NCBI RefSeq assembly: GCF_015097055.1
Contig: NZ_AP023366.1
Span: 2,622,001-2,686,000 of the forward strand
DNA length: 64,000 nt
From: Effusibacillus dendaii
GTDB taxonomy: Bacteria; Bacillota; Bacilli; Tumebacillales; Effusibacillaceae
Direction of reading: 5' to 3'
The notes under the pieces were generated by a model. It saw only the letters and a program-made list of their open reading frames with translations. It had not been told where the DNA came from and searched no databases. Positions 1 to 64,000 of this stretch are shown in pieces. A program made the position numbers and the translations under genes. Numbering within the stretch: position 1 is the stretch's first letter; every line of letters starts with the position of its first letter.

Positions 1-1
1 T

Positions 2-421
2 TATATGCGCGTGGCAGGCAGTCATGGTGCAGAGGAGTACAGTAAAGACAAAGGAAAGTCAAAACAGTTTTTTGCTGACATTATTAGTACGTACCAGAAT
101 ATTGAGCAGCGTATCGCTGATTTCAAGAATTTGCCGTCTGTACTGAAACCGGAATACGATTACAGCATTACTCCGGAAATGAAGCTGTATTACGGGGAAG
201 CCAACGTGTACCTCGGAAAGTATGAGGAAGCGAAGAAGGTTCTCGAACCTTTGTTGACTGCGGCACAGCAGCAGGATCAAAATCGTGCGAAAGTGATGTT
301 GGCAGCTATCCAGAAGAGACAAGGGCAGTCGGTTGACTTGAACCTGTTGGCGCCGACTCTGACGGATCCAAAGCTGAAACAATATTTCGAGGGACTCGCG
401 AAACTGGAACCGTTGCAATAA
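2..421 (+). CDS. C-terminal part of a TPR-like protein (partial)
   Basis: The frame is open to the left edge of the window, so the N-terminus lies outside; the ATG at 5 is probably internal. The visible part of about 139 residues is polar and mostly helical. A stretch around residues 60-85 (YYGEANVYLGKYEEAKKVL) has the spacing of a tetratricopeptide helix pair. No membrane segment or signal is seen in this part. A rho-independent terminator follows 16 bases after the stop, so it ends its transcript. The TPR reading is by pattern only; function is unknown. Confidence 0.6.
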   Translation, partial: YMRVAGSHGAEEYSKDKGKSKQFFADIISTYQNIEQRIADFKNLPSVLKPEYDYSITPEMKLYYGEANVYLGKYEEAKKVLEPLLTAAQQQDQNRAKVMLAAIQKRQGQSVDLNLLAPTLTDPKLKQYFEGLAKLEPLQ

Positions 422-436
422 AACTATACAAGACGA

Positions 437-475
437 AAGGGGCCTGTCCAAGGTGAATGGACAAGCCCCTTTTTC
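437..475 (+). terminator. Rho-independent terminator
   Basis: GGGGCCTGTCCA at 439-450 pairs with TGGACAAGCCCC at 458-469, with one internal mismatch, and is followed by a T run. It closes the transcript of the partial TPR-like gene. Confidence 0.85.
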
Positions 476-484
476 CATATAAAC

Positions 485-864
485 TCATGAACGATTTCGA
501 TAAATCTCCATATTCGCCAAGTCAATTATGAACCGTCCACTTAAGAGAATGTCTAATCCGATCAGTCCGTCAATGTCAGAATCCAAAAGCCCAAAATCCA
601 CATACATTTCATTAATCTCAAAACTTCCGAAACGAACCCCATCAACTTTCTTACGGAGAGAACGTTGTTTTCCACCGATTCCACGCATTACTACGATTTT
701 ATCATCCTTTTCAGGACCAATGTTCAGCTCTTCTACAGCATCTGCGGAAATGATCGATTTTGTGGCTCGGTGTCGATAACGACATTCTCCAGTGTTTTAA
801 ATTTTCCTTGGTGCATGAGGGTGATAGAAGTAAATAAGAGTCCATCAATGAACTCAATTACCAT
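485..864 (-). pseudogene. Retropepsin-like aspartyl protease, frameshifted in the catalytic motif
   Basis: Two overlapping minus-strand frames together give one clan AA (retropepsin-like) protein of about 126 residues, a usual size for bacterial members. From the ATG at 864 the first frame reads MVIEFIDGLLF...VVIDT and then shifts. The second frame resumes as ATKSIISADAVEELNIG and runs to the end, with the usual flap and a C-terminal GLIGLDILLSGRF. The expected active-site DTGA is broken at about 766-770: the coding strand reads GACACCGAGCC where one more G would give Asp-Thr-Gly-Ala. Either a real inactivating deletion or a base error. The start overlaps the upstream gene by 11 bases, so the two were translationally coupled. 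Confidence 0.75.
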
Positions 865-1108
865 TGGCGTGCCTCCTGATGGAAGGCTTTGTCCTAACTT
901 CCATTACAATCTGTTCTTTAGATGTGTGATACACAAATCGATCACCTTTAGCAATCATGAGTTCTCTCATGGCTTCTTTTGAATCCGGGATCGGTTTGAT
1001 TACGGAAACCTCTTCAACATATATCTTGTCATTTTTTTCGTATGATTTTAATTCTTCCACAAGTACCCATTGATCCGGATACAGTTTGCAAACTTCGGAC
1101 CACTGCAT
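854..1108 (-). CDS. Small hypothetical protein coupled to the retropepsin-like gene
   Basis: An 84-residue soluble protein starting MQWSEVCKLYPDQWVLVEEL. It ends inside the start of the retropepsin-like gene (11-base overlap), so both form one minus-strand operon. A putative ribosome binding site (GAAAGGGGAG) precedes the ATG at 1108. The order (small protein, then retropepsin-like protein) suggests a pair of unknown function. No catalytic motif, membrane segment or DNA-binding motif is recognised. Confidence 0.65.
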   Translation of the reverse strand: MQWSEVCKLYPDQWVLVEELKSYEKNDKIYVEEVSVIKPIPDSKEAMRELMIAKGDRFVYHTSKEQIVMEVRTKPSIRRHANGN

Positions 1109-1277
1109 ATCTGGACTCCCCTTTCAAGGTTCCTCATTCTAATTTTGAAACAAGAGCGCATGATATTCTATAGCAGGCAGTTAAAATACGTTATCGGAAA
1201 ATAGCCAAACAATAACGATAAGGGACCTTGTTAAATTTATTGATTTATGTGGAGTTTTTGAATCTCCGTCAGTGCTC

Positions 1278-1306
1278 TGTTTATTCTCATTATAAAATGC
1301 TATAAT
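1278..1306 (+). promoter_or_regulatory. Candidate promoter of the AbrB-like/RelE-like pair
   Basis: TATAAT at 1301-1306 is a consensus -10 box; the -35 about 17 bases upstream (TGTTTA) is poor. It lies about 70 bases before the antitoxin start. The weak -35 may suit an autoregulated toxin-antitoxin promoter, but that is inference. Confidence 0.4.
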
Positions 1307-1375
1307 TAACAAAGAAACAAGGAAACACAGAAATTATGAAGACAAAGAATACTTTTTTCCGGGAGGGAATATACT

Positions 1376-1765
1376 ATGGGTACCCAAATTGTAAAAAGAG
1401 AGGGAATCCATACAATGGACTTCGAAACAAAAAGAATTAGTGTGTCCGCTAAGAGACAGATCACTATACCGCAAAAGTTCTTTGAAAAATTGGGAATTGG
1501 TAGTGAAGTAGATTGTTTTATTCGCGGCGACGAGCTGGTAATTCGCCCAATCCGGACTAATGAGTTTGCTGAAGAAATTTTAAAGGATCTGGTGAATCAA
1601 GGATTTCAAGGACAAGAACTTGTCCAAGAGTTTATCAAGATGAGTTCTAAGGTTCGTCCCGCTGTTGTCCGGATGATTGAAGAAGCCGACCGTATTGCAC
1701 AAAAGACGTCAGGAACCGGAACTGAAAAGACGCGAGAGATCTTTGGTGATGTCATGGAGGATTGA
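1376..1765 (+). CDS. AbrB/MazE-type antitoxin
   Basis: 129 residues. Residues 18-58 (RISVSAKRQITIPQKFFEKL, then a short beta strand and ELVIRPI) form a swapped-hairpin AbrB/SpoVT DNA-binding fold; the remaining 70 residues are helical and would bind the toxin. The ATG at 1376 has GGGAGG eight bases upstream; a second start at 1415 also has a purine-rich site, so the N-terminus could be 13 residues shorter. It overlaps the next gene by four bases (TTGA), the usual coupling in type II toxin-antitoxin operons. Probable role: neutralises the downstream RelE/ParE-like toxin and represses its own promoter. Confidence 0.8.
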   Translation: MGTQIVKREGIHTMDFETKRISVSAKRQITIPQKFFEKLGIGSEVDCFIRGDELVIRPIRTNEFAEEILKDLVNQGFQGQELVQEFIKMSSKVRPAVVRMIEEADRIAQKTSGTGTEKTREIFGDVMED

Positions 1766-2061
1766 GTGTGTTACGAGTCGACTATTTGCCCCCAGCCGAA
1801 AAATACTTCAAAAAATTAAAAGACAAGCAGCTCAAAAAGAAATACTTCGAAGCCATCCGGGAGATCTGTTCGGATCCGACCGTAGGAGATGCCAAAACAG
1901 GTGAGTTGGCCGGGATCTATTCCTATGACATTTACCACCAAAAGACGAACTATGAACTGGCTTACCGATTGACGGAGAATGACGAGGGTGAAATTGTCGT
2001 GGTAATGATGGCCGGAACTCGGGAAAACTTTTACAAGGAACTTAAACGGTACATGAAGTGA
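1762..2061 (+). CDS. RelE/ParE-superfamily toxin
   Basis: 99 residues from a TTG start inside the antitoxin stop (a GTG two codons later is an alternative). The fold signature is visible: YLPPAEKYFKKLKDKQLKKK helices, a central loop, then beta strands (NYELAYRLTENDEGEIVVVM) and a C-terminal AGTRENFYKELKRY helix. Members of this superfamily cleave ribosome-bound mRNA or poison gyrase; which applies cannot be told from sequence. It ends 40 bases before the convergent MazF gene. Confidence 0.8.
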   Translation: MSVLRVDYLPPAEKYFKKLKDKQLKKKYFEAIREICSDPTVGDAKTGELAGIYSYDIYHQKTNYELAYRLTENDEGEIVVVMMAGTRENFYKELKRYMK

Positions 2062-2101
2062 ACCAGGTACTATCAAATTCGCGATAAGTTAAAGGTAGGG
2101 C

Positions 2102-2452
2102 CTATTTTAGGAGTGTACCTAATTTGAGGAGTGCATCGGTAATCGTTTCAGGAGGTACTTTACAAACAAATTGTGCTTGTCTTACTCTCCAATTCAAATT
2201 TTTAATTTGGTCAACAAGGATACCACCGGTGACTGGCAAGTCAGTGGGTAGGATCACTTCAAAAGGATAGCCTTTTATTTGATTCGTTATTGGGCAGACA
2301 ATGGCTAGTCCGACTTTTTGGTTATATCCTATGGGGGAAACCACCAAAGCCGGTCGCCTTCCAGCCTGTTCATGCCCGGCTTGGGGGTTAAACTGAAGCC
2401 AAATGATATCTCCCCGCTCTGGTATATACGCATGTGGTGTACTGCTTACCAT
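2102..2452 (-). CDS. mazF: MazF/PemK-family mRNA interferase toxin
   Basis: 116 residues. The PemK/MazF core is clear: RGDIIWLQFNPQAGHEQAGR at the N-terminus (beta strand 1 and the loop before the catalytic Arg), RPALVVSP, then VCPITNQIKGYPFEV and a C-terminal LDQIKNLNW-like strand. Such proteins are ribosome-independent endoribonucleases that cut short single-stranded motifs. The ATG overlaps the antitoxin stop by seven bases (ATGGTAA). It faces the plus-strand RelE-like toxin, so two toxin-antitoxin operons converge here. Confidence 0.9.
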   Translation of the reverse strand: MVSSTPHAYIPERGDIIWLQFNPQAGHEQAGRRPALVVSPIGYNQKVGLAIVCPITNQIKGYPFEVILPTDLPVTGGILVDQIKNLNWRVRQAQFVCKVPPETITDALLKLGTLLK

Positions 2453-2679
2453 ATCTCGTTACCTATCGGATCTGATGTATTTACTTCGTCATGCAAATTT
2501 TCAGGGGTAATTTGCGCCAAAAGTTCTTCTAACGTATAGGTTTGGCGACGAATAATGATCATGTCATCTTTGATTTGAATTTCTATGGGTGTCCCGTTCT
2601 CGATGTGAGCCTGTTCCGCCATCGATGCAGGGATGCGAATCCCTAAGCTATTACCCCATTTTGTTACATAGGTTTGCAT
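2446..2679 (-). CDS. mazE: MazE-family antitoxin
   Basis: 77 residues from the ATG at 2679, chosen because AGGTGAG sits directly upstream and the family N-terminus (QTYVTKWGNSLGIRIPASMA) begins there; an upstream in-frame extension lacks a binding site. Residues 1-45 are the AbrB-like DNA-binding hairpin with the typical KWGNSLGIRIP motif. The C-terminal part (TLEELLAQITPENLHDEVNT) is acidic and matches the toxin-binding tail of MazE. It precedes and overlaps mazF. Confidence 0.9.
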   Translation of the reverse strand: MQTYVTKWGNSLGIRIPASMAEQAHIENGTPIEIQIKDDMIIIRRQTYTLEELLAQITPENLHDEVNTSDPIGNEIW

Positions 2680-2733
2680 TCTACTCACCTCTTTGTTTAT
2701 ACATAGTATATACCAAAAGTTTTTTTTCGTCAC

Positions 2734-3354
2734 TCACGCCCGATAATCCTCATTCTTATAATCGGAAGGCGTTTTCCCGGAAGGAGAAAAACGACCGAAC
2801 AACCGATCCCAAATCTTCAGCAGAAACCGGACTACAGGCTGCAGACGCTCCTGTTGCCAAGAGACGAGCAGATTGGCGATAGCCGCTGTTCCAACACCGC
2901 CCAGCACATCGGTCGGGTAGTGGGCGCCAACGTAAATGCGAGACAGTCCGAGCAGCACGGCCAGCACAAGCAGCGGTTTTGCGAAACGGTTACGTAACCG
3001 CAACAGGGCGAACGCCAGGGCGAAGGCGCCAGCCGAGTGATCGCTGGGAAACGAGAAGTCCGCACTGTGGCTTACAAGCAGATTGACAGTATGATTGACG
3101 AAAGGCCGAGGACGAGAATAGATGCTTCCAATCAACTGGTTTATGGCAAGAGCCACTAAGGCAGCCAAAACGGCCAGTATCGCAGTCTTGCGGTTGTTGA
3201 TCAGGTTTCCCTTTCTGCTGAACCAGATCCATACCAGAAGCAAACCGAATAGTGTCGGCCCATACGTTGTAAAAAGGGCAACCAACCGATCCAACGCGTG
3301 GTTATGGCCAGCTATCCCATTTATCATTTGAAAAAGTTGAAAATCGAAGTTCAT
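2734..3354 (-). CDS. PAP2-family membrane phosphatase
   Basis: 206 residues from ATG 3354 (AGGTGA upstream); a GTG at 3363 overlapping the previous stop is the alternative. About six membrane helices. The three PAP2 signature blocks are complete: SRPRPF near residue 86, FPSDHSAG with the catalytic His near residue 109, and SRIYVGAHYPTD with the second catalytic His and Asp near 145. It resembles BcrC/YwoA-type undecaprenyl-pyrophosphate phosphatases, which recycle the lipid carrier; other lipid phosphates are possible. Last gene of an operon with the DedA-PAP2 fusion. Confidence 0.85.
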   Translation of the reverse strand: MNFDFQLFQMINGIAGHNHALDRLVALFTTYGPTLFGLLLVWIWFSRKGNLINNRKTAILAVLAALVALAINQLIGSIYSRPRPFVNHTVNLLVSHSADFSFPSDHSAGAFALAFALLRLRNRFAKPLLVLAVLLGLSRIYVGAHYPTDVLGGVGTAAIANLLVSWQQERLQPVVRFLLKIWDRLFGRFSPSGKTPSDYKNEDYRA

Positions 3355-3359
3355 TAGAT

Positions 3360-4670
3360 TCACCTGTTTCCCGTAAGGTTATTTGACCCAATTTGACGCA
3401 AACGACGAAAGATTTCCAGCAGTATCAAGTTAAAAAGCAACCAGGTACCGCCAAGCACCATTCCTGCTGCGATGTCACTAGGCAGTTGAATGTTCAGGAA
3501 GATGCGGCTGATGGCGGTCAACAGCAGGATCACGAGCAAGGCAAGGGATGCGATTGGACGAATCCATTTTGGCCGGGAGTGCCGCATCAGAAGGAATACG
3601 GCCGATCCATAAACGTAGAGTGCAACCATCGATTGTTCGGAAGGAATGCCCCATTCGGGTGGCGCAAGTCCGGAAGGGCTCCCGACCCGATGGAAAAATC
3701 GATGAAAGCTTTCTTCCAGAAGTTCGCCTGCCACAATCGTAAACAACAGAAAGCCGGTCTCCAGAACACGATCCGAACCTTTCACGACAATCCAGACCCA
3801 TGCAAGAGCGGTCACCCCTACCAGTGCGGGCACAGAGGCCAGCCGGGTGAAAAAGGTCATTGATTCAGTCCATTCAGGTCCGAATAAGGCGGATACCACG
3901 TATCGCACAATCGTGTCGAAGCGGATCAAATCCTTTTCCAGATACTCTGTCATAAAGCCGATCATAAGGCCTGACAGTACGATGAAAAGAAGACCCAGCC
4001 CCAGTAGGAGGGCTTCCAGTTTACCAAGTGACTGCAGGGCCTTAAGAGCTTTTTCAAGTATCTGGCCGATTTTGGCATAAATCTGTTGCTTATAGCTGCG
4101 GTAAAGAAGAAACAAAAGCAAAGCGACAACCAGTACAGCGCCGCCAATCACCAGGTAATGGGAAACGGCTCCTTCAAACTCCTGCCATTTTGGACCCAGC
4201 GTCCTTCCTAACAGGATAAATGTACTCGTCCAGATAAGGGCCCCGAGATAGGAATATAAAGCGAACGCAGGGTAGGGGATGCGGGTAATTCCGCTGAAAT
4301 AACCTGTAAAATGGCGGACGCCCGGAATAAAATAAGCGAACAGCAGCAGTTTATTCCCGTATCGTTCAAACCAGCGGGATGTCATATCCAATCTTTCGGG
4401 TGACAAATGTATTCGAGGACCGTATTTGCGGAAAAACGGATACCCCAATTTGGCGCCAAGCAGATAGGATAGTGTAATACCCACGGCCACTCCGCCGGTT
4501 GCTGACAGGATACTGCCATACAAATTCAATTGGCCGCTGAATACCAGAAATCCGCAGTAACTCATCAGGACTTCTCCCGGCAGCGGAAGAGCCAACAGTT
4601 CCAGCAGCAAAGATACAAAAAGCACAATATAGCCGTATTGATCGAGTATATGCCGTATCAGGTGGAACAT
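3360..4670 (-). CDS. DedA (VTT-domain)-PAP2 fusion membrane protein with degenerate PAP2 half
   Basis: 436 residues, strong GGAGGT site before the ATG. Residues 1-190 form a DedA/VTT domain: LLALPLPGEVLM near 25-36, a GxxxGxxxxYLLG re-entrant region and FIPGVRHFTGYFSG at 114-127; DedA proteins are lipid or C55-P scramblases/flippases. Residues 215-436 have the helix layout of PAP2, but the signature is damaged: PSEQ at 343-346 replaces PSGH, and SRIFLNIQLPSD at 388-399 has Gln where the nucleophilic His is expected. The phosphatase half is therefore probably inactive or altered. It is followed, with a four-base overlap, by an intact PAP2 gene that may supply the activity. Confidence 0.85.
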   Translation of the reverse strand: MFHLIRHILDQYGYIVLFVSLLLELLALPLPGEVLMSYCGFLVFSGQLNLYGSILSATGGVAVGITLSYLLGAKLGYPFFRKYGPRIHLSPERLDMTSRWFERYGNKLLLFAYFIPGVRHFTGYFSGITRIPYPAFALYSYLGALIWTSTFILLGRTLGPKWQEFEGAVSHYLVIGGAVLVVALLLFLLYRSYKQQIYAKIGQILEKALKALQSLGKLEALLLGLGLLFIVLSGLMIGFMTEYLEKDLIRFDTIVRYVVSALFGPEWTESMTFFTRLASVPALVGVTALAWVWIVVKGSDRVLETGFLLFTIVAGELLEESFHRFFHRVGSPSGLAPPEWGIPSEQSMVALYVYGSAVFLLMRHSRPKWIRPIASLALLVILLLTAISRIFLNIQLPSDIAAGMVLGGTWLLFNLILLEIFRRLRQIGSNNLTGNR

Positions 4671-4687
4671 AGGACCTCCTGCAGAAC

Positions 4688-5260
4688 CTATTTACGACAA
4701 TAATACACGAAAGCAGGCGGAAAATTAAAAGGCACAAAGCCGATTTTGACAGAACGAAACGTTTCGGACAATTGCTGTTTCATTTGAAGGGAATATTGAA
4801 ACGTAATAAACTGTCCGCCGGAACTTAGATTGGATTTGACTTGCTGCAGGATTTCAGCCCGTTTCTGTTGTGTAAAATTGGCAAACGGGAGTCCCGATAC
4901 TATGCAATCGACAGATTTCAAATGGAATTCGTCCAGCGCGTGGGACAGATTGACTGCTTCTTTAAAGTAATTTTCTGCGGGATACTGAAATTGAAGTCGT
5001 GCGCGCATATCGTCATCCCTTTCAAAAATAAGGGATATGCAGCTTGATCTTCTTCTTTCCGCAATACAACGGGTAAAAGCGCCCGTGCCCGCACCCAGTT
5101 CCGCAATCGAATAGATCTCGTCCCAGTTGATGGGGGCCAGAACGGCGTTGGCCAAAAACCGGGAACTGGGCACCAAGCTGCCCACCGTACGTGGGGAACG
5201 GACAAATTTGGAAAGAAACAGCAGTTTATCGAATGAATAGTCAAGGGCGGAGAGTTTCAT
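4688..5260 (-). CDS. PmtA/KsgA-like SAM-dependent methyltransferase
   Basis: 190 residues from ATG 5260, chosen for the AAAGGAGA site upstream. The N-terminus (FLSKFVRSPRTVGSLVPSSR) and AELGAGTGAFT (SAM-binding motif I, about residues 53-63), with DCIVSGLPFANF as motif IV, match bacterial phospholipid N-methyltransferases and their rRNA-dimethylase relatives. Substrate is not certain. Placed 17 bases before the DedA-PAP2 gene, it is probably the first gene of a membrane-lipid operon, which favours a lipid headgroup substrate. Confidence 0.75.
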   Translation of the reverse strand: MKLSALDYSFDKLLFLSKFVRSPRTVGSLVPSSRFLANAVLAPINWDEIYSIAELGAGTGAFTRCIAERRRSSCISLIFERDDDMRARLQFQYPAENYFKEAVNLSHALDEFHLKSVDCIVSGLPFANFTQQKRAEILQQVKSNLSSGGQFITFQYSLQMKQQLSETFRSVKIGFVPFNFPPAFVYYCRK

Positions 5261-5414
5261 TTTTACAGCGTCTCCTTTCCCGATCGTGCAAGGGAGCCCC
5301 TCCTGAGGATGGGGCTCTGCCACATTGGGGGTTAGGGATATTGTGTACAATTTCTATTATGCCCATTGTATCTGAAAAGACAGGGAAAGAAAAATGAGAA
5401 TTGGATGAGAAAGA

Positions 5415-5441
5415 TAGAAAGGCCTCCTTAGGAGGCCCATA
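5415..5441 (-). terminator. Rho-independent terminator of the secreted acidic protein gene
   Basis: GGCCTCC at 5421-5427 and GGAGGCC at 5431-5437 form a perfect seven-pair stem with a three-base loop. On the minus strand it is followed by a pyrimidine/T-rich stretch just after the stop of the gene at 5446. Confidence 0.75.
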
Positions 5442-5445
5442 GAAA

Positions 5446-5742
5446 TTACTGGTTGTTTGATGCATCGTCCGGCTGTTCGCCGTCCGACTGATTATCAGTA
5501 CTTTGCTGTTGTGTAATTGCAGTAGCCGGTTGAGCCTGGGTTTGTTCGGTCTGATCATTTACTTCTTGATCCTGGGCGTTATTGTCCGCTGTTGCCTGGT
5601 CGTCAGCCGTTTCTTGGTCTGCGTCTTGGGCTTGTACCGCATTTGTGCCAGTTGTTTGCGCGTGTGCAAGCGTAAGCGCTCCGGCAATCCCGCTCCCTAC
5701 CAGAGTGAGTGCGAATGCAGGTGCCATCCATGCTTTTTTCAT
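5446..5742 (-). CDS. Secreted, low-complexity Gln/Asp/Asn-rich protein
   Basis: 98 residues with a strong AGGAGG ribosome binding site. Residues 1-28 are a Sec signal peptide (MKKAWMAPAF..., hydrophobic core, cleavage after AHA). The mature part is almost entirely Q, D, N, T, A and E (for example DADQETADDQATADNNAQDQ) with no Cys or aromatic residue, so it is acidic and probably disordered. No family recognised. It has its own terminator and stands alone before the two-gene minus-strand block; function unknown. Confidence 0.7.
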   Translation of the reverse strand: MKKAWMAPAFALTLVGSGIAGALTLAHAQTTGTNAVQAQDADQETADDQATADNNAQDQEVNDQTEQTQAQPATAITQQQSTDNQSDGEQPDDASNNQ

Positions 5743-5862
5743 TTGTACTTCCTCCTTTTGTATTTTGCCTTACATTTTGTATTGTGCATGATTAACATGA
5801 AATGGAACGGAGAAGACCATGAGAAATTGATGAAAATACGGTTAAATATGGTCATAACAAGT

Positions 5863-5902
5863 AAAAGCCGATGATCCTCTAAAAAAGAAACATCGGCTTT
5901 GC
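5863..5902 (-). terminator. Terminator of the YheC/YheD gene
   Basis: AAAGCCGATG (5864-5873) pairs with CATCGGCTTT (5891-5900); the minus strand continues with TTTTAC. It overlaps the last bases of the YheC/YheD gene region. Confidence 0.75.
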
Positions 5903-6985
5903 TTACAAATAATCGGCAAAAGCGGTCACCAGTTGGCTGGACAGTCTTTGCATGGAAGGAGCCAACAACGAGCGTGCCGGTTTCGAGTTCAATTCGATCA
6001 TCCAGACCTTTCCCTCACGGTCAACACCCATATCAAATCCCAAGAGGCAAAGAGTGGGGTAGCGTATGGAAAGTACCTGCGCGATCTCGATCGCTGCCTT
6101 CTCCAACAAAGGGCCTACATGGCTCAGTTCAGGATGGCCTAGCATCAGTTCCTGAAAGGATGTTTTGCGCCCGCCTGCGATGAGGTTGGTAACGACCCCT
6201 CCGGCGGCGGCAATTTTGGGTATGATGCCGACAAGCTGCCATTTTCCCTGATCGTTCCGTTGTACCACTACGCGAAAATCGATTTGACCGCCGTCCACTT
6301 GAATCAGATTCAAGCCCTGTTGGACAATGTGGCGGATTTGTAAGCGGTGACTCAGCCAACTTTGTAATTCGGAACGATTCATCGTACGTTCAAAGTGACC
6401 CTGTTTGTCAGATAAACGGTCCGCTCTAAGATGATACAGTCCGGTGCCTGCATGGGAGATTCGAGTTACACCTTTGCCTCCGTAACCACCTGTTGGTTTG
6501 ACGTAGACCGAATGAAAACGATCCAACAGGGTAAAAACGTCTTGCGGCTTACGGGCGTACTTTGTTTCCGGTATATAGGACTTTACCGTTTCTTTGCCAA
6601 TCAAAAACTGGTTTACACGCAATTTGTTCGGGACGAAAGGGTTGAACAGTGGAATGCACAAACGCCGGCAGTTATTTCGGATGGTTCGAGTCATTCCTTT
6701 GTTCACCAAATGAACATACACATTGTCATAGACGACGTCAGGCAAACGAAGCTTCACTTGTTTCCAGGATTCAGCTTCGGTTCCAATCTGTAGCCCTACC
6801 CACCCGAAAATACGTCGGGTCTCCCAGTCGAAATCTTTCGGATGAACCAAAACGGTAAGCAGTTCCCGTTTCTCTCCTTCCAAAGCCATCATTCGGAATG
6901 CATAACCTGGGCGAAATTGGGAACGTTTTGAAGTTCGGCTCGGAACACTGGTCGTCACAATGGCAAAACATTTCTTATGTTTCAA
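5903..6985 (-). CDS. YheC/YheD-family ATP-grasp spore-coat-associated protein
   Basis: 360 residues from a TTG start with AAGGGA upstream. The C-terminal two thirds is an ATP-grasp fold: VYVKPTGGYGGKGVTRI (glycine-rich phosphate loop, near residue 160), QIDFRVVVQRNDQGKW and a metal-binding end block LLGFDMGVDREGKVWMIELN (about 315-334) followed by KPAR. The family is known from Bacillus as YheC/YheD, linked to endospore coats; the ligated substrate is unknown. Its presence supports a spore former. It is separated from the two-component genes upstream by about 40 bases and may share their transcript. Confidence 0.85.
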   Translation of the reverse strand: MKHKKCFAIVTTSVPSRTSKRSQFRPGYAFRMMALEGEKRELLTVLVHPKDFDWETRRIFGWVGLQIGTEAESWKQVKLRLPDVVYDNVYVHLVNKGMTRTIRNNCRRLCIPLFNPFVPNKLRVNQFLIGKETVKSYIPETKYARKPQDVFTLLDRFHSVYVKPTGGYGGKGVTRISHAGTGLYHLRADRLSDKQGHFERTMNRSELQSWLSHRLQIRHIVQQGLNLIQVDGGQIDFRVVVQRNDQGKWQLVGIIPKIAAAGGVVTNLIAGGRKTSFQELMLGHPELSHVGPLLEKAAIEIAQVLSIRYPTLCLLGFDMGVDREGKVWMIELNSKPARSLLAPSMQRLSSQLVTAFADYL

Positions 6986-7026
6986 GGACGTCCCTTCTTT
7001 TTGATATGGTCATGAACAGTTTATGA

Positions 7027-8442
7027 TCACTTTTCATCCTGGGTGATAGGAAACAGCATGGTTACCGTCGTTCCTGTGCCCAACTTGCTTTCGATCCGAA
7101 TATCGCCATGGTAATGACTGACAAGCCGCTTCGCAATTGACAGTCCCAATCCGTTGCCGCCTTTTTCTCTGCTGCGTGACTTGTCCACCCGATAAAAACG
7201 ATCAAACACGTAAGGCAGATCGGATTCCGGAATCCCTTCTCCGAAATCACGGATTTGCAAGGAAAGAAAATGATTCGCACGTGAACCGTGAACCACAATT
7301 TTCTTTTCTTTATCCGAATATTTAACCGCATTGTCCAAGAGGATCAACAAAATTTGTGTCAAGTGATTCGGTTTGATTCGAATGGTGGCCGTTCCAATTG
7401 CCGATAGTTCACAATCAAAGGTAAAATCCTCATGCAAGAATTGCATGCTGTCAACCGTCCGTTGGATTATATCAACCGGCTGAATGGCGGGCACTTCGGA
7501 TAGAGAAGGCAATGAGTCTGATTTGCTCAAATCGAGCAGTTCCATCACGAGCAGTTTGAGCCGCTTCACTTCTTGAGTGGCAGAAGCGAGCGATTCTTCC
7601 AGAATATTAGGGTCGTTCTTTCCCCACCGATTGAGCAGGGAAAGATGACCTTCGATGATTGAGATGGGCGTCCGCAGCTCGTGAGAAGCGTCTTCCACAA
7701 ATCGTTTCTGCTGCAGAAATGAGCGTTCCAACCGATCCATCATTTCATTAAAAATCAGCGCCAGTTCAGACAATTCATCCCCGTTATCATGGAACTGTAC
7801 CCGCTCGCCCAAGCCGTTGTCCCGTATTTTCCTCATCGTAGCCGTTATGGTCTTGACCGGATTCACGAGCTGCCTGGCCAGCAGGTATCCACCGAAACCA
7901 CTGATGGCCACTGCTACACCGCCGCCGATCACCATAATGGCAAATGCCAATTCAACCAATTGATCAAAACTTTTCAAAGCCCAAACAATCTCCAGGGTTC
8001 CTGAGAAAGAAGCGCTCTGCAAGGGAATACGGCTTATGAGTAAGTTCCCATCATACTGTTCGGTCATTGCGGTTTGTGCGGATGTTGCAACCTGAGGCTT
8101 CACCTGTTCTGCAGAAAACTGATTGGATACGGTCAGCACGGGCTGGCCCTGATTGTCCAAAATCCGAATCATTTGATTCGGATCTGTCCGTATACTCAAA
8201 AACTCGCGGGTTTTATCAAGGTTACCCCGATTCAAAAGCGGGCCCTGTTTTGACAAATAGTTTAGAACTTCCGTCCGGACCTGTTCCATGCGAACTTGCT
8301 CTTGGTGGAACATCCAGTTGTTGACCACCAAATACTGAACGAAGTTGTATGCGATAAACAAAACAAAGAGCAGCAGGGAAGACCAGACAGTCAGTTTAAA
8401 TTGAATCGGCAGACGGGAGAGGTGTATTCGTAATCGGTTCAT
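7027..8442 (-). CDS. Membrane sensor histidine kinase (OmpR-type partner)
   Basis: 471 residues. Membrane helix at about 17-38, extracytoplasmic sensor of about 125 residues, second helix at 164-190, HAMP region to about 245, HisKA with the H-box FVEDASHELRTP (His254), then HATPase with N-box LLDNAVKYS and glycine boxes DFGEGIP and GNGLGLSIAKRL. All catalytic boxes are intact. It overlaps the response regulator gene by four bases. Overall layout resembles YkoH/ArlS-class kinases; the signal is not known. Confidence 0.9.
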   Translation of the reverse strand: MNRLRIHLSRLPIQFKLTVWSSLLLFVLFIAYNFVQYLVVNNWMFHQEQVRMEQVRTEVLNYLSKQGPLLNRGNLDKTREFLSIRTDPNQMIRILDNQGQPVLTVSNQFSAEQVKPQVATSAQTAMTEQYDGNLLISRIPLQSASFSGTLEIVWALKSFDQLVELAFAIMVIGGGVAVAISGFGGYLLARQLVNPVKTITATMRKIRDNGLGERVQFHDNGDELSELALIFNEMMDRLERSFLQQKRFVEDASHELRTPISIIEGHLSLLNRWGKNDPNILEESLASATQEVKRLKLLVMELLDLSKSDSLPSLSEVPAIQPVDIIQRTVDSMQFLHEDFTFDCELSAIGTATIRIKPNHLTQILLILLDNAVKYSDKEKKIVVHGSRANHFLSLQIRDFGEGIPESDLPYVFDRFYRVDKSRSREKGGNGLGLSIAKRLVSHYHGDIRIESKLGTGTTVTMLFPITQDEK

Positions 8443-9113
8443 GATTTCATCACATATCCGGCGCCCCTTATGGTTTGGATCAGACTGTCTTCGCCGGGGC
8501 GGTCAATTTTGTTTCGAAGATACCGCACATATACATCGACAATGTTGGTTTCCACCACCGACTCGTACCCCCATACGAGATCAAGCAGGATTTCTCGGGT
8601 GAGAACACGGTTGATATTTTTCAGAAAGGTGACGAGCAGGTCATATTCCCGTTTGGTTAGCTCGATCGGCGTATCGCCGCGCTTGACGCTGTGCGATTCT
8701 AGGTCCACGATCAAATCTTTCATTTGCAGGAAAGAAGCGGTGTGGCTTGGTTTTTCAATTCGGCGGCTGAGCGACCGCATTCTCGCCAATAACTCTTCAA
8801 TCGCAAACGGCTTTGGAATATAATCGTCTGCCCCGCTGTCCAATCCGGAAACCCGATCCATCACAGAGTCACGGGCTGTAAGCATAATAATGGGCGTATC
8901 CTTGACACTGCGGACTCGCCGGCAGATTTCCAGACCGTTTAAGCCGGGAAGCATCAGGTCAAGCAATATGAGGTCCCATTGGCCGTTCAGCGCTTTCTGC
9001 AAACCATCCCGACCTTCATAGGACAATGTCACCACAAATCCTTCATGCTGAAGTTCCAGCTCGATAAACCGGGCCAGATTTTTTTCATCTTCAATGACCA
9101 AAATGTTTTTCAT
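8439..9113 (-). CDS. OmpR/PhoB-family response regulator
   Basis: 224 residues from ATG 9113, selected because GGAGG lies five bases upstream and the receiver begins immediately (MKNILVIEDEK). Receiver: Asp9/Glu10 pair, phosphoacceptor Asp52 in LILLDLMLPG, Thr in IIMLTARD and Lys in IPKPF. The C-terminal winged helix ends with RYLRNKIDRPG and IQTIRGAGYVM. First gene of the two-component operon. Its leader carries a short hairpin repeat (9123-9149) that also occurs near 15.2 kb. Confidence 0.93.
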   Translation of the reverse strand: MKNILVIEDEKNLARFIELELQHEGFVVTLSYEGRDGLQKALNGQWDLILLDLMLPGLNGLEICRRVRSVKDTPIIMLTARDSVMDRVSGLDSGADDYIPKPFAIEELLARMRSLSRRIEKPSHTASFLQMKDLIVDLESHSVKRGDTPIELTKREYDLLVTFLKNINRVLTREILLDLVWGYESVVETNIVDVYVRYLRNKIDRPGEDSLIQTIRGAGYVMKS

Positions 9114-9122
9114 CGGTTCCTC

Positions 9123-9149
9123 CGCCAGAGGCTTGGCGAAAGCCAAGTT
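9123..9149. repeat. Short hairpin repeat, copy 1
   Basis: CGCCAGAGGCTTGGC then GAAAGCCAAGTT; CTTGGC and GCCAAG can pair. Nearly the same sequence is at 15201-15231. It lies in the leader of the response regulator gene. Confidence 0.55.
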
Positions 9150-9228
9150 TTCTTTATATTGTATCACCGGGAGTGAGAAAATCTCTGAGAGCCAGATGAA
9201 AATTCTCTCATTTTTCGACTAAGGGATA

Positions 9229-9272
9229 AGCAAAATCCCCCAGGGGCTGATAAGCCCATCCTGAGGGATTTC
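9229..9272 (-). terminator. Terminator of the NlpC/P60 gene
   Basis: AAATCCCCCAGG near 9233-9244 pairs with CCTGAGGGATTT near 9260-9271 around an inner GGGCTGATAAGCCC-like hairpin; on the minus strand it follows the stop at 9299 and ends in a short T-rich stretch. Confidence 0.75.
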
Positions 9273-9298
9273 ACGATTCTAAAAAACCCGTTTGCAGA

Positions 9299-9889
9299 TT
9301 AATACATTCGTTTGACCGAAGTGATATGGTTGTACCAGTAAGAACCTGGTTTCAGCGGCAGGTAGCCGACTTTCCCAAGTCCGCCGCCTTCCTGTATCAT
9401 CTGTCCGTTGCCCGCGTAAATCCCGACATGGCTTCCGTTGTTAAAAATGACAAGGTCGCCGACCTGCATCTGGCTTTTCGGGACAGGGTTCCCGACCGAA
9501 GATGCCTGTACTCTGGATGCTCCGCTCATTTTGTAGCCCAGTGCATGGTGATATACATAGGCGGTAAAGTTTGAGCAGTCAAATCCACTTCCCCCCCGGT
9601 CTTTGCTGGCTCCCCAGATATAAGGAGTACCCAGCTGGCTTCTTGCTACCATCAGTACCGCATTTGTTTTGTCCTGCCGCGTTGCGTCGAGCGGCGCTTG
9701 TGGTTGAACCGACTGGTCATATGTGACACCCGGCGGCAGATTGAATGATGCCGACCGGGTTGCCGCCGTATGGCTAGTCACTGCTCCCTGGTGCGTCGCC
9801 ATATGGCGCGTAGCCGCAAAAGACGGACTGACAAACGCTGCGCTAAGCATTCCGATGGCCAACAAAGAAACAACTTTCTTTTTAAACAT
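9299..9889 (-). CDS. Secreted NlpC/P60 peptidoglycan endopeptidase
   Basis: 196 residues. Signal peptide 1-25 (cleavage after SFAA), a linker of about 50 residues, then one NlpC/P60 domain: ARSQLGTPYIWGAS, catalytic Cys105 in GFDCSNFTAYVY, VGDLVIFNNGSHVGIYAG with catalytic His154, and a C-terminal polar residue in the YNHIT region. These enzymes cut gamma-D-Glu-diaminopimelate bonds in stem peptides. GGGAGG precedes the ATG. The preceding leader carries a c-di-AMP riboswitch, as in many Bacillota wall hydrolases, so expression should fall when c-di-AMP is high. Confidence 0.9.
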   Translation of the reverse strand: MFKKKVVSLLAIGMLSAAFVSPSFAATRHMATHQGAVTSHTAATRSASFNLPPGVTYDQSVQPQAPLDATRQDKTNAVLMVARSQLGTPYIWGASKDRGGSGFDCSNFTAYVYHHALGYKMSGASRVQASSVGNPVPKSQMQVGDLVIFNNGSHVGIYAGNGQMIQEGGGLGKVGYLPLKPGSYWYNHITSVKRMY

Positions 9890-9902
9890 GAAATACCTCC
9901 CT

Positions 9903-10060
9903 TGTGAAGCCTGCGAGGTTAGCTGACGGGTTCGGATAGAAGGGATTTACCCGACCAAAATTGGTTTCACCCCGGATAACTGGTTCCCCCGCGCCCGATT
10001 TCTGGGCTTCGGCTGTTGTGACAACCTTACCATAGTTTCCAACCGGATTTCAGCCTGTAA
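9903..10060 (-). promoter_or_regulatory. c-di-AMP (ydaO/yuaA-type) riboswitch
   Basis: Read on the minus strand, the leader contains the conserved blocks of this class in the right order: GGGGGAACCA, GGGGTGAA, then CCGAACCCGTCAGCTAACCT followed by CGCAGGC, ending just before the ribosome binding site of the NlpC/P60 gene. The class binds c-di-AMP and usually acts as an OFF switch for wall hydrolases and potassium transport. Boundaries are approximate; a covariance-model search would fix them. Confidence 0.88.
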
Positions 10061-10084
10061 ATTCTGGTAAACTGCTGCAAAGCC

Positions 10085-10111
10085 AGTAAAAAAGCCGCCT
10101 CACGGCGGGCA
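10085..10111 (-). terminator. Terminator of the deacetylase operon
   Basis: On the minus strand GCCCGCCGTGAGGCGGC is followed by six T residues (10087-10110). It closes the operon whose last gene stops at 10185. Confidence 0.85.
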
Positions 10112-10117
10112 CGTAAC

Positions 10118-10181
10118 TTACAAACAATTTTGGTAGATTTCTATTTTCTCCAAATTAATGTAAACTGTCCACCCAAGAGAA
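10118..10181 (-). pseudogene. Remnant of a second retropepsin-like gene (C-terminal end only)
   Basis: Minus-strand translation gives GLDILLGGQFTLI and, after a small frame change, LEKIEIYQNCL and a stop. This mirrors the end of the retropepsin-like gene near 0.5 kb (GLDILLSGRFIIDLANMEIY). At DNA level the GTCCAC...AAGAGAAT.TCTAA core is shared by both places. Only about 20 codons remain, and the deacetylase stop codon falls inside its first codons. Confidence 0.55.
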
Positions 10182-10184
10182 TAT

Positions 10185-11486
10185 CTAACCCATTTTTGAA
10201 TATTTTTCCCGCAACTCTTTAGTGGAGATGACGATCAATTTGGGAATTAATAACTCTTTTTTCGTTTGAATCCGTTGCTTTCCTTGCGGGTGCATCACAT
10301 ACAGCAAGATCTTTAAATAGATGCGGGTGGCGAACGTAAACACCCCTTTTGGCAGATCAAGAATCCGGAAGCCAAACTGATCGGGTCCCCGGTTGATCAA
10401 AGAAATGCCGTAAAATCCCTTTACATCTTGAAAGCGCGGGTGTTTTAACAATTGAGCTGCTTTCGGCATCACCTGTTCCGTCAGGCGCACCAAGCGAATC
10501 GCCAACTGCAACGGGGAACGGGCATGCGCCCCATATTTAAAGAGAATCTCGTTGTTTAAATGAAGCTCCGCCACACGGTCCCCCGTATGAATTTCTTCCC
10601 CGTTTTCAAAGCGGATGGTCTGTCCGCGATACGTGCGAACCCGTACCTTCAACAGTGGATTGGACGGATCAATCGGCTGCAGATGAAAGCATTTATCAAA
10701 AAGCCTTTCCCACTTCATCCAGACGGAGACAAGGAGCCGTTTTGGGTAACTGAGCGCCAGTCGGCCGGGTGACAGGCGGCCAGGCGCTTTTATCATTTCG
10801 TCAATGCGAACCGGGACAAACCCTTTTGAGAGGATTTGCGGCAACACCTGTTGGAGGGCCGACAGCATCTGTTCCGGTGCGTCATGGTCGGCTCCAGGTG
10901 TACTTCCGCAATCATGCAAAAGGATCACGGAGCCGTCCGTGATTCCAGTCAGCAATTTGTTTTTGATCGATTCAGAACCTGTTTTTCGGCTCCAGTCATA
11001 AGTCAGAAGCGACCATAACACAATCCGGCAGTGTTGTCGCAAAGTGAAATCGAACAGGTTCAACATGCCCCAGGGCGGCCGATAGTAAACAGGCCGCAGC
11101 CCCGTAATCCGCTCAATCGTGTCGGCCGTTGTGCGGACCTGTTTGCGTACTTGCCAGGGAGTCAGCAACCAGTTTGATTGGTGTTTCTCGTTATGAATTC
11201 CGATCAGATGACCTTCCCGGTGGATTCTTTCAATGATTTCCGGATAGCGGGCTGCTTTCTCGCCCACGACAAAAAAGCTGGCCTGCACATGGTGTTCCTT
11301 CAAAAGATCAAGCAGCATCGGTGTATATTGAGGATGCGGCCCATCGTCGAACGTAAATGCCACGGTGCGTCCGTTTTTGGTTCGTTTGCGAAAACGGATG
11401 AAATTGCAGGATCGAACAAGTACAGTCGGGATCGGCCCGTATAGTAGAAACATAAGGACGAGTCCACTTACAAATAGACCTGTCAT
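10185..11486 (-). CDS. Membrane-anchored NodB polysaccharide deacetylase with YkoP-like C-terminal domain
   Basis: 433 residues. N-terminal membrane helix (residues 2-22), then a NodB domain with all motifs: TFDDGPHP (about 44-51), metal-binding HNEKH, RPPWG, a W/D-rich motif 4 and VILLHDCG. The last 190 residues (from about 240) form a second domain similar to Bacillus YkoP. NodB enzymes remove N- or O-acetyl groups from peptidoglycan or glycans outside the cell. It is the last gene of an operon with two UgtP-like glycosyltransferases and an MFS protein, so a wall or glycolipid substrate is likely. Confidence 0.85.
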   Translation of the reverse strand: MTGLFVSGLVLMFLLYGPIPTVLVRSCNFIRFRKRTKNGRTVAFTFDDGPHPQYTPMLLDLLKEHHVQASFFVVGEKAARYPEIIERIHREGHLIGIHNEKHQSNWLLTPWQVRKQVRTTADTIERITGLRPVYYRPPWGMLNLFDFTLRQHCRIVLWSLLTYDWSRKTGSESIKNKLLTGITDGSVILLHDCGSTPGADHDAPEQMLSALQQVLPQILSKGFVPVRIDEMIKAPGRLSPGRLALSYPKRLLVSVWMKWERLFDKCFHLQPIDPSNPLLKVRVRTYRGQTIRFENGEEIHTGDRVAELHLNNEILFKYGAHARSPLQLAIRLVRLTEQVMPKAAQLLKHPRFQDVKGFYGISLINRGPDQFGFRILDLPKGVFTFATRIYLKILLYVMHPQGKQRIQTKKELLIPKLIVISTKELREKYSKMG

Positions 11487-11504
11487 CCGATTCTCCTCCC
11501 CGTA

Positions 11505-12644
11505 TTAGGGTTTCGGCGGCAACAGACGTTGAAACGGGTACAGCAGATAGAAAATAGAGATGCCTAACAGCAATACGGCGCTGATTGCGATCGTTGCCGA
11601 TTCATACAGCCAGTCAGCGATCCAACCGCCAATCACTGGCCCGAACATGACGCCGATTCCTTCCACGCTGGAAAAAATCCCCCATCCAACGCCTTGCTGG
11701 TCATCCGGTACATGATAGGATAAAAGGGCGTTCCAGGCAGGGAGTACAGCCGAATAGGACAATCCCATTACGGCGGCCAGAAAGAGCGCCTGATTTAATT
11801 GGGAGACGAACAGCAGTGCGTACAGGGAGAAAGCTAACAGACCAAAACCCAGAACCAGAAACCATTTTTTATTGAATCGGTCAGACAGCTTTCCCATCGG
11901 GATTAATCCTGCGACTGCAAAAACACCCCCTGCAATCATTGTATAGGAATACGTAGCATGAGAAAAGCCGAGAACTTTTGTTGTAAATGTAGGCATGACG
12001 GGAACCAGCATGCCGGCTGCCGCTGTCTGCAGAACCATGCCGGGCAGCAGAGGTTTTAATTTTTTCAGGCGGTCCCAGAGACGTTTCAACTGTTGCCCAA
12101 ACGAGGGTGTGTCTCCTGTTGAAATCCGTTCGTCAGAAAGACGGAATGAAATCAGCCAGGCGATGAGCCAGAGACCGATTAGGACAAATAAGGAAAGCGA
12201 GTAACTATAATCTATGAGAAAATTAATAGCTACCGGCCCCGCACCCAGGCCAATTAACCATAACGTATAGAGCATCCCCATTCTGGTTGCCCGCTCGTTC
12301 TGCCTGACCTGGCTGAGACAGACGATCCAGATGGGAGAAGCCCCGATTCCAAACAAGGCAGAGGACAGTATTAGAATCCAGGCAAGATGTGCGTACTGTG
12401 TGGCAAATAAACCGATTGCCGACAGGAGTAATCCTGCGAACACAATCGTCCGCGCCGAAAAACGGTCGAGCAGGTAGCCGATCCAAATTTTAAAAACCGT
12501 GTCTGTCAGGTAATGAGCTGTTATAGCCGTACCGGCAATTGATATGGGCAATCCGAGCTCATCCACCGAATAGGTCGGCAGAAAGGCGATCAGATAGGCG
12601 CCGCGTACAAATTCAACGAGAAACAGAATGATCGTGATACTCAT
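11505..12644 (-). CDS. MFS transporter, possible glycolipid flippase (LtaA-like by context)
   Basis: 379 residues with about 12 membrane helices and MFS motif A-like loops (GYLLDRFSART near 60, GKLSDRFNKKW in the second half). ATG 12644 is preferred because GGAAAGG lies eight bases upstream; a TTG at 12650 is possible. In Staphylococcus an MFS protein (LtaA) flips the diglucosyl-diacylglycerol made by the UgtP-type enzyme for lipoteichoic acid anchoring. The position directly after two UgtP-like genes suggests the same role here, but family membership alone would also fit a drug exporter. Confidence 0.75.
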   Translation of the reverse strand: MSITIILFLVEFVRGAYLIAFLPTYSVDELGLPISIAGTAITAHYLTDTVFKIWIGYLLDRFSARTIVFAGLLLSAIGLFATQYAHLAWILILSSALFGIGASPIWIVCLSQVRQNERATRMGMLYTLWLIGLGAGPVAINFLIDYSYSLSLFVLIGLWLIAWLISFRLSDERISTGDTPSFGQQLKRLWDRLKKLKPLLPGMVLQTAAAGMLVPVMPTFTTKVLGFSHATYSYTMIAGGVFAVAGLIPMGKLSDRFNKKWFLVLGFGLLAFSLYALLFVSQLNQALFLAAVMGLSYSAVLPAWNALLSYHVPDDQQGVGWGIFSSVEGIGVMFGPVIGGWIADWLYESATIAISAVLLLGISIFYLLYPFQRLLPPKP

Positions 12645-12646
12645 AA

Positions 12647-13762
12647 TCAACGCCTTTCCATCATTTGCAAGATATCTTCCACTACGGACTGACTGGCGTT
12701 CCGTTTCTGAAGCTGTCTGGCAGCCGCTTTCATTTCAGATAAAAGCTGTGTATCGGATAATAAAACTGGCAGTTTATTCCGGGCTTCCGATATGTTTTGA
12801 ATAATGCAGGCGGCTCCTTTTTGGGACAAATACTCCGCGTTATCGCGTTCTTGCCCTGGAACCGGTTGAAAAATAATGACCGGTACACTGACCGCCATCG
12901 CTTCCGCCAGGGTGACGCCGCCTGCTTTTGTAAAAATGCAGGTCGAGATTTGCATGAGTTCATGTATTTGATCCGTAAACCCGAACAGGTATACGAAAGG
13001 GTGCTTCGCATAACGGTTCCTGAGATGCTCCAGCAGGCTGCGGTTCTTACCGCATACCACTATGATTTGCAAATCCCTGATTTGTATGATTGTCTCGATC
13101 ACAGTTTCCAGGTCCTGCATCACACCGTAGGCCCCGGCCAGCAGGAGGATCGTCTTTTTGGCGGGGGCCAAACCGTATTTTTGGTAAATCATGTTAGGGT
13201 CCGCAATGGACGTGAATGCCTTGCGCAGCGGGATACCGCTTACATAAATCTTATCGGACGGTATCCCGCGATCCATGATCTTCTGCCGTAAATCATCTGT
13301 TGCTGTGTAAAATCGGTCGATGCCCGAATGCAGCCAGCGTTGGTGCAGGGAGAAATCGGTGATCACCGTGTAAAGATAAAGCGGGAAGCCGAGTCGGTCC
13401 CGCATGGCGGCCAACGTTTGAATCGGAAACGTATGAATTACAGCATCCGGGCGTTCGTTATGAATTACATGTTGCAATTTCCGCTTGCCAAATAACCGCA
13501 ACCATTTAAAAAAAAGTGCGTCGTAGGGCAGGTCTTTCGTTCTGTCATAGACCTCTCCATAGAGGGATGGGGCAAGCGTATAGCTTTTCAAGTAAGCAAG
13601 ACGCACCCAGGCATTAATCCATGGATGCGCCTCCCCGAATAAATCCACTACGGTTACCGATGCGATTCCTTTTTCCTGAAATTCGGCCTGTAATGCGTGT
13701 GATACTTGCGAGTGCCCGTCACCGTAACTGGATGACAGAATCAATATGCGAGAATCATTCAT
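12647..13762 (-). CDS. UgtP/MGDG-synthase-family glycosyltransferase, second copy
   Basis: 371 residues from ATG 13762, which overlaps the preceding stop (ATGA). Start motif RILILSSSYGDGHSQVSHAL matches the N-terminal acceptor-binding domain of MGDG-synthase/UgtP (GT28) enzymes. The C-terminal donor domain has LLLAGAYGVM, IIVVCGKNRSLLEHL, VYLFGFTDQIHELM and the sugar-nucleotide motif TKAGGVTLAEAMA with PVPGQERDNAEYL. Likely transfers glucose or galactose from UDP-sugar to diacylglycerol or a glycolipid at the membrane. Paralogue of the next gene. Confidence 0.85.
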   Translation of the reverse strand: MNDSRILILSSSYGDGHSQVSHALQAEFQEKGIASVTVVDLFGEAHPWINAWVRLAYLKSYTLAPSLYGEVYDRTKDLPYDALFFKWLRLFGKRKLQHVIHNERPDAVIHTFPIQTLAAMRDRLGFPLYLYTVITDFSLHQRWLHSGIDRFYTATDDLRQKIMDRGIPSDKIYVSGIPLRKAFTSIADPNMIYQKYGLAPAKKTILLLAGAYGVMQDLETVIETIIQIRDLQIIVVCGKNRSLLEHLRNRYAKHPFVYLFGFTDQIHELMQISTCIFTKAGGVTLAEAMAVSVPVIIFQPVPGQERDNAEYLSQKGAACIIQNISEARNKLPVLLSDTQLLSEMKAAARQLQKRNASQSVVEDILQMMERR

Positions 13763-14940
13763 AGTTGTGCAATCCATTCCTGATTCGAATAGTATGGAGT
13801 CTGCGGTCTGCGTGCGACCTGCAGGATGATGTCTGCTGCATCGAATGCTGACCGTTTCGTGTTGAAGCGGAGAGCATTTTGTTCCATTTTCCAAAGCATT
13901 TGCGGGTTACTGAGAATATGCGCCAGTTTTTCCAACAGATCACGATCATCTGCTGCTTCGGTGGCGACTCCCGCTTTCAGAAAGAACTTGGCATTGTCCC
14001 GTTCCTGTCCCGGCAGCGACTTGTAAAACAGCATCGGAAGTTGCTGGGCAACGGCTTCCGAAGTAGTTAATCCGCCTGCTTTTGTGATTAACAGGTCGGA
14101 TGCGTTCATTAACTCATGAACATAATCGATGTAACCCGTGAGAATCACCCGATGTCTGGAGGCGGGAAGCTGTTCCTCCAAACGATGAAGCAATTTTTGA
14201 TTGTGTCCGCATACGATAATCAGTTGAATGTTATGCGGAAGATGGTTAAAGGATGCCAGGTCGATCAAACCTTCACCCAAAATTCCAACTCCGCCGCCCA
14301 TCATAAGCACAGTGGGCAAGTTGGGATCCAGACCGAGTTTTTCCCGGATCGTTTTCTTAGGCTGTAATCGCGAGAATTCAGGCCGAATCGGAATGCCCGT
14401 AACCGAGATATTGGACGGCTCGACTCCGGAGCGGATCAAGGCTCGGCGAACCGGTTCAGAACCTACGATGTACTGATCCGTAAACGGGTGGATCCAGTAA
14501 CTATGATCCGTATGGTCGGTAATGACCGTTACAGTCGGCAGATCGATCAACCCCTGTTCTTTAAGCAGAGATACGGCTGCGGCTGCCAGGGGGAACGTGC
14601 TGACGATGACAGATGGCCTCACTGCTTCAATCATCCGCACCATTCGGCGAATACTGAGCAGGTTGAACGTTTTCAGTATGGCGGACGAATGAACGCCGCG
14701 TGTTTTTTGAAACAGGTATCCGTAGACTGAAGGGAATTTCTGGACACCGCGCAGAAACACATAACGACTGATCGGATAGACGTAAGGGTGGAACCAACGC
14801 ATGAAATCCAACATAATCGGTTTGTGATCCGGATTTCCCAAGCGAATCGCCTCCCGTAGGGCGGCTGCTGCCTGCTGGTGACCGTCTCCATAATTCGAGG
14901 ACAGTAGCAGAATTCTTTTACTCGACAAAGAATCTGTCAT
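13759..14940 (-). CDS. UgtP/MGDG-synthase-family glycosyltransferase, first copy
   Basis: 393 residues, first gene of the operon, with a GGGAGGAGAGG ribosome binding site. N-terminal motif RILLLSSNYGDGHQQAAAAL; donor domain with LMMGGGVGILGEGL, LIIVCGHNQKLLHRL, GYIDYVHELMNASDLLITKA and SLPGQERDNAKFF. UDP-sugar:diacylglycerol glycosyltransferase is the likely activity. Two different copies in tandem could act in sequence to build a diglycosyl lipid. A sigma-A-like promoter lies 25-54 bases upstream of the start. Confidence 0.87.
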   Translation of the reverse strand: MTDSLSSKRILLLSSNYGDGHQQAAAALREAIRLGNPDHKPIMLDFMRWFHPYVYPISRYVFLRGVQKFPSVYGYLFQKTRGVHSSAILKTFNLLSIRRMVRMIEAVRPSVIVSTFPLAAAAVSLLKEQGLIDLPTVTVITDHTDHSYWIHPFTDQYIVGSEPVRRALIRSGVEPSNISVTGIPIRPEFSRLQPKKTIREKLGLDPNLPTVLMMGGGVGILGEGLIDLASFNHLPHNIQLIIVCGHNQKLLHRLEEQLPASRHRVILTGYIDYVHELMNASDLLITKAGGLTTSEAVAQQLPMLFYKSLPGQERDNAKFFLKAGVATEAADDRDLLEKLAHILSNPQMLWKMEQNALRFNTKRSAFDAADIILQVARRPQTPYYSNQEWIAQL

Positions 14941-14964
14941 AACCCTCTCCTCCCTGTTACTTCT

Positions 14965-14994
14965 ATGCTACCAAATTTTCACATCAAATTTCAA
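14965..14994 (-). promoter_or_regulatory. Promoter of the glycolipid/deacetylase operon
   Basis: Minus strand: TTGAAA (14989-14994), 18-base spacer, TAGCAT (14965-14970), followed by the GGGAGG site and ATG at 14940. Confidence 0.55.
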
Positions 14995-15056
14995 AACGAT
15001 TGTATGAAACATGATACGGGAACTTTGCACGTTTGATGTCACATTCAGGGCAAAGC

Positions 15057-15087
15057 TTGACACACTATTAGTATAAAAAACTATTAT
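15057..15087 (+). promoter_or_regulatory. Candidate promoter of the decayed SLH gene
   Basis: TTGACA at 15057-15062 and TATTAT at 15082-15087 with a long 19-base spacer. The region down to 15263 holds a possible stem (AGTTTCC/GGAAACT, about 15140-15190) and the second hairpin repeat, but no intact gene. Confidence 0.4.
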
Positions 15088-15200
15088 GAAGCTTTTATTA
15101 ATTTTGAATGAGAGAATCATGTGAGGGGGTACGGACACAAGTTTCCAGAGATTTCCGAAACCATGTAGCGTGGGGGAGAAGGGAAACTAAGGCACGCCTA

Positions 15201-15231
15201 CGCCAGAGGCTTGGCTTGGCGAAGCCAAGTT
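15201..15231. repeat. Short hairpin repeat, copy 2
   Basis: CGCCAGAGGCTTGGC, a TTGGC duplication, then GAAGCCAAGTT. CTTGGCGAAGCCAAG is a perfect hairpin. Matches the copy at 9123-9149. Confidence 0.55.
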
Positions 15232-15263
15232 ACATAAGATGCAAAGGAGAGTGGGAGCGATGA

Positions 15264-16186
15264 CAAAACATTGCATACGGATTCTTGGATATGACGTTCC
15301 GGCCGGACCAGCCAATGAGCCGCCTCGATGTGGCGATTATGTTGGTCAAAGGTCTTGGATTGCAAACGCTGCTTTCCGCTAAAGATGTGGTGAATCAATC
15401 GCTTGCATTTAAAGATTTGGCAAATTTATCGGAATCACAGTTGAATTATCTTAAAATCGTTAACGGGTTTGGTCTTATGGTGGGAGGCGACGGCATCAGT
15501 TTTCGCCCGAACGACGCGGTTACACGAACAGAGGCAGCCGTCCTGCTGGTAAGGGTGTTGGGATATGAAGAAGATGCGAAGGCGATTCAGTATCCACGGC
15601 TTTCTTTTGTGGATGCGGCTGATATTCCCGCGTGGGCGGCTCCTTCTGTGCAAGTAGCGGTACAGCATGGACGATTGTAGGGTATCCGGCAGACAACGGA
15701 CGGTTTTCTCTCCAATCGACGACCGTGCGGACAATTGACGTGATCGTGGACCAAGCGAAAGGAAAAGGAATTACCTGTCCAGTCAGGCCCAAATAGATGA
15801 GCAAGCGGTTGTTGTGCGGGTTGAAGGACAAGTGAAAGAGGTACGAAACGATGGCAAACAGCTGGTTGTCGATATAGGCAACGGGAATCAGGTACAAGAC
15901 ATGTGGAATACGATACTGGATTCGGTTACTAACCGGGCGGACGGAACTGACAGTAAGTGACTGTCAACATCACAGATCATACCTTGCTGCTTGCAGGCGG
16001 AAAAACGATTACAGCGGCAGACCTGAAAGCAGGCGATCACGTATCGGTGGTCTGGAATGCGGCTGCTTCGAAAAATGATGGGTGCCAGAAGCAACGGAGG
16101 TTCGGGTGTTTGCGGATGAGAAGCGGGGATGGGGAGATTGGAGATCGTTTAAGTGGAATGGGATTGAGAACAGCATTAAGACGTAA
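15264..16186 (+). pseudogene. Decayed S-layer-homology (SLH) domain protein
   Basis: From about 15276 the plus strand reads YGFLDMTFRPDQPMSRLDVA (SLH motif), then FRPNDAVTRTEAAVLLVRVL (a second SLH repeat, about 15505-15560), stopping at 15680. Further matches to the typical post-SLH region continue in other frames: VEGQVKEVRNDGKQLVVDIG (about 15820-15880), VNITDHTLLLAGGKTITAAD (15960-16020) and a tail ending ATEVRVFADEK and a stop at 16184. At least three frame changes plus loss of the N-terminus and signal peptide show a pseudogene. The intact gene would have been a surface protein anchored to secondary wall polysaccharide. Confidence 0.8.
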
Positions 16187-16584
16187 GGGAAAAGGGATCT
16201 GTATGATACGGAGGGCAAGAGCAGATCTCATTAGGTAAGGACAAAGGGTGCCGCCGCAGGGGGCGGAGGCAGATCGGTATTGAACGGATTATGAGGAAAT
16301 TAATTTGGGGATGGAGTTATAAGGTGCTCGGAGTGTTTCGTTTCTGCTATTTTGGCGGCGGATGCGGTGAACTCTCCGGGTTTTTGTTTGAAAATTCCTG
16401 TTATGTTAACTACTTTCTATCGAACAAGAGGAAAAAGAATGGTAGAATGGTGTCGAAGTGGAGATACAAGGTTGGGTAAACAGCTGACGCATATGTTATC
16501 TGGGGATCTTTAGATCAAAGGTGAAATATTGTGAGAGTGCGAGAAAAACGTAGAAAACATTAATTTATTGAGGGAGGAGTATAC
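16187..16584 (+). other. Non-coding leader region before the methyltransferase gene
   Basis: No convincing gene in these 400 bases. The useful content is the first copy of a 78-bp repeat (16383-16460). A strong GGGAGGAG site at 16572-16579 serves the next gene. Confidence 0.6.
16383..16460 (+). repeat. 78-bp direct repeat, copy 1 (possible shared promoter/leader)
   Basis: Aligns without gaps to 19934-20011, 73 of 78 positions identical by eye. Contains TTGAAA, 17 bases, TACTTT (16388-16416), and further down an extended -10-like TGGTAGAAT. One copy stands before the methyltransferase gene, the other before the ABC exporter genes. Confidence 0.85.
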
Positions 16585-17652
16585 TTGGAAATGAATTTGA
16601 CTTCAAAAAAAGAATTAGGTATTGGATTAAGTGCAGGGGAAAAGCATTATCGCGCTTTTGTTGGTCCACCGGAAAAATATGATATTGTTTCGGCAATGCA
16701 ATTTAACCTGCTTACTTTTTTAGGTTTGAGGGAACATCATCGTCTATTAGATATTGGATGCGGTTCCTTAAGAGTTGGGAGATTGTTATTGCCATATCTT
16801 TTACCAGGTAATTATTTCGGAATAGAACCTGAGGAGTGGTTAGTAAAGGAAGGAATAAAACAATTAGGCGATGATTTAATAGAATTAAAACTACCAAGTT
16901 TTTTATATAGAACTGATTTCCCTGCAAGTGAATTCGGTGTTGTATTTGATTATGCAATCGCTCAATCTATTTTTTCCCATGCTAGTCAACAACAGATTTC
17001 ACAATGTTTAGATCAAGTCAAGAAATGTTTAGCTCCGCATGGTATTCTTGCGGCAACATTTATCTCAGGCGACACTGATTATGATGGAACAGAATGGGTG
17101 TATCCTGGATGTGTAGACTATACAGAAAAAACAATGGCCAAACTTGCTAATGCAAGCGGTCTGGAATTTAAAATTATAGATTGGCCTCACCCAAATGGCC
17201 AAACTTGGAGCTTATTTTATCATAAGGATAACAATAACGAAGTACCCGATCCTACGTATAAACTCATAACAGATACAAGACAACAATTACCACTCATAAA
17301 AGTGGATCAATTTATAGATGAGCACAATGAATCTGTTGGGTCATTCGATTCTATGCATTTACTCGGAAGAAAATATATATTACGTGGTTGGTCGAGGAAT
17401 CCAATTACTCAAAGACCATCAGAAAAAGTAATCGTAACAAATGAAAATCACCAAATAATTTCCCAAACAAAGATAGACGTTGTACGTGAGGATGTTGGTC
17501 AAGCATATAATAGCGCTGAAATGAATATATCTGGTTGGGAAATATATATTGATAAAAAGGAGATACCGAGTAGTACAAAAAGATTATTTGTCTACAGTTA
17601 TTGCGATGGCATTCTATACAAATTATACGGAGAATTTGAAGTCAAATTCTAA
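16585..17652 (+). CDS. SAM-dependent methyltransferase with C-terminal beta domain
   Basis: 355 residues from a TTG with GGGAGGAG well placed; ATG 16591 is an alternative. Residues 50-220 are a class I methyltransferase: HHRLLDIGCGSLRVGRLLLP (motif I), NYFGIEPEEW (acidic end of beta2) and FDYAIAQSIFSH (motif IV). Residues about 235-355 are a separate all-beta segment. The gene is clearly more AT-rich than the flanking SLH remnant and the IS, a sign of transfer. Next to a Wzm/Wzt exporter, it may methylate a glycan, possibly its non-reducing end; substrate not shown by sequence. Confidence 0.8.
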   Translation: MEMNLTSKKELGIGLSAGEKHYRAFVGPPEKYDIVSAMQFNLLTFLGLREHHRLLDIGCGSLRVGRLLLPYLLPGNYFGIEPEEWLVKEGIKQLGDDLIELKLPSFLYRTDFPASEFGVVFDYAIAQSIFSHASQQQISQCLDQVKKCLAPHGILAATFISGDTDYDGTEWVYPGCVDYTEKTMAKLANASGLEFKIIDWPHPNGQTWSLFYHKDNNNEVPDPTYKLITDTRQQLPLIKVDQFIDEHNESVGSFDSMHLLGRKYILRGWSRNPITQRPSEKVIVTNENHQIISQTKIDVVREDVGQAYNSAEMNISGWEIYIDKKEIPSSTKRLFVYSYCDGILYKLYGEFEVKF

Positions 17653-17744
17653 GAAGTAACACGCTTACCATCTCATCTGGCAAGCGGCTTAGTGTACGCA
17701 AGGCGGCTTAATTTCGGTCGCCTTATATATTACCTAATTCTTAA

Positions 17745-19583
17745 ACTCAAGTTTGACACCAAACCACTGCCTGTGGATAACGGAGTGTGATAAGCACAAG
17801 GATTATCCACATTTTTTGTTTTTTATAGCATCTTTGTAGTGTTATGTGGATAACTTTTGTGTTTCTTTTTATTGAAATAAATGGTATTCAATTGATGCTA
17901 TGTTTATTCGAATCAACAAACAGAAAAACAAGGATGGTTCCATCCGTCAATATCTTCAACTTTGCCAGACATTCCGTGTCGATCAGAAAGTTCGTCAGCA
18001 AACGCTCTTGACTCTCGGGAGGCTGGAAGATTTACAACAGGGCTCGCTCGATACCCTAATCGAGGGGTTGGCCAAATTTTCAGAGCGTTATGCGCAACGG
18101 ATTCATGGGCAAGGGGCCTCTTCCGTCGCTGTCTTGTGGACGAAAGAGTTTGGACCGGCGTATCTCTTTCGCAAGATCTGGGAGCAACTTGGGATGGGGC
18201 GATTCCTGCGGAAACTGTTGGATGATGCCGAGATTCCGGTCCAGTACGAGGAAGCCACCTTTGCCATGGTCCTCAATCGCTTGATGGATCCCTTCAGCAA
18301 GTACCGTATCTTTCGGCAGTGGGTACAGACGGTCTATGCGCAGGGATTCGATGACATCCCATTGCACCACTATTATCGTGCTCTGGATTTTCTGACTGAG
18401 CACAAAGATTTGATTGAACAGCAGCTTTACGGCAGGCTCACCGATCTCACTACGCTGGACCTCGATTTGGTGTTTTATGACACGACCAGCACTTACTTTG
18501 AAGGCGAGGAAACCGATGACCTTGCCCAATACGGATATTCCAAGGATCATCGCGGGGATCGGAAGCAGGTCGTCATCGGCCTGCTCATGACCAAACAAGG
18601 GATTCCGATTGCCCATCAGGTATTCCCGGGCAACCTGCATGACACCAAAACCTTTGGCATGGTGATCGAGGATTTGAAAAAACGGTTCTCCGTTCGAAAA
18701 GTGATTCTTGTGGGAGACAGGGGAATGGTGAGTGAAGCCAACCGGGAACAAATCCGTACCCTGGGCATGGAATATGTGGTGGGTGTCAAACTCCGCAAAT
18801 CACAACAGGCGCAAGAACTCCTTTCTATCCGCGGCCGGTTCAAAAAAATCCGGAAGAACCTCGAAATCAAGTCGAAGGAAATCAACGGAGAGACCTATGT
18901 TCTTTGCTATAATCCGGATGCAGCCCTACGAGATGAGACCTCCCGGCAAGTGATCCTGGAGAAATTGCAAAGCAAGCTGGACCAATTGGGGCCTTCCGGC
19001 CTTGTAAAGAACAGGGCGTACTCCCAATATCTCACCATCGACAAAGCATCCGCCCGAATCGACGAAACAAAAGTCGAAGAAGATACCAAGTTCGACGGCA
19101 AATATGCGATTCGCACGAATTCGTCGCTGACACCGGATGAGGCGGCGTTGGTGTACAAAGAACTGTGGCGAGTGGAACAAGCCTTTCGCAACCTCAAAGA
19201 CAATTTGGAGCTTCGACCGATGTATCATCGCCGGGAAAGCCGGATTCGGGGGCACATCATGGTGTGTTTTTTCGCTTTGGTCATGGAATCGTATCTTGCG
19301 TTGCGTCTGAAAGAAACGGGATGCACCACGAGTGTCAAAGATGTCTTGCACGATGTCAGCCAGATGAAGGCATCTCTCATCCGTGTAGAAGGTCAAGAGC
19401 AAATCATTCGCACGGAACTTCATGGTGAAGCGAATGCAGCCTTTGTGGCGATTGGAACCCAAGCCCCGCCAAGAGTAATGACAGATACATGGCAGGAAAG
19501 AGTGTAGTGGCAGGGAAATCAAGGAAATCCCTTAATCCAAAAGATTATGGGCTAATCCTTTGTGTGTCGTTTCAAACTTGAGT
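17745..19583 (+). mobile_element. IS1634-like insertion sequence
   Basis: Bounded by a perfect 12-bp inverted repeat, ACTCAAGTTTGA at 17745-17756 and TCAAACTTGAGT at 19572-19583, giving about 1.84 kb with a single intact transposase gene. No convincing target duplication could be picked out by eye. It sits between the methyltransferase gene and the ABC exporter genes, separating two copies of the 78-bp repeat. Confidence 0.85.
17900..19507 (+). CDS. IS1634-family (IS4-like) DDE transposase
   Basis: 535 residues, complete. N-terminal helical DNA-binding region; catalytic core with DLVFYDTTSTYFEG (first Asp, about residue 195), VILVGDRGMVSEAN (second Asp, about 274) and LWRVEQAFRNLKDNLELRP (Glu in the YREK-like signature, about 432), with the usual beta-strand insertion between the last two. 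All three acidic residues are present, so the enzyme is probably active. Confidence 0.93.
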   Translation: MFIRINKQKNKDGSIRQYLQLCQTFRVDQKVRQQTLLTLGRLEDLQQGSLDTLIEGLAKFSERYAQRIHGQGASSVAVLWTKEFGPAYLFRKIWEQLGMGRFLRKLLDDAEIPVQYEEATFAMVLNRLMDPFSKYRIFRQWVQTVYAQGFDDIPLHHYYRALDFLTEHKDLIEQQLYGRLTDLTTLDLDLVFYDTTSTYFEGEETDDLAQYGYSKDHRGDRKQVVIGLLMTKQGIPIAHQVFPGNLHDTKTFGMVIEDLKKRFSVRKVILVGDRGMVSEANREQIRTLGMEYVVGVKLRKSQQAQELLSIRGRFKKIRKNLEIKSKEINGETYVLCYNPDAALRDETSRQVILEKLQSKLDQLGPSGLVKNRAYSQYLTIDKASARIDETKVEEDTKFDGKYAIRTNSSLTPDEAALVYKELWRVEQAFRNLKDNLELRPMYHRRESRIRGHIMVCFFALVMESYLALRLKETGCTTSVKDVLHDVSQMKASLIRVEGQEQIIRTELHGEANAAFVAIGTQAPPRVMTDTWQERV

Positions 19584-20050
19584 ATAACTTATTTATCGCC
19601 TCCTTGTGTCTCACCTTATGGGTTCATTGTACTGGAGTACTGAGGTTGGTGGGAAAAACGGGTGATTGACCTATTGGAAAACGAACTTTAGAAAGCGACC
19701 GAGCAAGCCGGAAAAATAAGCGAGAGCCTATTCTTCACTTCGGGGCAGGCTCTTCTGGTTTGTTTCAGTTAGTAGATGAGTTGGCTCAGAGCGAGCGGTT
19801 TATGTTGGAGAATGAATTGATGGATACCAATGAAAAGGACTCTGATTACTTGGAAACTTCCATTTTATAAAACTTGGTCAATCCATGCTATGTGACGCAT
19901 GAAAAGATTGTGGAGGAAACAAAAACTTCGGTGTTTGTTTGAAAATTCCTGTTATGTTAACTGATTTCTATCGAATACAAGGAAAAAGAATGGTAGAATG
20001 GTGTCGAAGTGTGCGGGTATAGTCGATTTTCATTATATTTGGAGGAACAT
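19508..20050 (+). other. Region between the IS and the exporter genes, with a possible gene remnant
   Basis: Holds the right end of the IS, an open tail on the plus strand at about 19673-19870 without a start (reading ILHFGAGSSGLFQLVDELAQ, ending DYLETSIL and TAA), and the second 78-bp repeat. The tail reads like a real protein C-terminus but I do not recognise the family; it could be what is left of a gene cut by the IS. An imperfect hairpin AGAGCCT/AGGCTCT lies within it (about 19721-19753). Confidence 0.45.
19934..20011 (+). repeat. 78-bp direct repeat, copy 2 (before the ABC exporter genes)
   Basis: Same length and no gaps relative to 16383-16460; five mismatches by eye, two in the candidate -10 (TACTTT in copy 1, TGATTT here). 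Ends 39 bases before the permease ATG. Confidence 0.85.
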
Positions 20051-20896
20051 ATGCAAACCCATCTTCAGGTGGCCAAACAAAAACAAGCAGTTTGGAACCC
20101 GCTCTCAATAATTTCAAACCTGATAAAACATAAGGAATTAATTAAACAATTAACAAAACGGGAAGTGGTAGCTCGTTACAAAGGTTCCTATCTAGGGATA
20201 GCTTGGTCGTTTCTTACCCCATTATTGATGCTCGTGATTTACACATTCGTATTTAGCGTTATTTTTAAAGCGAAGTGGGGTGTCGGAAGCGATAGCAAGA
20301 CGGAGTTTGCACTTGTTTTGTTTTGTGGGCTTATTACTTATAATTTGTTTTCGGAAGTGGTCTCAAGGGCACCCAGTTTGATTCTGGCTAACGTGAATTA
20401 TGTGAAGAAAGTCGTGTTTCCGTTGGAAATTCTTCCTGTAGTGGCATTGGGTTCGGCGTTAGTGAACCTTGCGATTAGTTTGGTAATTTTGATCGTGGGT
20501 TTGGCAATTCTGTTGCAGACATTTCATTGGACCATTGTGTTATTACCGTTGGTTTTGCTGCCATTGGTTTTATTTACAACGGGGTTTGCTTGGTTTCTTG
20601 CATCTTTAGGTGTTTATATTCGGGATATCGGGCAAGTCATTGGTGTGGCCATTCAAATTTTGATGTTTATGAGCCCGATTTTTTATCCGATTTCATCCAT
20701 TCCTAAGGAGTTTCAGGAGTTCTTTTATTGGAACCCGATAAGTTTTGTGGTCGAGGATATGAGAAGAATTTTGGTGTGGGGACAGTTTCCGGATTGGAAT
20801 TGGTTATTGTTTGGTACGTTGCTTGGTGGACTGTTTACTGTTTTGGGATATGTTTGGTTTCAGCGTACAAGAGGGGGGTTTGCGGATGTCCTCTGA
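20051..20896 (+). CDS. ABC-2 polysaccharide export permease (Wzm/TagG-type)
   Basis: 281 residues from ATG 20051, chosen for GGAGGAACAT directly upstream. ABC-2 membrane domain: an N-terminal interface helix (LIKQLTKREVVARYKGSYLGIAWSF, split here: KREVVARYKGSYLG is the family hallmark), then about six membrane helices, with MSPIFYPISSIP near 215 and a C-terminal WFQRTRGGFADVL. Partner of the ATPase encoded next (11-base overlap). Exports lipid-linked glycan across the membrane in O-antigen, teichoic acid or S-layer glycan systems. Confidence 0.9.
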   Translation: MQTHLQVAKQKQAVWNPLSIISNLIKHKELIKQLTKREVVARYKGSYLGIAWSFLTPLLMLVIYTFVFSVIFKAKWGVGSDSKTEFALVLFCGLITYNLFSEVVSRAPSLILANVNYVKKVVFPLEILPVVALGSALVNLAISLVILIVGLAILLQTFHWTIVLLPLVLLPLVLFTTGFAWFLASLGVYIRDIGQVIGVAIQILMFMSPIFYPISSIPKEFQEFFYWNPISFVVEDMRRILVWGQFPDWNWLLFGTLLGGLFTVLGYVWFQRTRGGFADVL

Positions 20897-22388
20897 TGTG
20901 AAAGTAGTTGATCAATTGAATAGTACTAAACAAGCGGAAAAATCGGCTGATATAAACGCTACCAGTAATATTGCCATTTCGGTTAAAAATGTTGGTAAGT
21001 GTTTTCAAATTTATGATCGACCGCAGGATCGTTTAAAGCAAAGTATTTTTCGAGGTCGCCGGCAATATTACCGGGAGTTCTGGGCGTTAAAGGATGTGTC
21101 ATTCGAAGTTAAAAAAGGAGAGACTATAGGGATTATCGGTCGCAACGGATCCGGTAAAAGTACATTATTACAGATTATAGCCGGCACTCTGAGCCCTACT
21201 GAGGGGGAAGTACAGGTGAACGGAAGAGTTGCCGCTCTTTTGGAACTGGGTAGCGGATTTAACCCCGAGTTCACGGGGCGGGAAAATGTCTTTATGAACG
21301 GTGCTATTCTTGGTCTAAGCAAGGAAGATACAGATTCTCTCTTTGAAGATATAGTAGCCTTTGCAGACATTGGTGATTTCATCGATCAACCAGTCAAGAC
21401 CTATTCCAGTGGTATGGCAGTTCGGCTGGCCTTCGCAGTACAAGCTATGATCCCCAAAGAAGTCCTTATCGTCGATGAAGCTCTTGCAGTGGGTGATGAA
21501 CTATTCCAACGTAAGTGTTACGCCAAAATCGAAGAGTTTAAGCGACAAGGCGGCACGATTCTTTTCGTTTCTCACTCCGGTTCAACGATCATTGAGCTTT
21601 GTGACCGTGCCATGTTGCTTGATTCTGGTGAGTCTCTCTTAATAGGTCCAAGCAAAAGAGTCGTAAACTTGTATCAGAAATATATCTATGCACCTGCTTC
21701 GAAAAAAGAATTAATACGTCAAGAGATGATAGAACAATCTCAACAGTTTTCGGGTGAAGTGAATACTAAAGTACAATTGGCTGGCACTCAAAAGAGAGCA
21801 GAACGTGTTGAACAAAGTTCAGAAGCAAAACAAGTTCGCCAGAGAGCTATGTACGATCCATTTTTGGTTCCTAAAGAAACACTCCAATATGAATCCCGTG
21901 GAGCTAAAATATATAATCCCGAAATCACGACTCTAACCGGGGAAAAAGTAAATCTTTTAATTCCAGGCGATAGATATATCTGGCGTTACTATGTCAAATT
22001 TCACAAACCGTGTCAAAACCTTCGGTTTGGGATGTTGATTAAGACAGCGAGTGGCTTTGAGTTAGGCGGATCTGTTTCATCGTTCTCGGGTGAGGGGGTA
22101 TCTTTTTTACAAAGTGGGGATATAGTTAAAGTTGAATTTACCTTTACGCCTAGATTAAACACGGGAACCTATTTTCTAAATGGGGGAGTATTGGGGTTAA
22201 CTGAAGAAGGTGAAGTTTATCTTGATAGAGGAATTGATTTGGCTGCATTCAAAATACTCCATAATGAAGATTCTTTAATGACATCCATAGTAGACTTTAG
22301 CGTAGTTCCTGAAGTTATAGAAGTAGCCGGTCCAGATATTCCAGAAAGTAAAATCGAAGGTTTTCTGCACTCCTTGCATGAATGTTAA
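20886..22388 (+). CDS. ABC exporter ATPase with C-terminal Wzt-like extension
   Basis: 500 residues from ATG 20886 inside the permease gene (GAGGGGGG upstream). Walker A GRNGSGKST at 85-93, signature YSSGMAVRLAFA at 173-184, Walker B VLIVDEALAVGDE at 193-205, switch His in VSH near 230. Residues about 265-345 are a helical linker and 355-490 an all-beta domain (SGFELGGSVSSFSGEGVSFL, then TFTPRLNTGTYFLNGGVLGL) in the position of the Wzt carbohydrate-binding domain. In E. coli O9a-type systems that domain recognises the capped chain end before export. This fits the capping-type enzymes encoded nearby. Confidence 0.9.
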   Translation: MSSDVKVVDQLNSTKQAEKSADINATSNIAISVKNVGKCFQIYDRPQDRLKQSIFRGRRQYYREFWALKDVSFEVKKGETIGIIGRNGSGKSTLLQIIAGTLSPTEGEVQVNGRVAALLELGSGFNPEFTGRENVFMNGAILGLSKEDTDSLFEDIVAFADIGDFIDQPVKTYSSGMAVRLAFAVQAMIPKEVLIVDEALAVGDELFQRKCYAKIEEFKRQGGTILFVSHSGSTIIELCDRAMLLDSGESLLIGPSKRVVNLYQKYIYAPASKKELIRQEMIEQSQQFSGEVNTKVQLAGTQKRAERVEQSSEAKQVRQRAMYDPFLVPKETLQYESRGAKIYNPEITTLTGEKVNLLIPGDRYIWRYYVKFHKPCQNLRFGMLIKTASGFELGGSVSSFSGEGVSFLQSGDIVKVEFTFTPRLNTGTYFLNGGVLGLTEEGEVYLDRGIDLAAFKILHNEDSLMTSIVDFSVVPEVIEVAGPDIPESKIEGFLHSLHEC

Positions 22389-22468
22389 AAATAATTCAAG
22401 AAATAACAAGTCGTGGTGGAACTTTATCAAATTCCCCCCCATTACGTAAACTGGGAGGTTTACACTTC

Positions 22469-25400
22469 ATGAGTGTTCAAAGATCAAAAGCGATATGCGT
22501 TTTAGGTATGCATCGAAGTGGAACATCCACAATTACTCGTGCGTTAAATTTAATTGGAGCTTATATTGGTAAACATGAACAATTAATGCCGCCGAAGGAA
22601 GGTAACAATCCAGAAGGTTTTTGGGAACATATGGGGATAGTAAAAATCCATGAACAGATACTTCATAGATTATCCTCTAATTGGGATACAACTATTCCAC
22701 TTCCAGACAAGTGGTGGGAACTGCCAGAAATTCAACCTCTTAAAGACGAGTTGGTTAACTTAATTCATAATGAGTTTTTACAGTATCCCTTATGGGTGTG
22801 GAAAGATCCAAGATCTTGTTTGTTACTGCCTCTTTGGAAAGAGATATTTAAAGAGTTGAATATTGATGTCTCCTATGTCATAACGTTGAGAAACCCATTA
22901 GATGTGGCGGCTTCTCTTGAAAAGAGGGACGGTTTTTCGAAAGAAAAGTCTTTAGGAATTTGGACTTTATATACTTTATCCTCCCTAATGTATTCGAACG
23001 ACTCAGATCGTATCGTAATTCACTATGATCGGTTTTTGGAGGACTGGAATTCCACTTTAAAGGATGTCGCGACAGTTTGTAATATTCCTTGGCCTGAAGA
23101 TGACTTTAAATTGAGAGACGAGATGAAGAAATTTCTTAAGCCCAGTCTCCGACATAGTCAATCTAATGTCGAAAAGTTAATGGAAGATGAGAAAGTCCCA
23201 AGTTCAGTACTATCTACTTACCGTTACTGTCTTGAAGCAGAAAAGACTCATCCTGTGCTTCAATCAGCTGAATTCAAAAATAATATACATAAGCTTTTCA
23301 ATGAGTATGTCGGTTATACTAAAATGATAAGTTCGAGCTTTAATCCTACAAATAATATACATCAAAGTTTGCAAATTTATTGGAACGATAACGGTGGGTA
23401 TTCAGAAGAAAAATCTAAAATCGTCAGTGTGAATCCTGATGGCATGTTGCATACTTATGAATTATCTCTACCATCCAGTGTAATAGGTTCGTTACGAATA
23501 GATCCAGTTAACTTCCCTGCGTTTGTTGAGATCAAATCAATAGAACTTTTTAAAGAAACTCAAAAAGTAGAGAAACTTGAGTTATTGAAAAACTGCTCTT
23601 CAGACAATAACTTTGAAGGATTATCTGCAGGGACTGGTGTATTGCCACTGACAACCAAGGGCACATTCAAATTCCTTTCAATAAATGAGGATCCTCAACT
23701 TTTTATTAATGGGGTCACGATTTTAGATAAGGGACCTGTAATACTACGACTGGTCATGAAAGCAGAGGAACAAATTTCCTCTGATTTAACAAAACTGTTG
23801 GAAAGTGAGCTCAATAACCAGAAGACACAATTAAATCAATATGCTGCAGAGTTAGTGAATAAACAAAAGCAGATAAGTCAACAGGACGTTGAGTTGTCGA
23901 AAATGATGATTGAACTGACGGAAATAGAAGAACGGTTACTTGAACAAACCAATGAGTTATTGAGAATACAGATGAAGCTGACGGAAAAAGAAGAACAGTT
24001 GCTTGAACAAACCAATGAGTTATCGAGAATACAGATGAAACTGACGGAAAAAGAAGATCAGTTGTCTCATCTAACTAATGAATTGTCGAGTTTAAAATTT
24101 GACTTGCAGAAAAAAGGCCATCAGCTAGATGACCTGCTTGGTTCTACTTCATGGAAGGCTACCGCTCCTTTCCGTTGGCTGGGTACCAAAGCCCGAAAGA
24201 TGAAGCAGGCAACCAAAAACAGTCTTCAAATACTTCTCCGTAGAAAGTATCGTTTGCAACTTATACCCGTTAATCAATTGCAACCTGGGAGTCAGGCGGG
24301 CGTTTGGCAATCGGTTGGGAATGACCCTCAGTTTCTTCTTCAGGGAAGTTTCCCGGTTGGGTGGGTAGAAATTTCGTGGGTTTCAATGGCGGATTCTTTA
24401 ATACCTTTAAAGATATACTGGGACGAGGGTGCGGGTATCAATGAAAGTCAGAGCCTAAATCTTGGTTCAATCTTGCCAGAAGGAAATGTTCAATCTGCAT
24501 ACGTCAATTTAAGTCCCATGGCTAAGTCTCTTAGACTAGATCCTGGGGAAGAACCAGGCCAATTCATGTTATCGGATATAACAATAGTCAAAATTAGTCG
24601 GTTACATGTTGTTAAGAAATCTTTGAAATCATATTTGCGGATACACGGAAGTTCATTTTCCAGTCTCATCAACCTTGTTCAAAAAGCGTTAAGAATTTAT
24701 TCGAATGAGGGGATTCGTGGTCTTTGGAATAGGGCCAAGTGTCCTTCAAAAAGTGACATACTAAGGGATCAGTTTAAAGACTATGAACAGTGGCTGAAAT
24801 TAACGAAGCTGACAAACGAGAAAAGACAAGAGATTTTGGATGATATTGCAACATTGCCATATCAACCTTTGATTTCTGTAATTGTACCCGTTTATAACGT
24901 GGAAGAACGTTGGTTGCGAAAATGTATTGAATCGGTACGAAACCAACTCTATCCTAAATGGGAATTGTGCATTGCTGACGATGCTTCTCCTAAGTCTCAC
25001 GTAAAGAAAGTCCTAAAAGAATATGCCACAAAAGACCCCCGTATAAAGGTGGTCTTTCGGGAAGCTAACGGACACATTTCAGAGGCCTCCAATTCAGCTT
25101 TAGAACTTGCAACAGGAGAATTCGTTGCTTTATTGGATCATGATGATGAATTAACTCCTGATGCTCTTTATGAAAATGTTATTTTACTTAATCGATACCC
25201 TGATGCAGATATGATCTACAGTGATGAAGATAAGATTAGTCCAGATGGACTAAGGCATTCACCGTTTTTTAAGCCTAATTGGTCACCAGATACATTTTTG
25301 TCTCAGATGTATACCTGCCATTTAGGGGTGTATCGGACTAGTCTCGTTCGTAGTGTAGGAGGGTTCCGTAAAGGATTTGAGGGAAGCCAAGATTACGATT

Positions 25401-26470
25401 TGGTCCTTCGTTTGACTGAGAAGACCGATCGAATCTTTCATATTCCTAAAATCTTATATCATTGGAGAACTATTCCTCAATCAACGGCGTCAAGCGCTGT
25501 TTCAAAAGGATATACTCAAGACGCCAGTTTGCGTGCTATTGAAGAGGCCTTGGTTCGCAGAAAAATTGACGGGTGGGTAGAAGCGGTGAAAGATACTCCG
25601 AATGTTTATCGGGTTCATCACCGTCCAAAGGGAGTGCCCCTCATTTCAATCTTAATCCCGATTCGAGATATGGCTGATGTCATTGATATATGCTTGAGTT
25701 CTATTTTTCAAAAGACAACCTATAAAAATTTTGAAGTTATCATTATTGATAACGGCAGCGAGCAACAACAAACATTTGATACTTTTGAAAAATGGATTGA
25801 AAGGGAACCGGAACGTGTACGGGTAGAACGTATGGAGATACCCTTTAATTACTCACGATTAAATAATTTGGCGGTTAAGTTGGCGAGAGGTGAGTTGATC
25901 TTACTATTAAATAATGATGTGGAAGTCATTTCTCCTGACTGGCTGGAGGAAATGGCAGGTCAAGCTCAACGGTCAAGTGTTGGCGCTGTTGGGGCGATGT
26001 TACTTTACCCGGATAAAACGATCCAACATGCGGGTGTAATACTGGTTGGTGGTGTTGCTGGCCACAGTCATAAACATTTTGACGCTGAGAGTCCTGGATA
26101 CTTTTATCGCTTGCGTTTAGTAACAAATTATTCCGCAGTTACAGCAGCTTGCTTAATGGTAAGAAAAGAAGTGTTTGAACAGATAGGAGGATTGGATGAG
26201 GAGTTGGCAGTAGCTTTTAACGATGTTGATTTCTGTTTGAAACTAAGTGAAAAGGGACTTTATAATGTATGGTTACCTCATGTTCGACTTTATCACTATG
26301 AATCCAAAAGTAGGGGACACGAAGATACCCCGGAAAAACAATTGAGATTTCGGAAAGAGATTGACCTTATGAAAGAACGATGGGGTGATCTTCTATTAAA
26401 TGACCCGTTCTACAATCCGAACTTAACACTAGATCGAGAGGATTTTTCGTTAGGGGTTCCTGTGAGATAG
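22469..26470 (+). CDS. Giant sulfotransferase-like / coiled-coil / double GT2 glycosyltransferase
   Basis: 1333 residues from ATG 22469 (GGGAGG nine bases upstream); an ATG at 22382 overlapping the Wzt stop would add 29 residues but has no binding site. Order: 1-290 sulfotransferase-like domain with P-loop VLGMHRSGTS (11-20) and VITLRNPLDVA (about 136-146), the two PAPS-binding blocks; 300-430 beta domain (LQIYWNDNGGYSEE); 431-560 coiled coil with 21-residue repeats; 640-720 second similar beta domain (LKIYWDEGAGINES); 798-1010 GT2 domain with DDAS and DHDDE; 1056-1333 second GT2 domain with NNDVEV. Likely a glycan polymerase with its own end-modifying domain, comparable in plan to WsaE of Geobacillus, where a methyltransferase replaces the sulfotransferase. 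Confidence 0.85.
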   Translation: MSVQRSKAICVLGMHRSGTSTITRALNLIGAYIGKHEQLMPPKEGNNPEGFWEHMGIVKIHEQILHRLSSNWDTTIPLPDKWWELPEIQPLKDELVNLIHNEFLQYPLWVWKDPRSCLLLPLWKEIFKELNIDVSYVITLRNPLDVAASLEKRDGFSKEKSLGIWTLYTLSSLMYSNDSDRIVIHYDRFLEDWNSTLKDVATVCNIPWPEDDFKLRDEMKKFLKPSLRHSQSNVEKLMEDEKVPSSVLSTYRYCLEAEKTHPVLQSAEFKNNIHKLFNEYVGYTKMISSSFNPTNNIHQSLQIYWNDNGGYSEEKSKIVSVNPDGMLHTYELSLPSSVIGSLRIDPVNFPAFVEIKSIELFKETQKVEKLELLKNCSSDNNFEGLSAGTGVLPLTTKGTFKFLSINEDPQLFINGVTILDKGPVILRLVMKAEEQISSDLTKLLESELNNQKTQLNQYAAELVNKQKQISQQDVELSKMMIELTEIEERLLEQTNELLRIQMKLTEKEEQLLEQTNELSRIQMKLTEKEDQLSHLTNELSSLKFDLQKKGHQLDDLLGSTSWKATAPFRWLGTKARKMKQATKNSLQILLRRKYRLQLIPVNQLQPGSQAGVWQSVGNDPQFLLQGSFPVGWVEISWVSMADSLIPLKIYWDEGAGINESQSLNLGSILPEGNVQSAYVNLSPMAKSLRLDPGEEPGQFMLSDITIVKISRLHVVKKSLKSYLRIHGSSFSSLINLVQKALRIYSNEGIRGLWNRAKCPSKSDILRDQFKDYEQWLKLTKLTNEKRQEILDDIATLPYQPLISVIVPVYNVEERWLRKCIESVRNQLYPKWELCIADDASPKSHVKKVLKEYATKDPRIKVVFREANGHISEASNSALELATGEFVALLDHDDELTPDALYENVILLNRYPDADMIYSDEDKISPDGLRHSPFFKPNWSPDTFLSQMYTCHLGVYRTSLVRSVGGFRKGFEGSQDYDLVLRLTEKTDRIFHIPKILYHWRTIPQSTASSAVSKGYTQDASLRAIEEALVRRKIDGWVEAVKDTPNVYRVHHRPKGVPLISILIPIRDMADVIDICLSSIFQKTTYKNFEVIIIDNGSEQQQTFDTFEKWIEREPERVRVERMEIPFNYSRLNNLAVKLARGELILLLNNDVEVISPDWLEEMAGQAQRSSVGAVGAMLLYPDKTIQHAGVILVGGVAGHSHKHFDAESPGYFYRLRLVTNYSAVTAACLMVRKEVFEQIGGLDEELAVAFNDVDFCLKLSEKGLYNVWLPHVRLYHYESKSRGHEDTPEKQLRFRKEIDLMKERWGDLLLNDPFYNPNLTLDREDFSLGVPVR
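23917..24105 (+). repeat. 63-bp tandem repeats encoding three-heptad coiled-coil units
   Basis: Units start at 23917, 23980 and 24043, each opening with GACGGAAA(T/A)AGAAGA. The first two differ by only a few bases; the third diverges in its second half. Each encodes 21 residues (LTEKEEQLLEQTNEL-type), exactly three heptads, so unit gain or loss would keep the coiled-coil register. Confidence 0.9.
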
Positions 26471-27417
26471 TTAAGTAGATATGTTCATTAACAAATGGAG
26501 GTATTCATGCTAGAAAACGTAATCTTTTCAACAAGAATCGTTGGCTAATATGGGTATTTCTCTTGATAGCTCCACTCATGTTTTTTATCTAATTGTATTT
26601 CAAAGTTTTACCTTGTCGCAAAGCGAATAAGCCATAAATGGGCCGCAAATATTTTGTGACACGGATACTCTTGCTGTATCAGATCCGGCTGCTTCAGCAC
26701 ATCAAGACGAACCTTGGTTAGTTTTTATTAAAAGAAGTTTGGGTTAGGAGAAAATCACACTCATCAATATGAAAAACGGGATAGGTACACCTTTTTTTAG
26801 TCACTGGAATCGGATATTTTCTATATTCTGAATTACTTAATGCGTCCGGCCCAATTTAGTTTGATATTTTTGTTTTACTGCATGTGTATATTTTGGTAAT
26901 ATGTCTTCATTTTCTGTTAACTCTCTATTGCCGTTCTGATATAGCTGTCCGTACGCAATTTTAATCGGCGTGTCCGGTGTGACATTTCATAAATCAACAT
27001 GGTTCATTACGGGGGGGGGGGGATGGCTTCCAGTGATGCCCTTTTCCACAGTTAAGATAGCAAGAAGAAATGCAGAGAGAAAAAATTATTTAGTACTGTT
27101 CCCAGCTGTTCGTGCTCTCAATGACAGCAGGGAATATTCAGGACTTTGATGCATTGGATATTTTATTGCAGGACTGCTCCCGAATAATGGTGGGATAGGC
27201 CTAATGTTAAAGTGGGGACACGCAGTGCTTCCTTTCAAATCGATCATGACTTTCAAGGTGTTATCGTACTCGATTAGGCCTTCTCGAAAAACTGGATTAT
27301 AGAGGGCAAGAATCCGGAACTTTTCGGCTACCTTTTTCCGGTTTGGAATCTTCCTTTTGATGAAAATAAGCAGTATCTCATTCAACACTGGCCGCGTGGC
27401 TTGATAGTACAATCATT
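26471..27417 (+). other. Decayed stretch with membrane-protein and other gene remnants
   Basis: No intact gene. After a good AAATGGAGG site, ATG 26508 soon stops, but the neighbouring frame reads RNLFNKNRWLIWVFLLIAPL, the start of a membrane protein that then ends at about 26590. A 12-G tract lies at 27011-27022. At 27191-27418 one frame reads NVKVGTRSASFQIDHDFQGV, then after one in-frame stop NPELFGYLFPVWNLPFDENK, and runs into the left end of the IS1182-like element. This last part looks like a truncated, nonsense-mutated C-terminal domain; YfhO-like membrane glycosyl proteins are a guess. A minus-strand frame of 108 codons over 27086-27412 has no support. Confidence 0.5.
27011..27022. repeat. 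Run of 12 G residues
   Basis: Uninterrupted G12 followed by ATGGC. It is inside decayed sequence and does not lie within a recognisable reading frame. Confidence 0.9.
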
Positions 27418-28983
27418 CTAGAAGTTCGGTGAAAAAGCCCGCCTTAGCAGGCTTTTACCACGGGTTTGCCGAATTGATACTATAACAAACCATCGAAAGA
27501 GTGATTGAACATGGAAGCTCGTAAGTCATCGGCCATCCAGCCTCAGATGTTCCAATTTGTGGACATGGACGAACTGGTGCCCAAAAAGCATATCCTGCGC
27601 CAACTGAACGAAGCGCTTGATTTTTCCGTTGTCCATGACTGGGTGGCGCCGCTGTACACGGAACGTACCGGCCGCCCGGCGGCTGACCCGGAGCGGATGG
27701 TTCGATTGATGCTGCTTTCCTACCTGTTCAACCACTCCGAACGGGAATTGTATCAATTGCTATCTATGCATGCGGGCTATTTGTGGTTTTGCGGGCTGGA
27801 TTTCGAATCCGTTCAGCGACCGAGTCCGAACCGTCCCTCCCTTCCGGATCGAACGACCTTGGTTAAGACCCGCAAATTGTGGCGAAAGCATGGGATTTTC
27901 GAGCAAATGATGATCCATGTTGTCGATCAGTGCATTGCGGCTGGCTTGGTAAAACCGGACGTCCACGCAGGGGTGGACGGATCGCAGGTACGAGCCAACG
28001 CATCCGTTCACAGCCTGCAGGAAATCACATTGGCCCCGGTGCATTCCATTGAGGAGTACTTGTCAGAATTAGCTCGTCAGGATCAAGACGAAATGCCTGT
28101 GGACCCGAAAAAGGAGGATTCCGATCCCCCTCCGTCGTCCTCCGTAAGGTCCGCTTCAGAGACGACACGCTTACAAGAAGAGGCTGTCCATGAAGACTTT
28201 CACGGCAAGAAGTTTTCCAATGCGACACACCGAAGCGTAACCGATCCGGACGCCCGGTTATACAAGAAGAGCAAAGGGCAGGAGGCCTATTTGCGCTATT
28301 TGGTCCATAACGTCGTCGATGTGACTTCAGGCGTCATTTTGTCAACGCAGGCAAGTCTTGCGGCGGGCACGGCGGAACGGGAGATCAGCCTTCGACAACT
28401 GGCAGCCCTTCGTTTTCAACATCCGACGATTCGGATTCGCACCGTATCCGCCGACAAAGCATATGGAACCCCGGAATATCTTGGCGCATTATTTGCACAA
28501 GGGATGATTCCGCTTGTTTCGCTTCGGAATCTGGAACTTTAACCGATCCCAACCTGGAACAGACAAACCCATGATCCAGAAAAACAGGGAAAAAGAGAGG
28601 TCAAAGTACAAGAAGTTCTGATCAAAAACAAAGCCAAACGAATCCAACTGGAAGGCAAGTATCGACAGATCCAAAAAAGGCGTACTCGTTGCGAACATGC
28701 CTTTGCAGAAGCAAAAACGGTGCACGGGCTGGATCGTGCACGGAGTAGGGGGCTGGAGAGTATGCAAGAGCAGACATTACTGACCGCCATCGTCCAAAAT
28801 TTGAAAAGGTTATGCCGGTTTAAGAAAAAACGACCTCAAACCGGTATTTTGGCATGCCAAAATCCGGAATCCGTGATCAGGGAAGAAACTCTAACCTCTG
28901 CCATTTCCAGGTTATGTTCAGCTATTTTTTCGTGCATAAGGCCATTCCACACCGTAAACCGGCATTTTTCACCGGACTTCTAG
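27418..28983 (+). mobile_element. IS1182-like insertion sequence
   Basis: Left end CTAGAAGTTCGGTGAAAAA at 27418-27436 is inverted at the right end (TTTTTCACCGGACTTCTAG, 28965-28983) with one mismatch. The outer CTAG is present on both sides and could instead be a 4-bp target duplication. About 1.57 kb. The left end cuts a decayed coding frame and the right end cuts into a GtrB-like glycosyltransferase gene. Confidence 0.85.
27505..28983 (+). pseudogene. IS1182-family transposase with one internal stop
   Basis: One frame runs from ATG 27505 to the TAG in the right inverted repeat (about 492 codons) except for TAA at 28540-28542. Before the stop: N-terminal MFQFVDMDELVPKKHILRQL and GVDGSQVRANAS (first catalytic Asp region), and SADKAYGTPEY (second Asp). 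After it, in the same frame, EHAFAEAKTVHGLDRARSRG supplies the Glu region. A single nonsense change therefore separates the last catalytic residue from the rest; the element is probably not self-mobile. Confidence 0.88.
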
Positions 28984-28984
28984 G

Positions 28985-29791
28985 AAACATGGAATAGAGT
29001 TGGCGATGTTGGCCGGATTGAACAGGTCTGTTGGAGAATTCGTGTTCGAGATCGAATCGACGATCATGGATTATCCAGTCAATATCCTGAACCAATTGTT
29101 CAAAACCGCGACAAGCGGATACGATATTGTTTCGGCGGCTTCCTCAAAGAAACCTGGAATCAATTCGAGACTCTTTTACGCATTAATTAACAAGTTATCT
29201 TTTCTGGATCTGAGTTTATCGACCGAAAGTCTAAAAATAGTATCACGTAGGGCTTTGAACGCGATGCTTAATCATAAAGAAAAAGTAAGATACAGAAAGG
29301 CTCTTTATGCATTCACAGGTTACGGGCAAACCAAGTTGGAATATGAACCGCTTCCCGAAGTCAAAAAACCTCCTAAAAAACTTAATAGAGAAAACGTTAC
29401 TTTGGCGTTTGATGTTATAGTATCCTTTTCTAACTACGGTTTAAAAGTTGCTCATTATCTGTCTCTAGGGTTCTTTCTGTTTTCGGTTTTGATGATCGGA
29501 TATGCATTTTACAACTATTTGTTTAACGAAAAAGTGGTCGAAGGCTGGACCACTATTATGATCCTAGTGGCAACCGGATTTGCAGGATTGTTTTTTATCT
29601 TGGGGATGCTGGGGGAATATCTTGCCCGGGTTCTTATTGAAGTGCAGGACAGGCCTTTTTACAGTTTGAAATCAGTAGAGGTCTACAAAGATAAAGAACA
29701 TTACCTAATGCCAAATTTTGCAGAACTGGAAGCGGCAGCCACTGCTGCAAGGAATGAGTTCTTGAAAACTTTGGAAGGAGAATCTGTATGA
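28985..29791 (+). pseudogene. GtrB/DPM1-like GT2 glycosyltransferase, 5' end removed by the IS
   Basis: The frame is open from the IS border. It starts as HGIELAMLAGLNRSVGEFVF, which corresponds to the middle of a polyprenyl-phosphate glycosyltransferase; the first 80-100 residues with the nucleotide-binding VVVPVYNE-type strand are missing. The rest is complete, with two C-terminal membrane helices (about 29440-29510 and 29550-29640) and a cytosolic tail. TTG 29000 could start translation but would give an enzyme without its donor site. The downstream gene overlaps by four bases, so the fragment may still matter as a leader. Confidence 0.8.
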
Positions 29792-30558
29792 GTCGATGTT
29801 TAATAGGCTACACAGGATTCGTTGGCCAAACGCTGCTTAAGCAGACCACTTTTGACAGCTTGTTCAATTCAAAGAACATATCAGATATAAAGGGTAAAAA
29901 TTTTGATTTGATCGTTTGTGCAGGTGCCTCTGCCGTTAAATGGAAAGCGAATCAAAATCCTGAAGAGGATTTACGGAATATCAATTCTTTGATTGAAAAT
30001 CTGAAAGAAGTGGAGACAAAAAAGTTTATTCTTATTTCCACAGTGGATGTTTACAAAAATCCTATTCTGGTAGATGAAGATACGGTAATCGAGCCGGGTG
30101 AAATCGATCCTTATGGCAGACATAGATTTTATCTGGAACAGTTTGCAAGAGAGCATTGTAAGGATACTTTGACCATTAGGTTGCCCGGACTTTTCGGTAC
30201 AGGCCTCAAGAAAAATTTTATTTATGATCTACTTAACAATAACTGCCTGCATCTGACCCATTATGAAAGTGCCTTCCAGTTCTATAATTTGAAGAATTTA
30301 TGGAAGGACATTCAAATAGCACTTGAGAACAATCTTGAAATCGTGAATTTCGCAACCGAACCGGTCACTGCAAAGGAAGTTGCTTTAAACTGCTTTGGAG
30401 TTGACTTTTCAAATGTTACTGAGAAACCATCAGTATACTACGACATGCGTTCCAAGTTTTCAAACCTCTTTGGAGAAGACTTAAACTATATGTGTTCGAA
30501 ACAGCATGTGCTCGAACAGATAAAACAATTTGTTGCCGAGCAAAAGAGGGTTGAATAA
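29788..30558 (+). CDS. NAD(P)-dependent epimerase/dehydratase-like protein
   Basis: 256 residues. N-terminal Rossmann start CLIGYTGFVGQTLL with GxxGxxG spacing (residues 7-13), DLIVCAGASAVKW, then KFILISTVDVYKNP and a YGRHRFYLE helix where the short-chain dehydrogenase family has YxxxK; here the Lys position is Arg. C-terminal half is shorter than classical epimerases. It starts inside the stop of the truncated glycosyltransferase and ends one base into the next gene. Probably makes or modifies a nucleotide sugar for the glycan; exact reaction unknown. Confidence 0.7.
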   Translation: MSRCLIGYTGFVGQTLLKQTTFDSLFNSKNISDIKGKNFDLIVCAGASAVKWKANQNPEEDLRNINSLIENLKEVETKKFILISTVDVYKNPILVDEDTVIEPGEIDPYGRHRFYLEQFAREHCKDTLTIRLPGLFGTGLKKNFIYDLLNNNCLHLTHYESAFQFYNLKNLWKDIQIALENNLEIVNFATEPVTAKEVALNCFGVDFSNVTEKPSVYYDMRSKFSNLFGEDLNYMCSKQHVLEQIKQFVAEQKRVE

Positions 30559-31373
30559 TGAAAATTTCTATTTCTAACATTGCTTGGGACAATCCTGAAG
30601 AAGAAGAGATTTCCGCATTGATGCAATCACTTTCGATTCGGGGAGTTGAAATCGCCCCTACAAAAATATGGGAAACTCCTCTCGAGCAGGATGGTGTTTC
30701 AATCAGGGGTTACAGACAATTCTGGGAAGGCAAAAATATTGAGATTGTTGCCATGCAATCTTTGCTCTTCGGCCGTCCAGAGTTAACGATTTTTGACGAT
30801 GAAGATGTCAGGTTAAAAACGAAAGAGTATCTGTCAAAGATTATTGTTTTGTCTTCAAAGCTTGGAATTCATGTGTTAGTGTTTGGATCCCCCAAAAACC
30901 GGTCAGTCCGAAACTTGGATAAGAGAAAGGTATGGACCATAGCAACAGAATTTTTCTCCGATCTGGGCAAAATTGCAGAGAAGTGTAATGTGAAATTTTG
31001 TATAGAACCGAATCCAGCGGAATATGGTTGTGATTTTATAAACACTTCGCTTCAAGGACTTGAACTGGTAAAAGAAGTGAACAGCCCTGGATTTGGTTTG
31101 CACCTCGACAGTGCGGCCATGATATTAAATGGTGAAGATTATTATTCAACCCTGGAAAAGTGTTTGCCGTTTCTAAATCATTTTCATATCAGTGAGCCTT
31201 ATCTTCAACTGGTAGGGGAGCGACAAGACGAACATTTGAAAATAGCTGAAGCTTTGAAGTCGCTGGGATACAGGAATTGGGTTTCGATTGAAATGAAAAG
31301 TGGATTGTCGGACTCTAATTTCTCGTCGGTAAGATCGGCTATAGAATTTGTGGTGAAGACATATGGAAATTAA
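30558..31373 (+). CDS. Sugar phosphate isomerase/epimerase-like TIM-barrel protein
   Basis: 271 residues. AP-endonuclease-2/xylose-isomerase-like barrel: ISISNIAWDNPEEEEISALM at the N-terminus, GVEIAPTKIW, HVLVFGSPKNR, KFCIEPNPAEYG (metal-binding Glu), GLHLDSAAMIL, HFHISEPYL and WVSIEMKSG. The metal ligands (two Glu, Asp, His) appear to be kept. Start overlaps the preceding stop (TAATG). Together with the epimerase-like gene before and the GT2 gene after, it may form a small pathway for one sugar of the glycan. Confidence 0.8.
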   Translation: MKISISNIAWDNPEEEEISALMQSLSIRGVEIAPTKIWETPLEQDGVSIRGYRQFWEGKNIEIVAMQSLLFGRPELTIFDDEDVRLKTKEYLSKIIVLSSKLGIHVLVFGSPKNRSVRNLDKRKVWTIATEFFSDLGKIAEKCNVKFCIEPNPAEYGCDFINTSLQGLELVKEVNSPGFGLHLDSAAMILNGEDYYSTLEKCLPFLNHFHISEPYLQLVGERQDEHLKIAEALKSLGYRNWVSIEMKSGLSDSNFSSVRSAIEFVVKTYGN

Positions 31374-31393
31374 CGTAAAATGAGGTATATGGA

Positions 31394-32227
31394 ATGAAAA
31401 TGAATGATGATAGTTGGCAAATACCAAAACATAATTTAATCGAACTTAAGGAACGCGCATCAAAGTATTGTGTTTGTATTCCTGTTATCAATGAAGGGGA
31501 AAGAATTCGTAATCAATTGCAGAGGATGGCCGAGGTCGCCAAGGGGATAGATATCATCATTGCGGATGGCGGAAGTACCGATGGTTCATTGGAATTGGAT
31601 TTTCTCAAATCCATGGGAGTCAAGGCGTTGCTTGTGAAAACGGATAAAGGAAAGCTCAGCGCACAATTGCGTATGGGATTCGCGTATGCGATTCGGGAGG
31701 GATACGAAGGAATTGTTACAGTTGATGGTAACAACAAGGATAGTATGGAGTCGATCCCTGACTTTATCAAAGAACTGGAATCCAGTGCGGATTTTGTACA
31801 AGGTTCCCGACATGTACCAGGCGGTCAGGCAATCAATACACCGTTGATTCGAAGACTTGCCATTAAGTTAATTCATGTTCCGGTCATTTCTATGTTATCT
31901 GGATTTAAATATTCGGATACTACGAATGGGTTTCGTGGACATTCCCGTAGACTTTTGCTGGATCCGAGAGTTCAACCTTTCAGGGACCTATTTGACACAT
32001 ATGAACTCTTAGCCTATCTTTCTGTCAAAGCCCCTAGAATGGGATATAAAGTAAAAGAAATTCCCGTTATCCGAAAGTACCCGAAAACCGGTAAAACCCC
32101 TACAAAAATTAGTCCACTAAAGGGAAATATTACACTGCTAAAGATTCTTCTCAATTTAGCTTTAAAAAAGTATGATGTTAAGTGTTATGTTAGTCCGATC
32201 ACACACAACCGGGAGGAAATAGAATGA
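31394..32227 (+). CDS. GT2 (DPM1-like) glycosyltransferase
   Basis: 277 residues; GAGGTAT upstream of the ATG. N-terminal GT-A core: CVCIPVINEGERIRNQL, DIIIADGGSTDGSLE, then GIVTVDGNNKDSMESIPDFI (metal site) and DFVQGSRHVPGG. No membrane helix at the C-terminus, unlike full DPM1/GtrB proteins. The four-base overlap with rmlA puts it in the same transcript. Confidence 0.8.
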   Translation: MKMNDDSWQIPKHNLIELKERASKYCVCIPVINEGERIRNQLQRMAEVAKGIDIIIADGGSTDGSLELDFLKSMGVKALLVKTDKGKLSAQLRMGFAYAIREGYEGIVTVDGNNKDSMESIPDFIKELESSADFVQGSRHVPGGQAINTPLIRRLAIKLIHVPVISMLSGFKYSDTTNGFRGHSRRLLLDPRVQPFRDLFDTYELLAYLSVKAPRMGYKVKEIPVIRKYPKTGKTPTKISPLKGNITLLKILLNLALKKYDVKCYVSPITHNREEIE

Positions 32228-32967
32228 AAGGCATTATCCTGGCGGGTGGAACTGGATCCCGTCTTTATCCACTTACAAAAGTAACAAATAAGCACTTACT
32301 GCCTGTAGGTAAATACCCGATGATTTTTCACGCTATTTATAAACTGCGTGAAGCAGATATTCAGGAAATCCTTATTGTGACCGGAAAGGATCACATGGGG
32401 GATGTGGTCAACCTTTTGGGAAGTGGCCGTGAATTAGGTGTAGAATTTACTTACAAGGTTCAAGACCAAGCAGGTGGAATTGCCCAAGCTCTGGGATTGG
32501 CGGAAGCGTTTGTCGGAAACGAGCAAATGGTTGTGATTCTTGGAGACAATGTGTTCTCTGATAGCATAATAGATTATGTTAAAAACTTTAAGCAACAGCA
32601 AAAAGGCGCCAAAATCTTGATTAAAGAAGTACACGATCCTAAACGGTACGGAGTTCCGGAACTGCAGGGTGACAAGATTGTTTCGATTGAGGAAAAACCT
32701 TCAGTTCCCAAGAGCTCTTTTGCAGTAACGGGTATCTATATGTATGACAGTCGTGTATTCGATATCATCAAAACCCTAGTTCCATCCGGCCGGGGGGAAT
32801 TGGAAATCACAGATGTTAATAATGCCTATATTCAGAGTAATGAGCTGACCTATGATGTTCTGCAGGGATGGTGGACAGATGCAGGTACTCATGGATCCTT
32901 AACACGCGCCAATGAGCTGGCAAAGGATCTTTACTTTGGGGACGATTTCGGTAAGTTGAAACTATAA
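32224..32967 (+). CDS. rmlA: Glucose-1-phosphate thymidylyltransferase
   Basis: 247 residues, the short RmlA form. GIILAGGTGSRLYPLTKVTN is the nucleotide-binding signature, followed by KHLLPVGKYPMIF, LGDNVF (metal Asp) and EEKPSVPKSSFAVTGIYMYD. Makes dTDP-glucose from dTTP and glucose-1-phosphate, first step to dTDP-L-rhamnose. ATG overlaps the previous stop. A truncated second copy is at 59.2 kb. Confidence 0.95.
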   Translation: MKGIILAGGTGSRLYPLTKVTNKHLLPVGKYPMIFHAIYKLREADIQEILIVTGKDHMGDVVNLLGSGRELGVEFTYKVQDQAGGIAQALGLAEAFVGNEQMVVILGDNVFSDSIIDYVKNFKQQQKGAKILIKEVHDPKRYGVPELQGDKIVSIEEKPSVPKSSFAVTGIYMYDSRVFDIIKTLVPSGRGELEITDVNNAYIQSNELTYDVLQGWWTDAGTHGSLTRANELAKDLYFGDDFGKLKL

Positions 32968-32986
32968 TAAAGCGGAGTGGAATGAA

Positions 32987-34009
32987 ATGAGACTTCTTAT
33001 TACCGGTGGAGCAGGATTTATAGGCAGTAACTTCGTCCACTACATGATTAATAAGTACCCGAATTATCAAATTATCAATCTGGATGCTTTAACGTACGCT
33101 GGAAACCTTGAGAATCTGCACAATATTGAAAGACATTCTAATTACTCCTTTGTAAAAGGGGATATCATAGACCGCCAATTGGTTGATGAGCTTTTTAAAC
33201 GTGGAGTTGACGTGGTAGTTAACTTTGCTGCGGAATCTCATGTTGACCGGAGTATCACGGACCCAGATATATTTGTTAAAACGAATGTGATGGGAACACA
33301 GGTGTTGCTCGATGTGGCAAAAAAATATGGAGTTAAAAAATATGTTCAGGTATCAACTGATGAGGTATATGGTACATTAGGGGAAACGGGACTGTTTACA
33401 GAACAAACATCGCTCGCTCCAAACAGTCCTTATTCGGCGAGTAAAGCGGGGGCCGACTTGCTTGTCCGGGTGTATCATGAAACGTTTGGTCTGCCGGTTA
33501 ACATTACCCGTTGTTCCAACAATTACGGACCGTATCAGTTTCCAGAAAAACTGATACCGTTGATGATTGCCAATGCTCTATCGGACAAGCCTCTGCCCGT
33601 GTATGGTGACGGTTTGAATATCCGAGACTGGCTGCATGTTTACGATCACTGTTCGGCCATCGATCTCGTGATTCACAAAGGGAAAAACGGGGAAGTATAC
33701 AACATTGGTGGCAATAATGAGAGAACTAATATTGATATTGTAAAAACGATTCTGCACGAATTGGGTAAACCGGAATCCCTTATTCGATTTGTGTCAGATC
33801 GTCTCGGGCATGACCGCCGTTACGGGATTGACGCGAAAAAGATTAAAACGGAATTGGGGTGGCAACCAAAATATACGTTTGAAACTGGTATCAAGGAAAC
33901 AATCCGATGGTATCTTGACCATCAGGATTGGTGGAAACGGATTCAGTCGGGAGCTTATCAGGAATATTACGAGAAACAATATGGAGAGCGGTTGGGTGCT
34001 AATAAATGA
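32987..34009 (+). CDS. rmlB: dTDP-glucose 4,6-dehydratase
   Basis: 340 residues. RLLITGGAGFIGSNFVHYMI (NAD site), NFAAESHVDRSI, STDEVYGTLG with the catalytic Thr-Asp-Glu, and PYSASKAGADLLVR with the YxxxK pair. Second step of dTDP-L-rhamnose synthesis. Ends four bases inside rmlD. Confidence 0.96.
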   Translation: MRLLITGGAGFIGSNFVHYMINKYPNYQIINLDALTYAGNLENLHNIERHSNYSFVKGDIIDRQLVDELFKRGVDVVVNFAAESHVDRSITDPDIFVKTNVMGTQVLLDVAKKYGVKKYVQVSTDEVYGTLGETGLFTEQTSLAPNSPYSASKAGADLLVRVYHETFGLPVNITRCSNNYGPYQFPEKLIPLMIANALSDKPLPVYGDGLNIRDWLHVYDHCSAIDLVIHKGKNGEVYNIGGNNERTNIDIVKTILHELGKPESLIRFVSDRLGHDRRYGIDAKKIKTELGWQPKYTFETGIKETIRWYLDHQDWWKRIQSGAYQEYYEKQYGERLGANK

Positions 34010-34857
34010 GAGTACTGGTGACAGGTGCAAATGGACAACTCGGGAAAGATGTTGTGAAAATTTTAAGTGAACGTCACGAAGTACACGGGTTTGGCCGTGA
34101 TAGATTGGATATCACAGATCTGACACAGTGCCGTGAAGTGGTTCGTTCAATCAGACCAGATATAATCATACATGCGGCTGCTTATACGGCTGTTGATCTC
34201 GCCGAATCGGAAGAAGATCAGGCATATCGTTTAAATGCGTTGGGAACGAGAAATATTGCCCTTGCTTCCCGAGAAGTCGAAGGCAAGATTTGTTATATCA
34301 GTACCGATTACGTATTTGACGGAATGGCTGAAAGCCCGTACAGGGAATATGACCATACCAACCCTATCAACGTGTATGGAAAATCAAAACATGCTGGTGA
34401 ACAGTTTGTACAAACGATGACAACCAAGCATTTCATTGTGAGAACATCTTGGGTGTATGGCCTGCACGGTAATAATTTTGTCAAAACCATGTTGAAGCTG
34501 GGCAAGGAACGGGAGTCACTTCAAGTGGTAAATGACCAGATCGGTTCGCCCACGTATACGGTCGATTTGGCTCATTTTCTTGAGCAATTGATAACAACCG
34601 ATTTTTATGGAATTTATCACGCAACCAATGCAGGGGTTTGTTCCTGGTTTGAGTTTGCGAATGCAATCTTCGAAGAAAGTGGCATCACGGTAAATGTGAA
34701 TCCTTGTACCACAGAAGAATTTCCCCGTCCTGCAGCCAGACCGAACTACTCTGTACTCGATCACATGGCCATTCGGACAAACGGTCTCTCCGATCTACGG
34801 CACTGGCGGGAAGCGTTGAAAGATTTCATGCAGGAATTCAAAAACCAAAATTTCTGA
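34006..34857 (+). CDS. rmlD: dTDP-4-dehydrorhamnose reductase
   Basis: 283 residues. VLVTGANGQLGKDVVKIL (NADPH site), AAYTAVDLAESEEDQAYRLN, STDYVFDG, and PINVYGKSKHAGEQFV with YxxxK. Last step to dTDP-L-rhamnose. Gene order here is A, B, D, glycosyltransferase, C. Confidence 0.95.
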   Translation: MRVLVTGANGQLGKDVVKILSERHEVHGFGRDRLDITDLTQCREVVRSIRPDIIIHAAAYTAVDLAESEEDQAYRLNALGTRNIALASREVEGKICYISTDYVFDGMAESPYREYDHTNPINVYGKSKHAGEQFVQTMTTKHFIVRTSWVYGLHGNNFVKTMLKLGKERESLQVVNDQIGSPTYTVDLAHFLEQLITTDFYGIYHATNAGVCSWFEFANAIFEESGITVNVNPCTTEEFPRPAARPNYSVLDHMAIRTNGLSDLRHWREALKDFMQEFKNQNF

Positions 34858-34871
34858 CCGGGATGATTCCG

Positions 34872-35816
34872 ATGTCAAAAGTGAGTGTTCATATTGTCAC
34901 ATATAACTCTGCTCGTGATATCGAAACCTGTTTAGCGTCCGTATTCAAGCAGACCTGCCCGATTGACCAAATCATAGTGATCGACAATGATTCCCATGAT
35001 GGTACTTCGGAAATACTACAAGCGTATAACAATAAAATTAAGTTTGTGCAGAATAACACAAATTTGGGGTTTGCAGCCGCCCATAATCAAGCGATTCGGA
35101 TATCGAACAGCGATTATTGTTTAATCTTAAATCCGGATGTGGTTCTTAATCCTGGTTATGTTGAGAGATTGCTAGATCATGCGAAACAAGACCCTGAAAT
35201 TGGGGCGGCCACCGGCAAATTGTTGCTTGCCTCTGCAGTCGATCAAATTGACAGCACAGGTATCTTAATCACTAAATCCCGCAGGGCGTTTGATCGGGGA
35301 GTCAACCAACCTGCAGATCGATGGAACTCAGTTCAAGAAGTATTTGGCGTATCGGGTGCTGCCGCTTTGTACCGACGAGAAATGATTGAGGACATTAGCT
35401 TAAACTGCCAATTTTTTGATGAATCTTTCTTTGCCTACAAAGAAGATGTCGATGTGGCGTGGCGCGGTCAGTTGTTAGGGTGGAAAGCTGTTTATGTGCC
35501 GGACGCCGTTGCGTACCATGAACGTGGTTGGAAAACGGGGAAGCGATCTAAACAGTCGGTGCGGATTCGCCAACACTCTTATATTAATCGTTATCAGATG
35601 ATGCTAAAAAACGAGAGTTTATTTTTCTTTCTGCTCCATCTACCGTTTATATTGCCTTATGAACTGGCGGCATTTCTGTACATGATGGTAAGGGAGCCAA
35701 ACGTATTGTCTGCTTGGAAAATCTTGTTTAGAAATTTGCCCCATTTGATCAAATGGCGCAAATGGATTAAACAGAAACGAACAGTACCGTATCATGAGGT
35801 CTATCGTTTCTTTTAA
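34872..35816 (+). CDS. GT2 rhamnosyltransferase-like glycosyltransferase
   Basis: About 314 residues from ATG 34872; ATG 34863 is equally possible (binding site weak for both). GT-A motifs: SVHIVTYNSARDIETCLASV, DNDSHDGTSE, and LNPDVVLNPGYV (DxD-equivalent), then VSGAAALYRREMIED and FAYKEDVDVAWRGQLLGW, as in WbbL-type rhamnosyltransferases. C-terminal part is basic and amphipathic, probably touching the membrane. Its location between rmlD and rmlC supports dTDP-rhamnose as donor. Confidence 0.85.
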   Translation: MSKVSVHIVTYNSARDIETCLASVFKQTCPIDQIIVIDNDSHDGTSEILQAYNNKIKFVQNNTNLGFAAAHNQAIRISNSDYCLILNPDVVLNPGYVERLLDHAKQDPEIGAATGKLLLASAVDQIDSTGILITKSRRAFDRGVNQPADRWNSVQEVFGVSGAAALYRREMIEDISLNCQFFDESFFAYKEDVDVAWRGQLLGWKAVYVPDAVAYHERGWKTGKRSKQSVRIRQHSYINRYQMMLKNESLFFFLLHLPFILPYELAAFLYMMVREPNVLSAWKILFRNLPHLIKWRKWIKQKRTVPYHEVYRFF

Positions 35817-35828
35817 AGGGTGGTTATC

Positions 35829-36371
35829 ATGAAGATCACAGAAACGAAATTATCGGGAGTATTCATCATCGAACCGGATGTGTTTGAAGATCATCGCGGT
35901 TTTTTTATGGAAAGTTACAATCAGGAGAAGTTCCGAGGATTAGGCCTGGACTTTAATTTTGTGCAGGACAACCAGTCGTTATCCGTGGAAGTGGGTACGC
36001 TGCGTGGATTGCATTACCAATTGGAGCCGAAAGCGCAAACCAAATTGGTCCGTGTCTTGTCTGGTGCCATCTATGATGTAGCGGTTGATATCCGAAAAAA
36101 TTCTCCAACGTTTGGTCAGTGGGTGGCAGTCGAGTTAAGCGTTGCGAATAAGAAGCAGTTGCTGATTCCGAAAGGATTTGCCCACGGATTCTGTACAATT
36201 GAACCGAATACGATGGTATTCTATAAAGTGGACGAGTTTTATTCACCCGAACATGATCGCGGGATTCTGTGGAATGACCCGGAGATTGGAATTCCGTGGC
36301 CGACTGATAACCCCGTTTTATCCCAGAAAGATCAAATTCATCCTTCATTAAAAAATGCGGAAATCAGTTGA
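35829..36371 (+). CDS. rmlC: dTDP-4-dehydrorhamnose 3,5-epimerase
   Basis: 180 residues from ATG 35829 (GGGTGG upstream). Cupin fold: FEDHRGFFMESYNQEKFRGL, TLRGLHYQ with the catalytic His, VDIRKNSPTFGQW and IPKGFAHGF with Tyr/Asp partners (YKVDEFYSPEHDRGI). Completes the rhamnose pathway. Confidence 0.95.
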   Translation: MKITETKLSGVFIIEPDVFEDHRGFFMESYNQEKFRGLGLDFNFVQDNQSLSVEVGTLRGLHYQLEPKAQTKLVRVLSGAIYDVAVDIRKNSPTFGQWVAVELSVANKKQLLIPKGFAHGFCTIEPNTMVFYKVDEFYSPEHDRGILWNDPEIGIPWPTDNPVLSQKDQIHPSLKNAEIS

Positions 36372-36415
36372 CATAAAAATGATATAATGAGAGAAATGCT
36401 TGCTAGGAGGTTCTT

Positions 36416-37336
36416 ATGGATCTGTCAATTGTCATCGTCAGTTACAACACCAAAGACCTCCTGATCCAAACGCTCGATTCAGTGTTTCGTCACACTTCAG
36501 GGCTTTACTTGGAAGTATTTGTGGTAGATAACGCTTCATCCGATGGAAGTCCAGAGGCAGTAACGGATCTGTATCCACAGGTGAAGATTATCCGTAATCA
36601 AAAGAACGAGGGATTCGCAGCAGCTAACAACCAGGCGATTGAACAGGCAACGGGTCGCTATATACTGCTGTTAAATTCCGACACCATTGTGCAGGAATCA
36701 ACGTTTCATACGATGATTACATATATGGATGGTCATTCAAAGATCGGTGCGGCTGGATGCAAAGTCGTTAAACCGGACGGAACGCTTGATTTGGCTTGTC
36801 GCCGCAGTTTTCCGACACCGATGAATTCCTTGTACCAGGCGTTAAAACTGGACAAATTGTTTCCGCAAAGCCCGCGCTTTGCCTCCTACAATCTGACATA
36901 TCTCGATGAAAACGAAATGTATCAGGTAGATTGTCTGGTTGGTGCGTTTATGATGGTGCGGCGGGAAACGATTGACCAGGTCGGGATGCTTGACGACCAG
37001 TTTTTTATGTATGGCGAAGATATTGATTGGTGCTATCGGATCAAACAGGCCGGTTGGCAGATTTGGTATTATCCGAAAACAAGTATCATTCATTATAAAG
37101 GGGCCAGCAGTGCGAAAAAGAAGTACCGCATGATTTGGGAGTTCCACAGGGCTATGATCCTTTATTACCGGAAACATCATGCCGGAAATTCTATATTTCT
37201 GGTAAACTGGCTGGTCTATTTAGGAATCTTGTCGCGTTACGTGATGGTTGCAACGTTAAACCTGTTCAAAAAGCGAGGGAAGCAGCATGATCCGCTCTTA
37301 TCAAACCCTTCTCAATCGCATACTTATACTGCTTGA
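36416..37336 (+). CDS. GT2 rhamnosyltransferase-like glycosyltransferase
   Basis: 306 residues with GGAGG before the ATG. LSIVIVSYNTKDLLIQTLDS, DNASSDGSPEAV, LLNSDTIVQ, VGAFMMVRRETIDQVG and MYGEDIDWCYRIKQAGW are the WbbL-like set. A C-terminal hydrophobic segment (about 255-280) may associate with the membrane. It overlaps the next gene by 50 bases. A weak -10 (TATAAT at 36383) lies upstream but lacks a properly spaced -35. Confidence 0.88.
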   Translation: MDLSIVIVSYNTKDLLIQTLDSVFRHTSGLYLEVFVVDNASSDGSPEAVTDLYPQVKIIRNQKNEGFAAANNQAIEQATGRYILLLNSDTIVQESTFHTMITYMDGHSKIGAAGCKVVKPDGTLDLACRRSFPTPMNSLYQALKLDKLFPQSPRFASYNLTYLDENEMYQVDCLVGAFMMVRRETIDQVGMLDDQFFMYGEDIDWCYRIKQAGWQIWYYPKTSIIHYKGASSAKKKYRMIWEFHRAMILYYRKHHAGNSIFLVNWLVYLGILSRYVMVATLNLFKKRGKQHDPLLSNPSQSHTYTA

Positions 37337-38690
37337 TGCGAGCGTAGTTGCCCTTGCGTTCTATTTGGCATGGTTTCTGAAATTCCGCTCCGGATTGATG
37401 GATTCGACCGATTCAATTGGCGAATTGGGTTACGTAGGAATCGCCATAGCCATGATTCTCGTCTATTTGATTACCAATTCGATATATGGGCTGTACACGC
37501 CCCATCGAACCCGGAGGCTTCGGAGTGAATTGACGCAGATTGTCAAAAGTTCAGTGACGGGCGTTCTGATTCTGATGAGTATCCTGTTCTTTATTAAAGA
37601 AATTCACGTTTCCCGTGCGGTACTGGGGATGTTTATGGGCCTGTCTGTTGTTTTCCTTTCAATGGAACGGATCGGTTTGCGGATGGTTTTACGGCGAATG
37701 CGATCGATGGGATACAACAAAAAGTTTATGCTGATTATTGGGGCTGGTCCGTTGGGCCGGAATGTACTGAAACTGATCACGGATAACAGACAGTTCGGAT
37801 TTGAAGTGCTGGGATTTCTGGACGACCGACTGTATCCGGTTGCCGAAACGGTGGATGATGTGCCAATTTTGGGAACGATAGACGAACTGGAAACCGTTTT
37901 AAACAGCCATTTGATCGATCAGGTGGTATTGGCGCTGCCCATCGAGGCACATCATAAGATTGGACAGATTATCAGCCTGTGTGAAAAAATGGGCATTCAG
38001 GCGCTCATCATCCCGGACTATTTCAACTACCTGCCTGCCAAACCGAAATTTGAAGAAGTCGGCGGCATTCCGATGATCGATGTGCGGCATGTGCCTTTGG
38101 ACGAGGCGATGAATGCGGGCATCAAGCGGATTTTTGACATCGGGTTTTCGTTGGCGGCTTTATTGGTACTTTCCCCGCTGCTTCTCATCATTGCGGTCGG
38201 TGTCAAACTTACATCGCCCGGCCCTGTTCTGTTCGCGCAGGAACGGGTAGGGAAAAACCGCCGGATTTTTAAAATGTACAAGTTTCGCTCAATGCGGGTC
38301 AGCACGGATGAATCGTCGGATACGCAGTGGACGGTGGAAAATGACCCCCGTCGAACGAAGTTTGGTTCTTTCTTGCGAAAAACCAGTTTGGATGAGCTCC
38401 CCCAGTTCTTTAATGTGCTGAAGGGAGATATGAGCATTATCGGTCCGCGTCCGGAACGGCCTTATTTTGTCGAACAGTTTAAAGAGGATATTCCGAAATA
38501 CATGATCAAGCACCGTGTTCGCCCGGGGATCACCGGCTGGGCGCAGATCAACGGCTGGCGCGGCGACACGTCGATTGAAGAACGTATCAAGTATGATATA
38601 CATTATATTGAGAACTGGACCTTTGCAATGGATTTGAAGATTGTGTGGAAAACGGTGGTTAATGGGTTTGTTAATAAGAATGCGTATTGA
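37287..38690 (+). CDS. Undecaprenyl-phosphate sugar phosphotransferase (WbaP/WsaP/CpsE-type)
   Basis: 467 residues. Four or five N-terminal membrane helices (to about 140), a Rossmann-like central domain (MLIIGAGPLGRNVLKLI), and a C-terminal bacterial sugar transferase domain: KRIFDIGFSLAALLVLSPLL, ERVGKNRRIFKMYKFRSMR, TSLDELPQFFNVLKGDMSII with GPRPERP, and PGITGWAQINGWRGDT. It attaches the first sugar phosphate to undecaprenyl phosphate, which starts glycan assembly. The gene closes the main cluster. GAGGGAAGC precedes the ATG. Confidence 0.93.
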   Translation: MIRSYQTLLNRILILLDASVVALAFYLAWFLKFRSGLMDSTDSIGELGYVGIAIAMILVYLITNSIYGLYTPHRTRRLRSELTQIVKSSVTGVLILMSILFFIKEIHVSRAVLGMFMGLSVVFLSMERIGLRMVLRRMRSMGYNKKFMLIIGAGPLGRNVLKLITDNRQFGFEVLGFLDDRLYPVAETVDDVPILGTIDELETVLNSHLIDQVVLALPIEAHHKIGQIISLCEKMGIQALIIPDYFNYLPAKPKFEEVGGIPMIDVRHVPLDEAMNAGIKRIFDIGFSLAALLVLSPLLLIIAVGVKLTSPGPVLFAQERVGKNRRIFKMYKFRSMRVSTDESSDTQWTVENDPRRTKFGSFLRKTSLDELPQFFNVLKGDMSIIGPRPERPYFVEQFKEDIPKYMIKHRVRPGITGWAQINGWRGDTSIEERIKYDIHYIENWTFAMDLKIVWKTVVNGFVNKNAY

Positions 38691-38756
38691 GGCTGTGAAA
38701 GAGGAAGAGCAGAATAAACAATTACAATTTGAACGTTTCAGAGCGGGGACATCGGA

Positions 38757-39539
38757 ATGAATCTCTGGATGATAGTCGGCGGATTTTTTGTGGGAGCCAT
38801 GATAGGTATGACGGGCATGGGGGGCGGATTGTTAATGACCCCCCTATTAATTTTGGGCTTTGGAGTCGCTCCTTCCATCGCGGTCGGAACCGATCTGGTG
38901 TTTGCTGCGACGACCAAGCTATTCGGAGCCTGGCAGCATTGGCGGCAAAAAACGGTAGATTTCGCCCTGTTGAGATATGTGGCGATGGGAAGCGTGCCGG
39001 GAACGCTGCTGGGCGGATTTTGCGTTCGCCTGTTGAAACAGTCGGCGGGTGGCCAATCGGAAATCTGGATGAGCAAAACATTGGCGATTGTTTTTCTATT
39101 TATCGCACTGATTATGATTCTGCAGGTTATCAAATCCTTTCGAGGAAGTTCCATACATGCCGTGCAGCGAGAACCGTTCGCGACTTCTCATATGAATCGC
39201 TATCTTGTTGCAGTCATCGGGTTTCTGGTTGGTTTCCTGGTGGCGGTGACTTCGGTGGGAAGCGGGACTTTGTTTATGGCGCTTTTATTATATTTTTATC
39301 CGTTATCCGTGTCCAAGCTGGTAGGTACAGATATTGTTCATGGTGTTTTGATCACGGCGCTTGCCGCATTGATTCATTGGGGCATTGGTACTATTGATCT
39401 TCGAATGGTATTGAATTTAACGGCCGGATCAATTATAGGGGTGCTTGTTGGCAGCAGAATGAGTGTCAAAATTCCGGACCTGATTTTGCGGATCGTTCTG
39501 ATTGTCATTCTTGTTCTGTCATCTGTTAAGCTTTTGTGA
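38757..39539 (+). CDS. TauE/SafE-family (sulfite exporter-like) membrane protein
   Basis: 260 residues, about seven or eight membrane helices in two halves, each with the family glycine-rich motif: GAMIGMTGMGGGLLMTPLL (about 13-31) and GFLVAVTSVGSGTLFMALLL (about 160-180). Family members export sulfite, sulfoacetate or other small organic anions. The transported compound is not predictable; the nearby sulfotransferase-like domain makes sulfur metabolism a possibility only. Confidence 0.85.
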   Translation: MNLWMIVGGFFVGAMIGMTGMGGGLLMTPLLILGFGVAPSIAVGTDLVFAATTKLFGAWQHWRQKTVDFALLRYVAMGSVPGTLLGGFCVRLLKQSAGGQSEIWMSKTLAIVFLFIALIMILQVIKSFRGSSIHAVQREPFATSHMNRYLVAVIGFLVGFLVAVTSVGSGTLFMALLLYFYPLSVSKLVGTDIVHGVLITALAALIHWGIGTIDLRMVLNLTAGSIIGVLVGSRMSVKIPDLILRIVLIVILVLSSVKLL

Positions 39540-39636
39540 AATAAAGGGGGACTTCGGCTGAGTGTGTTCATGGCAAAGATGAGTCCGCCACCTTTGAAAC
39601 AAAAGGAACGGGCCGAGCGATGACTTTGGTGTCCAA

Positions 39637-39665
39637 TTGCATTTCATTCAGGAAGGTGTTATGAT
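39637..39665 (+). promoter_or_regulatory. Promoter of the third toxin-antitoxin pair
   Basis: TTGCAT (39637-39642), 17-base spacer, TATGAT (39660-39665). Initiation would fall just before the 8-bp repeat array, placing the repeats in the mRNA leader. Confidence 0.65.
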
Positions 39666-39680
39666 CGGGTTGAAGGAAAT

Positions 39681-39718
39681 TCGGAATTTCGGAATTTCGG
39701 AATTTCGGAATTTCGGAA
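39681..39718 (+). repeat. 8-bp tandem repeat array, unit TCGGAATT
   Basis: Four full copies plus a partial fifth (TCGGAA), perfectly periodic, ending at the AAAGGTGG ribosome binding site of the antitoxin gene. GGAATTTC occurs once more at 39723. Confidence 0.9.
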
Positions 39719-39731
39719 AGGTGGAATTTCT

Positions 39732-40028
39732 GTGTCGAAGATCATAGGCAACATCCAACTGCAGAAGAAAAATCTTGTAAACCTCGGGCTGCTCAAAAAA
39801 CATCTTCCTATAGAAGAAGGGGACTTGTTTCAGGTTGAAATCGAAGAGAACGGACGGGTCGTTCTGACTCCGATGAAGACGATACCGGCTGATCAAGCGT
39901 GGTTTTGGACAAAAGAATGGCAAGAAGGGATGAAAGAAGCGCGCGAGGACTTCCAGGAAGGAAGATTTAAAACTCACGCCTCCATGGATGAACTGTTGGA
40001 AGAACTTGAGAAGGAGTCGGAAACATGA
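39732..40028 (+). CDS. AbrB-like antitoxin
   Basis: 98 residues from a GTG with AAAGGTGG upstream. Residues 1-45 (IIGNIQLQKKNLVNLGLLKK, then EGDLFQVEIEENGRVVLTPM) resemble a SpoVT/AbrB swapped hairpin; the remainder is acidic and helical (WQEGMKEAREDFQEGRFKTH, then MDELLEELEKES). The four-base overlap with the next gene and its toxin fold identify it as an antitoxin. Confidence 0.78.
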   Translation: MSKIIGNIQLQKKNLVNLGLLKKHLPIEEGDLFQVEIEENGRVVLTPMKTIPADQAWFWTKEWQEGMKEAREDFQEGRFKTHASMDELLEELEKESET

Positions 40029-40285
40029 TTGTTGTCCGCTCCGACAGATTTGTAAAAGTTTTTAAAAAACTCGGTTCCAAAGAGGAACAAAAACGAATTA
40101 TCTGCGCGCTGGAACTGATGGGTCGTGATTTTCGACATCCATCGTTACGGGTCAAACGTATTCAAGGAACAGAAGCGCTATGGGAGGCTTCCGCGTCCAT
40201 GGATCTTCGTATTGTGTTTGAGATGACGGAGGATGCCATCTATTTATATCGATGCGGTCAACATGATATATTGAATCGTCTGTGA
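40025..40285 (+). CDS. RelE/ParE-superfamily toxin
   Basis: 86 residues. VVRSDRFVKVFKKLGSKEEQ helices, then LRVKRIQGTEALWEASASMD and LRIVFEMTEDAIYLYRCGQH-type strands ending DILNRL, the YafQ/RelE-like layout with C-terminal His and Asp. Probably an mRNA endonuclease. Starts in the antitoxin stop (ATGA). Confidence 0.8.
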   Translation: MIVVRSDRFVKVFKKLGSKEEQKRIICALELMGRDFRHPSLRVKRIQGTEALWEASASMDLRIVFEMTEDAIYLYRCGQHDILNRL

Positions 40286-40330
40286 CGTAACAGGCCGGTA
40301 AAGGTCATCAAGAACTGGGGGATATATCTG

Positions 40331-41140
40331 GTGCGAATAATAAACGATTTGGAACTGGGCACATTTGATTTGCACATGCACACGACCGCTTCCGATGGGG
40401 TGTATGCGCCAAAAGATTTGGTTCGCAAAGCGAAAGAGACAGGGTTAAAGACGATTGCCATTACGGATCATGACACGCTGGCCGGTGTGGAGGAAGCGCA
40501 GCAAGCGGGGATGGAACTGGGGCTGCAGGTCCTTCCGGGTGTCGAGATCAGTACCAAATATAAAGGCAAAAACGTCGATATTCTCGGTTATAACATGTCT
40601 GACTGGCGAAATTTGCATGATAAGTTGGCCGCATTTCGCGATGATCGGGAAGCCAGGGCGCTGCAGATCATTCAACGGTTTGCCGAATTGCACATGCCGA
40701 TTACGTTGGAAGATGTAAAAGAATTCAGCGGGGAGGGTGTTATTGCCCGTCCTCATATTGCGAAAGCGATCGTCAAAAAAGGGTACGTGTCCGATGTGCA
40801 GACGGTGTTTGATAAATACCTGGCGGACGGAGGTCCGGCTGCCGTCGACAAAAAAATCCTCTCCCCGCAGGAAGGGATTGATCTGATCCACGAGGCGGGC
40901 GGCTATGCGGTTATGGCGCATCCGGTCTTGATCGATAACGACAATCTGGTTCGCGAATTGCTTGCCGGTTGTTCGTTTGACGGACTTGAGGTGTGGCACC
41001 GCAAGCACGATAAACAAGACGTGAAGCGCTACAAGCAGATGGCAGAAAAATATGAGTTGCTCGTGACAGGCGGTTCCGATTTTCATGATGACCAGCATGA
41101 TTTGGGCAGTTTTCAAAATTACCCAATCGGGAACAACTAG
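40331..41140 (+). CDS. PHP-domain phosphoesterase (RNase AM/YciV-like)
   Basis: 269 residues from a GTG. Metal-binding PHP motifs are complete: FDLHMHTTASDG (HxH), AITDHDTLAG, GVEIS, an internal RPHIA, VMAHPVL and GGSDFHDD. The insert between residues 100 and 170 is typical of YciV/TrpH proteins, which hydrolyse 3',5'-nucleotide bisphosphates or trim RNA 5' ends. The protein ends soon after the last motif, which is a little short for the family. Confidence 0.87.
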   Translation: MRIINDLELGTFDLHMHTTASDGVYAPKDLVRKAKETGLKTIAITDHDTLAGVEEAQQAGMELGLQVLPGVEISTKYKGKNVDILGYNMSDWRNLHDKLAAFRDDREARALQIIQRFAELHMPITLEDVKEFSGEGVIARPHIAKAIVKKGYVSDVQTVFDKYLADGGPAAVDKKILSPQEGIDLIHEAGGYAVMAHPVLIDNDNLVRELLAGCSFDGLEVWHRKHDKQDVKRYKQMAEKYELLVTGGSDFHDDQHDLGSFQNYPIGNN

Positions 41141-41240
41141 GAATCATTTGAATACGATGAATCGGTATCGTTAAATTTTGGGGATAGTAATAAACAGGGC
41201 TTGTACAATTGTCTGTAGAATATTTGGATATAAGATTTTA

Positions 41241-41269
41241 TTGAAAACGAACATACGTTCTTGTATGAT
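41241..41269 (+). promoter_or_regulatory. SOS-controlled promoter of the DarG/DarT-like pair
   Basis: TTGAAA (41241-41246), exactly 17 bases, TATGAT (41264-41269). The spacer contains CGAACATACGTTCT (41248-41261), which matches the Bacillus LexA/DinR box CGAACN4GTTCG at all but the last base. A repressor there would cover both promoter elements. Confidence 0.85.
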
Positions 41270-41301
41270 GATTGCAATAAGGTTTAAATGAGGTGATGGT
41301 T

Positions 41302-42216
41302 TTGATCACTTATGTTGTTGGTGACTTGTTAAAGAGTCCTGCGCGGGTATTAGTAAATACGGTTAATACAGTTGGTGTTATGGGGAAGGGAATAGCCAAA
41401 GATTTTAAGACCATTTACCCCGAAATGTTTAAACAATACCAGCTTTTTTGTGAAAACAAGCAATTTAACATTGGTCAATTATGGCTTTATAGGACAAAAC
41501 ACAAATGGATATTGAATTTTCCTACCAAAAAGGATTGGAAACATCCCTCGAAAATCGAATATATCGAAGCAGGTTTACAAAAGTTTGTTAACACATATGC
41601 TGATGTAGGCATTACATCAATTGCTTTTCCTATGCTTGGTTGTGGAAACGGGGGCTTAAATTGGGATACAGAAGTGCGCCCTTTAATGGAAAAATACTTA
41701 AAGAATCTTCCGATTGATGTCTATATTCATTTGTATCGTCAAGGGCAATTTACGAGTGAACAACGGAACATTCGTGCAACAAAACAATGGTTAAGAAGCG
41801 AGCCGGAAGCTATGCCGTTTACGGAGGTTTGGGAAGATTTATATGAAATATTGGCTAAGGAAGATTCATTTTTCACCTTGGATCACAAGATTGGATTTAC
41901 AGTTTCGGTAATTAGAGAACCCGAAATTAATCTTGAAATAAAAGCACTTGGAAACGTTTATCGTGTGTATTTTAACCAGTTGGTAGATCTCTGGCAACAT
42001 ATTCGGAGTCTGGGTTATGTAATGACTGGCAGTATGCCTAATGGATTAGAAAGATACTCTCCTTATTTAATTGCGTTACTTGATAAACTACCCTATTTAC
42101 ATCCAGTTTTGATTTCATCAAATTATCAAGAAATAAAGGAAAATCCAATTGGTCTACAATACATTCCTTTTGTTTCAGATAATCATCTAACTGCATATGA
42201 GGTAAATGTACAATGA
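41302..42216 (+). CDS. darG: DarG-like macrodomain antitoxin (DNA ADP-ribosyl hydrolase)
   Basis: 304 residues from TTG 41302, preferred because AGGTGATGG sits just upstream; GTG 41293 and ATG 41296 overlap that site. Residues 1-150 are a macrodomain of the DarG type: VLVNTVNTVGVMGKGIAKDF (ribose-binding loop), ILNFPTKKDWKHPSKIEYIE with the Lys region used by DarG, and FPMLGCGNGGLNW. Residues 160-304 are a separate domain of mixed alpha/beta character not recognised, different from the Thermus DarG tail. The gene overlaps the DarT-like toxin gene by four bases. AT-rich relative to its neighbours. Confidence 0.85.
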   Translation: MITYVVGDLLKSPARVLVNTVNTVGVMGKGIAKDFKTIYPEMFKQYQLFCENKQFNIGQLWLYRTKHKWILNFPTKKDWKHPSKIEYIEAGLQKFVNTYADVGITSIAFPMLGCGNGGLNWDTEVRPLMEKYLKNLPIDVYIHLYRQGQFTSEQRNIRATKQWLRSEPEAMPFTEVWEDLYEILAKEDSFFTLDHKIGFTVSVIREPEINLEIKALGNVYRVYFNQLVDLWQHIRSLGYVMTGSMPNGLERYSPYLIALLDKLPYLHPVLISSNYQEIKENPIGLQYIPFVSDNHLTAYEVNVQ

Positions 42217-43208
42217 ATACGAAATCAGACGCAAATGAAATCCGCATCTTTATAGATCAATTACAAAAGGCGGATTTTTTGGATGATTCTCGGTCCTGGT
42301 GGCCGAGATTTATTTTTCATTTTACAAATATTAACAATGCGGTTGAGATACTTGAAAAGGGTAAACTTTTTTCGAGAAATAAACTTAAAAAAACAGGTGG
42401 CATGGTAACAGATAATGCCAGTACGGAGGTTATTCAACAAACAGATGGAAGATGGAAAGATTTTGTTAGATTGTATTTTCGCCCCCGCACACCTACACAA
42501 AATAGGAATGAAGGATATAGGCCGCTAGCACAACGTAAATTACAATCACATTGTCCAGTACCTATCTATTTTATGTTTGACGCTAAGCAGTTGCTTTCAA
42601 GGGAAGATGCATATTTTAGCAAAGGGAGTTTGGCAGCAGCCTCTACAAATATTTATTCGAAAGCAGTCGATTTTAAAGAAATCCCTTTTCAATTAGTCTA
42701 TCATGATTCTTGGTTTGAACCTCATGAGAGGGCTTCAATCATACATCACCGCCAAGCAGAGGTAGTGGTGAAAGATGAACTGGATCTGGAGAATCTCAAA
42801 CATATTTGGTGTAGAAGTGAAGCTGAATATAAAACATTACTTAATTTACTAAGTCCCAAGACTCGGGAAAAGTGGAAAAGTAAAATAGGAGGTGGGAAAA
42901 AGGGGAATCTTTTTTTTCGTGATTGGATTTTTGTTGAGGAAGTCAATATGAATAAAGACAGCATAACGTTCAAGTTCAATGTACCCATGGAGACCTTTGA
43001 CGTTGTTGCTATAAAAGTTAAAATTACAGAAATGTATACGCAAACGAATTTTATATGGGAGAATACAGAATATAAAATTAAAAATACATTGGAAATCAGT
43101 TTGAAAAATTTAGAGAGACCAGAGATTTATGATGTAACACTCTTAATAGACAATCAAATAATGTTTTTTGACAAATATAACGAACTGGATTTCTACTTAC
43201 CATTCTAA
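42213..43208 (+). CDS. darT: DarT-like DNA ADP-ribosyltransferase toxin with extra C-terminal domain
   Basis: 331 residues. Residues 30-215 match the DarT (DUF4433) fold: FIFHFTNINNAVEILEKGKL (NAD-binding His36 region), DFVRLYFRPRTPTQNRNEGY (83-102) and HHRQAEVVV with the probable catalytic Glu183. DarT enzymes transfer ADP-ribose from NAD to thymidine in single-stranded DNA, block replication and defend against phage. Residues about 235-331 form an additional beta-rich domain ending LDFYLPF that core DarT does not need. In described darTG operons the toxin usually comes first; here the antitoxin does. Confidence 0.85.
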   Translation: MNTKSDANEIRIFIDQLQKADFLDDSRSWWPRFIFHFTNINNAVEILEKGKLFSRNKLKKTGGMVTDNASTEVIQQTDGRWKDFVRLYFRPRTPTQNRNEGYRPLAQRKLQSHCPVPIYFMFDAKQLLSREDAYFSKGSLAAASTNIYSKAVDFKEIPFQLVYHDSWFEPHERASIIHHRQAEVVVKDELDLENLKHIWCRSEAEYKTLLNLLSPKTREKWKSKIGGGKKGNLFFRDWIFVEEVNMNKDSITFKFNVPMETFDVVAIKVKITEMYTQTNFIWENTEYKIKNTLEISLKNLERPEIYDVTLLIDNQIMFFDKYNELDFYLPF

Positions 43209-43291
43209 TGGATTTGTAAGTTAAAGAGTACTTAAGCAAGTTTTTACTATGCGCAATTTTGATTGTAAAGTGAGAAATGGAGAGAAATAAA

Positions 43292-44323
43292 ATGAAGACC
43301 GTTCTCGTCACGGGAGGAGCCGGCTATATCGGCAGCCATACTGTTCAGGTGCTGCTTCAAAAAGGGTATTCGGTTGTTGTCCTCGATAACCTGACAACCG
43401 GACATCGGGAAGCGATTGACGTGCTGTCGCAATCGTTGAAAGGTACATCATCCGAACAACTATCTTTTTATCACGGTGATATTGCAGATCGTGCGCTTGT
43501 GAAAGAAATCGTCGTCCGGCATGATGTGAATGCGGTGATCCATTTTGCCGCCAAGAGTCTGGTGGGCGAGTCGATGCAGCGGCCGGATTTGTATTTTTTG
43601 GAGAACACAGGAAAAAGTGTCCAGCTATTCTCGACACTGCAGGAGTGCGGTGTGCGCCATATTATTTTTTCATCTACGGCCGCCGTATATGGGATTCCTG
43701 AACAAATTCCGATTTCGGAAACGATTCGCAAGCAACCCGTGAATCCGTACGGAGAATCCAAGCTGATGATTGAACAATCGCTTCGCTGGATGGAAGAAGC
43801 GTATGGCGTCAAGTGGGTAGCGCTTCGCTATTTCAATGCAGCCGGGGCCAGTTTAAACGGCGAAATTGGGGAGGATCATGATCCGGAGACGCATCTGATC
43901 CCGCTTGTACTAAAAACAGCGTTAGGTCAAAGAGAATCGATCCATATTTTTGGAACAGATTATGATACGCCTGACGGCACCTGTATTCGTGATTATATCC
44001 ATGTGCTTGATCTGGCGGAAGCGCATGTGCTGGCGCTGGCAGCCCTGCAGAGGGGGATGGCGAGCGGTGCGTGGAACGTCGGTACGGGTAACGGCTACAC
44101 AGTTCGGGAAGTGATTGAAATGGCACGGACGGTAACCGGACGGGAGATCCGGTCGATAGAGGCGGAAAGGCGGGCCGGGGATCCTGCAGTGCTGGTCGCG
44201 GACGCATCATTGATCATGACCCGGTTGAACTGGCGTCCAAAGTACGGATTGCGGGACATGATCGAGTCTGCCTGGCAGTGGCATGTGAATCGGCCGGAAG
44301 GGTATTCAGAGGCACCCAATTAA
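43292..44323 (+). CDS. galE: UDP-glucose 4-epimerase
   Basis: 343 residues from ATG 43292 (GGAGAG upstream). VLVTGGAGYIGSHTVQVLLQ, DNLTTGHREAI, FAAKSLVGESM, FSSTAAVYG and NPYGESKLMIE (YxxxK), with ALRYFNAAGA and GTCIRDYIHVLDLA. Interconverts UDP-glucose and UDP-galactose, giving a second sugar donor for the glycan or for the glycolipid enzymes. Strong terminator follows. Confidence 0.95.
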   Translation: MKTVLVTGGAGYIGSHTVQVLLQKGYSVVVLDNLTTGHREAIDVLSQSLKGTSSEQLSFYHGDIADRALVKEIVVRHDVNAVIHFAAKSLVGESMQRPDLYFLENTGKSVQLFSTLQECGVRHIIFSSTAAVYGIPEQIPISETIRKQPVNPYGESKLMIEQSLRWMEEAYGVKWVALRYFNAAGASLNGEIGEDHDPETHLIPLVLKTALGQRESIHIFGTDYDTPDGTCIRDYIHVLDLAEAHVLALAALQRGMASGAWNVGTGNGYTVREVIEMARTVTGREIRSIEAERRAGDPAVLVADASLIMTRLNWRPKYGLRDMIESAWQWHVNRPEGYSEAPN

Positions 44324-44393
44324 TGTGGCAATTGGCTGCATGCATCGACAGGGTTCGTCAAGCGGGATTGACTGCATCAAGCAAAAACCGAAT

Positions 44394-44441
44394 TTTACAG
44401 ATCAGACCTTTTGTGTTAAAGGTCTGATCTGTTTTTTGTTG
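44394..44441 (+). terminator. Rho-independent terminator after galE
   Basis: CAGATCAGACCTTTT pairs with an inverted AAAGGTCTGATCTG around GTGT, then T6 (44398-44437). Very stable by eye. Confidence 0.93.
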
Positions 44442-45298
44442 GGGAAGAGTTGTAATTACAGGTGAATCTTAGTTTCTGATGTCGATAATTCCCGGGAAAT
44501 GTCGGGGTTTGGAAGGTGCAGCACCCATCTTCTCCGGTAGCTCCCTAGGCTAATATCAATGACGCAGCTAACATTTTTCATGCAATATCGCGTCAGTCAC
44601 TATGTTTGAACGGAATATTTTACGGTAGAAAATAACATATGATAATGTTGAAAGTGAGGCGACCATGTAGCCTATGTCGAGTTTGTTTAACCATGAGAAG
44701 AACAATGATAAACCAATAGTGAATGAAACGGATAAAAGAACAGAAAACGATAAACGTGAAGAAAATTCGGGTGAAAATGAAAGTAAGAACAAGTTCAAGG
44801 TTAATAGAAAGGACAAATTGAAAATGATAACAAAAACGTTTGAACCAAAAGTTTGGCCTATTAATGTATCAAAGCGGAAATTGAATTATGGATATAAGAA
44901 CGGCGACATCCAATTTTTCCTCTAATAAACGTCGGCCCCCCTACCATTATCTTCTTCAACGCAAATGTACACAAGATTCCCACTAAGAACATAGCCCCCG
45001 AAATCAGATACGAGTCGCTGATTCTGCCGATAAAGGATTTAAGATAAAGGAACCGTCAGCAGGTTACACTTCAAATGGAGCTTCCGGTGTTGGATTGTTG
45101 GGGAAGAAAACGGGAGAATTCTTCAACGGGATTCGAATAACACCGTTAGAATCGGTATTTCCATAGAACAATTGGTAAAATGCTTAATTTTCAAGACTGG
45201 TTATTTTTTTTAATTTGCTGTAATATGCTTCTTATGATTAAATTTCGCATACAAACATTTCAGGTTGTGATTCCTGCATACCAGGAGGAGGGGGGAAC
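44442..45298. other. Gene-poor stretch with decayed coding remnants
   Basis: No intact gene I can support. A plus-strand 83-codon frame at 44674-44925 is a K/N/E-rich low-complexity sequence; the complementary 82-codon frame (44568-44816) starts at TTG without a binding site. At about 44880-45040 the minus strand reads KSFIGRISDSYLISGAMFLV then LCTFALKKIMVGG, like the last helix of an MFS drug exporter, preceded by a stop. At about 45005-45166 the plus strand holds an open tail without start (AGYTSNGASGVGLLGKKTGE). A strong GGAGGAGGGGGG site at 45284-45295 belongs to the MarR gene. Confidence 0.5.
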
Positions 45299-45733
45299 AT
45301 GAGTGCAACCGAGATCCGTCAGTTGCTTAGAAAAATCAATAGGCAAATCACGCATATTGCAAACAGGGAATTGGCCAGGTTTTGCATTACTGTACCGCAA
45401 ATCTTGGTGTTGAAGGAGGTACTTGGGGGCCCGAAAATGATCGGGCAGATCAGTGAAGCAGTGAATCTGTCAAACAGTACGGTATCTGGCATCGTGGATC
45501 GCCTGGAGAAACAAGGATTGGTTGAACGTCGGCGGGATCTTGATGATCGACGTGCAGTATGGATTTTCAAAACAGAGAAGTTTGAAGAAATCAAAAATCA
45601 GATTCCGGTGCTGCGGGACGATTATTTTTCTACATTATTGGAAGGGTTGTCGCAAACCGAACTGGACACCGTCGTCCGAACACTTCAACTATTATCCAAT
45701 CATTTAGAGGAGAAGGATGGGAAGCAGCAATGA
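45299..45733 (+). CDS. MarR-family transcriptional regulator
   Basis: 144 residues. Winged helix core: FCITVPQILVLKEVLGGPKM, IGQISEAVNLSNSTVSGIVD (recognition helix) and RLEKQGLVERRRDLDDRRAV (wing with DxR). First gene of an efflux operon, overlapping the next by four bases. Probably represses the operon and is released by a small ligand or substrate drug. Confidence 0.92.
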   Translation: MSATEIRQLLRKINRQITHIANRELARFCITVPQILVLKEVLGGPKMIGQISEAVNLSNSTVSGIVDRLEKQGLVERRRDLDDRRAVWIFKTEKFEEIKNQIPVLRDDYFSTLLEGLSQTELDTVVRTLQLLSNHLEEKDGKQQ

Positions 45734-46395
45734 AGTTAAATCGAAAGCAGGTTTTGATCCTCATTCTTGCACTGATGGTGATCGTCGGTGGCGGCATCGG
45801 AGGTTATTTCTGGTACCAGTCGACTCATTATGTCAGTACAGATGATGCGCGTATCAGCGGGGATATTTATCGCGTGATGCCGAAAGTGGCAGGTAAGTTG
45901 AACACGTTGAATATTGATGTAGGTGACTATGTAGCGCAGAACCAGATTGTCGGCCAGCAGGATACGGTGGGGTTGCCAAATACAATGCTGGATCAAGCAA
46001 CGCTGCGCTCGCCGATTTCAGGCATGGTCATTCAAAAAATGGCTGAACCGGGAGAAGTGGTGGCGCCAGGCCAAGCGATCGCCATGGTGGTGGATAAGCA
46101 AAAACTGTATGTGCAGGCCAATATCGAAGAAACCTACATTAATAAATTAAGCGTGGGTCAATTTGTCGAGTTTACGGTTGATACGTTTCCCGGCAAGCAC
46201 TTCACTGGAAAGGTGAAGGAAATCGGGGAAGCGACCAATTCGACTTTTTCATTGCTGCCGCCTGTTAATACAAGTGGAAACTTCACCAAAGTAACGCAGC
46301 GTGTGCCGATCAAGATTTCAATTGACGACCAGCAAAATGTCAATTTGTCACCCGGTATGAGTGCTGTTATCAAAATTCATCTGAAATCGAACTGA
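45730..46395 (+). CDS. EmrA/HlyD-family membrane fusion protein (short form)
   Basis: 221 residues. One N-terminal membrane helix (7-28), then YVSTDDARISGDIYRVMPKV, the typical EmrA start, a lipoyl-like half-motif, LRSPISGMVIQKMAEPGEVV (second half) and a beta-barrel part ending LSPGMSAVIKIHLKS. The long coiled-coil hairpin of Gram-negative EmrA is absent, as expected without an outer membrane. Works with the EmrB-type MFS pump encoded two genes downstream. Confidence 0.88.
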   Translation: MKLNRKQVLILILALMVIVGGGIGGYFWYQSTHYVSTDDARISGDIYRVMPKVAGKLNTLNIDVGDYVAQNQIVGQQDTVGLPNTMLDQATLRSPISGMVIQKMAEPGEVVAPGQAIAMVVDKQKLYVQANIEETYINKLSVGQFVEFTVDTFPGKHFTGKVKEIGEATNSTFSLLPPVNTSGNFTKVTQRVPIKISIDDQQNVNLSPGMSAVIKIHLKSN

Positions 46396-46408
46396 GGGTG
46401 GAACGAGA

Positions 46409-47647
46409 ATGAAACCAGAAGTATTGCAAAAAAGCCGAAAAACCAAGATCGTTTCGTTGCTTACTGTTTCGTTGCTTGGATGGGGAGGGATTGTTGGGTG
46501 CGGCAGCTCAACGCCCGCGTCGACTGCTTCGAATCAGGCAATTGATGTGAAGACATACACAGTGACAAAAGGCGTAATGGCAAGCGGTAAAGTGGTTGCC
46601 AACGATGAAATCCAGGTTGCATCGAAGTTGGCCGGTCGGGTAGCCGCCGTTAACGTACAGGAAGGTATGCACGTAGAAAAAGGCCAGGTACTGGTGGAGC
46701 TGGACTCGAAAGACTATCTGAGTCAGGTCCAGCAGGCGCAATCTGCTGTTCAGGCCGCCGAGGCAAACTATCAAAATACGAGAGATGGGGCGCGGCCGCA
46801 AGAAATTGCACAGTTGCAAAGTGCTGTCGATAGTGCGAAGGTAGCCTACGAAAATGCGCAGACCAATTTTGAACGCACCAAGAATCTTTATGCCAGTGGT
46901 GCGGTTCCGAAATCAAGTTATGATGATGCGGATCTGAAATTACAAAGTGCAAAAGCGACATATGAACAGGCGCAGCAAAAGCTCAGTTTGGCACAAGAGG
47001 GTGCCACCGCCAATCAGTTGAATGCGCTGCAAGCTCAGGTGAATCAAGCGAGAGCTGCGCTTCAGGCCGCGCAAAATGTATTGAGTGATTCGAAAATTGT
47101 CGCTCCCATTTCTGGAGTCGTGACCAAAAAGAATATCGATGCAGGTGAAATGGCGTCACCGTCCGTTCCGCTGTTAACTTTAGTCAATTTGGATGAGGCG
47201 GAAGTGCAAGTGAGTGTCCCGGATACGTCAGTATCTAAAATTAAAGCCGGGGATTCAGCAATTGTACACATCTCCAGTTTGGGAGACAAGCAATTTACGG
47301 GCACTGTATCGTTTGTCAGTCCAATCGCTGACACAAACAGCAGTTTGTTCCCCGTAAAAGTTAAATTGCCGAATCCGGATGGAACACTGAAAAGCGGGTT
47401 GGTAGCCGAAGTCCAGTTTGTGCCTTCCGGGCCGGTTCAACTCGAGATTCCGGTAACCACAGTGCTGCCGAAAGACGGCAAATTGTACGTGTTCAAAGTC
47501 AATGGAGATAAGGCGCAAATGGTGGAATTCAAAGGCAAGCAAAAAGATGCCAACTGGTATACGGTAGATTCCGGCGTCAGTGAATCCGATAAACTGGTAA
47601 TCCGACCGAGCAACCTGCAGGATGGAGTAAAGGTTCGGGTTAATTAG
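46409..47647 (+). CDS. HlyD/RND-type efflux adaptor lipoprotein
   Basis: 412 residues. Signal peptide ending at an IVGC lipobox (Cys about 31). Then beta barrel, lipoyl domain halves (VASKLAGRVAAVNVQEGMHV and KIVAPISGVVTKKNIDAGEM) around a coiled-coil hairpin of about 120 residues rich in QAQ/QSA, and a C-terminal membrane-proximal domain. It sits between the short EmrA-like and the MFS gene. Could serve that pump or the RND permease downstream. Confidence 0.88.
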   Translation: MKPEVLQKSRKTKIVSLLTVSLLGWGGIVGCGSSTPASTASNQAIDVKTYTVTKGVMASGKVVANDEIQVASKLAGRVAAVNVQEGMHVEKGQVLVELDSKDYLSQVQQAQSAVQAAEANYQNTRDGARPQEIAQLQSAVDSAKVAYENAQTNFERTKNLYASGAVPKSSYDDADLKLQSAKATYEQAQQKLSLAQEGATANQLNALQAQVNQARAALQAAQNVLSDSKIVAPISGVVTKKNIDAGEMASPSVPLLTLVNLDEAEVQVSVPDTSVSKIKAGDSAIVHISSLGDKQFTGTVSFVSPIADTNSSLFPVKVKLPNPDGTLKSGLVAEVQFVPSGPVQLEIPVTTVLPKDGKLYVFKVNGDKAQMVEFKGKQKDANWYTVDSGVSESDKLVIRPSNLQDGVKVRVN

Positions 47648-47658
47648 GGGGGATTCAA

Positions 47659-49266
47659 GTGACAGACTCAGAGGCTGTCGGCGTTCAATCGAAACCGGAC
47701 AACGAGAACAATTATTGGATTGCGTTAATTGCCGTCATTTTGGGTGCGTTCGTTGCGATTTTGAATAACAGTTTGATTAACGTTGCGTTGCCGAAACTGA
47801 TGTCCGTATTCGGTTCGTCTCAGGATCATATTCAATGGGTTCTCACCGGTTACATGTTGGCATCAGGTATTATCATCCCTGTCAGCGGTTTTGTCGGAGA
47901 GAGATATGGATACAAGAAATCATATCTGATCGCGCTGTCAATTTTCGTTGCGTTTTCTTTCGCCTGCGCTGCCGCGTGGAGTGATAACACACTGATTGCA
48001 TTCCGGATTTTACAGGGTATTGGCGGCGGTGTCATCATGCCGCTCAGTATGTCAATCATCTACAAAGTAGTGCCGCGCGAACAGGTCGGCATGGCGTTGG
48101 GACTTTGGGGAGTCGCCTCCATGGTGGCCCCGGCTGTAGGGCCCACCCTTAGCGGCTACTTAATTGAATATGTGAGCTGGCGGCTGCTGTTCCTGATGAA
48201 TGTACCGATCGGTCTGGTCGCTATTTTGTTCGTCTTCTTTGCGCTGAAAGAAACGGAGACGAACAGCAGTTTGAAGTTGGATAAGTCAGGTGTTGTGTTA
48301 TCGACCCTGACTGCAGGCAGTTTACTGTTGGCACTGAGTCAAGGGCAATCGGAAGGTTGGAGTTCGCTTTATATCATCAGCCTGTTTTTTGTTGCCGCAT
48401 TCAGTTTGGCACTGCTGATCTGGGTGGAATCAGGAAAAGAAGATCCATTACTCGAAGTAAAGTTGTGGAAAAATCCGGTGTTTGCGATGAGTACGATCGG
48501 TTCCAGTCTGGTCATGATCGGTTTGTACGGCGGGATTTTTCTTACCCCTGTATATCTGCAGAACATTCAGGGACTTACACCGATTGATACCGGCTTGTTG
48601 TTGATGCCGCAAGCTTTGGCCATGGCAGCCATGATGCCTGTTGCAGGTAAATTGTTTGACAAGGTGGGAGTTGTTCCGCTGGGAGTAGTCGGGTTGACGA
48701 TTCTCAGTATGATGACATTTGAACTTCATCGATTGACGATCGATACTCCGAATAGTTGGTTGAGGACAGTCATGATGATACGCGGAATTGGACTTGGATT
48801 GTGCATGATGCCGCTCACCACGGCAGGTATGAACGCCATTGCTGCTATTTCACCCCGGTTGATCGGGAAAGCTTCCGGTATGGGGAATGTGGTGCGGCAG
48901 GTGGCCGGTTCGTTTGGGATTGCGGTGATGACCACGATTATGCAGAATCGGCAGGCCTTGCATATCGTAGAATTTGGCTCTAATATTTCTTCGATAAACG
49001 CAATGATGGCGCAGGTTCAAACCGGATTGGCCAGTTATATTACATCCTTTGGGGTAGACGCGAAAACGGCTTCTGGTGGCGCTTTGTCAATTTTGATCGG
49101 ATTAGCCCAAAAAGAAGCCGCCTCCCGGGCGATCGCAGAAACGTTTCTGGCCGCGTCGCTTCCCTTGTTTTGTACAATTCCTCTCGTCTTTCTCATGAGG
49201 CAGAAAAAGCCGAAGACACCACCTGTACCCGCTTCACCGCAAAATTCTTCAACCGCTGCAAATTGA
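47659..49266 (+). CDS. DHA2 (EmrB/QacA-type) MFS multidrug exporter
   Basis: 535 residues from a GTG with AGGGGGGA upstream. About 14 membrane helices. Family motifs: ALPKLMSVFGSSQDHIQWVL (helix 1-2), GERYGYKKSY (motif A), FRILQGIGGGVIMPLSMSII and ALGLWGVASMVAPAVGPTLS (motif C). A terminator follows at 49271. Proton-driven drug export is the likely role. Confidence 0.92.
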   Translation: MTDSEAVGVQSKPDNENNYWIALIAVILGAFVAILNNSLINVALPKLMSVFGSSQDHIQWVLTGYMLASGIIIPVSGFVGERYGYKKSYLIALSIFVAFSFACAAAWSDNTLIAFRILQGIGGGVIMPLSMSIIYKVVPREQVGMALGLWGVASMVAPAVGPTLSGYLIEYVSWRLLFLMNVPIGLVAILFVFFALKETETNSSLKLDKSGVVLSTLTAGSLLLALSQGQSEGWSSLYIISLFFVAAFSLALLIWVESGKEDPLLEVKLWKNPVFAMSTIGSSLVMIGLYGGIFLTPVYLQNIQGLTPIDTGLLLMPQALAMAAMMPVAGKLFDKVGVVPLGVVGLTILSMMTFELHRLTIDTPNSWLRTVMMIRGIGLGLCMMPLTTAGMNAIAAISPRLIGKASGMGNVVRQVAGSFGIAVMTTIMQNRQALHIVEFGSNISSINAMMAQVQTGLASYITSFGVDAKTASGGALSILIGLAQKEAASRAIAETFLAASLPLFCTIPLVFLMRQKKPKTPPVPASPQNSSTAAN

Positions 49267-49270
49267 AAGT

Positions 49271-49309
49271 AAGAAGAGCAAGAGATTTCTTGCTCTTCTT
49301 TTTTCGCGC
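49271..49309 (+). terminator. Rho-independent terminator after the MFS exporter gene
   Basis: AAGAAGAGCAAGA (49271-49283) pairs with TCTTGCTCTTCTT (49288-49300), then T5. Separates the MarR-EmrAB-like operon from the RND operon. Confidence 0.92.
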
Positions 49310-49392
49310 TTTTTGATAGAATATTAAAGAAAAATTAAAGAACTTAGTGTAAACATTTATTGAAGGGAATTGTGAACTGGACGGAGGAGCAT

Positions 49393-50805
49393 ATGAAAAA
49401 GAGATGTGTAAGACTTGCTATTGCAGCAGTTTTCGCGGTTGCAACGTTGACAGCGGGTTGTTCCAGCAGCAAACCGACTGCAGGTCGACAGACCAAAGCT
49501 GTGCCTGTCAATACGATGTTGGTACAAACCGGATCTATCGGTGGCAGTGTTACGTTAACAGGACAGGTAGCGTCCAATGTACAAACTAAAGTGGTTTCTA
49601 AACAAAGCGGGAAAATCGCCAAAGTGTTTGTGAATATTGGCGATAAGGTTACAGCGGGGCAAACGTTGGCGCAGTTGGATACGAGCGATCTGGAAGTTCA
49701 ACTGAACCAGCAGCAGGCAGCCGTGCAGGTGGCGCAAGCACAGTATGAGAAAGCCAAAACGGATGCGGTCAATTCGAGCAGTCAGGCTAGTTCAGCACTG
49801 ACGCAAGCGCAGGTCAGTTTGAATGACGCACAGACAAACTATGAGCGCACGAAAAATCTGTACGACTCGGGTGCCGTATCCAAGCAGCAGTTAGATACGG
49901 CTGAACTGAACCTGGAGACGGCAAAAGCGAAACTGGATGCTGCCCAGCAGCAATACCAGGCCTCGCAAGTGAATGGGGATCCTCTGCAGCAGGGTTCGGT
50001 AAAGGTGGCAGCGGCTCAATTGGAGCAGGCACGTGCGAACTTGGCAGTGGTTCAAAATCAGTATAATGAAGCGACCATTACTTCACCGGTAACAGGCACA
50101 GTTGTATCGAAAGATGCGGACATGGGGACTTTTGTAGGTACACAGACGTCTGTTGTAACTGTGGCTCAAGTGGATCCGGTTAAAGTGAATCTTAATATAC
50201 CGGAAACGATTATTGCAAACGTAACGCCTGGCTTGCCTGTTACGATTTCCGTGCAGTCGTTGGGGAATGAAACCATTAAAGCCACTTTGTCACGGGTCAG
50301 TTCGGTGGTGGATCAGAACGTGAAAGCCTATCCCGCAGAGGTGGTAATTCCGAATCCGGAAGGGAAACTGAAGAGCGGCATGGTAGCCCAAGTTACCATT
50401 GAGGGAATGCAGACCCATCAGGGAATCCAAATTCCATCCGGTTCGTTGGTGCAAACGGCGGACGGCGCGAAAGTATTCGTGGTCCAAAACAATGTGGCGC
50501 ATCAAGTGTTGCTAAAGCTAGGTGTGATTGGGTCTACTAAAGTAGAAGTGCTGGATGGTTTAAAACCAGGGGATGTTTTAGTTGTCGGGGGGCAGGAATT
50601 GTTAGGGGAAGGTACCCCTGTTCAGGTTCAAAATGGTCCGGGTGCCGATCCAAATAAAGCTGCAAACCAAGGACAGTCTTCCGCTAACGGACAAAATGGC
50701 GAAGCAGACAAAGGCCAAGGAAATGCCAAAAGGAACGGATCTAACAACGGAAACAGCAATCATGGCAGCACTGGAAACGGAAACGGATCGGGTGGCAAAC
50801 AATGA
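49393..50805 (+). CDS. RND efflux adaptor lipoprotein with low-complexity tail
   Basis: 470 residues from ATG 49393 (GGAGGAGC upstream). Signal peptide with lipobox LTAGC. Adaptor order: barrel strand, lipoyl half, coiled-coil hairpin with NDAQTNYERTKNLYDSGAVS, lipoyl half (ITSPVTGTVVSKDADMGTFV), barrel and a membrane-proximal domain ending GGQELLGEGTPVQV. The last 55 residues are an unusual Asn/Gly/Gln-rich tail (QGQSSANGQNGEADKGQG and similar) probably disordered. Overlaps the permease gene by four bases. Confidence 0.9.
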   Translation: MKKRCVRLAIAAVFAVATLTAGCSSSKPTAGRQTKAVPVNTMLVQTGSIGGSVTLTGQVASNVQTKVVSKQSGKIAKVFVNIGDKVTAGQTLAQLDTSDLEVQLNQQQAAVQVAQAQYEKAKTDAVNSSSQASSALTQAQVSLNDAQTNYERTKNLYDSGAVSKQQLDTAELNLETAKAKLDAAQQQYQASQVNGDPLQQGSVKVAAAQLEQARANLAVVQNQYNEATITSPVTGTVVSKDADMGTFVGTQTSVVTVAQVDPVKVNLNIPETIIANVTPGLPVTISVQSLGNETIKATLSRVSSVVDQNVKAYPAEVVIPNPEGKLKSGMVAQVTIEGMQTHQGIQIPSGSLVQTADGAKVFVVQNNVAHQVLLKLGVIGSTKVEVLDGLKPGDVLVVGGQELLGEGTPVQVQNGPGADPNKAANQGQSSANGQNGEADKGQGNAKRNGSNNGNSNHGSTGNGNGSGGKQ

Positions 50806-53800
50806 AAATAGCAAATTTTTCAATAGAAAGACCCGTTACAATTTCGATGATCATGGTCGTCCTGCTGATCCTGGGGTTCATATCGATTCCTCTTTTGCGG
50901 GTTGACTTATACCCTAACCTGCAAATTCCGGTTGCGGTAGTCAGTACGAGTTGGCCGGGCGCTTCGCCGGATGAAGTGGAGCAGCAGATTTCTAAACGGA
51001 TAGAATCCGCGATGGCTACTGTACCCAATGTAAAGGAAGTGGATTCCACTTCCCAGCAGGGCTCCTCCCGCGTTGTTGTACGATTTAACTATGGGGTTGA
51101 CCTGCAGCAGGCGACAAACGATATGCGGGATAAACTGGACCGTGTTCGCAGACAGTTGCCGACTGATGTCGATACCCCTACAGTGACCCGGATTGACCCG
51201 AACAGCGCACCGATTATCACATTGTCGCTGTCAGGCAATATGGATCCGGTAGAATTGAATCGTCTCGCCAATGATGTGTTGCAGCCGCGTTTGTCGCGTT
51301 TGGATGGAGTGGCTGCCGTCAATATTACGGGTGGTAAAAAACGGGAAATTGATATCAGCCTGGATCCCGGCAAGATGCAGGCATATGGGTTGACGATCAA
51401 TCAGGTGACACAGGCTCTGCAGAGTGACAACACATCTGCCGATGCGGGCAGCGTCAAACAGGGGGATCGTGAATTCAGTCTCCACATGAATGGGGATTTT
51501 CTAAATGTAAACGATATCGGAAATGTACCGATCCGGTTAAGTAGCGGCAATCAGATTTTCCTGAAAGATATCGCGACCATTCAGGATACGTTTGCCGAGG
51601 TTACGCAGTTAGCCAGAATGAATGGACAAACGAGCGTCTCGCTTGACATTACCAAGGTATCAGACGGAAACACAGTACAAGTGGCGCAGAACGTACGCAA
51701 TTTGATTCCCCAGTTACAGTCGATGCTGCCAAAAACGGTTAAGATTACCGTTGTTTCCGATCAATCTACCTTTATCAATTCTTCGATTAACACCGTGCTG
51801 GAACACACAGTGATGGGTGCAGGGCTGTCCATCATCGTGCTATACCTGTTCTTGCGCAGAATCCGAACCACACTGGTAATTGGCGTGGTTATACCGATCT
51901 CAATTATCAGTACGTTCTCCTTGATGTATTTCAGTAATCAGACGATCAACACCGTAACTTTGGGTGGTTTGGCGCTCGGTCTCGGTTCTTTGGTAGACTT
52001 TGCAGTCGTGGTCATCGAGAGCATATTCCGTTATCGAAATCAGGGGCATAATGCGAAGGATGCCGCCAAACTGGGCACGGCAGAAGTGGGCACAGCCGTA
52101 ATGGCATCCGCTTTGTCACAGATTGCCGTATTTGCTCCTATTGCGTTTACGCAAGGACTGGCTACACAGTTGTTTGGGCCACTTGCTCTGACCGTCAGCT
52201 TCTCGCACGTTGCCGCTTTGTTTGGAGCATTGACATTGGTGCCTATGCTGGCCTCCCGTCTTTTGCCGCAAGTGGATGAAGAGGAAGAAGACGATCAGAA
52301 GCCGGTTAAATGGTATAACCTGATGGCCAAATTTCAACGTGGCATTCATCGTTTAAACAGGTGGTATGGACGTCTGCTAAAGTGGGCGCTCGGTCACCGG
52401 AAAACAGTCATCAGTGCTACGATCGCCATGTTCGTGGCAAGTCTGGCGATGATCCCGCTGATCGGGTTCGAATTGACGCCAACAACAGACCAAGGACAAT
52501 TCCGTGTGAATATTCAAATGGCGACCGGTACGCAATTGGATACTACGAATAAAGTTGTTATGCAAGTAGAATCGATTATTCAGAAGATACCTGAAGTGAC
52601 GACCGTATTTACACAGGTCGGCGGCGGTGGGGGAGCGTTTGCGACCGCTTCCACTTATCGGGGGAATATCTCAGTCAACTTGGTGAATAAGTCAGCTCGA
52701 ACACGTTCGACAGACCAGGTGGTAGAAGAGGTTCGCCAGAAAACAGCCAATATTGTCGGAGCGAAAATTAACGTATCAGCCGTCAGCAGCAGCGGTAGAT
52801 TCGGTCGCGGCGGCGCACCGATACAGGTTCAGATCACGGGCGATGATCCAAACGTCATGGCAAAAATCGGTGATATGGTCATACAGGCGGTTTCTTCCGT
52901 TAAAGGTACCCGTAACGTGCAGAATTCAGCCGATCGACAAATTCCGCAGTATCAAATGACGATTAACCGCGACCGGGCCTCCCAATACGGGTTAACAGTC
53001 GGGCAAATTGTCACAGCAGTACGAACCGCTTTCCAAGGTACAACCGCTACCCAGTTCCGTGCGGCTGACAATGCGATTGATGTGATTGTGAAATATCCGC
53101 AGGATTTCGGTAAACAGTATGAAAATCTTTCCCGAATGACAGTGGCAGCGTCAAATGGCGCACAGGTGCCGCTCCTGGATGTGGTAACCGTAACACCTGG
53201 CGTGGGACCAGCGGTGATCAACCGTACGAACCAGTTGCGAACAGTTACCATTGAATCGGATCTTTTCAATGCGAACCAAGGTAAGGTTCAGCAGGAAATT
53301 CAACAAAAGTTGGATGAATTGCCGGTTCCGGACGGTTACACCGTATCGCTTGGCGGTCAAACAAACGATCTGAATGATTCGTTCAAAAGTCTTGGCTTGG
53401 CGATGCCGCTGGCGATTGTGTTGATTTATATTGTGATGGCCAGCCAGTTTGAATCGCTGTTCAGCCCTTTCATCATCATGTTCTCGTTGCCGCCGACATT
53501 TGTTGGGGCGGCATTGGGGCTGTTGCTTACAGGCAGATCGCTTAGCATCAATGCATTAACAGGGATGATTATGCTGCTCGGTATCGTGGTCAACAACGCG
53601 ATTGTGTTGGTCGACTATACGAACCAGCTTCGAAAGAAAGGTCTGGATCGCAACGAGGCGATTCTGCAAGCGGGGCCGGTACGTCTGCGGCCGATTCTCA
53701 TGACAACTGCCACCACAGTCCTGGCGATGCTGCCGCTCGTAATCGGATTTGGGGAAGGTGCAGAGACTCAGGCGCCAATGGCTACGGTGGTAGCGTTTGG

Positions 53801-53945
53801 TCTGACGTTCTCTACGATGGTCACGCTGGTATTGGTTCCTGTCGTATACTCGTTGTTTGACGATTTCGGGAAATACCTGTCGAGGAAATTCAAATCGATT
53901 TTCCGAAGAAAACAGCCAGTGGCGGAAACAAACCAATCTGTATAA
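50802..53945 (+). CDS. RND-family (HAE1/SwrC-like) efflux permease
   Basis: 1047 residues, full length. N-terminal NFSIERPVTISMIMVVLLIL, two large extracytoplasmic loops, 12 membrane helices and a C-terminal HAE1 block (MLLGIVVNNAIVLVDYTNQL). Helix 4 reads LGLGSLVDFAVVVIESIFRY; the family normally has two adjacent Asp residues in VDDA, and here the second is Phe, so proton coupling may differ. Monoderm members such as Bacillus SwrC/YerP export surfactants and other amphiphiles. Strong terminator downstream. Confidence 0.92.
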   Translation: MKIANFSIERPVTISMIMVVLLILGFISIPLLRVDLYPNLQIPVAVVSTSWPGASPDEVEQQISKRIESAMATVPNVKEVDSTSQQGSSRVVVRFNYGVDLQQATNDMRDKLDRVRRQLPTDVDTPTVTRIDPNSAPIITLSLSGNMDPVELNRLANDVLQPRLSRLDGVAAVNITGGKKREIDISLDPGKMQAYGLTINQVTQALQSDNTSADAGSVKQGDREFSLHMNGDFLNVNDIGNVPIRLSSGNQIFLKDIATIQDTFAEVTQLARMNGQTSVSLDITKVSDGNTVQVAQNVRNLIPQLQSMLPKTVKITVVSDQSTFINSSINTVLEHTVMGAGLSIIVLYLFLRRIRTTLVIGVVIPISIISTFSLMYFSNQTINTVTLGGLALGLGSLVDFAVVVIESIFRYRNQGHNAKDAAKLGTAEVGTAVMASALSQIAVFAPIAFTQGLATQLFGPLALTVSFSHVAALFGALTLVPMLASRLLPQVDEEEEDDQKPVKWYNLMAKFQRGIHRLNRWYGRLLKWALGHRKTVISATIAMFVASLAMIPLIGFELTPTTDQGQFRVNIQMATGTQLDTTNKVVMQVESIIQKIPEVTTVFTQVGGGGGAFATASTYRGNISVNLVNKSARTRSTDQVVEEVRQKTANIVGAKINVSAVSSSGRFGRGGAPIQVQITGDDPNVMAKIGDMVIQAVSSVKGTRNVQNSADRQIPQYQMTINRDRASQYGLTVGQIVTAVRTAFQGTTATQFRAADNAIDVIVKYPQDFGKQYENLSRMTVAASNGAQVPLLDVVTVTPGVGPAVINRTNQLRTVTIESDLFNANQGKVQQEIQQKLDELPVPDGYTVSLGGQTNDLNDSFKSLGLAMPLAIVLIYIVMASQFESLFSPFIIMFSLPPTFVGAALGLLLTGRSLSINALTGMIMLLGIVVNNAIVLVDYTNQLRKKGLDRNEAILQAGPVRLRPILMTTATTVLAMLPLVIGFGEGAETQAPMATVVAFGLTFSTMVTLVLVPVVYSLFDDFGKYLSRKFKSIFRRKQPVAETNQSV

Positions 53946-53977
53946 AGAGAGCATTTCGGACAGATACTAAGAGGATA

Positions 53978-54046
53978 ACACCCCTTAAAGAGAAAAGGCA
54001 CAGCAACCGTTTGGAAGTGCCGACTGCTTTAAGGGGTGATTTTTTG
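53978..54046 (+). terminator. Terminator of the RND operon
   Basis: CACCCCTTAAAG pairs with CTTTAAGGGGTG around an inner GGCAC/GTGCC hairpin, followed by T6 (ends 54046). Confidence 0.9.
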
Positions 54047-54107
54047 ACAAAAAAATTGACACCTGTTTGCTGCAGATGCCAACCTCTCCGGGAATGATTC
54101 TATGGAG

Positions 54108-54593
54108 TTACGCCCGAGAATATTTTTGCAGAAGTCGGTATTTTTGAAACATCCAAATCCGCCAAGGAACGATCATTCCATATGCCAGAATGAAGAACAC
54201 AGCACCCGTTTGCGGCAAGCTTATGAACTGTTCCACGTAGCTGTGCAAAGCCAAACGGACTGCCAAAAGAGCCAGCAAAATAAGAGCAAACGATTTGGAG
54301 CGACGCATATAAATATGCCCGTCTCTTGCTTCAAATTTTGACGTCCGGATCAGCGGATAGGACAATACTATGCCAGCACATATTGCTGCAAGTGCATATA
54401 GAAGCGGAATATGTGTCTGGGGAACCACAAACATCAAATACCCTGTCGTCATTCCCAACGGCGGGATCAGGATTTTTTTCGTCGTAACGGGCTTAGCAGA
54501 AGCGCGCAGCCGCAAAAAAATCACTAACAGAGCCATGCAGACAGCGCCGATCGTAGTGACAATCTGCAAGTTTACCGATGCAGGAAACGTCAA
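54108..54593 (-). CDS. CcdC-like membrane protein
   Basis: 161 residues from a TTG. Four or five membrane helices; the conserved FLRLRASAKPVTTKKILIPP with GMTTGYLMFVVP block and a second half YPLIRTSKFEARDGHIYMRR match the Bacillus CcdC (YneJ) family. CcdC is encoded near cytochrome c biogenesis genes in Bacillus but its own function is unclear. It stands alone between two efflux operons, on the opposite strand. Confidence 0.8.
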   Translation of the reverse strand: MTFPASVNLQIVTTIGAVCMALLVIFLRLRASAKPVTTKKILIPPLGMTTGYLMFVVPQTHIPLLYALAAICAGIVLSYPLIRTSKFEARDGHIYMRRSKSFALILLALLAVRLALHSYVEQFISLPQTGAVFFILAYGMIVPWRIWMFQKYRLLQKYSRA

Positions 54594-54854
54594 GCTGCAA
54601 CCCCCCCAAAAAACATTTTTTCCTAGTAATCATATTAGACGCTTCTTGGCCAAATGGCAAACAAAAAAGTCGGGATTAAGCCCCGACCGTTTGAAAGTAG
54701 TTGTTACCCCTCCCGGTTTCCGCAAGAGCAGCGGTATGACCGTTATCGCTGTTTTTTTAACAATGGAAAATTCGTCAAAAAGGTACAGATTTTATGATGA
54801 AAATGGTCATACTATCCACGAAATTGCATTTTGAAACGGAGGATTGATAGGCAG
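54594..54854. promoter_or_regulatory. Leader region with two hairpins before the second efflux operon
   Basis: GTCGGG/CCCCGAC at about 54670-54688 gives, on the minus strand, a stem followed by T6, although no minus-strand gene lies upstream of it. CAGCG (54729-54733) and CGCTG (54747-54751) with T7 form a plus-strand terminator-like structure 100 bases before the EmrA-like ATG, a possible attenuator. Confidence 0.5.
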
Positions 54855-55529
54855 ATGAACAGTGCACGCGTGTTAGTTGTGAATATCCTTGTACTTGTTC
54901 TGTTAATTGCTGGCGGGGTAGCAGCATTTTACTTTTATATTCAAAGCGCCAATTATGTTTCAACGGATAATGCGAGAATTGATGGACAACAAGTGACGAT
55001 TTATGCAACTGCGGGCGGCCAGCTAACCGATTGGAACGGGGATATCGGGAAACGTTACAATGCGGGGGATCGAGTGGGTACCATTTCGGCTGGTGCACCC
55101 GCTGCAGCAGCTGGCGGTGTGGCAAGAGTGTTGTCTGCGGTAGATCTGATATTCCCGATAAACGCCACAATTGTACAACAAACAGCTGTTAGAAATGCAT
55201 TTGTAGCCCCCGGCACCCCTCTGGCACGTGCCTATGACATGGACCATTTATGGGTCACCGCCAACGTAAATGAGACGAACATTAATGATGTAAAAACAGG
55301 ACAAGCCGTGGATGTGTATGTGGATGCATTCCCTGGCACTACATTAACCGGCCGGGTAGACAAAATCGGACTGTCAACCGCAAGCAACTTCAGCATGCTG
55401 CCTGCATCTAACACGACTGCAAACTACACGAAGGTGACCCAGGTAATTCCGGTTACCGTACGTCTTGACGGATATAAAGGACTTAACATCGTACCTGGTA
55501 TGAGTGCAAGTGTAAGAATCCACATGTAA
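54855..55529 (+). CDS. EmrA/HlyD-family membrane fusion protein, second copy
   Basis: 224 residues from ATG 54855; GGAGG lies slightly far (12 bases), so an upstream non-ATG start is possible. Membrane helix 5-27, then YVSTDNARIDGQQVTIYATA, a short lipoyl/barrel part and NATIVQQTAVRNAFVAPGTP, ending LNIVPGMSASVRIHM. Paralogue of the gene at 45.7 kb with the same short form. Pairs with the MFS pump 13 bases downstream. Confidence 0.86.
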   Translation: MNSARVLVVNILVLVLLIAGGVAAFYFYIQSANYVSTDNARIDGQQVTIYATAGGQLTDWNGDIGKRYNAGDRVGTISAGAPAAAAGGVARVLSAVDLIFPINATIVQQTAVRNAFVAPGTPLARAYDMDHLWVTANVNETNINDVKTGQAVDVYVDAFPGTTLTGRVDKIGLSTASNFSMLPASNTTANYTKVTQVIPVTVRLDGYKGLNIVPGMSASVRIHM

Positions 55530-55542
55530 GGGGGCGATCGTA

Positions 55543-57309
55543 ATGTTCTGGTACCTAATCGTTTATGTGGTGGTGGCCATTGTTGTTTTTGCTCTCGTAA
55601 ATCAGGTGATGTTTCGCGGTACGGCAAGGACGGGCGCGGGAACGGCGGGCCATTCGATCCACAAACCTTTGGAAGATCCGGCTTTTATTGAACCGACGGT
55701 GACAGGGAACGTGGCGGGACCTGTCAGTGCGCCAATTGAAACACCTCGTACAAGAACGGCGAATGTAACCTCAAATGAAGCGACGGAACAGGATATTAAT
55801 ACGACCGAAATCGTTTTCGTCTTGCTGCTGGGCGCATTTACGGCAATTCTTAACCAAACGCTGATTAACATCGCAATTCCACATATGATGACCGATTTTA
55901 ATGTATCGGCTACCACAGTGCAGTGGCTGGTTACCGGATTTATGTTGGTAAACGGCGTGTTAATTCCGGTCAGTGCTTTCTTGATGGAGACGTTTGGCAC
56001 CCGTCCGTTGTTTCTTAGCGCAATGAGTCTGTTTACTGTAGGTTCGCTTGTATGTGGATTGGCACCCAACTTTGCAATCATGATGGCAGGGCGGGTTGTT
56101 CAGGCTATGGGTGCGGGTATTTTAATGCCGTTAATGATGAACGTGTTTTTTACAATCTTTCCCCCTGAAAAAAGGGGTACGGCTATGGGGATCATGGGAA
56201 TTGCCATGGCGTTTGCCCCGGCGGTTGGTCCTACGGTGGCAGGCTGGATTATCGAAAATCATTCTTGGAGAATTCTATTTTATGCAATGGTGCCGATTGG
56301 TTTACTTGACATTTTATTGGCTGCCCGCTGGATGAGAAATGTTTTGAGACTGACGTACCCGAAATTTGATCTATTGGGGATAGTTTTATCAACAATCGGT
56401 TTTGGCGGCATTTTGTACGGCTTTAGTGAAGCGGGCAATAATGGGTGGGATAGCGCGGAGGTTCTCATCAGTCTCGTGGTTGGGGTTTCAGGACTTATTC
56501 TGTTCGTTTGGCGGGAATTAAGTGAGAAAAAGCCAATGTTGGAATTTCGTGTTTTTAAATTTGATGTTTATGCTTTAACTACTGTAATTAATGCGGTTAT
56601 TACAATGGCATTGTTCGCCGGTATGATGCTCTTGCCTATTTATTTGCAAAGTATCAGAGGCTTTACTCCTCTCCAGGCAGGTCTGCTGCTCTTGCCGGGG
56701 GCATTAATTATGGCCGCTATGGGGCCGGTGGCAGGCGCTATTTTCGACCGTATAGGAGCGCGCTGGCTGGCAGTCGTTGGACTGGCTATCACCGCAATCA
56801 CCACCTGGCAGTTTACACGGTTGACAACGGATATGCCTTATTCTACCATCCTGACGATCTATATCGTCCGCAGTTTCGGTATGTCACTCCTCATGATGCC
56901 GATTATGACTGCCGGAATGAACCAACTGCCGCCTCGTTTAAACAGCCATGGGACTGCCATGTCAAATACGATTCGCCAAGTAGCCGGATCATTGGGGACC
57001 GCTTTTTTGGTCACCGTAATGACGAACCGGACCACTGTACACCAAGTGGCATTTGGGGAAATGCTTACGGCTGACAATCCGGTTGTTTCGCAACAACTTT
57101 CTCAATTCGGGACAGAACTGGCTGCGTCAGCGGGTCTTCCGCCAGAGGCTGGACAAAGTATCGCTGCACAGACATTGTTCGGGTTGGTTTCACAACAATC
57201 GGCAATTAATGGTATAAATGATGCTTTTGTAGTGGCTACCATATTGATCGTTGTGGCGTTCATTCTGGCGTTTTTCATACGACGAGTTCTGCCGGCCACG
57301 GCAAAATAA
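55543..57309 (+). CDS. DHA2 MFS multidrug exporter with N-terminal extension
   Basis: 588 residues; AAGGGGGCG upstream. Unusual N-terminus: a membrane helix (MFWYLIVYVVVAIVVFALVN), then about 65 polar residues rich in Thr, Pro and Ala, before the usual EmrB core begins near residue 85 (IVFVLLLGAFTAILNQTLIN). Core motifs are intact: MLVNGVLIPVSAFLMETFGT, GRVVQAMGAGILMPLMMNVF and MGIAMAFAPAVGPTVAGWI. Second EmrAB-like pair in the window. Confidence 0.9.
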   Translation: MFWYLIVYVVVAIVVFALVNQVMFRGTARTGAGTAGHSIHKPLEDPAFIEPTVTGNVAGPVSAPIETPRTRTANVTSNEATEQDINTTEIVFVLLLGAFTAILNQTLINIAIPHMMTDFNVSATTVQWLVTGFMLVNGVLIPVSAFLMETFGTRPLFLSAMSLFTVGSLVCGLAPNFAIMMAGRVVQAMGAGILMPLMMNVFFTIFPPEKRGTAMGIMGIAMAFAPAVGPTVAGWIIENHSWRILFYAMVPIGLLDILLAARWMRNVLRLTYPKFDLLGIVLSTIGFGGILYGFSEAGNNGWDSAEVLISLVVGVSGLILFVWRELSEKKPMLEFRVFKFDVYALTTVINAVITMALFAGMMLLPIYLQSIRGFTPLQAGLLLLPGALIMAAMGPVAGAIFDRIGARWLAVVGLAITAITTWQFTRLTTDMPYSTILTIYIVRSFGMSLLMMPIMTAGMNQLPPRLNSHGTAMSNTIRQVAGSLGTAFLVTVMTNRTTVHQVAFGEMLTADNPVVSQQLSQFGTELAASAGLPPEAGQSIAAQTLFGLVSQQSAINGINDAFVVATILIVVAFILAFFIRRVLPATAK

Positions 57310-57333
57310 AGTGTGTTTCAACTTTATACAGCA

Positions 57334-57365
57334 AAGGACCGGCCACAGGGAACCGGTCCTTTCTA
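57334..57365 (+). terminator. Terminator of the second EmrAB-like operon
   Basis: GGACCGG (57337-57343) and CCGGTCC (57353-57359) form a stem followed by TTTCT. Confidence 0.85.
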
Positions 57366-57389
57366 AATGAGTGAAGTTACTGATGTTGT

Positions 57390-57860
57390 TTATTGAATTT
57401 TAACCTTTGTCCCATCGGCGAGGAGGGTCTGGCCTGCTACGACCACCTTGTCTCCGGCGGTCAGCCCGCTTTTACCCCGATGATTTCATTTTCCGCCAGG
57501 TTAACTTTCCGCTTTTAAAGATTGAACATCGACTACCGTAACGACTGACACCTGGGGAGAAACCATCTCTCCAACTTCTCCGTTTACAGCGGCAACAATC
57601 CCGGAAAACGGGGAAATCACCGTTGCATTGGCCAATTGATCCCGTGCCGTTTGCACGGCTACTGACGATTGGTCGACAGAAGCCTCGGAAACATCTACAG
57701 AAGTTCTTTTCTCGGCATTCTCCAGACTCACCCGCGCATTGGCATAAGCCACTTGAGCATTCTTGAGAGCTGTTTTCGCTTGCTCCACCTGACCCAAGCA
57801 AACAGGTATTGCAGCAATTTTTCCTGCGATCTTGGGCGATAGCTTTACCTCCTGGTTCGC
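57390..57860 (-). pseudogene. Collapsed efflux adaptor gene
   Basis: Minus strand reads KLAANQEVKLSPKIAGKIAA, then jumps to QVEQAKTALKNAQVAYANAR, continues through VISPFSGIVAAVNGEVGEMV, stops at 57501, and after another loss and a frame change ends GDKVVVAGQTLLADGTKVKI with TAA at 57390. The signal peptide, half of the coiled coil and most of the C-terminal domain are gone. Homologous in plan to the intact adaptors at 46.4 and 49.4 kb. Confidence 0.85.
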
Positions 57861-57862
57861 AG

Positions 57863-58171
57863 CTAATTTGCCGGAAAGCCCCGCTTCATCCTGCGCCGAC
57901 GATCGCCATCAATCAGAACGATCGCGTTGTTCACTACGATCCCGACCAGCAGGATGTAACCGATCAAAGCCATGATACTCAAGGGTTTACCCATGATCAG
58001 CAGGCCTACTACAACCCCGATGAAGGTCGGAGGAATCGAAAACATAATGATGAACGGACTCGATAGGGATTCAAACTGTCCCGCCATTGCCATATAAACG
58101 AGAACTATCGACAAGATTAAAGCCAATCCCAAGCTTATAAACGAATCAGCCATATCCTGAGTTTGGCCGGG
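57863..58171 (-). pseudogene. C-terminal fragment of an RND permease
   Basis: Minus strand: GLPGQTQDMADSFISLGLAL, then YMAMAGQFESLSSPFIIMFS and GYILLVGIVVNNAIVLID, about 95 residues that align with residues near 850-950 of the intact permease (LGGQTNDLNDSFKSLGLAMP). Everything before and after is missing; at one side it joins a MarR fragment at about 58170, at the other the adaptor fragment. Confidence 0.88.
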
Positions 58172-58305
58172 GAGGCCTTGATGGTGTCCAGTACAACGGC
58201 CTGCGGGATCGTGATCCCGCATTTAGCCAATTCATGTGCCATAATGGTGAAGAAAATCTTATTATTGAGCACCATGAGTTGAGCAATTTGCTGCAATATG
58301 TCCAT
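58135..58305 (-). pseudogene. N-terminal fragment of a MarR-family regulator
   Basis: ATG 58305 keeps an AAGGAGC site. It reads MDILQQIAQLMVLNNKIFFT, then HELAKCGITIPQAVVLDTIK, the first helices of a MarR protein, and then continues out of frame into the RND fragment. The DNA-binding wing is lost. Confidence 0.8.
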
Positions 58306-58381
58306 AGTAGCTCCTTCGGGCATCCTTCCCATATTATTTCGCCTGACAAATTCAAAAAATATTTATTTCTTATAGACAAGT

Positions 58382-58416
58382 CACAGCCGGTCTCCCAGAG
58401 CGGAAACCGGCTGTAG
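58382..58416 (-). terminator. Stem-loop between the receiver gene and the MarR remnant
   Basis: ACAGCCGGT (58383-58391) pairs with an inverted ACCGGCTGT (58405-58413); no long T run, so termination is uncertain. Confidence 0.5.
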
Positions 58417-58447
58417 TCTAAAAATGCGGATCTTGAATTGGTGAAAT

Positions 58448-58894
58448 CTAAACTGCTTTTTCGACTGCAATTAAATTTGGCGGTTCGCCGCCTTTCGATT
58501 CAGGTTCAGGTGATGCCTCAGATCCATTCGTCGCGGACAGCAGCCCCAACTTCTGTAACGAGGAAACTAAACGTTGGGATTCGATCGGTTTTGTTATAAT
58601 GTCCTGTACGCCGGAAACAAATGCATTTTTGACCGACTGGGAGTCTTCGAATACAGTAATCACAACAAGATTGATTTCCGGGTACAGCTCTTTGATTTTT
58701 CGAATGGTGTGAATACCGTTGAGGTAGGAGCAGCGGGTATCCATGAGTATCAGTTCAGGGTGATGCTGTTCAATCGTTCGTGTGATTTCATTTTCTGTTG
58801 CAACTTTTTCTAAAACTTCAACGCCCAATTTCTCTAGTAAAGCGGATAGATTGGCATACGATACAGATGATTCGTCAACAATCAAAGTCTTCAA
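58448..58894 (-). CDS. Orphan single-domain response regulator
   Basis: 148 residues from a TTG with AAAGGAGGG well placed. Receiver residues are complete: Asp7/Glu8, Asp52 in LILMDTRC, Thr80 and Lys102 in ITKPI. After residue 115 there is only a short tail of about 33 polar residues (SEASPEPESKGGEPP). No output domain and no kinase gene adjacent. It may act by protein contact, like CheY/Spo0F-type receivers. Confidence 0.85.
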   Translation of the reverse strand: MKTLIVDESSVSYANLSALLEKLGVEVLEKVATENEITRTIEQHHPELILMDTRCSYLNGIHTIRKIKELYPEINLVVITVFEDSQSVKNAFVSGVQDIITKPIESQRLVSSLQKLGLLSATNGSEASPEPESKGGEPPNLIAVEKAV

Positions 58895-59227
58895 AAGTAA
58901 CCCTCCTTTCTCAAAGCGAATAAGTGTTCCGAATTTTTAAGTAAAGTAGTAATTGGTAATAAAATACCAAATATAAAAATTAAATGCAAGTTAAATAAAA
59001 AGTTAATAAAATCACGGGTTTCCCATTACTTATTAAGTTCCCTCCGCTCCTACATCTCTCAGAATAATTCGAAATTAAAACTTTGAATGACTGCAACCAC
59101 TGACAAATCAAGCAAAACTAACTATATCGCTATTTACATGAAACGCTGGTAAAATATTATAAAGATAAGTAGTTTTGTGTTGTAGAATCGATCAGTTAAA
59201 TAGGATATTTCCCTTAGAGGTGGTACG
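58895..59227. other. AT-rich intergenic stretch
   Basis: No gene supported. Contains a small palindrome TTGGTA...TACCAA at about 58953-58970 and an AGAGGTGG site at 59216-59223 before the truncated rmlA copy. Confidence 0.5.
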
Positions 59228-59647
59228 ATGATCCTTGGGGATAACATAAGTGACACTTCGATCAGAAGCAGTGTAGAAAAGTTTCGTAAGCAGCAAAAAG
59301 GTGCCAGGGTGCTCTTAAAAAAAGTCGGGGATCCGGAACGGTACGGTGTTGCGGCCATCGATGAAAAAAAAGTGATTCAAATTGAAGAGAAACCAAGGGA
59401 ACCAAAATCCGATTATGCTGTTATCGGGTATTATATGTATGATGAGAAAGTCTTCAACATTATCAGAGACATAAGACCCTCAGAAAGAGGCGAATTGGAA
59501 ATAACCACAGTCAACAACATTTATGTGGAACTAGGTGAATTGGAATATGACATTCTCGAGGGAAATTGGACGGATGCCGGAATCTTTGAATCCCTTTTTT
59601 ATGGAAATCAAATTATGCTGAAGGCAAAAAATCAAATCAAGGAGTAG
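59228..59647 (+). pseudogene. Truncated second rmlA copy
   Basis: 139 residues starting MILGDNISDTSIRSSVEKFR, which corresponds to about residue 105 of the intact RmlA at 32.2 kb. The nucleotide-binding half (GGTGSRLYPLT region) is missing, although AGAGGTGG precedes the ATG. Remaining motifs: EEKPREPKSDYAVIGYYMYD and GNWTDAGIFESL. It cannot be a functional thymidylyltransferase alone. Confidence 0.85.
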
Positions 59648-59652
59648 AAGCG

Positions 59653-60725
59653 ATGCGAATTTTAGTAACAGGTGGAGCAGGATTTATTGGCGCCAATTTC
59701 ATTCATTATATGTTCAAGAAATATAGGGATCAGATCAAGATTATCAACGTAGATAAATTAACTTATGCAGGAAATTTGAATAATTTGCGAGAAATAGATC
59801 CGGAATTAGTCAAGCACGGGAATTATGTTTTTGAAAAAGTGGATATTTGCTATAGACAGGAAATAAATCGGGTGTTTCATTGTACAAACCAAACGTTGTC
59901 ATTAATTTCGCAGCAGAATCTCACGTTGACCGAAGTATTGCGGATCCTCACATATTTATGTACACGAACGTTCTGGGTACACAAGTGCTTTTGGATGCCG
60001 CTTTACAGTATGAAGTGGAACGATTTCACCAAATATCAACTGATGAAGTTTATGGTTCTCTTGATGAACCAGGCTACTTTATTGAGGAGTCTTCTCTCCA
60101 GCCCCGTTCACCGTACTCCGCTTCCAAAGCTTCGGCAGATTTGATCTGTAATGCTTATTATGAAACATATAACTTGCCTATAACAATCAGTCGCTGTTCA
60201 AATAATTACGGACCCTATCAGAACCGCGAGAAGTTCATTACCTTGATGATTCACAACCTTCTTGCAGGAAAGCCTCTTCCCTTGTATGGGGATGGAAAAA
60301 ATGTAAGGGATTGGCTCTACGTTGATGATCATTGCACAGCGATTGACATGATTTTGGAAAAAGGACAAGTTGGCGAAATCTATAATATCGGAGGTGGTAA
60401 TGAATGGAAAAATATCGACTTGATCAATCTGCTTATAAGTAAAATTCGTGAGCTGCTGCCAACAAATGAAACAAGCAGACATATAGACGAAAAGGTAATC
60501 CAATTCGTGGAGGATCGAAAAGGTCATGACCGACGATATGCCATAGATTCTTCTAAAATTCAAAGAGAATTAGGGTGGCAACCCACAGTCCCATTCAAAG
60601 AAGGTTTGGTAAAAACAATTCAGTGGTATATGAATCAGGGCTTACCGTTATCCACATGCAAACAAACAGCTCTGGAATCGGGGGTGGATGAATATGTTGC
60701 TGGCCACCGGAATACGAATTTGTGA
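59653..60725 (+). pseudogene. Frameshifted second rmlB copy
   Basis: First frame (59653-about 59878) reads MRILVTGGAGFIGANFIHYM through VDICYRQEINRVF; the second (about 59880-60725) resumes LYKPNVVINFAAESHVDRSI and keeps STDEVYGSLDE, PYSASKASADLI and all later RmlB motifs. One base lost or gained near 59865-59880 explains the break. It would otherwise be a complete dehydratase of about 355 residues. A sequencing error cannot be excluded, but the neighbouring rmlA copy is decayed too. Confidence 0.87.
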
Positions 60726-61266
60726 CGAAGTTTAGTAATCGTTACAACCAACGGCCGATTGGCGGTTGTCTGTACGATTTATTATCGTGTAAGTATATGT
60801 AGGCTGTGGTGAAAGGGACGGTAAAACCGAAGACAATAACAAGCCGATCTTATAGCCAGTATCTGTCCGCCGACATCGTCGATGTAAACCTGGGGAAAAT
60901 CCCTTTGCGGAACAAAGTTTGTTTGTCACTTCCTTTATTTCAAAAACCTCGCGGTTTTACTTCTTGTCTGAAAGTTTGGACTCAGCCCGTACCGCTTCCA
61001 TCTGTGCATCACCGGGATAGAGTTCTATTTGATCGAGACAATATCCGCAGTACAAGATACTTGCTGCATCTCATCGACTCCAATCCATCACGATAAAAAG
61101 CAAAAATAGGAGTTTCGCAACACCGTCCCGTGTCACCGGCTTGTATTATACTTATAAATCATTATATATGCCAATTTGTGGATTATTCCTGCAGGAATCG
61201 TCTCGCGGCAGTGGAAGATTTTATATAGGCGGATGTATTAACGGGGAAAGCAGTGATGCCATACCA
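60726..61266. other. Intergenic stretch with a possible small minus-strand gene
   Basis: Minus strand 60957-61070 is open for 37 codons: ILYCGYCLDQIELYPGDAQM, then EAVRAESKLSDKK and TAA. Directly after the stop AAAACC-GCGA-GGTTTT forms a terminator-like hairpin (60944-60960), which supports a transcribed small gene. A start is not evident (the frame opens after TGA), so it may be the end of a decayed gene. The CxxC pair suggests a metal site. Otherwise nothing is seen here. Confidence 0.4.
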
Positions 61267-61980
61267 ATGAAAACAGTTGCCGTTCTTCAATCTAACTACA
61301 TTCCTTGGAAGGGTTATTTTGATATTATCCACGATGTTGATGAATTTGTCTTTTATGATGATGTGCAATTTACAAAAAACGACTGGCGGAACCGAAACAA
61401 AATTAAGACTCCCAAAGGAACAAAATGGTTAACGATTCCGGTAGGTGCTTCTCTTAACCGTCTTATTTTTGAGGTGGATTTGCCGAATAAGAAGTGGGCA
61501 TCCGACCATTACAAAACCCTTGAACAGTTCTATTCAAAAGCGCCTTTTTACAGAAAATACAAAGACTTCCTCGGTTTTGTTTATCTGGAAAGCGAATGGA
61601 CCACTTTGTCCGAATTAAACCAATACCTTATTAAAACTGTTTCAACCGACTTTCTTGGGATTACCGTAGTGTTCAAAGACTCGCGAGAACTGCAGACTGA
61701 AGGGAAAAAATTGGACCGATTACTTGACTTGCTTGGGAAAACAAACGCAGACATTTATATTTCCGGACCAAATGCAGCCGCTTATATTGACCAAGATAAA
61801 TTTGCACAGTCAAACATTCAGTTAGTATATAAAGATTACTCCGGTTACCCCGAATACGAACAGTTTTTTCCTCCGTTCGATCATTACGTTTCGATTTTCG
61901 ATTTGCTTTTTCACACCGGACCGGATGCTCCCTACTATATTTGGGGATGGAGAGAATCAGGCCAGCATGGTAAAGGATGA
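61267..61980 (+). CDS. WbqC-family protein
   Basis: 237 residues from ATG 61267, where the family N-terminus begins (TVAVLQSNYIPWKGYFDIIH). Conserved blocks: FVFYDDVQFTKNDWRNRNKI, WLTIPVG, TDFLGI and GPNAAAYIDQDKF, ending with DYSGYPEYEQFFPPFDHYVS and DLLFHTGPDA. WbqC-like genes occur in O-antigen and surface-glycan clusters; activity is not established. Six bases separate it from the next gene. Confidence 0.85.
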   Translation: MKTVAVLQSNYIPWKGYFDIIHDVDEFVFYDDVQFTKNDWRNRNKIKTPKGTKWLTIPVGASLNRLIFEVDLPNKKWASDHYKTLEQFYSKAPFYRKYKDFLGFVYLESEWTTLSELNQYLIKTVSTDFLGITVVFKDSRELQTEGKKLDRLLDLLGKTNADIYISGPNAAAYIDQDKFAQSNIQLVYKDYSGYPEYEQFFPPFDHYVSIFDLLFHTGPDAPYYIWGWRESGQHGKG

Positions 61981-61986
61981 GCTTTT

Positions 61987-62574
61987 TTGAAAAAAATTCT
62001 TGTGTACGGCTCGAAAGATTTTGCTCTTGTCGTAAAGCATCTGGTTCATGACTGCCACCTGGATTTTGCAGGGTTTATCGACGATTATTATCCTGGCACC
62101 CATGTAATAGGCACATTTGATGAAATTGCAAAACATTGTTCTCCTGATGAATATTCCATTGTGATTGCGATCGGATACAACAATTTGGAAGCAAGGTGGA
62201 AGATTTACGAAAAAGTGGTGGCTCACGGTTTTGAGGTTCCAAAACTTGTTCATCCGACCGCGCTTATAAGTGGGTCCAGCCAGATACATAAGGGTGCAAT
62301 CGTCATGATGGGGGCCATTGCGGACATGAATTCAGAGATCCATGAACTTGCGGTCCTATGGCCCGGAGTGGTTGTTAGTCATGACAGCGTGATACAAGAG
62401 AATACGTTTCTTTCGCCCAACTCTACCGTTTGTGGTTTTGTAACTGTTGGTAAACATTCTTTCATTGGTGCCGGGGCGGTTATAGCGGATCACACGTTAG
62501 TTCCGTCAAACTCTTTTATTAAAGCGAATTCAGTATTTCATAAAAAAAGTATCAAGTCTAGTGATGGGAGGTAA
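61987..62574 (+). CDS. PglD/NeuD-like sugar O- or N-acyltransferase
   Basis: 195 residues from a TTG (AAAGGATG upstream). N-terminal Rossmann-like part (KILVYGSKDFALVVKHLV, DFAGFIDDYYPG) and a left-handed beta-helix with hexapeptide repeats (PTALISGSSQIHKGAIVMMG, VCGFVTVGKHSFIGAGAVIA). Family members acetylate amino sugars or sialic acid precursors. The helix repeats look imperfect around residues 115-135 (ELAVLWPGVVVSHDS), but the active-site His region is kept. Confidence 0.83.
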   Translation: MKKILVYGSKDFALVVKHLVHDCHLDFAGFIDDYYPGTHVIGTFDEIAKHCSPDEYSIVIAIGYNNLEARWKIYEKVVAHGFEVPKLVHPTALISGSSQIHKGAIVMMGAIADMNSEIHELAVLWPGVVVSHDSVIQENTFLSPNSTVCGFVTVGKHSFIGAGAVIADHTLVPSNSFIKANSVFHKKSIKSSDGR

Positions 62575-62582
62575 CCACTATA

Positions 62583-63386
62583 ATTGACTTTACCCAATTT
62601 CGTCAAATTTCGGAACTCGAAATCGATGAACATGTCTACAACATGGAGACAAGGGGTTACAGTTTGTTCCCCGATTTTCTCGACGCCAAGACCTGCGAAA
62701 AACTAAAAGAATTGTTGGAAATTGCCTTGGCCAATTATAAACCCCTGGGTCCGGAAAGAAGTATTCTCGACAAATATCTTTTGCACGACTTGCTTTGCCA
62801 GAATCTTATGTTCGGAAAGCTTCTCGAAGACCCCAGAATTCAGAGGATATTGTCTCCTTTGCTTGGTGACTATTGGATCATGTATGCTTTCACCTCATCC
62901 TCACTTCCTCCGCACGGGACAAACTATGGAAGCCGTATCCATGTGGACAGTCCAAGATTTATACCGACTTACCCTACGAATATCGGGATTATCTGGGCTC
63001 TTGATGAATTTACCGCCGAAAATGGAGGCACGGAGCTGTTACCGGGCTCTCATCACAGTGCTGTGGTGCCAACACCGGAACTCTTTGAAAAGAACTGTGT
63101 GCAGATTACCTGTCAACTAGGCTCTATACTGGTCTTCAACGCGAGAGTGTGGCATCGGGCAGGAGTGAACAAGACTGAAAATTGGCGTCATTCACTAACA
63201 ATGAATGCTTGCCGCCCCTATATGAAACAAAGGTTAGATTGGGTTCGAATGATTCCTTCTGAGATATCGAATCAGTTAAACGATCAGGCAAGGCGCATCA
63301 TCGGTTTTGATACCCGTTTACCAACCAGTATGGAAGAGTTTTTTGCCGAAGATGATAAAAGGCTATATAAGTCGGGTCAAGAATAA
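62583..63386 (+). CDS. Phytanoyl-CoA dioxygenase (PhyH)-like protein
   Basis: 247 residues from the first ATG (62643), but the frame is open upstream and the preceding 20 codons (DFTQFRQISELEIDEHVYNM) look like the normal family N-terminus. GGGAGG at 62566-62571 is correctly placed for a start at ATT 62583 or ATA 62580, so a non-AUG start is proposed. Fe(II)/2-oxoglutarate motifs: RIHVDSPRF (HxD), FNARVWHRAGVN (second His) and WRHSLTMN (Arg). Likely hydroxylates a sugar or lipid intermediate of the glycan. Confidence 0.8.
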   Translation: MDFTQFRQISELEIDEHVYNMETRGYSLFPDFLDAKTCEKLKELLEIALANYKPLGPERSILDKYLLHDLLCQNLMFGKLLEDPRIQRILSPLLGDYWIMYAFTSSSLPPHGTNYGSRIHVDSPRFIPTYPTNIGIIWALDEFTAENGGTELLPGSHHSAVVPTPELFEKNCVQITCQLGSILVFNARVWHRAGVNKTENWRHSLTMNACRPYMKQRLDWVRMIPSEISNQLNDQARRIIGFDTRLPTSMEEFFAEDDKRLYKSGQE

Positions 63387-63426
63387 TCCTTTCCAACCAA
63401 AACTGCGTAATAAGGGAGTTATTAAA

Positions 63427-64000
63427 ATGCGTTCTGAAATTATAAAAGCAAACATTGAGGTTCACACCATTATGGCCTCGTCCTATAATAACGAGCCTCA
63501 TTTCAGGCCCGAAAACAAATCCAAAGTGCGCGACATGTTGTTAAAAATTAGAGAAAGAGGGGGATCAAAACTTCTCGATATCGGATGCGGCACCGGTTTT
63601 ATTATTGACTTGGCAAAAGATTTGTTTACAGAGATTCATGGGGTTGATGTAACCCAAGCTATGTTGGACCAAGTGGATATCTCAAATGGTTATATTACCT
63701 TGCATAATACTCCTGCGGAAAAACTTCCTTTTGATGATAATTTCTTCGATGTGGTAACTGCGTATTCATTTATTCACCACGTTGAGGATTACCGTGTGAT
63801 TTTAAAAGAAGCATTTCGCGTTCTAAAGCCGGGCGGAGTTTTTTATATAGATCTCGAACCAAATAAAATGTTTTGGCAAGCCATAAGTGAACTTGAAGCG
63901 AATATACAAATCAAAGAGGAAAATCTGTCCGATATCGTAAAGAGGGAAATTTCCTCCGTACTTCACACGGATTCAGTTGTTGAGCAAGAGTTTGGAATCG
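63427..64000 (+). CDS. SAM-dependent methyltransferase (partial, runs off the right edge)
   Basis: 191 codons to the window end, ATG 63427 with AAGGGAG upstream. KLLDIGCGTGFIIDLAKDLF (motif I), GVDVTQAMLDQV, FDVVTAYSFIHHVEDYRVIL (motif IV) and ALKPGGVFYID-like RVLKPGGVFYIDLEP (motif V) define a Methyltransf_11-type enzyme. Substrate unknown; context suggests the glycan. Confidence 0.88.
   Translation, partial: MRSEIIKANIEVHTIMASSYNNEPHFRPENKSKVRDMLLKIRERGGSKLLDIGCGTGFIIDLAKDLFTEIHGVDVTQAMLDQVDISNGYITLHNTPAEKLPFDDNFFDVVTAYSFIHHVEDYRVILKEAFRVLKPGGVFYIDLEPNKMFWQAISELEANIQIKEENLSDIVKREISSVLHTDSVVEQEFGI

Follow-up and report, generated by a model that had tools for sequence, protein, structure and literature searches.

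We found that a protein of Effusibacillus dendaii, 1333 amino acids long, is best explained as one polypeptide that both polymerizes and terminates a surface glycan, rich in rhamnose and exported by an ABC transporter, and whose cap enzyme is a PAPS-dependent sulfotransferase. We put the probability of this reading, which draws on sequence comparisons and structural models of a 64-kb stretch of DNA (the window), at roughly 70%. The new element is the proposed sulfate cap for the ABC-export route; the architecture of polymerase, coil and cap is itself already known. A first-pass annotation of this DNA had suggested the combination of polymerase, coiled-coil ruler and sulfate cap, and the suggestion was supported by the swapping of cap domains, by the type of Wzt C-terminal domain and by PAPS genes in similar clusters.

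In the proposed mechanism, two C-terminal GT2 modules would work at the membrane, adding sugars to a lipid-linked chain, and the sulfotransferase, positioned at the far end of the coil, would reach the chain end only once the chain was long enough. It would then sulfate the non-reducing terminal sugar and stop growth, and the C-terminal domain of Wzt would bind the sulfated end, licensing export via WzmWzt. We infer sulfate on the glycan, a terminal-rhamnose acceptor, ruler action with control of chain length, and recognition of sulfate by Wzt; we likewise presume that the glycan is delivered to its destination, perhaps the S-layer.

Layout of the reading frame and its neighbors

The reading frame was open from 22382, but it is the ATG at 22469 that is preceded, at a distance of 9 nt, by a GGGAGG Shine-Dalgarno sequence. 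A start at this ATG gives a fused terminator-polymerase of 1333 aa ending at 26470 (22469..26470, + strand; ORF list, Pfam). The gene order is Wzm, Wzt, and then this ORF, all on the + strand. Wzm is an ABC-2 permease (20009..20896; PF01061, E = 5e-32) whose true start is probably slightly downstream of 20009. The Wzt ATPase (20811..22388; PF00005 and PF14524) has a probable start near 20883 and carries a Wzt_C domain (~21882–22295; PF14524, E = 5e-24). Genes for dTDP-rhamnose supply were found on the same strand, namely rmlA (32224–32967), rmlB (32987–34009), rmlD (34006–34857) and rmlC (35820–36371); a separate GT2 gene (34704–35816, +) lies between rmlD and rmlC within the rml block (32224..36371). 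The window also encodes an initiating sugar-phosphate transferase of the Bac_transf type, which is WsaP-like (37287..38690, +; PF02397, E = 2e-74).

Within the ORF, the sulfotransferase domain (residues 1–285) is followed by a first beta domain, termed beta-1 (286–441), a coiled coil (453–549), an SWKxTAPFR-type motif, a partial beta domain and two GT2 domains. That is, a cap-type catalytic domain is present N-terminal to an extended coiled coil. The ORF had no Pfam match to a methyltransferase or kinase domain, its N-terminus having a predicted sulfotransferase fold. As read from sequence, this anatomy matches that of the coiled-coil polymerase-terminators WbdD, WbbB and Klebsiella O7 ORF6.

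Sequence comparison and a model (pLDDT 75) described beta-1 (23324..23791, +) as a beta-sandwich with an LRIDP motif, and the module is common to methyltransferase- and kinase-headed relatives. Structure searches with the model matched no known fold reliably: the top Foldseek hit had E = 9.5e-3, and VIA ranked a glucanase first (Z = 6.7), with legume lectins next. We do not claim a carbohydrate-binding role from these matches. Comparison with beta-1 placed a second stretch at residues ~640–745 (24386..24703, +). The two aligned over 74 residues with 29% identity (E = 7e-7 for the pair, and 0.0014 for the domain when scored with the beta profile), but the second lacked the C-terminal half of the domain. 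The coiled coil was located by heptad scan (23825..24115, +). Part of it is built from a 63-bp tandem repeat (23913..24064, +; TRF score 262) with 2.4 copies at 92% matches, each unit encoding 21 residues, or three heptads. At the end of the coil is the motif STSWKATAPFR (24143..24175, +), which may be a membrane or recruitment segment; motifs of the SWKxTAPFR type occurred in 14 of 32 Wzt-adjacent relatives versus 5 of 1493 background ORFs.

Both GT2 domains are intact in their motifs. Domain A spans residues 803–1000 (24875..25468, +; PF00535, whose match covers 803–960) with a DHDD motif, and domain B spans residues 1059–1281 (25643..26311, +; Pfam) with an NND motif. The first-pass annotation had described one frame directly after a Wzt with a C-terminal extension, containing a repeat-built coiled coil, two GT2 cores and two related beta domains. 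Each of these features was recovered, except that the second beta domain, while related to the first, is only partial.

The polymerase half was also found behind a different head. An E. coli protein with a methyltransferase-coil-GT2-GT2 order (L202) matched residues 708–1322 at 50% identity in a 615-residue alignment; its head is probably a methyltransferase-kinase. Likewise, the beta-coil module was headed by a methyltransferase in L044 and L045, and by an APH-like kinase in L046. These alignments indicate that the cap enzyme is exchanged while the beta-coil module and the GT2-GT2 polymerase are conserved.

The N-terminal sulfotransferase domain

The sulfotransferase domain (22469..23323, +) was assigned from Pfam, a family profile, conservation and the predicted fold. 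It contains the 5'-PSB loop GMHRSGTS, the 3'-PB residues R141/S149, and invariant E53 and K112. Evidence from the single sequence was weak: Pfam Sulfotransfer_3 matched residues 9–210 at E = 3.7e-4 (21.3 bits versus a cut-off of 27), and a phmmer search of the domain against the PDB returned chance matches only. Single-sequence searches of viral contigs and genome contigs gave no relatives of the domain, so an alignment was needed to find them. At the family level the assignment was firm. Sulfotransfer_3 matched at E ≤ 0.01 in 74/84 relatives, the family profile matched solved sulfotransferases, and residues R16, G18, S20, E53, K112, R141 and S149 were unchanged across the 84 aligned relatives.

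The AlphaFold model of the domain had a pLDDT of 95.4. Its best fold match was the tyrosylprotein sulfotransferase TPST1 (VIA Z = 15.7, rmsd 4.0, 211 aligned), followed by the olefin-synthase/CurM, STF9, 3-OST and NDST sulfotransferases, with several sulfotransferase classes at Z 10–16. Fold and invariant residues together upheld the earlier description of GMHRSGTS as a PAPS-type P-loop, and the N-terminus is probably a PAPS-dependent sulfotransferase, an activity predicted from sequence and model. We also considered that it might be a P-loop kinase, or might resemble a sulfotransferase but lack activity and serve only as a scaffold. The Pfam score below cut-off and the presence of kinases at Z ~10 in the fold list would fit this idea, but sulfotransferases lead that list at Z 14–16, neither PAPS-binding motif varies across 84 sequences, and APS kinase genes neighbor the sulfotransferase in many loci. 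The kinase assignment of the P-loop was rejected on the fold ranking, and we regard the idea as a whole as highly improbable.

Related loci, PAPS supply and the Wzt C-terminal domain

We surveyed 80 loci that were found by the sulfotransferase domain alone. In 32/80 loci, no more than 150 bp separated the sulfotransferase from a Wzt-like gene, and in 25 of these 32 a coil followed the sulfotransferase. The same gene arrangement was present in several bacterial phyla, with Cohnella luojiensis and a Pseudomonas fluorescens strain among its carriers. No recognized Wzt was found beside the sulfotransferase in 48/80 relatives, so the family also acts elsewhere. An APS kinase gene, for PAPS supply, occurred in 19/80 loci versus 1/27 controls (Fisher p = 0.02), and in the nearest relative (Cohnella, L051) it lies directly before wzm. 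The 64-kb window itself held no PAPS gene near the ORF; E. dendaii's own APS kinase gene is ~650 kb away, adjacent to that for Sat. An E. coli plasmid (L199) carried a Sulfotransfer_2 domain with a coil and GTs after Wzt, and cysDN in the cluster. Its sulfotransferase belongs to an unrelated family in the same slot and constitutes an independent case.

The enzyme could instead be a real sulfotransferase that modifies sugars inside the chain or on its branches while the chain is growing; its ending and export would then depend on something else. The many relatives not beside Wzt point this way, as do the three sulfotransferases in one Paenibacillus ferrarius cluster (L052), which recall sulfated polysaccharides, and the methyltransferase gene upstream of the ORF (16585–17652), whose product could modify the same glycan. 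Against internal decoration, the sulfotransferase is located at the coil's distal end, which is where characterized terminators carry their cap domain (PMC11231755), it takes the position that a methyltransferase or kinase cap holds on this module in relatives, and it goes with one type of Wzt C-domain. We judge internal decoration unlikely.

This last association was examined with Wzts from Bacillota and E. coli loci as non-linked controls. The C-domain of the window's Wzt was 35–62% identical to those of 27 sulfotransferase-linked Wzts (nearly all), versus 12–23% for non-linked ones; at an ATPase-domain identity of 60–65%, median C-domain identities were 44% and 17%, respectively. Two sulfotransferase-linked loci (L055, L068) lacked a matching C-domain. 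These comparisons indicate an association between the sulfotransferase and one type of Wzt C-domain. The ATPase domains of linked Wzts also clustered together in a tree, so joint inheritance may account for some of the coupling. Pressed further, the link would reflect shared ancestry of a travelling cassette instead of sulfate recognition, and the grouping of linked Wzts in both the ATPase and C-domain trees agrees with this. However, the C-domains differ sharply at equal ATPase-domain identity, L122 has an outlying ATPase lineage yet a C-domain of the linked class, and the plasmid L199 Wzt falls in that class despite its unrelated sulfotransferase family. We consider a travelling cassette quite unlikely as the whole explanation.

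On the preferred reading, a sulfated chain end recognized by Wzt, we lean towards terminal sulfate being a widespread, unrecognized class of export cap in several phyla, with its own Wzt C-domain class and at least two origins (Sulfotransfer_3-like, and Sulfotransfer_2 on the E. coli plasmid). If true, the known cap types would be joined by an end mark that is charged and depends on PAPS, tying the length and export of a surface glycan to sulfate assimilation. Surface chemistry would also become predictable from sequence for many bacteria, environmental and host-linked alike. The presence of polymerase, ruler and cap in one protein makes the idea directly testable.

Comparison with known systems

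For the ABC-export route, the caps listed in the literature are methyl, phosphate or methylphosphate groups, along with special sugars, Kdo among them (PMC9445017, PMC11231755). The first-pass annotation knew of no described sulfate-capped version. Our literature search, which looked for sulfate as a cap and for sulfotransferase genes next to wzm/wzt, agreed, returning only an Aeromonas salmonicida gene and a passing mention for E. coli group 3 capsules; an earlier mention in a 2020 review of O-antigen chain termination is possible. In the A. salmonicida wbsalmo cluster, ORF19 is likewise a sulfotransferase-domain gene directly after wzt, but it encodes a separate 216-aa protein before a WbbB (PMC4483657). 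That paper assigns it no function, and the O-antigen structures cited there show no sulfate.

WbdD of E. coli O9a and Klebsiella O3 resembles our ORF in having a cap enzyme, a coiled-coil ruler and a membrane-proximal end, with a Wzt C-domain that reads the cap; it differs in its kinase-methyltransferase cap and in leaving polymerization to a second protein, WbdA. Klebsiella O12 has WbbB, which is built from a GT99 Kdo transferase, a coil and GTs and similarly unites polymerization, termination and ruler in one chain, whereas its cap is the sugar Kdo and its GTs belong to other families. No GT99 head was found in the 1333-aa ORF: compared with a WbbB-type E. coli protein (L203), the N-termini were unlike and the coil alone aligned, and the Wzt C-domain of that locus was 14% identical to that of the window. 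WsaE, of the Geobacillus stearothermophilus S-layer glycan, combines an N-terminal modifying domain with two rhamnosyltransferases in the S-layer-type cluster of a Gram-positive bacterium. Compared by description, it differs in its methyltransferase cap, a domain that our ORF lacks.

The E. coli RCAD0514 protein L202 (1279 aa, after Wzt) shares the coil, an SWKLTKPLR motif, and a cluster with rml genes and WzmWzt; it differs in its N-terminus, where a methyltransferase precedes a stretch that is probably a kinase, and its Wzt C-domain is only 16% identical to that of the window. Klebsiella pneumoniae O7 ORF6 has the order methyltransferase-kinase, CBM-like domain, coiled coil, GT2 and GT2 (PMC11231755). 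From its description it shares with our ORF a cap, a beta domain, a coil, two C-terminal GT2 rhamnosyltransferases and WzmWzt, but where O7 ORF6 carries a methyltransferase-kinase that adds a methylphosphate cap, the E. dendaii protein carries a predicted sulfotransferase.

Architecture and setting of the fused protein

The ORF (window 22469–26470, + strand) encodes a single 1333-aa frame after wzt, which ends at 22388 and carries a Wzt_C domain; wzm (20009–20896) also precedes it. We placed the start at ATG 22469 rather than at an alternative in-frame ATG (22382) because GGGAGG lies 9 nt before the former. The protein comprises a sulfotransferase domain (residues 1–285), a beta-1 domain (286–441), a coiled coil (453–549), an STSWKATAPFR motif (559–569), a partial second beta domain (about 640–745) and two GT2 domains (803–1000, DHDD motif; 1059–1281, NND motif). 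The frame, the repeat-built coil and the two GT2 cores described in the first-pass annotation were all present, whereas only the first of its two related beta domains was complete. In part of the coil, a 63-bp unit (21 residues, three heptads) is repeated in tandem 2.4 times with 92% matches, and the coil therefore probably grew recently through unit duplication. The beta domain with its LRIDP motif (window 23324–23791) is common to methyltransferase-, kinase- and sulfotransferase-headed coil proteins (relatives L044, L045, L046 and L051); it matched no Pfam family and gave no clear fold match.

Besides rmlA, B, D and C, the surrounding glycan cluster contains a Bac_transf initiating enzyme and additional glycosyltransferases. 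Because an O-antigen-ligase-like protein (Wzy_C, 777 aa) is encoded just upstream of the window and SLH-domain proteins occur in the same genome, the product could plausibly be an S-layer glycan. A 138-codon SLH-domain remnant of a broken S-layer-type gene (15264–15680) lies ahead of the cluster. The ORF is single-copy in its genome, and no counterpart of its N-terminal half was found in three genomes of the genus. The wzm-wzt-ORF segment has 37–41% GC versus 45–50% in its surroundings, and is flanked by two transposase genes. An insertion element within the cluster (17741–19587) encodes a 535-aa DDE transposase between inverted ends of 24 nt; the second transposase gene (27505–29000) has an in-frame stop at about 28542 and is likely a pseudogene. 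Adjoining it is a GtrB-like GT2 gene (29000–29791), seemingly lacking its N-terminus, and a GT2 occupies the same position and gene order in Paenibacillus ferrarius (L052). An 82-bp direct repeat (93%), found ahead of a methyltransferase gene at 16585 (16379–16460) and ahead of wzm (19930–20011), is a putative duplicated leader or promoter region. Elsewhere in the window, a DUF4433/DarT-like protein comes after a Macro-domain protein (41293–43208), and by eye the two resemble a DarTG-type toxin-antitoxin pair.

Identity of the N-terminal domain and PAPS supply

As a single sequence, the N-terminus fell below the Pfam cut-off. Counting its relatives gave strong evidence for a sulfotransferase: 74 of 84 family members matched Sulfotransfer_3, and PDB matches of the family profile were olefin-synthase, CurM and SULT sulfotransferases. 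Structure prediction of the domain returned a sulfotransferase fold (AlphaFold, pLDDT 95.4), with tyrosylprotein sulfotransferases as top structural matches (Z 15.7, rmsd 4.0, 211 aligned), followed by STF9, 3-OST and NDST. Seven residues were invariant in the family: R16, G18 and S20 in the 5'-PSB loop, R141 and S149 in the 3'-PB element, and E53 and K112.

APS kinase genes occurred within the retrieved flanks of 19/80 sulfotransferase loci versus 1/27 control Wzt loci (Fisher p 0.02), directly ahead of the sulfotransferase in L098, L103, L113 and L127, and directly ahead of wzm in Cohnella luojiensis (L051). In the window's genome, sat and APS kinase lie side by side about 650 kb from the ORF. 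A P. ferrarius cluster (L052, 9998–14011), with no recognised Wzt nearby, combines an APS kinase with three sulfotransferase genes; its product is probably a multiply sulfated polysaccharide.

Linkage to Wzt and exchange of the cap domain

Scanning the sulfotransferase alignment against one genome per species yielded 80 loci. In 32, at most 150 bp separated the gene from a Wzt homologue (29 with a conventional Wzt), and a coil followed the sulfotransferase in 25 of these 32. An S-SWR-T-PLR motif was found in 14/32 Wzt-adjacent loci versus 5/1493 background ORFs. The arrangement is widespread, with hosts that include Pseudomonas, Legionella, Vibrio, Rhizobiaceae, Nitrosospira, Thermodesulfobacteriota, Myxococcota, Lentisphaerota and Bacillota.

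Three comparisons show that the cap domain is swapped as one unit while the frame that carries it stays the same. On the beta-coil module, a methyltransferase takes the place of the sulfotransferase in L044 and L045, and an APH-like kinase does so in L046; each of these clusters contains WzmWzt and encodes the GT2-GT2 part as a separate gene. Residues 708–1322 of the ORF share 50% identity with an E. coli protein, L202, in its polymerase half; at its N-terminus L202 has a methyltransferase and then a probable kinase stretch. In the nearest relative, C. luojiensis L051, the sulfotransferase-beta-coil part is its own 566-aa protein directly after wzt, followed by a 1276-aa glycosyltransferase.

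The window's Wzt C-domain was 35–62% identical to those of 27 sulfotransferase-linked Wzts, versus 12–23% for 28 Wzts with other neighbours. At 60–65% ATPase-domain identity, median C-domain identity was 44% (linked) versus 17% (other), the pairs not being independent, and the ranges did not overlap except for L055 and L068. In these two exceptions the sulfotransferase adjoins Wzt, yet the C-domain is unrelated. Among 398 Bacillota genomes, the C-domain type occurred only where a sulfotransferase adjoins (48% identity; next match 31%). The linked ATPase domains group together as well, and joint inheritance therefore explains part of the association. L122, which carries a C-domain of this class on an outlying ATPase domain, speaks for selection acting on the C-domain. 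Linked C-domains have D349, G364, N381, Y389, R405, N457 and R473 in common; of these, R405 and R473 may contact the sulfate.

The same design apparently arose independently on an E. coli plasmid (L199; pKTa005_1, NZ_CP147085.1, 5507–24441). The plasmid cluster, present in 1/5426 complete E. coli genomes, comprises rml genes, wzm and wzt, encodes a 1787-aa protein after wzt, and continues with cysD, cysN and an SLC13 permease. That protein combines a long coil of 14-residue repeats, SWRITKPLR and several glycosyltransferases with a head from a different sulfotransferase family, Sulfotransfer_2 (E 1e-22). The plasmid's Wzt C-domain groups with the sulfotransferase-linked class (mean 31% versus 17% to others).

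Comparison with known chain terminators

The analysis itself showed the domain anatomy, the fold, the conserved PAPS residues, the exchange of modules and the linkage between genes; for the mechanism we drew on the established systems WbdD, WbbB and Klebsiella O7 ORF6 (PMC11231755, PMC9445017). By analogy, the GT2 pair would make a rhamnose-rich chain, the coil would hold the sulfotransferase off until the chain reached sufficient length, sulfate on the last sugar would stop growth, and the sulfated end would be read by Wzt. The initial observation was real, and its interpretation as a polymerase with a coil ruler and a sulfate cap is well supported by comparison. Published lists of caps give methyl, phosphate/methylphosphate and Kdo. 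No paper found in our literature search named sulfate among them, which agrees with the earlier statement that no described sulfate-capped version was known (one review on the topic lay outside the search). We concluded that the ORF belongs to the coiled-coil polymerase-terminators, with a proposed cap chemistry, sulfate, that appears to be undescribed.
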